Source: a virus
Length of the DNA stretch: 20,524 nt
Reading direction: 5' to 3' (one strand)
Virus record (IMG/VR): IMGVR_UViG_3300017952_004623
Coordinates: 1 to 20,524 of that record
Part shown: positions 1 to 20,524 of the stretch, piece by piece
How the letters are laid out: every line of letters begins with the position of its first letter
Position numbering within the stretch: position 1 is the first letter of the stretch
Program-made: the position numbers and the translations under genes
The notes under the pieces: generated by a model
Told to the model about the DNA's origin: nothing
What the model saw: the letters and a program-made list of their open reading frames with translations, nothing else
Database searches by the model: none

Positions 1-792
1 CATATAAGATAAAATTTTATCGGCATCTTTAAATGGATTTTTAACTCGAAGAAAAGCTGTATCTTCACTTAGAGCTGTAACTTCGTAATACGTGTTAGAA
101 TCCGAGTCCATTACGGACAATAAAGTAGTAATATATTTTTCCGATAAAGTTATTTCCCTAAAGGGCACAAATTCATTTGGTATATTAATAGTTTCGGTTT
201 TTTCAATACCTGATACAGAACTAACACTTTTAAAAACTGCAAACGTTGCTGGAATGCCATTTTCGTCAACAGAATTAATTTGATATTGAGCCACTAACGC
301 GCCTGATTCATTTACCTGGCTAAAGTCCAAATCATCCGTAGTATAAAAGGTAATTCCGCTATCAGATGATATTGATGTTCCAGCTAATATAACTGGGAGT
401 GCATTATTTTGTGGTTGATAATTTTGTGTATTTGGATTTAGTTCTGATGGGACTATAATTGTGAATTCAATATCGGTAGTAGCCGGAGCTGTACCAACAA
501 TATCAACACCGGCATTTCTCAAATGAGTAAGAATATTTTCAGGTTCTACTGCTAACTGTGGATCTAATTCTTTAAAAGAGTGATCTAAATAATAACTTAA
601 AGAATCTCCCACAGTAGCAACGAAGTCTAAAAACATGCCACCGACGGAAGCTTCCGAAAAATCTTGAATTTTATCTGGAAAATAAGTTCTTGCTGTATTT
701 AAAAGATTATTTCGAATAGATTCAAAATCTTTTGCTAGAAAAGTTTTATTTTGTTGTTTTTTAATGTCTTTTTTTATTTTATTGGTTGCCAT
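1..792 (-). CDS. gp6: Baseplate wedge protein gp6-like (baseplate J family), 3' end outside window
   Basis: The first 264 residues are visible and the frame runs open off the left edge, so the C-terminal part is missing. After a lysine-rich start, the region around residues 20-110 has the pattern of T4 gp6 and baseplate J proteins: DFESIRNNLL, then a YFPDKIQDFSEASVGGMF stretch, then VGDSLSYYLDHSFKE, then LRNAGVDIVGTAPA. In this family gp6 forms the inner ring of the baseplate wedge and ties wedges together around the hub. The start ATG overlaps the stop of the gp25 gene by one base (TAATG), which indicates translational coupling. The gp25-gp6 neighbourhood is typical of T4-like phages. The identification rests on motif recall and gene order rather than an alignment. 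Confidence 0.9.
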   Translation of the reverse strand, partial: MATNKIKKDIKKQQNKTFLAKDFESIRNNLLNTARTYFPDKIQDFSEASVGGMFLDFVATVGDSLSYYLDHSFKELDPQLAVEPENILTHLRNAGVDIVGTAPATTDIEFTIIVPSELNPNTQNYQPQNNALPVILAGTSISSDSGITFYTTDDLDFSQVNESGALVAQYQINSVDENGIPATFAVFKSVSSVSGIEKTETINIPNEFVPFREITLSEKYITTLLSVMDSDSNTYYEVTALSEDTAFLRVKNPFKDADKILSYM

Positions 793-1277
793 TAGCTAGT
801 CACCACTATCACTGCTTCTACATTTTGATCAAAAGCCCCAATTGAATTAACAGAATATATAATTTTAATTTTGTTTAAAACAGAATTACCATCTTCACTT
901 CGAATAATTTCTGTTTCCATCGTTTGCAAACTAATATAAGGCATATAGTTTGCTACAGCTGTAGAAATTCTTGTTAAAGCCTCAGAAACAACATCTTCTG
1001 ATGTTAAATCATATGCTAATTCTTTCAAATTAGCTCCAAAATTATTTAACATCAGTCTTTCGCCATGATTGGTGCTAATCAGATTCCTCAAATTATCTCT
1101 GATTTGATCCTTCAAATCAACAGACATTTTAAACATTGAACCTGCTGCTTGATCGAATGAAACCGGCGTTAAAATACCAATTGGTTCCTTTCTAAGGACT
1201 GCTTGTTGTTGTTTTTGAAAATCAGATTGCAGCTGACCGACTGATTTAAAATCATATATCTTTTTGGTTTGTGCCAT
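792..1277 (-). CDS. gp25: Baseplate wedge subunit gp25-like (GPW/gp25 family)
   Basis: This 161-residue protein carries the gp25 family signature at residues 72-87 (GERLMLNNFGANLKEL). An upstream helical region with DLKDQIRDNLRNLIST leads into it. The family is a conserved baseplate wedge component in contractile tails and related machines, where it helps link the wedge to the sheath. T4 gp25 is about 132 residues, so this copy has a longer N-terminus, roughly residues 1-45 and rich in Lys and Gln. ATG at 1277 is preceded by AAGG five bases upstream. The gene follows a 45-base gap, the widest in the window, and its stop overlaps the gp6 start by one base. Confidence 0.93.
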   Translation of the reverse strand: MAQTKKIYDFKSVGQLQSDFQKQQQAVLRKEPIGILTPVSFDQAAGSMFKMSVDLKDQIRDNLRNLISTNHGERLMLNNFGANLKELAYDLTSEDVVSEALTRISTAVANYMPYISLQTMETEIIRSEDGNSVLNKIKIIYSVNSIGAFDQNVEAVIVVTS

Positions 1278-1322
1278 TGTACCTTAGTCCTGACACTAAA
1301 TATCATAATTTAAGAATCGATT

Positions 1323-2345
1323 CTATACAATGTTGCCGGATCCAACACCTTTACTTGAAACTGTATAAGCCGGAATTGGCGCGCCAGATTGGGTAATATG
1401 ACCAGTTACCGTTTCTCCGCCCGATACAGATATTTCCACTGATACAATAGCTTTCATGAAAAAATTTTGAATTGCTAAACATGCTTGCGATGACAAATTG
1501 AATATTAAGTTATCTGAATTAACACCTGTCTGAGATCCTAACTCTGCTGATGTTAAGTACGCATTTTCTATTGCTTTTTTTAAAACAATATAATCATTAA
1601 AGTTTTGTGCTTCTTTTTTTAACAAAGAATTTTCTGCTTGCACATCTAAACTTTGTCGCTTAGAAATTACTAAAGCCGATAGCTGTTGTGGAATTGGTCC
1701 TATTTCATCCTGTTTTTTTTTATCATAAAGAAAAGAAACTTTGCTAGCTGTTGATTTTCCCTTTCCCGGAGTACTAACAATGCCCACTGCAAACGTTGAA
1801 GATACTGTTGGCTGCCCTGGTGAAACTAAGTGATCAGTCTCTACCGTTAGTGATTCAACATAAATTTGAATCGCAATTGCCATTTCTTGCGCCAAATCCG
1901 AAATAATTTTTTTAGGATCGGCCCCAATTTCAGCCCCTCTTTCGTAAGAATTTTTAAAAGTTAAAAAAAAATTTGATTCTAATTTTTTAATATTTTTCAA
2001 TAAATTGGTAAGTTTTCCTGTACCAGTGCTAGATCCAACTGAGGCTGTTGTGCCTATAGGCGGATTTTTTGCGTCAATAATGCCCGAAACAGTGATACTT
2101 CCTTTCTTTTTTGTAATTTTTTGTGTAGAAGGTGAAAGAGAAATTTCTTGACCGGCTGGAATAATATCTACGGTGTTAACTTGAGCTTTTTCTGCATAAT
2201 TTTTAATAGCATTACTAATTTCTTTTGCCAATTCCATGGCAATTTTTTCTGGTTGTGCGCCTGTCAAAAAACCATTATTTTTAGCATTCATATATGCTAA
2301 TTGAACTTCTGATATGAATACTGGTAAAGCTGTAGTCAAAGACAC
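1323..2345 (-). CDS. Putative virion structural protein with three copies of an internal module
   Basis: I do not recognise a named family for this 340-residue protein. It contains three diverged copies of a module of about 60 residues, at roughly 8-66, 122-178 and 253-311. Each has a helical part with an Ala-Ile-rich heart (for example NAIKNYAEKAQV, IAIQIYVESLTV, LAIQNFFMKAIV). A short turn ending in Pro/Gly-Gly follows, then a Gly/Ser/Thr-rich beta-like tail. The linker at 70-110 is basic (ITKKKG). The start is GTG, supported by GGAG eight bases upstream and no better ATG nearby. It sits between the gp5-like gene and gp25, so a role as a baseplate or virion component is inferred from position and repeat architecture only. 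Confidence 0.72.
   Translation of the reverse strand: MSLTTALPVFISEVQLAYMNAKNNGFLTGAQPEKIAMELAKEISNAIKNYAEKAQVNTVDIIPAGQEISLSPSTQKITKKKGSITVSGIIDAKNPPIGTTASVGSSTGTGKLTNLLKNIKKLESNFFLTFKNSYERGAEIGADPKKIISDLAQEMAIAIQIYVESLTVETDHLVSPGQPTVSSTFAVGIVSTPGKGKSTASKVSFLYDKKKQDEIGPIPQQLSALVISKRQSLDVQAENSLLKKEAQNFNDYIVLKKAIENAYLTSAELGSQTGVNSDNLIFNLSSQACLAIQNFFMKAIVSVEISVSGGETVTGHITQSGAPIPAYTVSSKGVGSGNIV
1413..1589 (-). repeat. Internal protein repeat, copy 3
   Basis: Residues 253-311 of the same protein. This is the most diverged copy: IENAYLTSAELG, TGVNSDNLIFNLSSQ, LAIQNFFMKAIV, ending VSGGE. It is followed by the Gly/Ser-rich C-terminus of the protein. Confidence 0.6.
1812..1982 (-). repeat. Internal protein repeat, copy 2
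   Basis: Residues 122-178 of the same protein. Landmarks are FKNSYERGAEIGADPKKI, DLAQEMAIAIQIYVE and a closing VSPGQ. GADPKKI and the DLAQE stretch align directly with GAQPEKI and the ELAKE stretch of copy 1. Confidence 0.7.
2148..2324 (-). repeat. Internal protein repeat, copy 1
   Basis: Residues 8-66 of the 340-residue structural protein. Landmarks are AYMNAKNNG, GAQPEKIAMELAKEISNAI, NYAEKAQV and a closing IPAGQ. It matches copies 2 and 3 in residue spacing. The similarity is at protein level, not obvious at DNA level, so the duplication is old. Confidence 0.7.
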
Positions 2346-2348
2346 AAA

Positions 2349-4031
2349 TTATTCTCCAAAAATTCTTTCTGATTTGACAGTTTCAATGTCATTTTTTAAA
2401 TTTTGAATATTATTTTTTAAATTTGTTGCAGCATCTACAATTTGCTTCGAAGGCGCACCATACCCCGGGGTCGTATGCAATTGCAAAGATTGACAAAATT
2501 TATCCAGGGCGTCCATAGTGTTTTCCCACAGACTTTTTAATTCTCTGTATTTAATATACGGCTGTGCTTCTGTAACGTCTTCAGAAACTTTTATACCGCC
2601 GTTGCCCTTATCATCTTTTTGTCGCCCTAAAAATATTTGCCGGCCGCTAATTTGAATTGTACCATCCGCCTCGATATAAATGCATGCAAGATCTTCGTCT
2701 GGTTTTCCTTCCTTGACAATTCGAATAGTTCCATTTGTTTCAGAAAAATTTTCTGGAAGTTTATTTTTAACAGTTTCTAATGGGGTTTTTCTAGCTACAA
2801 TCCTAACGTGATCGGACTTAACAGCAATACATGGCGCAGAAACTGCACTATTAAATTGATTTTTATTATCAAACCCTTTTGCTTTGATAACATTTAATCC
2901 TAATTTTTCATCAACATTACTTCGTTCACTAATGTATATTCTACTGGCATCAACTAAAAAATCCGGATCACCTTCTACAGGATTTGTTTGCAAATTACCG
3001 ACAATACCTGGCGCCAATTTTGATTCGACGTCAATTTGATCTAAATCTTTAGTTTGTGTTTCACCTGGATTTTTATCAGTTTCAAAACCTAAAGAATTCT
3101 CTACAATGAATGGCTGAGTGCTATTCTTATTAGAATAGGCTTGTTTTAGATCACGATTTTTTGCCTTTAATTCTTGCAATGCTGAAAAAAATCTTCCGCG
3201 ACCAGCAACTATATCGATAGCACCAGACTTATTTTCTATTTCTTTTTGAGTCGCTATAGAATACGTATTTTGTTCACTAGGCCTATTAATAAAGTCCCAT
3301 GCTGCATCTGTTCCTAAGCTTATTGATGTATTATTAGATCCTTGTAAAACTAAATCTCCAGGTTTTTTAGTAAGTCTAGGAACAGGCTCAATTTTAAATT
3401 TTTCCGTAGCAAAAATCATTAAATTTTCTAATGCATTGTTGTTTCTTACTAATAAAGACGAGCCTTCTTTAAGAATATTTTCGTATTTAGAACCGGCTCC
3501 TTTGTTTAAATTAGGAAAATCTAATTGCCTAGCTGCCGGCGGGATTGGGGCAGCCGTAAGAGGTACGTCAATTCTTTTGCTATGGTTTCCAATTAGTCTT
3601 GTTGGAGAAGTAAAATTTGCATCTTCAAGCTCGATTGAACCTGGAATTCTACATATCCAATATGCACGCGTAGAAATTTCTTCATCTAACAAAAATTCTT
3701 TAAAAATCCATACCGCTTCACCGACTTTGACGGGAACAGAAAGATGCGACGAAAAAAATGGAAAACAAATATAATCTCCGCGGTCAGATTCGGAGTTGAA
3801 ATCAGTTATAATTCTGCAAACAATAGAATTTCTAGGAGCAATTTGATATAAATCTTTATCACTTTTTCTAACATTTGATGGAGTAAATTCTCTGAGTGAT
3901 GGATCACATAAGGTTTCAACAACAATGCCTTTATGAAAAATTCGACTCTTTGAAAGCTCATTAACTCTGGATAAAACTGAGTTATTAGGAGCTGCAGCGT
4001 TTTTTCCCTCACGCGCTTCTTTTGTAGTCAT
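2349..4031 (-). CDS. Putative baseplate hub/spike protein, gp5-like OB-fold structural protein
   Basis: The protein has 560 residues. Residues about 65-130 look like the beta-rich OB domain of T4-type hub proteins (SIVCRIITDF, GDYICFPFF, VKVGEAVWIF, AYWICRIPG). Residues about 390-480 hold short beta-strand patterns (SDHVRIVARK, GTIRIVKEG, ACIYIEADGTIQISGRQIFL) of the sort seen in gp5/VgrG-like spike shafts. The C-terminus (about 520-560) is a predicted coiled coil with an Asn/Asp/Lys heptad look. I see no lysozyme domain between these parts, unlike T4 gp5. ATG at 4031 has AAGGA about seven bases upstream. The neighbours gp25 and gp6 support a baseplate role. The exact gp5 assignment is an inference; it may instead be a different virion protein. 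Confidence 0.6.
   Translation of the reverse strand: MTTKEAREGKNAAAPNNSVLSRVNELSKSRIFHKGIVVETLCDPSLREFTPSNVRKSDKDLYQIAPRNSIVCRIITDFNSESDRGDYICFPFFSSHLSVPVKVGEAVWIFKEFLLDEEISTRAYWICRIPGSIELEDANFTSPTRLIGNHSKRIDVPLTAAPIPPAARQLDFPNLNKGAGSKYENILKEGSSLLVRNNNALENLMIFATEKFKIEPVPRLTKKPGDLVLQGSNNTSISLGTDAAWDFINRPSEQNTYSIATQKEIENKSGAIDIVAGRGRFFSALQELKAKNRDLKQAYSNKNSTQPFIVENSLGFETDKNPGETQTKDLDQIDVESKLAPGIVGNLQTNPVEGDPDFLVDASRIYISERSNVDEKLGLNVIKAKGFDNKNQFNSAVSAPCIAVKSDHVRIVARKTPLETVKNKLPENFSETNGTIRIVKEGKPDEDLACIYIEADGTIQISGRQIFLGRQKDDKGNGGIKVSEDVTEAQPYIKYRELKSLWENTMDALDKFCQSLQLHTTPGYGAPSKQIVDAATNLKNNIQNLKNDIETVKSERIFGE
2354..2357 (-). promoter_or_regulatory. Ribosome binding site supporting a GTG start
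   Basis: GGAG reads on the minus strand eight bases before GTG at 2345. It lies in the last codons of the upstream gp5-like gene. It is the main reason for accepting the GTG as start of the 340-residue protein. Confidence 0.7.
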
Positions 4032-4034
4032 AGT

Positions 4035-4412
4035 TTATCCTTCTATCTGCGCAAAAATATCTTCTGAATCGACCGTATTCTGTCGCTCAATTTCCTTGGT
4101 GATCAAACCGGCCAGGCTTAAAAGCTGATCATTGGCCTTAGTCATTCGCTCCAGATATTTGACCAGAGTTGGACCCAGAGTGGCGTGTTCGGGAGCTGTA
4201 GCTCCCAACTGCGAAAAGGCCTGAGTGAAAAGGGCGCTAGCACAGATTCGATCGTTCTTGGCATTGTTATAAATTTCCAGCCACAGAAAAAGTTTGCGCT
4301 GATCCAAGCCATCCACATTTGCCAGAATCTCTTCGAATTCGGTAATCTTTTTCTTGGCCTGCTTGTCCGACTCCATCAGTTTTTCAATTTTTTTTGCGTC
4401 GTTTGCTTTCAT
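4035..4412 (-). CDS. Small conserved-looking phage protein of unknown function
   Basis: This 125-residue protein appears entirely helical. It has a charged N-terminus (KKIEKLMESDKQAKKK), a central LFLWLEIYNNAKNDR stretch, then a segment around 73-105 (HATLGPTLVKYLERMTKAND) and an acidic C-terminus ending DIFAQIEG. I recognise no named domain. It lies seven bases downstream of the late sigma factor and three bases upstream of the gp5-like gene. Composition is near 50% GC, like the sigma gene and unlike the AT-rich structural genes after it. A role with the sigma factor, for example as a gp33-like co-activator, is possible from position alone but has no sequence support beyond a short acidic-hydrophobic tail. 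Confidence 0.8.
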   Translation of the reverse strand: MKANDAKKIEKLMESDKQAKKKITEFEEILANVDGLDQRKLFLWLEIYNNAKNDRICASALFTQAFSQLGATAPEHATLGPTLVKYLERMTKANDQLLSLAGLITKEIERQNTVDSEDIFAQIEG

Positions 4413-4419
4413 AGCCTCT

Positions 4420-5172
4420 TTACACCGCGTTTTCTTTCTCTCGATCTTCTACCGTCAGTTTGGCATAGATCTTTCGAATCTTGCCCATCGATTTTGACAG
4501 GCTCTTTTTGTCTAGACCTGACAGTTCAGCCAGATAAACGTAAATAGACTGTTTGTTAAAGAAGTCAAGCTCCTTGGCTGAATCAAAAAGGTTTTCCACG
4601 GCACTAATCGTCACCAGGTCTCTATCTTCTGTTAGAAAGTCTCGAATCTTTCTCACTCGCGCCAGATTCTCCTCTCGTCTTTCGCCGTTGATCATAAGTT
4701 CTTCGGTAGAAGGCAATTCATTGAATCGACTCAACTGGGCCATAATATTGGCATCGGCAGCATTATCAGCATCTCGAATATCATCTAGATAAACATGCTT
4801 GTAATACTTTTTTCGATGAGAATTGGTGGTATTGATGAGAAAGTTCTTTGCTACCACGTTAAAATAAGAAAAGGCCTTGGAGCCGCGATCTGGATTCCAC
4901 TTGTGAAGGCTCTTAAAGATGAAAAAGCAGCCGTCTTCTATTAATTCAGTAGTGGTAGCAAGAGGCGACCTGAAGCCATAAACATAAATCAGACTCTCCA
5001 CCAGTTTTTTTGTTGCCGGCAAAATTTCGTCGGCATAAACTTTTTCGCGCTCTTTTTCGCACGCTGAAGTCAGAAATTTAGTGATGCTGACCTCAGTCTC
5101 CTTATTGAAATACATGACCCTTTTCTGTCCGGGCCTTCTGCGAATTCTTTTTCTGCCTTTTTTGACTGCCAT
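4420..5172 (-). CDS. gp55: Late-transcription sigma factor, gp55-like
   Basis: The protein has 250 residues. Residues about 76-117 read as sigma-70 region 2: ELIEDGCFFIFKSLHKW, then NPDRGSKAFSYFNVVAKNF, as in the core-binding and -10 recognition helices. The N-terminus is very basic (KKGRKRIRRRPGQKR, 4-18). The later part (about 200-245) is helical and may be a degenerate region 4, ending in ENAV. In T4-type phages gp55 directs host RNA polymerase to late promoters together with the sliding clamp and gp33. This copy is longer than T4 gp55 (185 residues) and lacks an obvious hydrophobic clamp-binding C-terminus. GAGG about seven bases before ATG at 5172 supports the start, directly abutting the upstream stop. 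Confidence 0.85.
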   Translation of the reverse strand: MAVKKGRKRIRRRPGQKRVMYFNKETEVSITKFLTSACEKEREKVYADEILPATKKLVESLIYVYGFRSPLATTTELIEDGCFFIFKSLHKWNPDRGSKAFSYFNVVAKNFLINTTNSHRKKYYKHVYLDDIRDADNAADANIMAQLSRFNELPSTEELMINGERREENLARVRKIRDFLTEDRDLVTISAVENLFDSAKELDFFNKQSIYVYLAELSGLDKKSLSKSMGKIRKIYAKLTVEDREKENAV

Positions 5173-5451
5173 CTAATCCTCTTCTAATTCCACATTTTTT
5201 GCGAGTGAAATGGCAACAGAGTGCAGAGAGTCTCGAACCACACTGATATCTTTCACCACTGCTTTGACTTCCGGAGAATCAAAGAACAGAGGCCTCTTGA
5301 GTATCTCGGACATGGCATCGTATTTTTCGTCGATGACGTCCAGACACTCCTCGATGGCGTCTTCCATGCGCAATACTGCCATTCCCAGCTTTACAGTCTG
5401 GTATATGAAAAAGGCCAAGAGAAGACAAAGTGCAATGCAAACGTAGATCAT
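5173..5451 (-). CDS. Small single-pass membrane protein
   Basis: The 92-residue protein has one hydrophobic segment at residues 2-27 (IYVCIALCLLLAFFIYQ leading in). An acidic helical stretch (EDAIEECLDVIDEKYDAM) follows, then a conserved-looking patch LFFDSPEVKAVVKDI around 55-69. There is no cleavable signal motif, so an N-terminally anchored protein with a cytoplasmic or periplasmic coiled region is likely. It starts one base after the GT4 gene stop and abuts the sigma factor gene. Similar small membrane proteins occur beside late genes in marine T4-like phages as I recall, but I know no function. Lysis or assembly roles would be guesses. Confidence 0.78.
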   Translation of the reverse strand: MIYVCIALCLLLAFFIYQTVKLGMAVLRMEDAIEECLDVIDEKYDAMSEILKRPLFFDSPEVKAVVKDISVVRDSLHSVAISLAKNVELEED

Positions 5452-5452
5452 T

Positions 5453-6625
5453 TCAAACGTATTCTGTAATTATCTCTTCGAATTTTTTCTGCAGCGAATT
5501 CATACTGTGAGTTTCGCGCAATTTTTCGGTAAGGTCTGCTGCCGATAGTTTAAGTTTTTTGGCGTCTGTCACAGCAGTCTTGAGCTTTCTGACAAAATTG
5601 CCCTCTCTGGCCTCAGCCCACATTGCCCCCTTGACAAAAATCTTGCCGTCGACTCGACTCTGTGGAATCTCTTTCAGGTCATATTTTGCACGCAGAAAGC
5701 TGTCGCCCTCTAAAAATTCAGTGTGTGCAGACCAGTCAGTGGCCACAACGGGCAGTCCAGTCACTGCAGCTTCCAGAAGGGGCAGTCCGAAGCCTTCGCC
5801 TCGAGTAGCGCTCATGTAAGCAGTCAGCTTGGGGCTCTTGTAGAGGTCTCGCATTTCTTCTCGAGTCATTGGCCCATGAAGCATATAGAGCTTGGGAGAC
5901 TTGGGCCCGGAGACGCCAGCATGCAGCCTCACCTGCTTAAGCAGCTTTCTGACTAATTCTCGATCGATTGTGGTATCTCTGCCGCGAGACGTCTTGACGA
6001 TGAGTCCAACATTGGGCTTTCCATCGAATGCCTTCAGGAACCATACCAGGCTGGATATGAGATTTTTTCTGTCTGAGTCTGAAGCATCGCTGGTCAGTGT
6101 GCCGACCGTCAAAAAGTTGTGCTCGGTCTCCAGATGCTGAAGTGGATCACAGGAAGGCGCACTCAAAAGCTTGGGAAAATAAGCTTCGGGCAGAACTACA
6201 ATAGGCGTCTTGATTTTAACTGTGGCAGAATTTTCCAGAGTTTTTTTGGCAAATTCCGACGGTACAATTACCAAGTCCATTTTGTTGACGTGCAGATTGA
6301 CCCATTCCGAAGAGCTCCTGGTCGTTTCTACTCCGGCTGTCACGCCGATATTGAATCGCGCCAGTTTCTCGTCCCACTCATGAGGCAGCTGTACTTGCAA
6401 AGACAGGTCGAAGATGCCATTGGCAGGCTTGCTCGTCGACATGATCTGGCCGTAAATGCCCCCTTCCATATCGTGACTGACATTCCAGGGCGTAATGCCC
6501 CAGGGCAAAACTTGAGAGGTAATCTCCCAGTCTTTTTGAGCCTGACAAAACTGAAAGATCTGCCTGGAATGCACGCCGTAGCCCGACTGAGAAAGTAGAG
6601 GAGCTCTAATCAAAACCTTTTTCAT
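5453..6625 (-). CDS. Glycosyltransferase, GT4 family
   Basis: The protein has 390 residues from ATG at 6625. The C-terminal nucleotide-sugar domain is clear: GLIVKTSRGRD (207-217), LHGPMTREEMRDLY (249-262) and the GT4 signature RGEGFGLPLLEAAVTGLPVV around 275-294, with the two conserved glutamates. The N-terminal Rossmann-like domain starts KKVLIRAPLLSQSGYGVHSR, where GYGVHSR is the acceptor-side glycine loop. An upstream GTG-like extension to 6697 is rejected. The ATG at 6625 has GGAGGA at ideal spacing and overlaps the previous stop as ATGA. It follows another GT4 gene and probably acts with it on the same glycan or virion target. Donor and acceptor cannot be told. Confidence 0.9.
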   Translation of the reverse strand: MKKVLIRAPLLSQSGYGVHSRQIFQFCQAQKDWEITSQVLPWGITPWNVSHDMEGGIYGQIMSTSKPANGIFDLSLQVQLPHEWDEKLARFNIGVTAGVETTRSSSEWVNLHVNKMDLVIVPSEFAKKTLENSATVKIKTPIVVLPEAYFPKLLSAPSCDPLQHLETEHNFLTVGTLTSDASDSDRKNLISSLVWFLKAFDGKPNVGLIVKTSRGRDTTIDRELVRKLLKQVRLHAGVSGPKSPKLYMLHGPMTREEMRDLYKSPKLTAYMSATRGEGFGLPLLEAAVTGLPVVATDWSAHTEFLEGDSFLRAKYDLKEIPQSRVDGKIFVKGAMWAEAREGNFVRKLKTAVTDAKKLKLSAADLTEKLRETHSMNSLQKKFEEIITEYV

Positions 6626-7884
6626 GCGATTTCCTCCAAGCAATACTTTCCGTCTTTTTGATAGTTTTCTGACAGATCCCACAGGGTCTCGTGCCACTTA
6701 TCAATAGTGGTCTGCATGGCAAACTCCGACTGCACATAATCTCGAGCTTTTTGGCCCAGGGCCTTTCTTTTTTCTGTGCCCATTTTGTACATGTCATACA
6801 GAGCTTTGGCAACTGTATCAGTACTCACATAGTCCTCGTAGATATAAGGAACCAGCTGAGATCCAACTAGAGTCTGCATCTCCACGTCTAACGCAATACC
6901 ATTTTCGCTGCCGTCTCGGTGATCTACAACTTGTCTCGTAAGGCCGCCGGTTTTGATTGCGATGACTGGCTTGCCTACTTTCATAGCTTCCAGAGTGGCC
7001 AGGCCAAAACCTTCTGCGTAAGCAATATTGATGCAGCAGTCTGAAATGTTGTGAAGCACGTTCATCTTTTCAAATTCAATGCGCTGATTAGAAAAGACCA
7101 CGCTTTGCACAACCCCCATTGCCTCAGTATTGACCAGAAGATTGGGGCCTTCTTGATCGGTGGGATCTGTATGCATAAGCAGAGTCGCGTCGCTTTTGCC
7201 CTCTGCTTCTAGCATTTTCATAAATTTCGACCAGGCCTCGATGACGTCGGCTGGCCTTTTGCGCCTGGCATTTCTGTTGACCCAGAAGACCACAAAGTGA
7301 TCTTGTCTCTCGGGACCCAGAACATTAATGCGATGCTGTTTGGCTTCGGCTTCTGGAATCGGAAAGAAGAGCTCGTCAGGCAAAGCATGCGGCACAAAAT
7401 TGGCCTTGCCCGGCACAATCTCGTTGACCATTTCGTAAGTCAGATGACTGTGACAATTGACGAGATCGGTGGCCTCATAGAGCACCTTGTTAAAGACAGG
7501 CGCCGGTCGATTGTCCCAGACATGCCAGTAAGCAATCGGGCAAATCTTGTTGATCTCTTCGTGCATCTCCCAGACGTAAATAAAAAATCTGGGATCCGTA
7601 AAGAGAAACAAGACGTCAGGCTGCTCAGAGGCAATTGCCTGTAATAGCATGTCTCGATTGCCAAAGCCGTCAATAGGCTTAATAACGAAGTCTGGATTGA
7701 CGGTGACGACATCGTAGTTTGGATGTTTGACTGCCGCGCCAAATTGCCTCACGGTCCAACAGCCCTTGTCGACGAGACCCTGAATCAAAAATCTGCTTTG
7801 GCAGCCAACTCCCGACGTACTCAATGCGTGATCGGAAAGCATAAGAATTTTTTTCTTAGGCTTGCTCTGGTTAATTATCTGCAT
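6622..7884 (-). CDS. Glycosyltransferase, GT4 family
   Basis: The protein has 420 residues. The N-terminal domain begins after a short Lys-rich lead with KILMLSDHALSTSGVGCQSR (12-31), the GT-B acceptor loop. The C-terminal domain has FWVNRNARRKRPADVIEAW (200-218) and the signature AEGFGLATLEAMKVGKPVIA (290-309), whose glutamates bind the donor diphosphate. A central WHVWDNRPAP motif (120-129) recalls glycosyltransferases of marine T4-like phages. The protein transfers a sugar from a nucleotide donor, probably in the cytoplasm; substrates are unknown. It ends with an ATGA overlap into the next GT4. No clear ribosome site precedes ATG at 7884. The second Met at residue 15 lacks one too, so the first ATG is kept. 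Confidence 0.9.
   Translation of the reverse strand: MQIINQSKPKKKILMLSDHALSTSGVGCQSRFLIQGLVDKGCWTVRQFGAAVKHPNYDVVTVNPDFVIKPIDGFGNRDMLLQAIASEQPDVLFLFTDPRFFIYVWEMHEEINKICPIAYWHVWDNRPAPVFNKVLYEATDLVNCHSHLTYEMVNEIVPGKANFVPHALPDELFFPIPEAEAKQHRINVLGPERQDHFVVFWVNRNARRKRPADVIEAWSKFMKMLEAEGKSDATLLMHTDPTDQEGPNLLVNTEAMGVVQSVVFSNQRIEFEKMNVLHNISDCCINIAYAEGFGLATLEAMKVGKPVIAIKTGGLTRQVVDHRDGSENGIALDVEMQTLVGSQLVPYIYEDYVSTDTVAKALYDMYKMGTEKRKALGQKARDYVQSEFAMQTTIDKWHETLWDLSENYQKDGKYCLEEIA
6632..6637 (-). promoter_or_regulatory. Strong ribosome binding site fixing the GT4 start
   Basis: GGAGGA reads on the minus strand six bases before ATG at 6625. It lies inside the end of the upstream GT4 gene. It decides between this start and the longer reading frame reaching 6697. 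Confidence 0.85.
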
Positions 7885-7928
7885 GCAATCATATTAGACC
7901 AAAAAAGTGGCTAGTAAAATGCAGAAAA

Positions 7929-8792
7929 CTAAGTGCAGTGTTCCGTGTTGGCAAATTCGCAGAATCGACAGGAGGTCTTGTTTTTGAGGGCCATGCCGCT
8001 ACGCATTCCCTTCAGCATGCCTCGCACCATTTTGGTGGCTTTGGCCAGAGTTTTAGGTCCGGCTGAGACTTCAACCATTGCAACGGATTTGCCCGGCTTG
8101 CTCTCTCGCTTTAACAAAATGAAGCATGCCTTGATTTGATTGCTGGGCATGCCGGTCACTTGCATCCAAAAATGCTTATAGAGAACGATTTGTGCCGTGG
8201 TCAAAAAGTCTCGCTGCTTGTCTCGATTCCAACCTCGAGGGCCGGCCGTTTTCCAGTCAATCACTACGTGCTTGCCATTTGGTAGCTCAATAATGCAATC
8301 AATAAAGCCCTTGAAGAGACCAGTGTCGACTCCCTCAATTGACTCATAGAGACGGTGCTCGGCTGCATGGGGCTTCCAGCCCGGAAAGTTTTCTTCAAGA
8401 AACTGCGGCAGTTGTTCCAGGGAGTTTTTGGCGGATTGTAGCCAGCCTTTTAAAGGCACATGTCTGTACTTCCACTCCTGTTTTTCAGCCCGAAGAGTTT
8501 GCTTTTCTATGAATTCTGGTGTGTCAAAGCCACGATGTTGCCAGGCCTCTCTAATTTTTTGTTGTGCTGCTTCGACGTCCATTGGACCGCCTTTGAGAAA
8601 GCTTTCCACTGCGTCGTGCAGAATTGTGCCGTAGTCCAAATAAGGCGATGGTTCGTCAGCAGAAAGCCCATCGATGTATGCCAGTTTGTGTCGGTAGGGA
8701 CAGGCCTGCCAGGTGCTCACTTCAGAATAAGATACGTGAGGTTTTCCGTTTTTCAGGAGAGGAAGTTGCGAATTGCTTTGAGTGGGTTCCAT
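7929..8792 (-). CDS. PD-(D/E)XK exonuclease, RecB/Cas4-like
   Basis: The protein has 287 residues. The fold markers are all present: SYSEVSTWQACPYRHKLAY (21-39), GTILHDAVE with H59, E145, the GFIDCIIEL strand with D165, the VIDWKTA motif with D179 and K181, and QIVLY (201-205). Cys31 plus C275-x2-C278-x7-C286 form the four-cysteine pattern of the 4Fe-4S cluster in AddB/Cas4-type nucleases. It probably resects DNA ends in phage recombination or replication. Its start overlaps the end of the epimerase gene by 40 bases, the longest overlap here. No upstream in-frame ATG exists and downstream ones would remove the motif start, so ATG at 8792 stands. A 44-base gap follows it. Confidence 0.9.
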   Translation of the reverse strand: MEPTQSNSQLPLLKNGKPHVSYSEVSTWQACPYRHKLAYIDGLSADEPSPYLDYGTILHDAVESFLKGGPMDVEAAQQKIREAWQHRGFDTPEFIEKQTLRAEKQEWKYRHVPLKGWLQSAKNSLEQLPQFLEENFPGWKPHAAEHRLYESIEGVDTGLFKGFIDCIIELPNGKHVVIDWKTAGPRGWNRDKQRDFLTTAQIVLYKHFWMQVTGMPSNQIKACFILLKRESKPGKSVAMVEVSAGPKTLAKATKMVRGMLKGMRSGMALKNKTSCRFCEFANTEHCT

Positions 8793-9685
8793 TGATTCAT
8801 TGTATCTTTTTCGCCGCGATTTTGCAGAAACTCTTGGACGTACTGTTCTAGGTCAACCATGGGCTGCCAGCCAGTTTCGCGTTGCAACAAAGAATAATCA
8901 CAAAGGGTATCTTGTGCTTCGCCTGGGCGCTTTGGAATGTACTGTATTTCGCCGGCGAACATTTGTGCCAGTTCATTGATGGAATAATTTTTGCCAGTGC
9001 CGATATTGAAAATCCACGTGGTGTCATTTTGGCTCCAGTCTTTTTCTCCCAGAGCAACCAGACCTTTTACAATGTCTGAAACGTGTGTGAAGTCTCTTCT
9101 CTGTTCACCGTCTCCTGTAACTGTCAGAGGTTTACCCTCTTCAGTGAAATTTTCAAATATGCCAACGACCGTTGCATAATCGCCAAACGTCGGCTGTCTC
9201 TTTCCGTATACATTAAAAAATCTGGCCACAACTGTGCTCATACCGTAGACTTCATGATATAAAGTGCAGACTTGTTCGCCTGTATATTTTGCAAAAGCAT
9301 AGGGATTTAAGAAGGGACCAGCATAAGCTGAAGATGAGCCGGCATAGACTAATTTTGCTCCGCTTTGTCTGGCGAATTCGCATGTTGCTGCTGTGCCTTG
9401 AATATTAATAGAAAGATAGGCAAGTGGATCTTTGAATGAAGGTTGGATTCTGGCCAGCGCGCCTAGATGATAAACAACATCAAATTTTTGATTTGCATAT
9501 TTTCGATCCATCAAGTTTCTGACATCATCAATCCAATATTCAACGTCATTTCGCATATAATTGCGCGAAGAAGACTCTGAACAGAGATTATCAACGACTA
9601 TTACCTCATACTCTTTTACGTCTCTTAGATAATCAACGAGATGGCTTCCAACAAAACCTAGACCGCCAGTTACTAAAGCTTTCAC
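8753..9685 (-). CDS. NAD-dependent nucleotide-sugar epimerase/dehydratase (extended SDR)
   Basis: The protein has 310 residues. The NAD-binding glycine motif is at 7-13 (GGLGFVG), the active-site serines are around S118-S119 (AGSSSAYAG), and the YxxxK pair is Y129/K133 (NPYAFAK). Later landmarks are ARFFNVYGKRQ (154-164), GDGEQRRDFTHV (191-202) and NIGTGKNYSINEL (227-239). This is the pattern of UDP-glucose/UDP-glucuronate 4-epimerases and relatives. It lacks the usual look of a GDP-fucose synthase. The start is GTG, overlapping the Gmd stop as GTGA, so the two are translationally coupled. The last 22 residues (about 289-310) extend beyond the usual family end and overlap the nuclease start. 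Substrate is unknown; a sugar donor for the neighbouring transferases is likely. Confidence 0.9.
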   Translation of the reverse strand: MKALVTGGLGFVGSHLVDYLRDVKEYEVIVVDNLCSESSSRNYMRNDVEYWIDDVRNLMDRKYANQKFDVVYHLGALARIQPSFKDPLAYLSINIQGTAATCEFARQSGAKLVYAGSSSAYAGPFLNPYAFAKYTGEQVCTLYHEVYGMSTVVARFFNVYGKRQPTFGDYATVVGIFENFTEEGKPLTVTGDGEQRRDFTHVSDIVKGLVALGEKDWSQNDTTWIFNIGTGKNYSINELAQMFAGEIQYIPKRPGEAQDTLCDYSLLQRETGWQPMVDLEQYVQEFLQNRGEKDTMNQWNPLKAIRNFLS

Positions 9686-10653
9686 AGAAACTTACTCTCT
9701 TTTTCTAAATCAGATTCATACATCATTTTAGCTAATTTTTTTAAATCAGTTTTTGGATGCCATTTTAATACTTTTTTTGCTTTTGTTGCATCTCCCAAAA
9801 GCAAAGGAACTTCATGAGGACGCAAGAGTCTTGAATCAAATTCCGCATGATCTTCCACGTTTAATTCTGCTATTTCAAAAACCAAGTGCAAAAACTCTCT
9901 GACACTATAAGTTTTTCCGGTAGCAATTACGTAATCATCTGCTTTTGGTTGTTGCAACATTAGCCACATTGCTTCAACGTAATCTCCTGCAAAGCCCCAA
10001 TCTCTTTTTGCATCCAAATTGCCTAAGTAAAGTTTATCTTGCAATCCTAATTTAATTCTTGCTGCAGCCCTTGTAATTTTTCTGGTCACAAACGTTTCGC
10101 CGCGGCGAGGAGACTCATGATTGAATAAAATTCCACTAGAAACATGCATTCCATATGATTCTCGATAGTTTCTACAAAGGTGATGAGAAAAAACTTTTGC
10201 GCAAGCATAAGGACTAGCCGGCATCAGTCTAGTTTTTTCATTTTGAGGAACTTGAGGATTATCACCAAACATTTCTGATGAAGATGCTTGATAAATTCTG
10301 ATGTCTGGATTTACATGTCGAACGGCTTCAATAATTCTGAGAAATCCTATTCCTACGTTTTGTGCTGTCTCTTCTGGTACTTCAAACGAAACGCGAACAT
10401 GAGACTGTGCGGCTAGATTATAAATTTCATCAGGTTGAAAATCTTTTAGGATTCTGTAAAGAGCACCACCATCGAAGAGAGACCAGTATGCTAATGAAAA
10501 GTTAGGATGTTCCATGACATCATCGACCCTTTCGGTTGCAATAATACTTGTTCTTCTTTTTAATCCTAGAACTTTGTATCCTTTTGATATCAAGAGTTCA
10601 GCAAGATAAGAACCATCCTGCCCTGTCACACCGGTGATAATAGCTCTTTTCAT
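9682..10653 (-). CDS. gmd: GDP-mannose 4,6-dehydratase
   Basis: The protein has 323 residues, close to the family's usual 330-370. Motifs are diagnostic: GVTGQDGSYLAELL (8-21) for NADP binding, SSSEMFG (124-130), YxxxK at Y149/K153 (SPYACAK), and FNHESPRRGETFVTRKI (177-193). It converts GDP-mannose to GDP-4-keto-6-deoxymannose. That product is the common precursor of GDP-fucose, GDP-rhamnose, GDP-perosamine and others. With GT11 and GT10 proteins nearby, the fucose branch is the best guess. ATG at 10653 is preceded by a GAGAGG stretch. The gene is visibly AT-richer than the methyltransferase upstream, suggesting separate origin. Gmd is known from other large marine phages. Confidence 0.97.
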   Translation of the reverse strand: MKRAIITGVTGQDGSYLAELLISKGYKVLGLKRRTSIIATERVDDVMEHPNFSLAYWSLFDGGALYRILKDFQPDEIYNLAAQSHVRVSFEVPEETAQNVGIGFLRIIEAVRHVNPDIRIYQASSSEMFGDNPQVPQNEKTRLMPASPYACAKVFSHHLCRNYRESYGMHVSSGILFNHESPRRGETFVTRKITRAAARIKLGLQDKLYLGNLDAKRDWGFAGDYVEAMWLMLQQPKADDYVIATGKTYSVREFLHLVFEIAELNVEDHAEFDSRLLRPHEVPLLLGDATKAKKVLKWHPKTDLKKLAKMMYESDLEKESKFL

Positions 10654-10683
10654 TTAATGCCTCTCAAATTAGGATAATTGCAC

Positions 10684-11250
10684 TTATTTAAATGGTTTTA
10701 TGGCTTCCACATTTAGACTCATAAGTGTGCCATTTTCCTTGTCCATGTGCGGAAGGTAGGCCTGACTGTAGTCATCCACATGGGAGTGATCAGTCTCCTG
10801 CCAGTTGTATCTCTTTACAGACACGAATCCGGCGGCTTCCAAGGCGGTTTGCAAGGACATGAAATCGAAACAGACCTTGTGGTAGTCATACTCGTTCCGT
10901 TGTCCACCGTATAGTAACCCCATCAAAACTTTTAGCGGAGTTCCCTTACCATACTGCTCAAACACCTTCTCAATATCAGGCACGGATATTCTGATCAGTC
11001 CGCCAGGAGACAGTTTGCGGAACCATATTTCGATAACTTGCTTAATCTCCGTTCTACCGAAATGTTCCAGAACGTGGCACGCGTATATCTCACTAGCTGA
11101 TCCGTCTTCCACAGTTTCAAGCAACATGACGTCATCGACAACAACATTCGGGGACTGAGGTACGGCATCGATATTGATCCTCCCGTGGATGATCTTGGAA
11201 CCGCATCCCAGATGCAATCTTGTGCCAGGAAGAGTGTTTTCTTTACTCAT
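10684..11250 (-). CDS. Class I SAM-dependent methyltransferase
   Basis: The protein has 188 residues from ATG at 11250. SAM motif I is LHLGCGSKII (12-21), followed by INIDAV. Motif CHVLEHFG (58-65) and LSPGGLIRISVPD (80-92) are classic for small methyltransferases found in polysaccharide loci. A C-terminal HVDDYSQAYLPH stretch may bind substrate. An in-frame GTG at 11262 gives a longer version. ATG at 11250 is preferred because AAGGA lies four bases upstream. It overlaps the stop of the upstream sulfotransferase by eight bases. It probably methylates a sugar or glycan made by this cassette; the acceptor is unknown. GC is near 50%, higher than both neighbours. Confidence 0.88.
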   Translation of the reverse strand: MSKENTLPGTRLHLGCGSKIIHGRINIDAVPQSPNVVVDDVMLLETVEDGSASEIYACHVLEHFGRTEIKQVIEIWFRKLSPGGLIRISVPDIEKVFEQYGKGTPLKVLMGLLYGGQRNEYDYHKVCFDFMSLQTALEAAGFVSVKRYNWQETDHSHVDDYSQAYLPHMDKENGTLMSLNVEAIKPFK

Positions 11251-11995
11251 TGTTTCCTTCACTGATTATAGAACCATAGTAACGCTTCACAATGTCATGT
11301 TCAAGGACATCTTTCAGTGAATTAACAATTTTTTCGTAACTGCCTGGATCCCTTTTTTTCAAAAGCTGTGACCTGGTTAGCCAAACCTTTCCTGTGCTAT
11401 CCACACTCTGTGGGGTTTTAAAAGGCCCATCAAGACTGTCTGATCTCAAATTAAGGTAGTTGGCCAATGTGTAGTCAAGATTTTCTTTATTAACATCAAA
11501 AATGTCGGCAATTAGTGAGATAGGTTTTTTGTAAGCGGTATCTGATATAAGTTCCTCATACTTGATGAGTGCCTTTTTCCCTTCAAAACTTTCGTATAGC
11601 TCTAAGTTTTTCATGAATGTATGGACCCATTTTCTAAAATCACCGGCATCGGTTCCAGTACTGGTTATTCCATGTTTTTGTAGATGCGCATGATCATAAT
11701 CAGTTTGTGGTATTTTATGAGATATCACGGCATCCACTGGGTTTCTCAATATCAATATAATGCTTCTTGCATTCATGACATCTATTTCAACTGCAGCGTG
11801 TGCCTTTCTAGCAATTGGCGTATTCGATACATCGCGTAAGTACATTACACCGCTCCTGTCACGTATCGGTGTATCAATACTTTCATTGCCACGACATCCG
11901 AGTGTTGCCTGTTTTGTCATGAACTCAATCATATACCTAACAAGATGATTACCCGATCTTGGATAGGACAAAATCCAATTATTGACATTACTCAT
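11243..11995 (-). CDS. PAPS-dependent sulfotransferase-like protein (first copy)
   Basis: The protein has 250 residues from ATG at 11995. The 5'-phosphosulfate-binding loop is SYPRSGNHLVR (10-20). A candidate catalytic histidine is H66 in ARKAH (62-66), in the position of the family's K-x-H. The 3'-phosphate-binding segment is ILILRNPVDAVISH (80-93) with R84 and S92. These are the three hallmark sites of cytosolic/Golgi-type sulfotransferases. It would move sulfate from PAPS to a hydroxyl, probably on a sugar. A longer start at 12007 is possible. ATG at 11995 makes an ATGA overlap with the GT11 stop and has GGAG upstream. GC is near 35% on sampled lines, unlike the flanking methyltransferase and GT11 genes. 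Confidence 0.85.
   Translation of the reverse strand: MSNVNNWILSYPRSGNHLVRYMIEFMTKQATLGCRGNESIDTPIRDRSGVMYLRDVSNTPIARKAHAAVEIDVMNARSIILILRNPVDAVISHKIPQTDYDHAHLQKHGITSTGTDAGDFRKWVHTFMKNLELYESFEGKKALIKYEELISDTAYKKPISLIADIFDVNKENLDYTLANYLNLRSDSLDGPFKTPQSVDSTGKVWLTRSQLLKKRDPGSYEKIVNSLKDVLEHDIVKRYYGSIISEGNNE
11255..11259 (-). promoter_or_regulatory. Ribosome binding site choosing the methyltransferase ATG
   Basis: AAGGA reads on the minus strand four bases before ATG at 11250, within the last codons of the sulfotransferase gene. It would lie inside the coding part of a GTG start at 11262, so it favours the shorter protein. Confidence 0.7.
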
Positions 11996-12819
11996 AAAAT
12001 TCTCCATTGTTCGCAGTAGATATCTTGCCAGTCAGAAGGTCCCTTTGGCCCGAACCAATTTTTAGGGGCGATGACAACACCATTGTTTCTGGAAAGCCAG
12101 GCACCCCACCAACTAAAGCTGCTATTGGCGATGATATGATGATTACATCGAGACATCATTGCCATACTCAAACCATAGTCTACATCTGGATATACGATTT
12201 TATCGACTGGTATTACAGAAACTTCTTGCATGACTGATTCGGCAAGAGTTGGTTCATCTGAGAACACAGCGTAAATGTCACATTCCGGTATTTCGGACAC
12301 TGCTAAACTGTAATAGCTGGAGTCTAGGTTTGGGTGAGTCTCAGAAATTTTTTTGTAATCTCCTCTTCGAATGTGGATGGAGCAAACTGTCGAACCTGAA
12401 AATTCTGTCTGCCACATGTCATCGGCTGAATCTACTATATGATTCTTGAACCTAAACTCGTCCTCTAGCAGCTGATATCTCAGGTGTTTGAAGTATTTCT
12501 CAGACTGAAAATATCCCCTTATTTCAGTTCCGTCGGGAACGGTTTCGATTCTGCGATCGTATCCGAAACCTGACTCGTGGAACTCATATCTTATGCCTTC
12601 TATACCCCGTCCGACACCATTTTTGAGGACTCCAAGAGTTGTGGCACTCTTGAGCTCAAACGTCTCCAACAACTGGTTAACACTAGTACTTCGATAAGCG
12701 TCATGAGCAGATATTCCCAAGGACGTTCTGTGCCTTGCTGACAAGGCGTATGCGCAGGCATATTGAAACATTTGGTTTCCTAGACGGCCCATGCTGCCCA
12801 TTCTCGCAACGCTAATCAT
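11992..12819 (-). CDS. Alpha-1,2-fucosyltransferase-like glycosyltransferase, GT11
   Basis: The protein has 275 residues, standard for bacterial GT11. The motifs are clear: GRLGNQMFQYA (11-21), GYFQSEKYF (102-110), SIHIRRGDY (147-155, the GDP-fucose-binding HxRRGD) and ANSSFSWWGAWL (231-242). Family members transfer fucose, usually in alpha-1,2 linkage, from GDP-fucose to a galactose or similar residue. It lies between two sulfotransferases with four-base ATGA overlaps on both sides, so the three are translationally coupled and probably act on one glycan. The nearest source of donor is Gmd further downstream. GC is near 50%, higher than the sulfotransferase that follows. Confidence 0.96.
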   Translation of the reverse strand: MISVARMGSMGRLGNQMFQYACAYALSARHRTSLGISAHDAYRSTSVNQLLETFELKSATTLGVLKNGVGRGIEGIRYEFHESGFGYDRRIETVPDGTEIRGYFQSEKYFKHLRYQLLEDEFRFKNHIVDSADDMWQTEFSGSTVCSIHIRRGDYKKISETHPNLDSSYYSLAVSEIPECDIYAVFSDEPTLAESVMQEVSVIPVDKIVYPDVDYGLSMAMMSRCNHHIIANSSFSWWGAWLSRNNGVVIAPKNWFGPKGPSDWQDIYCEQWRIL

Positions 12820-13517
12820 CGAAGTAGTTCTCTCAATCTTTCGTTTACTTGCTTGCCATAGACTTCTTTGAACCTGTTCTTTGACTCTGCGTGTTTTTTT
12901 GGATTGTAGGCAGACAGCTTATCCATAGCGTGATGATCTGTAATTAGCGAATCAATCTTTTCCTTAGTTGCATCTCCAATTGCATAGATCAATCGTTCCT
13001 CAGGAATATCTAGTGAAAGAAACTCAAAGACTTTTTCAAACGTCTTTTTGGTATCACTAGTCATTTGCTCGTATCTAATTTCCAGACAATCGGCTATGTC
13101 GTCCCTGTTAAACCTCCACCGCTTTAGGTGAGACTCGTATTGTGATGTCACAGCATCAACTTGTTGATCAATGAGTTCGTTTGGCTCCCAATAGTCTTCA
13201 GCCAGTATTGTCTTGTCGTATCTTAGTAGTGAGTATACAGTATCAACGCCATCGCGGAAGAGGTATATCACTTTTTCAAGATTCGCTGTCGGTGGAACAT
13301 CTTTATTGTCGAGCCAGCGATCGTGTATATGAAGACCCCAACACTTTTTGGGATTTGGATAGTAGTAGGATGACACCATGGCCGGTGTTTCGGTAGCCAC
13401 TTCCATGATATACCTAAACCAATGAGATCCTGTACGAGGGAAAGATACTAGTCTTGGCAACGACCTATTGTTGTGGATGTCATACTCTCTCATCTTGTAG
13501 GTTATGTCGTATCTCAT
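12816..13517 (-). CDS. PAPS-dependent sulfotransferase-like protein (second copy)
   Basis: The protein has 233 residues. The 5'-phosphosulfate loop is SFPRTGSHWFR (25-35). GLHIHD (61-66) holds candidate catalytic histidines, and the 3'-phosphate segment is YLFRDGVDTVYSL (85-97) with R88 and S96. The C-terminal NPKKHAESKNRFKE stretch (205-218) resembles the family's closing GxxGxWK region only weakly. It shares only the functional motifs with the other sulfotransferase here, so the two are not a recent duplication. ATG at 13517 overlaps the DegT stop as ATGA with GGGAGA upstream. Its position next to GT11 suggests sulfation of a fucosylated acceptor, which is inference. Confidence 0.84.
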   Translation of the reverse strand: MRYDITYKMREYDIHNNRSLPRLVSFPRTGSHWFRYIMEVATETPAMVSSYYYPNPKKCWGLHIHDRWLDNKDVPPTANLEKVIYLFRDGVDTVYSLLRYDKTILAEDYWEPNELIDQQVDAVTSQYESHLKRWRFNRDDIADCLEIRYEQMTSDTKKTFEKVFEFLSLDIPEERLIYAIGDATKEKIDSLITDHHAMDKLSAYNPKKHAESKNRFKEVYGKQVNERLRELLR

Positions 13518-14179
13518 GATCTGTCTCTCCCAAATAGTTTCATGCTTCTTAGGTCGCGGTACTTATCACTCCCACCACAGTCATCGTTGTAGTCAGGTAA
13601 AGACAAGAACTTTTGGATACCATATGCAGCTTGTTCTGGAGGCATGTACATGTTCCAGCCTATTGTTTCTATGTCATCTTCATCGTATGGTTTCGTTATA
13701 TCACGACCTTCATATCGAGCTTTCTTGAACCACGCTACTGAATCCTTGTCATCCGTTAAAATCATACCACCCTTTCCAATCGAAAGTGTCTTTTTAATGT
13801 GGAATGATAAGCAATGAAAAGTACCTTGCTCGTACATTCCCTTCGTAAATCTAGTTGCACCGTCAATAATAGGATAGGGTTCTAACTTGTAAAAACCGGA
13901 CCAAGTCCTTTCGTCAAAAACAACTTCACAACCAGCATGAATAATCGTTTGTGGCACGGACACGTATGTTCTTGCAGGTATTGAAACAGGACCGATAGCT
14001 TTTAATCGCTTCAGACACAAGAACATTGCATTGGTACAACTGTCAACACTCACTGCATATTTGCTTCCTGCATAATCTGCCACAAGCATTTCGAACGCTG
14101 ATACAACATCCCACGGATCTTCAATCGAGATTCCTATTGATTCCAAGTGATCAACAACAGTATTGATATCTGTGTACAT
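13514..14179 (-). CDS. Short DegT/DnrJ/EryC1/StrS-family PLP protein
   Basis: The protein has 221 residues and keeps the large-domain motifs of sugar aminotransferases: YAVSVDSCTNAMFLCLK (41-57), PARTYVSVPQTIIHAGCEVVF (parts of 68-88), IIDGA (104-108, D106 for PLP), SFHIKKTLSIGKGGMILTDD with the Schiff-base lysine probably K130, and GWNMYMPPEQAAYGI (174-188). The family is normally 360-400 residues, so the C-terminal domain of about 150 residues is missing. The short form looks deliberate: its stop is coupled by ATGA to the next gene and no C-terminal remnant follows. AAGGAG before ATG is ideal. On a Gmd product such an enzyme could make GDP-perosamine, but a truncated protein may instead be a partner subunit or inactive. 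Confidence 0.85.
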   Translation of the reverse strand: MYTDINTVVDHLESIGISIEDPWDVVSAFEMLVADYAGSKYAVSVDSCTNAMFLCLKRLKAIGPVSIPARTYVSVPQTIIHAGCEVVFDERTWSGFYKLEPYPIIDGATRFTKGMYEQGTFHCLSFHIKKTLSIGKGGMILTDDKDSVAWFKKARYEGRDITKPYDEDDIETIGWNMYMPPEQAAYGIQKFLSLPDYNDDCGGSDKYRDLRSMKLFGRDRS

Positions 14180-14854
14180 TCAAATCTCCTTGTAGTATCC
14201 ACCATTTGTAAACTTCACCCCAAGGGTTGCAGAAGAGTTACATGTCTGAGATTCTAGAATTTCTTTCGGTATAACCCTAAAATCGAAGCTGACTCTTGTA
14301 AGTCCGGTCATATTTTTCTTATTTCCATGCATGCACTTATTTCCATTGAATATCGAGTATTGACCTGGGAACATTTCCATCGGCTCAAATTTGCCTATTC
14401 CTGGAATAGGTTCTATCCATGTTGCGGATGTGTCATACATCACTGTGAGAGGAATCTGAACGTTAATCTCTCCATTTGGGTGGCCGTGATCTTCGTCACT
14501 ATCAAAGTGCCATTTGTGGATGGCTTGTGAATTGGGCGTTTGCACCCTAAATGAAGGAAATTTTTGAATCAAAAGTTTAACGTCATCACCCAACTTATTG
14601 ACTATCTCTCCTCTCACAAATGAATCATACGCATCAATCATTTCTTTCCAAGGTTCACCTGGCCCGTTGAGATTGAGCTTCGAATAAAAAGCACGATGAA
14701 ATTCACTATCACTTTCGGACTTCCAAAGTACGTCTCCCTCGTGAACCATGTCTTTACAAAACAAGTGCAGAGTCTCAAGTGAAGAAACTCCAAATAACTG
14801 TGACACCATCTTCCTAAATTCGTATTGGCTTTCATCGAACCTAAAGATTTTCAT
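14180..14854 (-). CDS. Putative 2OG-Fe(II) oxygenase, StrG-like
   Basis: The protein has 224 residues from ATG at 14854. A double-stranded beta-helix iron site is visible: H116-x-D118 in HKWHFDSDEDHGHP, the strand GEINVQIPLT (128-137), and distal H176 in NKCMHGNKKN, with R187 in LTRVSFDFRV to hold 2-oxoglutarate. The arrangement resembles the StrG-type oxygenases found beside sugar-modifying genes, as I recall. Substrate is unknown; hydroxylation of a sugar or lipid in the same glycan is a guess. A TTG start at 14869 is less likely. ATG at 14854 overlaps the upstream stop as ATGA. Its neighbour is a DegT/StrS-family gene, a pairing reminiscent of aminoglycoside clusters. Confidence 0.75.
   Translation of the reverse strand: MKIFRFDESQYEFRKMVSQLFGVSSLETLHLFCKDMVHEGDVLWKSESDSEFHRAFYSKLNLNGPGEPWKEMIDAYDSFVRGEIVNKLGDDVKLLIQKFPSFRVQTPNSQAIHKWHFDSDEDHGHPNGEINVQIPLTVMYDTSATWIEPIPGIGKFEPMEMFPGQYSIFNGNKCMHGNKKNMTGLTRVSFDFRVIPKEILESQTCNSSATLGVKFTNGGYYKEI
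14186..14191 (-). promoter_or_regulatory. Strong ribosome binding site of the DegT-like gene
   Basis: AAGGAG reads on the minus strand six bases before ATG at 14179, inside the last codons of the oxygenase gene. Together with the next ATGA junction it argues that the short DegT-like gene is translated on purpose. Confidence 0.75.
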
Positions 14855-15450
14855 AGTTCGTATTCCCAAATCTTAGGCCTGTTTCTTTTAGACAGCATAT
14901 GTCCCTCCAGAACGGACACACTCAGGTTGCTCAGGTCCATGAATCCCTCAAGTGCTAGCACAGGTATATTAAGAAACCCGAGGCTGTTCATATATTCCTC
15001 AACTGGGAATTTGATTGTATTGAGATTATTTCTTGACAAAACGTATCCACCCTTGACAACGTTTTTTGCCGCCCACATCTGTGCCTTAATTTTAGCAAGT
15101 GGTGTGTGCGGATAGCTGCCCAGATCATTGTGAACAAATGATATGGGAACATCGTCACTTTCATCGAATAAAAGTATATTCTTAACTTTGACAGCTGGAT
15201 GATTTTTTGGGTTAGCTATGTCTATGCCTATGCACCTGTCAATGCCGAAATGGTCAATTAAAACCTGAAATGATACACAATTATTTGAACCGAGAACAAC
15301 AATATGCCCGCAGTCCGGTATGTCGTTTATCTTTTTTACAACGCTCTCATATAGATAATTTGCGTAGTATCTTTCATCGTATCCGTGCACTTCACCGTGA
15401 AGGTAATGTTGGTCAAACCAAAATTCCTTCGTGTATTTCTGCTCTTCCAT
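14851..15450 (-). CDS. Methyltransferase-like Rossmann protein, function uncertain
   Basis: The protein has 199 residues. Residues 50-78 (IVVLGSNNCVSF, then DRCIGIDIAN) have the spacing of a SAM motif I and the acidic end of strand beta-2. The usual GxGxG is degraded to GSNNC. FVHNDLG (105-111) and KNVVKGGYVLSRNN (129-142) match later strands. So this is either a divergent class I methyltransferase or an inactive relative. A conserved-looking N-terminal WFDQHYLHGEVHGYDERYY region (11-29) has no family I can name. It is coupled to GT10 by a TAATG overlap and to the oxygenase by ATGA. It probably belongs to the glycan cassette. Confidence 0.6.
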   Translation of the reverse strand: MEEQKYTKEFWFDQHYLHGEVHGYDERYYANYLYESVVKKINDIPDCGHIVVLGSNNCVSFQVLIDHFGIDRCIGIDIANPKNHPAVKVKNILLFDESDDVPISFVHNDLGSYPHTPLAKIKAQMWAAKNVVKGGYVLSRNNLNTIKFPVEEYMNSLGFLNIPVLALEGFMDLSNLSVSVLEGHMLSKRNRPKIWEYEL

Positions 15451-16307
15451 TACTTCTTAACCCCCTCAATAAATTCAGATATTGCTGCAGCAATGTGGTC
15501 ATCAACGCTGTAATGTCTCAAGACAGACTGGTAGTTTTCTTCCACAGCATTCAATTTTGAGATATACAGATCAGTTGAAATATCTGCAAGGATGTTAGTA
15601 AGCTCCTCAAGTGTATCAAACGTTAGTATTCCATCTGGATTGAAGCCAAAATCCGTATTGATTTTCTTCGTGCCCCAATAGATGGGAATCGTTCTGGTAG
15701 CAAAGCAGTCAAACGCCTTTTCAGTAACGTAGAAATCATCTATACTGTTTTCAATTGTTACTGAAAACATATAAGGATTCAGGGCGTCGGACTTTTTTTT
15801 GATGTAGGTTCCAGTCCCTGATCCGAACATGTCAACATCGAATCCTTTTGCGTTGATTGCTTTTGCGATTTTGTGCCTTAGTTTATGACCAGTTAGTAGC
15901 GTCTTTCTCGAGTATATCATGGAACACAGCTTGTGCTTTTCATGTTTGCTAAACACGGAATCAGAATCTAAGAATATCCCATCACATGGAATTCTGACGC
16001 ACTTGCTTGGGTACTCATTTAAAGCTTTCGAATCGAACGTCAAAACAAGATCAAACGCATCAATTAATCTTGACAATTTTTCATACGCCTTTGGAACATA
16101 TTCTCTAGGTTCCATCAGCCATGCTATCTTGAATCGAGACTCAATACTATTGACAAGGTCCAGACATTCGTCTGTGAAAATTGTTGCCCCATCAAAATTA
16201 GCTTGATTTCTTACGTATCTAATCCTTTTGGAAATTCTTCCTTTTTCAAGAGCATCATCGTAAGAGAGAGCGTGTGCAATATTTTTGTCGATGAAGTTAA
16301 CGATCAT
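15450..16307 (-). CDS. Fucosyltransferase-like glycosyltransferase, GT10
   Basis: The protein has 285 residues from ATG at 16307. The alpha-1,3-fucosyltransferase motif is plain at 181-196 (FSVTIENSIDDFYVTEK region), followed by AFDCFATRTIPIYWGTKKI (198-216) and FNPDGILTF (222-230). E186, N187, E196 and K197 match the family's GDP-fucose-binding residues. The N-terminal half (MIVNFIDKNI onward) is the variable acceptor domain. In-frame starts exist at 16352 and 16319. ATG at 16307 gives the ATGA junction used across the cassette but has only a weak ribosome site, so 16319 is a fair alternative. GC is low, near 38%. It probably adds fucose or another GDP-linked deoxysugar to the cassette's glycan. 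Confidence 0.87.
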   Translation of the reverse strand: MIVNFIDKNIAHALSYDDALEKGRISKRIRYVRNQANFDGATIFTDECLDLVNSIESRFKIAWLMEPREYVPKAYEKLSRLIDAFDLVLTFDSKALNEYPSKCVRIPCDGIFLDSDSVFSKHEKHKLCSMIYSRKTLLTGHKLRHKIAKAINAKGFDVDMFGSGTGTYIKKKSDALNPYMFSVTIENSIDDFYVTEKAFDCFATRTIPIYWGTKKINTDFGFNPDGILTFDTLEELTNILADISTDLYISKLNAVEENYQSVLRHYSVDDHIAAAISEFIEGVKK

Positions 16308-16939
16308 CTCTTGATCCATTTCTCCCAAATGAAAGGATACTTGAACATGCATGTGTGCGTATTCAATAAATTATTGCAAATCTCGTTATATTTGTTTATT
16401 GAATCGTCATCAATAGGGTGGAATTGCACAAAGATTGACTTGACGTTTTTTATCGCATTAGAAGTAAACAGAGAATCAAAAGCCTCGTATTCAGACCCCT
16501 CAATATTCATTTTGAGCAGATCAACACTTCGTGTGCCAATTACCTTAGCAGCATCAATAACAGAAATAACAGATGTATGATCGGACTGATTCTGAATATT
16601 ATCTCGGTCTATTCTTGTTGCTAGACCGTCGACAGATAGATGTGCTTGATAATCTCCCATTCCGACTGCGTTGTTTTTAATCGTGATTTTTCCATCGGGC
16701 AAATTTTTAAATCTATCTTCGATTTGTTTGACAAATTGCTGTGTTGGTTCGTAAATTTCAATGTCGCAATTGTATCGGGCAAATATCTTGTGTGCCCACT
16801 CGCCCGTGTATCCACCCAAATCAATTACCAGGCTGTTTTCATCTAATTCATGTTCAAGTGAAAGTGTCATATCTCCTTTGTCAGCAACCCAATGGAGCAC
16901 AGATCTGTCTCTGATTTCTTCACCTATTCTTTTACTCAT
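16304..16939 (-). CDS. FkbM-family SAM-dependent methyltransferase
   Basis: The protein has 211 residues from ATG at 16939. SAM motif I is LVIDLGGYTGEW (37-48), motif II IEIYEPTQQF (60-69), and the FkbM signature is VDLLKMNIEGSEYEAF (139-154). FkbM proteins usually O-methylate sugars or polyketides, and many lie in polysaccharide loci. The last segment (SIFVQFHPID, 172-181) is also typical. A GTG at 16951 would overlap the previous stop by eight bases. Neither start has a strong ribosome site, and the ATG is chosen as default. The end overlaps the GT10 start as ATGA. The acceptor is unknown. Confidence 0.9.
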   Translation of the reverse strand: MSKRIGEEIRDRSVLHWVADKGDMTLSLEHELDENSLVIDLGGYTGEWAHKIFARYNCDIEIYEPTQQFVKQIEDRFKNLPDGKITIKNNAVGMGDYQAHLSVDGLATRIDRDNIQNQSDHTSVISVIDAAKVIGTRSVDLLKMNIEGSEYEAFDSLFTSNAIKNVKSIFVQFHPIDDDSINKYNEICNNLLNTHTCMFKYPFIWEKWIKR

Positions 16940-16943
16940 TTGC

Positions 16944-17693
16944 TTACTCACATGCTAGGTAGTTATATTTTTTCCCTTGCCTAACCCGCATTTCAACCCG
17001 GTGTTGATCTCCCTGTCTAATCTGGTCATCTGAGATGGGGTTGAATCGGTTATAACAGTACAGGACGTTTGGTATGAAGATCGTTCTTTCCCCAGACATC
17101 TCCAACATGGGCATCATAAATGCCACATCCCATCCGACTCCGTAATAAGATTCGTCTTCGTCTCGAAGGTCCGCGTCTCTGATCGAGTTCCACAGTTTGG
17201 ACTTGAAAGTTCGAAGGTGACTGGAAACGAACTTATACTGTCTGAAGCTTCGATTTTTTAATACTTCAGCCGGAAATGGTTCACAATTGCTTCTGCCACC
17301 AGTGGGATGGTGAATATGATTTCCGTATGTCAGGAAACACCCAGTTTGATCGTAGGCCTGTTTTACGATCTCAAGGGATAACTCCGAAAAAAGAAAGTCA
17401 TCACCATCTATAACCATCAGAACAGATTCTGGATCCTTTTCTGATTCAAGTTCTTTGAATCCATAGACGATATTCGCTAATGCCTTTACATTCTTTTCGT
17501 TGTGGACAATACGAAATCGCGGGTCTGGTCTTTCGGAAAAGAAATGATCGATGACTGCTCCGGTATTATCCGTGCTAGCATCATTATACACAATACATTC
17601 AAAGTTGCCATATGTCTGCGATTGTATTGAATGAAGGCACCTGACTATCCAGTGCTCAGTATTATATGTCGGCACTACAATCTTAAATTTCAT
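16944..17693 (-). CDS. Glycosyltransferase, GT2 family
   Basis: The protein has 249 residues and one GT-A domain. It starts KFKIVVPTYNTEHWI, has CIVYNDASTDNT (33-44) for nucleotide binding and VLMVIDGDDF (91-100) with the DxD-type metal site. A later GVGWDVAFMMPMLE stretch (around 186-199) may hold the ED/Q-like catalytic region, with the usual GT2 acidic residues in DEDES just before. There are no membrane segments, so it is cytosolic. ATG at 17693 has a perfect AAGGAGG four bases upstream and overlaps the preceding GT2 stop as ATGA. It shares little beyond motifs with the preceding GT2. It is likely one of the chain-building enzymes of the cassette. Confidence 0.93.
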   Translation of the reverse strand: MKFKIVVPTYNTEHWIVRCLHSIQSQTYGNFECIVYNDASTDNTGAVIDHFFSERPDPRFRIVHNEKNVKALANIVYGFKELESEKDPESVLMVIDGDDFLFSELSLEIVKQAYDQTGCFLTYGNHIHHPTGGRSNCEPFPAEVLKNRSFRQYKFVSSHLRTFKSKLWNSIRDADLRDEDESYYGVGWDVAFMMPMLEMSGERTIFIPNVLYCYNRFNPISDDQIRQGDQHRVEMRVRQGKKYNYLACE

Positions 17694-18412
17694 ACTTCCT
17701 CCTTGTTCGTACTCGTATTCCTTCGATAAAGATAAGGAGTCTCAGCTAATATTGACGTGGCCTGCAATCCTAGAGTTACTCTACAGTTAAAATCCGAATC
17801 TTCGCTATGTAATATGCGAAGTCCCATTTCAGGCGGATTGAATCGATATCCAATATCCCATATGCGCTTGAAAAACATAGAACTGACACCGGCTGTTTCA
17901 AAGTTGCCAGTGTAGTAATGATTACAACCGGGAGATTGAAAGCCATGAGATACCAATCTAACGACATCTTCCCTGGTCATGCACCTAATGTTATCTGGTT
18001 TTAAAAGCTTTCTACCTTGCGATATGTCGTCTTCATTCCAACAATGAACAAATCCACATAAATTGTGAACAGTTTCAGTCGCTTGCATTGCGCTTAGTTG
18101 GGATGAGATTCTCCATGAAAGAGACACATCATCGGCATCATGCGCAGTACATATTGTGGCGTCAGATGTCGAAAAGGCGTAATTTAACCCGTTCCATTTT
18201 CCAATATTATTCTCAAATCTGTGGTATCTGATTCTACTGTCACTAATATCATTTACTATCTCTCGCGAGAGATGAGAATCAGAACCATCATCTATCACTG
18301 CAATATCTAAGTTTTCATAATCTTGATTTACTATGCTCAGTATCGATTCTTTTAAATAATTTTCGTGATTATAATTGCATATGGCAACGCAGACTTGATG
18401 ATTATTTTTCAT
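17690..18412 (-). CDS. Glycosyltransferase, GT2 family
   Basis: The protein has 240 residues with a GT-A fold start: VCVAICNYNHENYLKESILS (7-26), AVIDDGSDSH (38-47) and CTAHDADDVSLSW (88-100), where HDADD carries the metal-binding aspartates. RILHSEDSDF late in the protein (about residues 204-213) fits the catalytic ED region. It has no membrane segment. The start at 18412 overlaps the DUF2061 gene by 11 bases and lacks a clear ribosome site, so it may be read by coupling. It likely works with the GT2 that follows on the same glycan; sugar and linkage are unknown. Confidence 0.92.
   Translation of the reverse strand: MKNNHQVCVAICNYNHENYLKESILSIVNQDYENLDIAVIDDGSDSHLSREIVNDISDSRIRYHRFENNIGKWNGLNYAFSTSDATICTAHDADDVSLSWRISSQLSAMQATETVHNLCGFVHCWNEDDISQGRKLLKPDNIRCMTREDVVRLVSHGFQSPGCNHYYTGNFETAGVSSMFFKRIWDIGYRFNPPEMGLRILHSEDSDFNCRVTLGLQATSILAETPYLYRRNTSTNKEEV
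17698..17704 (-). promoter_or_regulatory. Consensus ribosome binding site before a GT2 gene
   Basis: AAGGAGG reads on the minus strand four bases before ATG at 17693, encoded within the last codons of the upstream GT2. It is the closest match to the Shine-Dalgarno consensus I found in the window. Confidence 0.85.
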
Positions 18413-18629
18413 TTACTGTTTTATTTTCCATTCGAATATATTTGAACCAGAATCTTTCGTGCATATAATAGAGCAGCATTTTGCTGAACATTTCTATGAT
18501 TCCAATACTGGCTCCGGTCTTAATATCTCCGGTAATAATCCATGCCAAAAGTATTGTATCAGTTGTGCCTAAAATTCTCCAAGAAATTGTTTTGAGAATA
18601 TGTCTTTTTTTATCTACATCAATTTTCAT
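18402..18629 (-). CDS. DUF2061 small membrane protein
   Basis: The 75-residue protein matches the DUF2061 pattern from end to end: RHILKTISWRILGTTDT (9-25), two hydrophobic segments at about 19-33 and 40-56, and IEMFSKMLLYYMHERFW (45-61). The function of the family is not known. From memory, bacterial members often lie beside sulfate-activation genes such as cysN or cysC. Here the gene directly follows a cysC-like gene with an ATGA overlap, which preserves that link. A role in sulfate or sulfated-product handling at the membrane is inference. Both genes are AT-rich compared with the glycosyltransferases on either side, as if they arrived together. Confidence 0.88.
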   Translation of the reverse strand: MKIDVDKKRHILKTISWRILGTTDTILLAWIITGDIKTGASIGIIEMFSKMLLYYMHERFWFKYIRMENKTVNEK

Positions 18630-19075
18630 ATTTGCAAAATAATTTTAAGCTCTTCAAAACTTTCTTGTACGGATTTTTCAGTTGTGTCTATTTGACAGAA
18701 GTTTTCGTCATTAGGCGGTTCAAAATCATCACTGTGAAAATGTTCTCTACCTCTAATGTCCGACGTCACAACATAAATTTCTTTTGCTCCTGTCTTATTT
18801 TTGAAATTATCTCTTAAATTTCTATATGGAGCTACTAGAGATACTATAACATTGTATCCATTATTATGAAGATAATGAGCTATAGTTTGAGCTTTTAGAA
18901 TATTTTTTTCTCTGCCTTGTTTGCTATAATCTTTATTATCTGTAAGGCTTCTTAAGTCATCTCCATCAATTCTAAAATTGAGTACAGAAGGATTCTGTTC
19001 TTGCAGATAATCTTTTAAAGCATTAGCTAAGACTGTTTTGCCTGCGCCAGGCTGGCCAATAAACCAATAAATCAT
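18626..19075 (-). CDS. cysC: Adenylylsulfate (APS) kinase-like protein
   Basis: The 149-residue protein has a P-loop GQPGAGKT (7-14), the APS-kinase motif IDGDDLR (36-42), DYSKQGREKNI (49-59) matching the family's substrate-binding Arg/Asn stretch, and SLVAPYRNLRD in place of ISPY-x-x-xR. The fold matches CysC, which phosphorylates APS to PAPS, the universal sulfate donor. The usual DxKGLY lid is replaced by IRGREHFHSDDFEPP, as in divergent stand-alone relatives. It is shorter than E. coli CysC (about 200 residues). It is followed by a DUF2061 gene with ATGA overlap, and two sulfotransferases lie downstream, so PAPS supply is a strong inference. The start is two bases after the upstream stop with a weak ribosome site. 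Confidence 0.88.
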   Translation of the reverse strand: MIYWFIGQPGAGKTVLANALKDYLQEQNPSVLNFRIDGDDLRSLTDNKDYSKQGREKNILKAQTIAHYLHNNGYNVIVSLVAPYRNLRDNFKNKTGAKEIYVVTSDIRGREHFHSDDFEPPNDENFCQIDTTEKSVQESFEELKIILQI

Positions 19076-19077
19076 GA

Positions 19078-20524
19078 TTATTTTTTCAATTGCACCTGTA
19101 TGCTAGGTGTAGGTTTGTTTAGATCAACTTTGCTGTGAAAGATATGACCGGCAGTCTTTTCAGAAAGCTCTTGAGCAAAAGTCGTAATTTCTTCGTCTGT
19201 TACTTCTGACCATGGCTTGCCAAAAAACATGTTGTTTTCTGCTGTATCTTCTTGTTTGATATCGTAAAGACTTTCCCAGTGTTTTTGCCAATAGTTCTTG
19301 TAAGTCTTGATTTTGCGTTCGATATTCATCCAGGAAAAGTGTTCCACGCCAGGCAAGAGATTGACACAGTTTTGCAGCCACGCCTGATATGCTTCGAGAG
19401 CTTGTTGATTGCCATTTAGTGCATGAGCTCGAGCGTTGTGGGCATTCTCGTTATAAAATGATGCATGAGCAATTCTTTCAAAAGTTTCTGCATGCACGTA
19501 ATCGCACCCGTCAGTGCCCTGTGCGGCATATAAATCTCCGTTTTCGTCAAACTTTCGAAGCTCTTTTGGAATGCCGTGAGTGATATGCGGGACATTAAGA
19601 CTCAGGCGCCACTTCCATGGATTGACGTCGACTCTAACTTTATCCTTGCTGCCCCAGTATTCCACGACCGGAAACGAGACCAGTTCGACAGCACGAGGCC
19701 AAGACTGAATGAAGGACTGAATCTTTTCTTTGGTGGCCGGAGTGCATACTTCATCAGCATCCATCTGCCAGCAGTATTCCATGGTGCAAAGCTTTCTAGC
19801 CTCAGCCTTCTGAGCTCCATCAAAAACCGCAAAGCGCTTGTGGTTCCAGTCTCGCAAGACTTGGTGCACTTTGAGTCGGCCTTCTTCTGCGGCCCACTTC
19901 TGCAAATGTTCCCAAGTACCATCGTCGGATCCGCCATCGACCACAACCACTTCCTCACAAAATTCCAGCATGGACTCGATACAGGCCTGATACGGATAAG
20001 CCTGTTCGATGCAGTTTCGAGTCGTAGTGTAACCTGAGACTGTCGGCTGATAGTTGATGTGATTCATTTCGCTGCGCCAAAAAAGGTCTCGCGATCCATA
20101 GAGATACTCTTCGATATGCTGCAATTCATCGGTAGCAAACCACTCTTCATCTTTGTGTTGCACATAATCATTCAGCTCGAGCTTGCATCCGAGGAGCTTG
20201 GCTTCGATGACCATTCTGGGACATGTATCGTTACCTCTTGGGAGATAGACAAAGCCTTCAGACCTAGCCAGTTTAGCAAGGAGCTCTGAGTAAGGAATTC
20301 CCCAGACCACCTCATAATCGTGACCTTCTTGCTTGCACCATTCTTCTGCTTGGTCAGCTCCCTTAATCCAAGAATTAGATCCGAGAACGATCCAGCCTTT
20401 TCTTTCTTCATCTTTGGTCTCCGATCTGAGCTGTTTGATCTTCGCGAAAAAATCGTCGCTGAAAACTGAGCTCAAAACAGTGTTGTGTTTTTCAGCCAAG
20501 AACGGAAATTTTTGCAGGTAATGG
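19078..20524 (-). CDS. Glycosyltransferase, GT4-like end fused to GT2 domain; N-terminus outside window
   Basis: 481 residues are visible. The frame stays open through the right edge, and the first possible start inside the window is only a TTG at 20499, with coding-like HYLQKFPF before it. So the true start is upstream. Visible residues about 43-120 are the C-terminal half of a GT4-like domain (GWIVLGSNSWIKGADQ, FVYLPRGNDTCPRMVIEAKLLG). From about 160 a GT2 domain begins, with VVVVDGGSDDGT (192-203) and WQMDADEV (252-259) as its donor and metal sites. The C-terminal 150 residues (HASFYNENAHN onward) are unassigned. Two glycosyltransferase activities in one chain are likely. GC near 50% resembles the nuclease/GT4 block, not the AT-rich genes that follow. 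Confidence 0.85.
   Translation of the reverse strand, partial: HYLQKFPFLAEKHNTVLSSVFSDDFFAKIKQLRSETKDEERKGWIVLGSNSWIKGADQAEEWCKQEGHDYEVVWGIPYSELLAKLARSEGFVYLPRGNDTCPRMVIEAKLLGCKLELNDYVQHKDEEWFATDELQHIEEYLYGSRDLFWRSEMNHINYQPTVSGYTTTRNCIEQAYPYQACIESMLEFCEEVVVVDGGSDDGTWEHLQKWAAEEGRLKVHQVLRDWNHKRFAVFDGAQKAEARKLCTMEYCWQMDADEVCTPATKEKIQSFIQSWPRAVELVSFPVVEYWGSKDKVRVDVNPWKWRLSLNVPHITHGIPKELRKFDENGDLYAAQGTDGCDYVHAETFERIAHASFYNENAHNARAHALNGNQQALEAYQAWLQNCVNLLPGVEHFSWMNIERKIKTYKNYWQKHWESLYDIKQEDTAENNMFFGKPWSEVTDEEITTFAQELSEKTAGHIFHSKVDLNKPTPSIQVQLKK

Follow-up and report, generated by a model that had tools for sequence, protein, structure and literature searches.

The window analysed here, a stretch of 20,524 nucleotides of viral DNA (IMG/VR record IMGVR_UViG_3300017952_004623), carries near its left end a series of genes related to those of phage baseplates, with a gene for a 340-residue protein at its centre (Table 1). 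The open reading frame of this protein runs from a GTG start to a TAG stop, which is included in the coordinates, and lies on the minus strand; the plus-strand reading of the same interval contains 29 stops. Three bases separate the stop codon of the upstream gene, which codes for a spike-like protein, from the GTG. The product of the gene immediately downstream matches the GPW_gp25 profile (PF04965) with 37 bits against a curated cut-off of 27.2, and the gene beyond it, which is cut by the window end and has no Pfam match of its own, codes for a partial protein that aligns over 246 columns, at 44% identity (E 2e-68), with the N-terminal region of a protein from a relative (L006), of which residues 363–542 match Baseplate_J (PF04865, E 3.6e-8). 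With gp25-like and Baseplate_J/gp6-like genes downstream, the assignment of the 340-residue protein to a baseplate region in the preliminary description, made from the sequence alone, therefore holds.

Table 1. Features of the three-module gene and its neighbourhood, in window positions.
Feature	Position	Strand	Basis
gp6/Baseplate_J-like protein, N-terminal part, cut by window end	1..795	-	Open frame; comparison with a relative
gp25-like baseplate wedge protein, 161 aa	792..1277	-	PF04965, E 3e-9; phrog_43, E 3.8e-7
Three-module protein	1323..2345	-	ORF; three module matches by HMM
Module 3, residues 248–339	1329..1604	-	HMM alignment; third-module clade; AlphaFold2
Linker between modules 2 and 3, residues 200–247	1605..1748	-	Alignment; longer than in L025/L029
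Module 2, residues 116–199	1749..2000	-	HMM alignment; AlphaFold2
Module 1, residues 4–89	2079..2336	-	HMM alignment; AlphaFold2
Spike-like protein, 560 aa, upstream neighbour	2349..4031	-	Synteny in relatives; presumed spike from gene position

Several further features of the window are recorded here. The C-terminal Gly-Glu codons of the spike-like gene and its stop (GGA GAA TAA, 2349–2357) provide a ribosome-binding-like GGAGAA ahead of the next start, and a similar arrangement is present in relatives such as L052 and L058; the spike-like proteins of several loci without a module likewise end in FGE or YGE. A 125-residue protein (4035–4412, minus strand) with no Pfam or PHROG match is encoded between the spike-like gene and a late sigma factor-like gene (4420–5172, minus strand; phrog_234, E 1.5e-4), and similar proteins occupy the same place in several relatives. 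Late sigma factor-like genes were also seen by eye upstream of the baseplate genes in several relatives. A long series of putative sugar-related genes, named by eye only, occupies 8753–20499 on the minus strand and includes nucleotide-sugar epimerase/dehydratase-like, several glycosyltransferase-like, fucosyltransferase-like, sulfotransferase-like, adenylylsulfate-kinase-like, methyltransferase-like and aminotransferase-like genes.

The 340-residue protein contains a threefold internal repeat, as had been proposed. Local alignment of its segments A and B gave a z-score of 11.6 (none of 10,000 shuffles as high; 26 of 76 columns identical), with corresponding values of 7.7 for A and C (1 of 10,000; 25 of 99) and 8.2 for B and C (0 of 10,000; 18 of 60). 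The same pairs had z-scores of 10.0, 5.9 and 6.9 in an earlier run (BLOSUM45, 2,000 shuffles), with 0, 1 and 0 shuffles as high. We also built a hidden Markov model from 22 single-module relatives, all encoded between the same two genes (spike-like and gp25) and with no window sequence among them, and this finds three matches in the window protein, at residues 4–88, 121–197 and 253–338, with i-E values of 4e-9, 3.6e-13 and 7.5e-8 (at Z=40,000), the choice of relatives being not wholly independent since they were first picked by profiles seeded with the window modules. Against the same model, none of 200 shuffled versions of the window protein exceeded 5.9 bits. The boundaries first given for the repeats (8–66, 122–178 and 253–311) cover their helical part; the Gly/Ser-rich stretch that was described as a tail following each module belongs to the module itself and contains predicted beta strands, so that the full module is about 85 rather than about 60 residues long.

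AlphaFold2 models of the window protein (pLDDT 79, pTM 0.75) and of the three-module protein of L029 (pLDDT 80, pTM 0.76), both made from ten-row alignments, agree with this division. Each module in both models is predicted to form two long helices followed by strands, in identical order: in the window protein, helices 3–26 and 32–52 with strands 55–62, 67–70, 98–100 and 104–113 for module 1; helices 115–138 and 144–164 with strands 167–174, 179–181, 187–190 and 194–204 for module 2; and helices 251–270 and 277–297 with strands 300–307, 312–316, 323–328 and 331–339 for module 3. Unrelated folds for the three segments are thus not seen in the predictions. Residues 75–92 and 217–248 of the window model have pLDDT values under 50, and the pTM of 0.75–0.76 is taken to mean that the modules pack against each other in a defined manner. 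A Foldseek search of the PDB with the window model returned nothing at E<=0.1. With VIA, the window model gave the six-helix barrel 8qad over the helices of modules 1 and 2 (Z 6.7, rmsd 5.7, 90 residues, model residues 4–166), otherwise rhodopsins as top rows over the helices of all three modules, and PsbO over residues 54–340 (Z 4.3–4.5) with strands of all three; the L029 model gave OmpW/OmpA/Ail-type barrels over about 50–264 (Z 3.8–4.8), again with strands of all three. VIA Z-scores under 8, as all of these are, may reflect a common arrangement only, and kinship with rhodopsins, the six-helix barrel, PsbO or OmpA/OmpW was set aside; what they have in common is that helices lie together and strands lie together, which we read as modules packed, in the models, around one centre. 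Among the BFVD models, the unnamed 207-residue protein A0A8S5RUZ0 is the best Foldseek match (E 3.0e-9 with the L029 model and 6.2e-9 with the window model; TM by target 0.76 and 0.75), and the 186-residue A0A6J7WU27 from an uncultured Caudovirales phage is a further one (E 2.8e-3 and 7.4e-2); both resemble the module protein in this comparison of models, and both are uncharacterised.

Searches for a known counterpart found no such family. The whole window protein matches no PHROG family at E<=0.1, has no Pfam match near a cut-off, and finds nothing better than E 0.02 among PDB sequences. Over all searches with the modules, the best E-values were 0.011 (PHROG), 0.011 (Pfam) and 0.022 (PDB), each to another family and below the curated cut-off wherever one exists, and the names attached to weak Pfam and PHROG matches (PrmA, ParD, SpoIIE, a wedge subunit and others), at E 0.011 or worse, are regarded as chance. 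Nothing was found in viral contigs and phages with the window protein, or in viral contigs with the three modules; tblastn with single-, two- and three-module relatives gave no match at E<=1 in 50,697 phage records, and the module profile had no match in the whole records of S-PM2, P-SSM2, HTVC008M, phiM12 and Mel-JY01. Within the sensitivity of tblastn, then, the search brought up no cultured phage that carries the module. The literature covered, with many subscription papers outside its scope, describes neither the module nor the series of one, one plus two, and three modules reported below; the remark in the preliminary description that no account of this module was known stands as far as PHROG, Pfam, PDB and this literature extend.

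Relatives were reached through the neighbouring genes, with gp25 and the spike-like protein as baits, and not through the module protein. The gp25 bait led to ten viral contigs, and in L007, L010, L012 and L013 a protein of 81–84 residues with a single module is encoded between the spike-like gene and gp25, with longer and more diverged module forms at the same place in L005, L006, L009, L011 and L014. One bait, L002, was a false lead in which 27 residues matched and nothing around them was related. Further baits (a gp25 profile and spike-like profiles) and a bacterial-genome scan, which gave one locus, brought the total to at least 173 loci with a spike-like gene. Judged by the final 150 residues of the spike-like protein, 121 of these, the window included, are distinct; distinct loci in this sense include close relatives and are not independent events.

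Three arrangements of the module were found at this position. Among the matches listed, 66 of the 121 distinct loci have one single-module gene (10 of the 66 on weak matches, with E over 1e-8), 11 have a split form in which a single-module gene is followed by a two-module gene (1+2), and 8, counting the window, have a fused three-module gene; the module HMM detects no module at the remaining 36. Module totals are therefore one, one plus two, or three, and never two, no distinct locus among the matches listed (0 of 121, of which 85 are module-bearing) having a total of two. The window protein belongs to the family, as defined by an HMM match between the spike-like gene and gp25, with three matches. 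Both genes of the seven split loci found first were read and each has its own start codon, and the four later ones were also read. Two of the bait searches returned the best 80 of 145 and the best 80 of 124 candidates and were baited with module-bearing phages, so the proportions of the classes are not population frequencies. The distance from the spike-like gene to gp25 gives a measure that is independent of the HMM: it is 218–393 bp in 64 of the 66 one-module loci, 857–941 bp in all 11 split loci, and 817–1259 bp in the seven fused loci besides the window, where it is 1,071 bp. These gap lengths agree with the module counts without use of the profile.

Ten large related records (137–293 kb, possibly incomplete genomes) were searched in their entirety. 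The 284-kb record has three modules (1+2) and the 257-, 281-, 176- and 137-kb records one each, in every case at the locus only; the 204-kb record has one weak match, and the other four have no module match at E<=0.01. The family is one of uncultured tailed viruses of bacteria. One three-module locus (L139, the same as L193) lies on a contig of 108,871 bases binned as a Halobacteriovorax sp. MAG, which is either a hint of a predatory bacterial host or a binning error. At another (L186:1688–2899), the three-module protein has 404 residues, and W-x-V-D-W-like motifs recur in it between the first and second modules.

A number of loci lie near the borders of these classes. A gene of a size suited to two modules (gap 527–649 bp) is present at seven loci of the zero class (of 36) and at two of the one-module class (of 66), and at most one module was found in any of these genes; they could encode a very diverged two-module protein. 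Two sets were considered as two-module forms and rejected, the 160–187-residue proteins of L083, L086, L087 and L094 (hhalign probability 4.7%, 17 columns) and those of L068, L166 and L184, which have one module at most (probability 61%, 45 columns). A different protein of 160–187 residues occupies the module position in L083, L084, L086, L087, L094 and L116, and the spike-like proteins of these six end in GKTK and not RIFGE. The 360-residue proteins of L181 (2822–3904) and L188 (4648–5727) have one weak match at best (i-E 0.05 and 38) and were kept in the zero class, where they could be diverged multi-module forms. A 67-residue protein straddles the threshold, being counted as one module in L147 and L155 and as none in L153 and L154, and the protein at the L096 locus looks unrelated to the module. 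In 13 of the 36 zero-class loci, gp25 follows the spike-like gene within 80 bp, and the module is therefore dispensable in some phages with a relative of the spike-like protein.

To trace the arrangements we built trees of the modules and of the spike-like proteins. The module tree has 79 modules and 93 columns, with 22 chosen single-module loci of the 66 represented; 28 of its 76 forks are open. It unites all 19 third modules, from eight fused loci (the window included) and 11 split ones, in one clade (support 92/88; 90% of 200 bootstrap trees), so that for the third position at least the split form can be matched to the fused one. The clade of third modules was also recovered (80/88; 74% of bootstrap trees) in a previous tree of 56 modules, for which an initial 60 rows had been reduced by four single modules that were diverged or duplicates. 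Most third modules share a loop, G-x-x-V-x-G-Y/F-M ... P-x-P-A/S. First and second modules separate only partly, and modules 1 and 2 of the window are long-branched and not clearly placed with other first and second modules.

The spike-like tree, made by a quick method from 73 proteins, leaves out the 36 zero loci, ten weak one-module loci, and L012 and L025, of which the spike sequences are short fragments. On this tree neither the fused loci (p-AU 1e-14) nor the three-module loci of both kinds together (p-AU 7e-57) make up a single clade, and its starred branches force at least three changes for the fused or three-module state and at least four for the one-module state. The spike-like protein of the window groups with those of split loci, the starred set comprising six split loci and the window, and is nearest to that of L058 (52% identity over 510 columns). 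A split locus, L132, sits at short distances among the one-module loci L129, L130 and L135. Because the third modules form one clade and the fused loci, on the spike-like tree, do not, the arrangements would have changed repeatedly with the total staying at one or three. By these trees, the lineage appears to have switched more than once, both between one module and three and between the split form and the fused, possibly by way of recombination of the block of genes with respect to the spike-like gene.

The 560-residue neighbour is presumably the spike, judging by its gene position, its size and a weak match in Mel-JY01. It has no Pfam, PHROG or PDB profile match, and an hhalign comparison did not align it with the gp5 proteins of T4 and phiM12 (probability 0.4%). 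The weak match is of its C-terminal part to an unannotated 503-residue Mel-JY01 protein encoded upstream of gp25 in that phage (probability 69%, 120 columns). Gp5_OB (PF06714) was found in none of the ten large records, a weak negative as no control genome passed the cut-off either. PAAR_motif (PF05488) is absent among the Pfam matches of the window protein to E 1 and was detected in none of the ten related records (137–293 kb) at E<=0.1, with detection in three of 14 control genomes. The order of genes in T4, where gp5.4, the PAAR tip, lies between gp5 and gp6, is compatible with a module gene in the position of a PAAR-like tip gene. Spike and hub are reported to be trimers in A-1(L) (PMC10966104), and in T4 the trimeric gp5 spike is described as carrying the PAAR protein gp5.4 as its cap (PMC4576200, PMC10715212).

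Totals of one or three modules, and never two, are most simply accounted for by a trimer on a three-fold axis, and we have good confidence that the working unit of the module protein is a trimer. With more moderate confidence, we propose that the window protein is a fused pseudo-trimer and that the single-module form is a homotrimer on the three-fold axis of the hub of the baseplate, the spike being its likeliest site. Most relatives would make, from one gene, a single-module protein of about 85 residues that assembles as a homotrimer on the hub axis; in the split relatives the same site would be filled by a single-module and a two-module protein, and in the window by one three-module chain. 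The three positions would have turned non-equivalent, the third modules having their own clade and, mostly, the shared loop. Among the placements first suggested for a three-module chain, the pseudo-threefold positions have thus gained most from the totals observed, with the trimer itself an inference from them, and a fibre-like attachment has gained nothing. Repeated positions in a six-fold wedge or ring, with fused chains filling the ring in fewer copies, would suit a gene whose downstream neighbour, gp25, is a wedge component. Such a ring would tolerate two-module fusions as three copies of two; these fused pairs are expected and were seen at none of the 85 module-bearing loci among the matches listed, and we regard a ring position as very unlikely.

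If the modules were instead strung like beads, each binding a partner (a fibre anchor, the tape measure or the cell surface) with no symmetric assembly, the two low-pLDDT stretches of the window model and the long linker of L186 with its repeated motifs would be readily understood. Totals of two should then occur freely, and there are none among the listed loci; the pTM of the whole chains and the single clade of third modules across split and fused forms also speak against such a chain, which we think quite unlikely. A (pseudo-)trimeric assembly factor or chaperone, which would aid trimerisation of the spike-like protein or cover its end before assembly and would not be a lasting part of the virion, would yield the same series of one, one plus two, and three if the module protein binds a trimer, and the adjoining gene, three bases away, would suit it. 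In the absence of the cap, moreover, the T4 gp5 and VgrG spikes are reported to associate in pairs through their tips (PMC4576200, PMC10715212). The gene lies inside a series of structural baseplate genes, however, and no profile search indicated a chaperone family, and we consider this explanation unlikely.

Returning to a trimer or pseudo-trimer on the hub axis, the module protein presumably binds the spike-like protein encoded just upstream. By analogy with other contractile baseplates, hub and spike would be the three-fold elements to expect at this gene position, and this, the position of gp5.4 in T4 and the absence of PAAR matches from the ten records make the C-terminal end of the spike the preferred place. 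That the module protein takes the place of PAAR there, capping the spike or forming its tip, is plausible at somewhat less than an even chance. More tentatively, and on balance doubtfully, this could be a family of non-PAAR spike caps in uncultured contractile phages, in which duplication and fusion have repeatedly made a homotrimeric cap asymmetric by way of first one, next one plus two and finally three modules, the loop of the third module giving the apex a unique face for piercing or docking.

That a homo-oligomer becomes a fused pseudo-oligomer is a well-known course in protein evolution. To our knowledge, a single family rarely shows the intermediate stages side by side at one gene position. 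The present family has three coexisting stages (one, one plus two, and three), which interconvert on the tree and appear to skip two, and its module counts allow the symmetry of an unseen virion site to be proposed from sequence alone. For the three arrangements, a trimer would predict three copies per virion, a pair of proteins in a 1:1 ratio, or a single copy, and if the site is the end of the spike, the module protein would give a contractile injection machine a PAAR-free tip of a new type.

Pseudo-trimeric chains on trimeric spikes and the fusion of subunits are known already; the module family and the coexistence of its stages are new. The closest parallels are the PAAR tips (T4 gp5.4 and the T6SS PAAR proteins), in which one chain with a pseudo-trimeric base is reported to cap a trimeric spike, and gp5.4 is encoded between gp5 and gp6 in T4. 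The module protein differs from these in having no PAAR match, in its predicted two helices and strands, and in that the copies of its repeat are still separate genes in relatives. The spikes of P2, phi92 and R2 pyocin are reported to end in a closed tip to which three chains contribute (PMC10715212). Their tip is formed by the spike chain itself, whereas here one or more separate genes would make it. In fused-subunit ring proteins, such as the sliding clamps and T4 gp27 as a pseudo-hexamer, one chain holds repeats that are separate subunits elsewhere. What they would share with the module family is the making of a pseudo-symmetric chain from a homo-oligomer by gene duplication and fusion; they belong to other machines, whereas the module family keeps the stages of one, one plus two, and three at a single locus.

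Follow-up and report, generated by a model that had tools for sequence, protein, structure and literature searches.

A probable sulfation module with a short-lid APS-kinase-like protein in the glycan-building operon of a T4-like phage fragment

What could a phage do with a PAPS-making kinase encoded in the same gene run as sulfotransferases? This question is raised by the stretch of viral DNA analyzed in this study over its whole length of 20524 bases (hereafter, the window). A preliminary description had proposed that this locus combines the supply of PAPS by a CysC-like kinase with its use by two sulfotransferases, and had suggested a structure prediction and a search for co-occurrence of both types of genes in phages. 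The present analysis indicates that the idea of a PAPS supply associated with sulfotransferases in one phage locus is probably right, on the basis of the fold of the kinase, its conserved residues, the context of its bacterial relatives and the tight linkage of kinase genes with sulfotransferase genes among related phages.

The gene run and its sulfotransferases

The record is a viral contig that was considered as a fragment of a T4-like phage because of baseplate-wedge and late-sigma matches at positions 1-5172. Its 560-aa protein was used to look for phages closely related to this one, and no useful one was retrieved. From position 20523 down to position 10684, consecutive genes of the - strand overlap or abut, with gaps of -49 to +2 bases (Table 1). 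The kinase and the two sulfotransferase ORFs are all present in this run on the same strand, as was previously described. The first half of the run successively includes a family 2 glycosyltransferase gene (ending two bases ahead of the kinase gene) and the genes encoding the APS-kinase-like protein, DUF2061, two other family 2 glycosyltransferases, an FkbM methyltransferase and a GT10. Its second half includes two unclassified genes, then genes encoding a short DegT aminotransferase, sulfotransferase 2, a GT11, sulfotransferase 1 and a methyltransferase. The GT11 gene is located between both sulfotransferase genes and overlaps each of them. A GDP-mannose 4,6-dehydratase gene lies 30 bases past the end of the run and is followed by an SDR epimerase gene, whose product does not score above the cut-off of any NCBIfam model. 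The DUF2061 gene was absent from the preliminary account, as were the genes of the fucosyltransferase family overlapping or abutting sulfotransferase genes.

Table 1. Features of the gene run and of the adjoining sugar-nucleotide genes in the window.
Feature	Position	Strand	Evidence
Family 2 glycosyltransferase, truncated by contig end	19078..20523	-	Pfam PF00535, 42.2 bits
Short-lid APS-kinase-like protein, 149 aa, proposed PAPS-making kinase	18626..19075	-	Pfam APS_kinase
DUF2061 small membrane protein	18402..18629	-	Pfam PF09834, 78.6 bits (cut-off 23.1)
Two family 2 glycosyltransferases (17690-18412, 16944-17693)	16944..18412	-	Pfam PF00535, 73.1 and 85.4 bits
FkbM-type methyltransferase	16304..16951	-	Pfam PF05050, 28 bits
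Glycosyltransferase family 10 (fucosyltransferase family)	15450..16352	-	Pfam PF00852, 42.6 bits
Short DegT-type sugar aminotransferase	13514..14179	-	Pfam PF01041, 75.9 bits, two stretches
Sulfotransferase 2, 233 aa	12816..13517	-	Sulfotransfer_1 and Sulfotransfer_3 above cut-offs
Glycosyltransferase family 11 (fucosyltransferase family)	11992..12819	-	Pfam PF01531, 74.3 bits
Probable sulfotransferase 1	11243..11995	-	Both PAPS motifs; Pfam below cut-offs
SAM methyltransferase-like	10684..11262	-	Weak Pfam match; PHROG 6636 methyltransferase, E 2.8e-9
GDP-mannose 4,6-dehydratase	9682..10653	-	NCBIfam TIGR01472, 441.5 bits (cut-off 415)
Sugar-nucleotide epimerase/reductase (SDR)	8753..9685	-	Pfam Epimerase

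Judged from their sequences, sulfotransferase 2 appears as a clear sulfotransferase and sulfotransferase 1 as a probable one. Sulfotransferase 2 reaches 45.4 bits with Sulfotransfer_1 (cut-off of 22) and 39.5 bits with Sulfotransfer_3 (cut-off of 27), matches sulfotransferases from the PDB (E 3e-7) and carries both PAPS motifs (FPRTG and RDGVDTVYS). Sulfotransferase 1 is below both cut-offs (20.5 versus 27 bits for Sulfotransfer_3 and 16.5 versus 22 bits for Sulfotransfer_1) and its best PDB match is Teg14 (E = 0.007). It carries the 5′-PSB and 3′-PB motifs (YPRSG at 15 and RNPVDAVIS at 88), the latter showing the standard distance between R and S, as well as KAH. Thus, the earlier claim of two sulfotransferases with both PAPS segments holds for the motifs, but the second enzyme can only be regarded as probable given its Pfam scores. 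The ORF of sulfotransferase 1 can start at 12007 (as called by the ORF finder) or at 11995 (as in the preliminary description); the latter start was preferred because it yields the same 4-base overlap as the neighbouring joints. The search of IMG/VR using single-sequence patterns did not reveal any close relative of either sulfotransferase of the window, which counts against a role in sulfation, as do the low Pfam scores of sulfotransferase 1. A relative of sulfotransferase 1 is encoded by the huge phage LR756508 (484 kb), near a fucose-synthase-like SDR fragment, and one weak relative, devoid of glycan neighbours, was found in a further scan.

The short-lid kinase and its relatives in phages and bacteria

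The kinase scores 64.6 bits with the Pfam APS_kinase model (cut-off of 21.1) but covers only positions 4-108 of the 152 positions of this model, i.e., its first two thirds. It harbors the P-loop (GQPGAGKT), the DGD motif, the R-x-x-N motif (REKNI) and SPYR-like pocket residues (APYR). The structure prediction by AlphaFold2 gave a mean pLDDT of 95.4, and the 35 best PDB fold matches of this model consist exclusively of APS kinases and PAPS/ATP-sulfurylase-APS-kinase fusions, gluconate kinase ranking after them; the top Foldseek match is 5cb6 (E 6.7e-9, TM 0.84). Since its score with the apsK equivalog TIGR00455 (68.6) is below the cut-off (138.7), this protein was filed as APS-kinase-like and not as a standard CysC. 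Furthermore, its lid segment (KGLYKKAR..FTGI) is missing: the profile alignments with solved APS kinases skip the lid, breaking there and picking up again at a PYEPP-like segment. As counted on canonical sequences, which carry the lid, it is about 18 residues shorter. This segment is the part touching APS in known APS kinases, and its shortening counts against a role in sulfation, as does the score below the apsK cut-off. Overall, according to the model and the motifs, the kinase most likely works as an APS kinase, yet not as a standard CysC; the P-loop and the DGD motif of the preliminary description are confirmed.

A profile search identified at least 499 viral relatives of the kinase, of which the best 80 were used. 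Since the search profile contained no sulfotransferase, this set was not selected for the presence of such genes. Two groups were distinguished: group 1, which includes the window kinase, most of the phages and three bacteria, and group 2, which includes distant phage kinases. In the phylogenetic tree, canonical CysC proteins and group 2 each form one clade, and the phage-rich kinase clade is separated from canonical CysC with a support of 100/100. Within the viral clade, the window kinase branches off first (support of 99/96); the position of one locus (L003) is unsure. Beyond what was previously described, this kinase belongs to a phage-rich subfamily devoid of about 18 lid residues. Six residues (N47, G54, R55, N58, P83 and R88), which correspond to the canonical N..F/S..R..NI..SPYR block, are invariant across the group-1 representatives, whereas several of them are changed or lost in group 2, whose members are not associated with sulfotransferases.

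Sulfotransfer_3 proteins (PF13469) above the cut-off were found in 17 of the 39 group-1 records compared to none of the 11 group-2 records (Fisher p = 0.005). All 17 genes are located 0.2-1.2 kb upstream of the kinase gene, and the gap between both genes does not exceed 20 bases in 11 kinase clusters. The tail-sheath gene gave access to 80 control loci, and those with 5.4 kb or more of upstream sequence were counted. In this sample, a sulfotransferase is present in all five loci carrying the kinase, all of which also have a nucleotidyltransferase and DUF2061, compared to none of the 17 comparable loci without kinase (p = 3.8e-5; these p-values are guides only, since two of the five kinase loci were already in the first set and related phages are not independent). 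The expected co-occurrence of kinase and sulfotransferase genes is thus found in phages, and these relatives make a role in sulfation much stronger than the window alone does. An initial hint of coincidence, i.e., zero sulfotransferases above the cut-off in 14 closer-pattern relatives, was discarded: that set was biased, being mostly made of a distant kinase group, and the profile search reversed this picture. Only distant kinase matches were obtained from genomes of isolated phages.

Three bacterial genomes (draft assemblies) have no APS_kinase match other than the short kinase. In one of them, from Flavobacteriales (L016), this protein carries a fused HAD domain, and the DUF2061, CysD and CysN genes come after its gene. 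A TPR-sulfotransferase is encoded near the short kinase in a member of Verrucomicrobia (L017), and a Sulfotransfer_2 gene and a sulfatase gene are close to it in another genome from the search of this phylum (L028). The DUF2061 gene shows related associations. In the window, its start and the stop of the kinase gene overlap by 4 bases (ATGA). Among 96 loci including that of the window, 68 have a member of the DUF2061 family close to the kinase. Moreover, of 149 Bacteroidia genomes, 16 encode DUF2061, which adjoins CysD, CysH, CysC, CysN or CysQ in seven of these 16, including the Flavobacteriales genome with the short kinase. A single-protein viral scan did not find any viral relative of the DUF2061 protein of the window.

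Proposed sulfation route and alternative explanations

Taken as a whole, the window likely holds a phage sulfation module that forms part of a glycan-building operon. In this module, the short-lid kinase, whose presumed substrate is APS (adenylyl sulfate), would produce PAPS from APS and ATP. Sulfotransferase 2, and probably also sulfotransferase 1, would then transfer the sulfate of PAPS to hydroxyls of an acceptor. The neighbouring genes suggest that this acceptor is a glycan, which would be assembled by the adjacent glycosyltransferases and would most likely contain a 6-deoxyhexose such as fucose, made via the GDP-mannose dehydratase. A fucosylated glycan is favoured because both sulfotransferase genes flank and overlap the GT11 gene; it may belong to the virion or to the surface of the host. 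DUF2061 would be a small membrane protein taking part in the activation of sulfate. It had also been deduced from the lack of a visible ATP sulfurylase gene that APS must come from the host, and that hosts lacking assimilatory sulfate reduction were to be excluded. The first deduction is not upheld since absence from a 20.5 kb fragment is no evidence. The second one is weak for the same reason and since sulfate activation would suffice: the supply of PAPS only needs activation of sulfate by the host (by Sat or CysDN), which is separable from assimilatory sulfate reduction.

It seems rather unlikely that the kinase phosphorylates an adenylylated compound other than APS and, together with a nucleotidyltransferase, makes or modifies an NAD- or CoA-like nucleotide. 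This possibility comes from the gene encoding a small HxGH nucleotidyltransferase that follows the kinase gene in all 82 group-1 viral loci having room for it and that is fused to it in two of them (L048 and L057). By sequence, and by fold as judged from a model of only moderate confidence (pLDDT 79), this protein is most similar to NMN and phosphopantetheine adenylyltransferases. In addition, distantly related kinase-nucleotidyltransferase pairs are found in Stenotrophomonas phages, one of them being flanked by a NADAR-domain gene, and the loss of the APS lid also fits with another substrate. However, the residues of the APS pocket are invariant in the very group that is linked to sulfotransferases, these enzymes are encoded next to the kinase in relatives, the bacterial context includes CysD and CysN, and DUF2061 is tied to sulfate genes. 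Furthermore, the nucleotidyltransferase is absent from the window, where the kinase and DUF2061 genes are directly coupled. Its absence also counts against the sulfation module, since all testable phage relatives possess it.

Likewise, it is unlikely that the kinase gene, as an auxiliary metabolic gene, serves assimilatory sulfate reduction by raising the supply of cysteine and is unrelated to the sulfotransferases. CysH also uses PAPS as its substrate, which was counted in favour of this explanation. Moreover, published surveys assign viral cysC to the assimilatory reduction of sulfate (PMC10914622, PMC9529941). However, none of the 50 phage records carrying this type of kinase (39 of group 1 and 11 of group 2) encodes a PAPS_reduct protein (CysH/CysD) above the cut-off, whereas a sulfotransferase is encoded in 17 of those of group 1, and the genes adjoining the kinase in its bacterial relatives encode sulfotransferases and a sulfatase, besides CysDN. 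Neither PAPS reductase nor other assimilation genes were detected in the 20.5 kb fragment that constitutes the window. Therefore, the data favour a link of this large phage subfamily called cysC to sulfation and not to sulfate reduction, which is the strongest new point of this work.

A broader version of the sulfation module appears quite doubtful. Aquatic phages may carry a near-complete pathway with the gene order sulfotransferase-kinase-nucleotidyltransferase-DUF2061, in which the 125-residue HxGH nucleotidyltransferase would be a stand-in for ATP sulfurylase, acting with the short-lid kinase and the sulfotransferase, and DUF2061 would be involved in membrane sulfate handling. The phage of the window would then be a deep-branching form without kinase-adjacent nucleotidyltransferase, devoted to a phage-built sulfated fucosyl glycan. 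This proposal is weakened because the nucleotidyltransferase resembles NMN and phosphopantetheine adenylyltransferases; its identification as an ATP sulfurylase found no support, neither from sequence nor from fold.

Finally, it is very unlikely that one phage acquired the kinase-DUF2061 pair and the sulfotransferases as independent cargo without any joint action: the window sulfotransferases are not adjacent to the kinase but 5 kb away and are not close kin of the kinase-adjacent phage sulfotransferases, belonging to other subfamilies (both points also counting against the sulfation module), but kinase and sulfotransferase co-segregate in relatives, all these genes belong to one overlapping or abutting run and both window sulfotransferases need the presumed product of the kinase.

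Comparison with known systems

The window kinase resembles the APS kinase CysC (PF01583 / TIGR00455) by its fold, P-loop, DGD, R-x-x-N-I and SPYR-like motifs and by the proximity of CysDN in one bacterial relative, but differs from it by the deletion of the lid (~18 residues), a score below the apsK equivalog cut-off and its separate phage-rich clade (100/100). The locus can also be compared to the sulfation of the Nod factor in rhizobia, in which NodPQ and NodH likewise associate PAPS supply and a sulfotransferase, encoded together, for a specific glycan product. NodPQ also makes APS, whereas no ATP sulfurylase was seen in the window fragment.

Viral cysC genes are known from many phages, where they were assigned to assimilatory sulfate reduction, and were found to be distinct from prokaryotic CysC in a tree from the Challenger Deep (PMC10914622, PMC9529941). 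The genes described here are similarly phage-encoded and APS-kinase-like but are linked to sulfotransferases, and no CysH was found with them. Phage sulfotransferases have also been noted earlier, in OM43 phages, with an unclear function and without any link to a PAPS kinase (PMC10580990). The proteins of the window, one clear and one probable, share the PAPS-type sulfotransferase family with these Sulfotransfer_3 proteins of aquatic phages (e.g., OM43 phages; PHROG 27463), but they are Sulfotransfer_1-like or unclassified. A literature search that covered few subscription journals did not find any paper joining viral cysC with phage sulfotransferases.

Many surveys take viral cysC as a sign that sulfur assimilation is steered by viruses. 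If the subfamily reported here serves sulfation, such inferences would change for this subfamily. PHROG 27463, whose function is unassigned, and DUF2061 would gain a testable context. Furthermore, sulfated glycans on the surface of phages or of their hosts would be a new route by which phages may alter adsorption, superinfection or recognition.

Nucleotidyltransferase and HAD genes beside the kinases

A small HxGH nucleotidyltransferase (about 125 aa) is encoded 3′ of the short-lid kinase, an APS-kinase-like protein, in all 82 testable viral loci of group 1 (the window, most phages and three bacteria); the window lacks this gene. Most of these loci display the order short-lid kinase, HxGH nucleotidyltransferase and DUF2061 (a small membrane-protein gene), and both enzymes form one fused protein in L048 and L057. 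In a Flavobacteriales genome (L016), the short kinase is fused to a HAD phosphatase domain and followed by DUF2061, CysD and CysN; in four phages (L003, L038, L054 and L066), HAD is a separate gene at the position equivalent to this domain.

Sulfotransferase-like P-loop starts, a sulfotransferase 1 relative and two window genes

In the phage loci L071 and L031, two further proteins whose P-loop starts resemble those of sulfotransferases are encoded near the kinase; they score under every Pfam sulfotransferase model. A relative of the window's probable sulfotransferase 1 occurs in an uncultured 484 kb phage (L133, LR756508.1), close to a fucose-synthase-like SDR fragment. In the window, the DegT-type aminotransferase has only 221 aa and a profile match split into two stretches, as if its middle portion were absent. 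The next protein has no Pfam match; its HxD...H pattern looks like that of a 2OG-Fe(II) oxygenase.

Features by locus
Locus	Position	Feature	Motif
Window	13514-14179	DegT-type aminotransferase	
Window	14180-14869	Unclassified protein	HxD...H
L013	11393-11869	Distant-group kinase locus (example)	
L016	6132-6932	Kinase-HAD fusion	
L031	14004-14795	Protein with sulfotransferase-like P-loop start	LSLPRCASTAF (P-loop start)
L042	10422-10823	HxGH nucleotidyltransferase (example)	GRWQPxHxGH ... ISATKIRE
L071	2410-3057	Protein with sulfotransferase-like P-loop start	SSGRCGSSSLF (P-loop start)
L133	1989-4392	Sulfotransferase 1 relative	

Distant kinases and cultured phages

In several of the large-phage loci L004-L015, a CoaD-like nucleotidyltransferase lies within about 1.5 kb of the distant-group kinase (changed APS-pocket residues), and no sulfotransferase accompanies these kinases in L004-L015. 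Their substrate may be another one, perhaps a CoA precursor. Distant kinase-nucleotidyltransferase genes are also present in two cultured Stenotrophomonas phages, DLP6 (L112) and Bhz60 (L113); in Bhz60 they adjoin a gene whose annotation names a NADAR domain. These two phages are possible laboratory systems for the kinase-nucleotidyltransferase pair.
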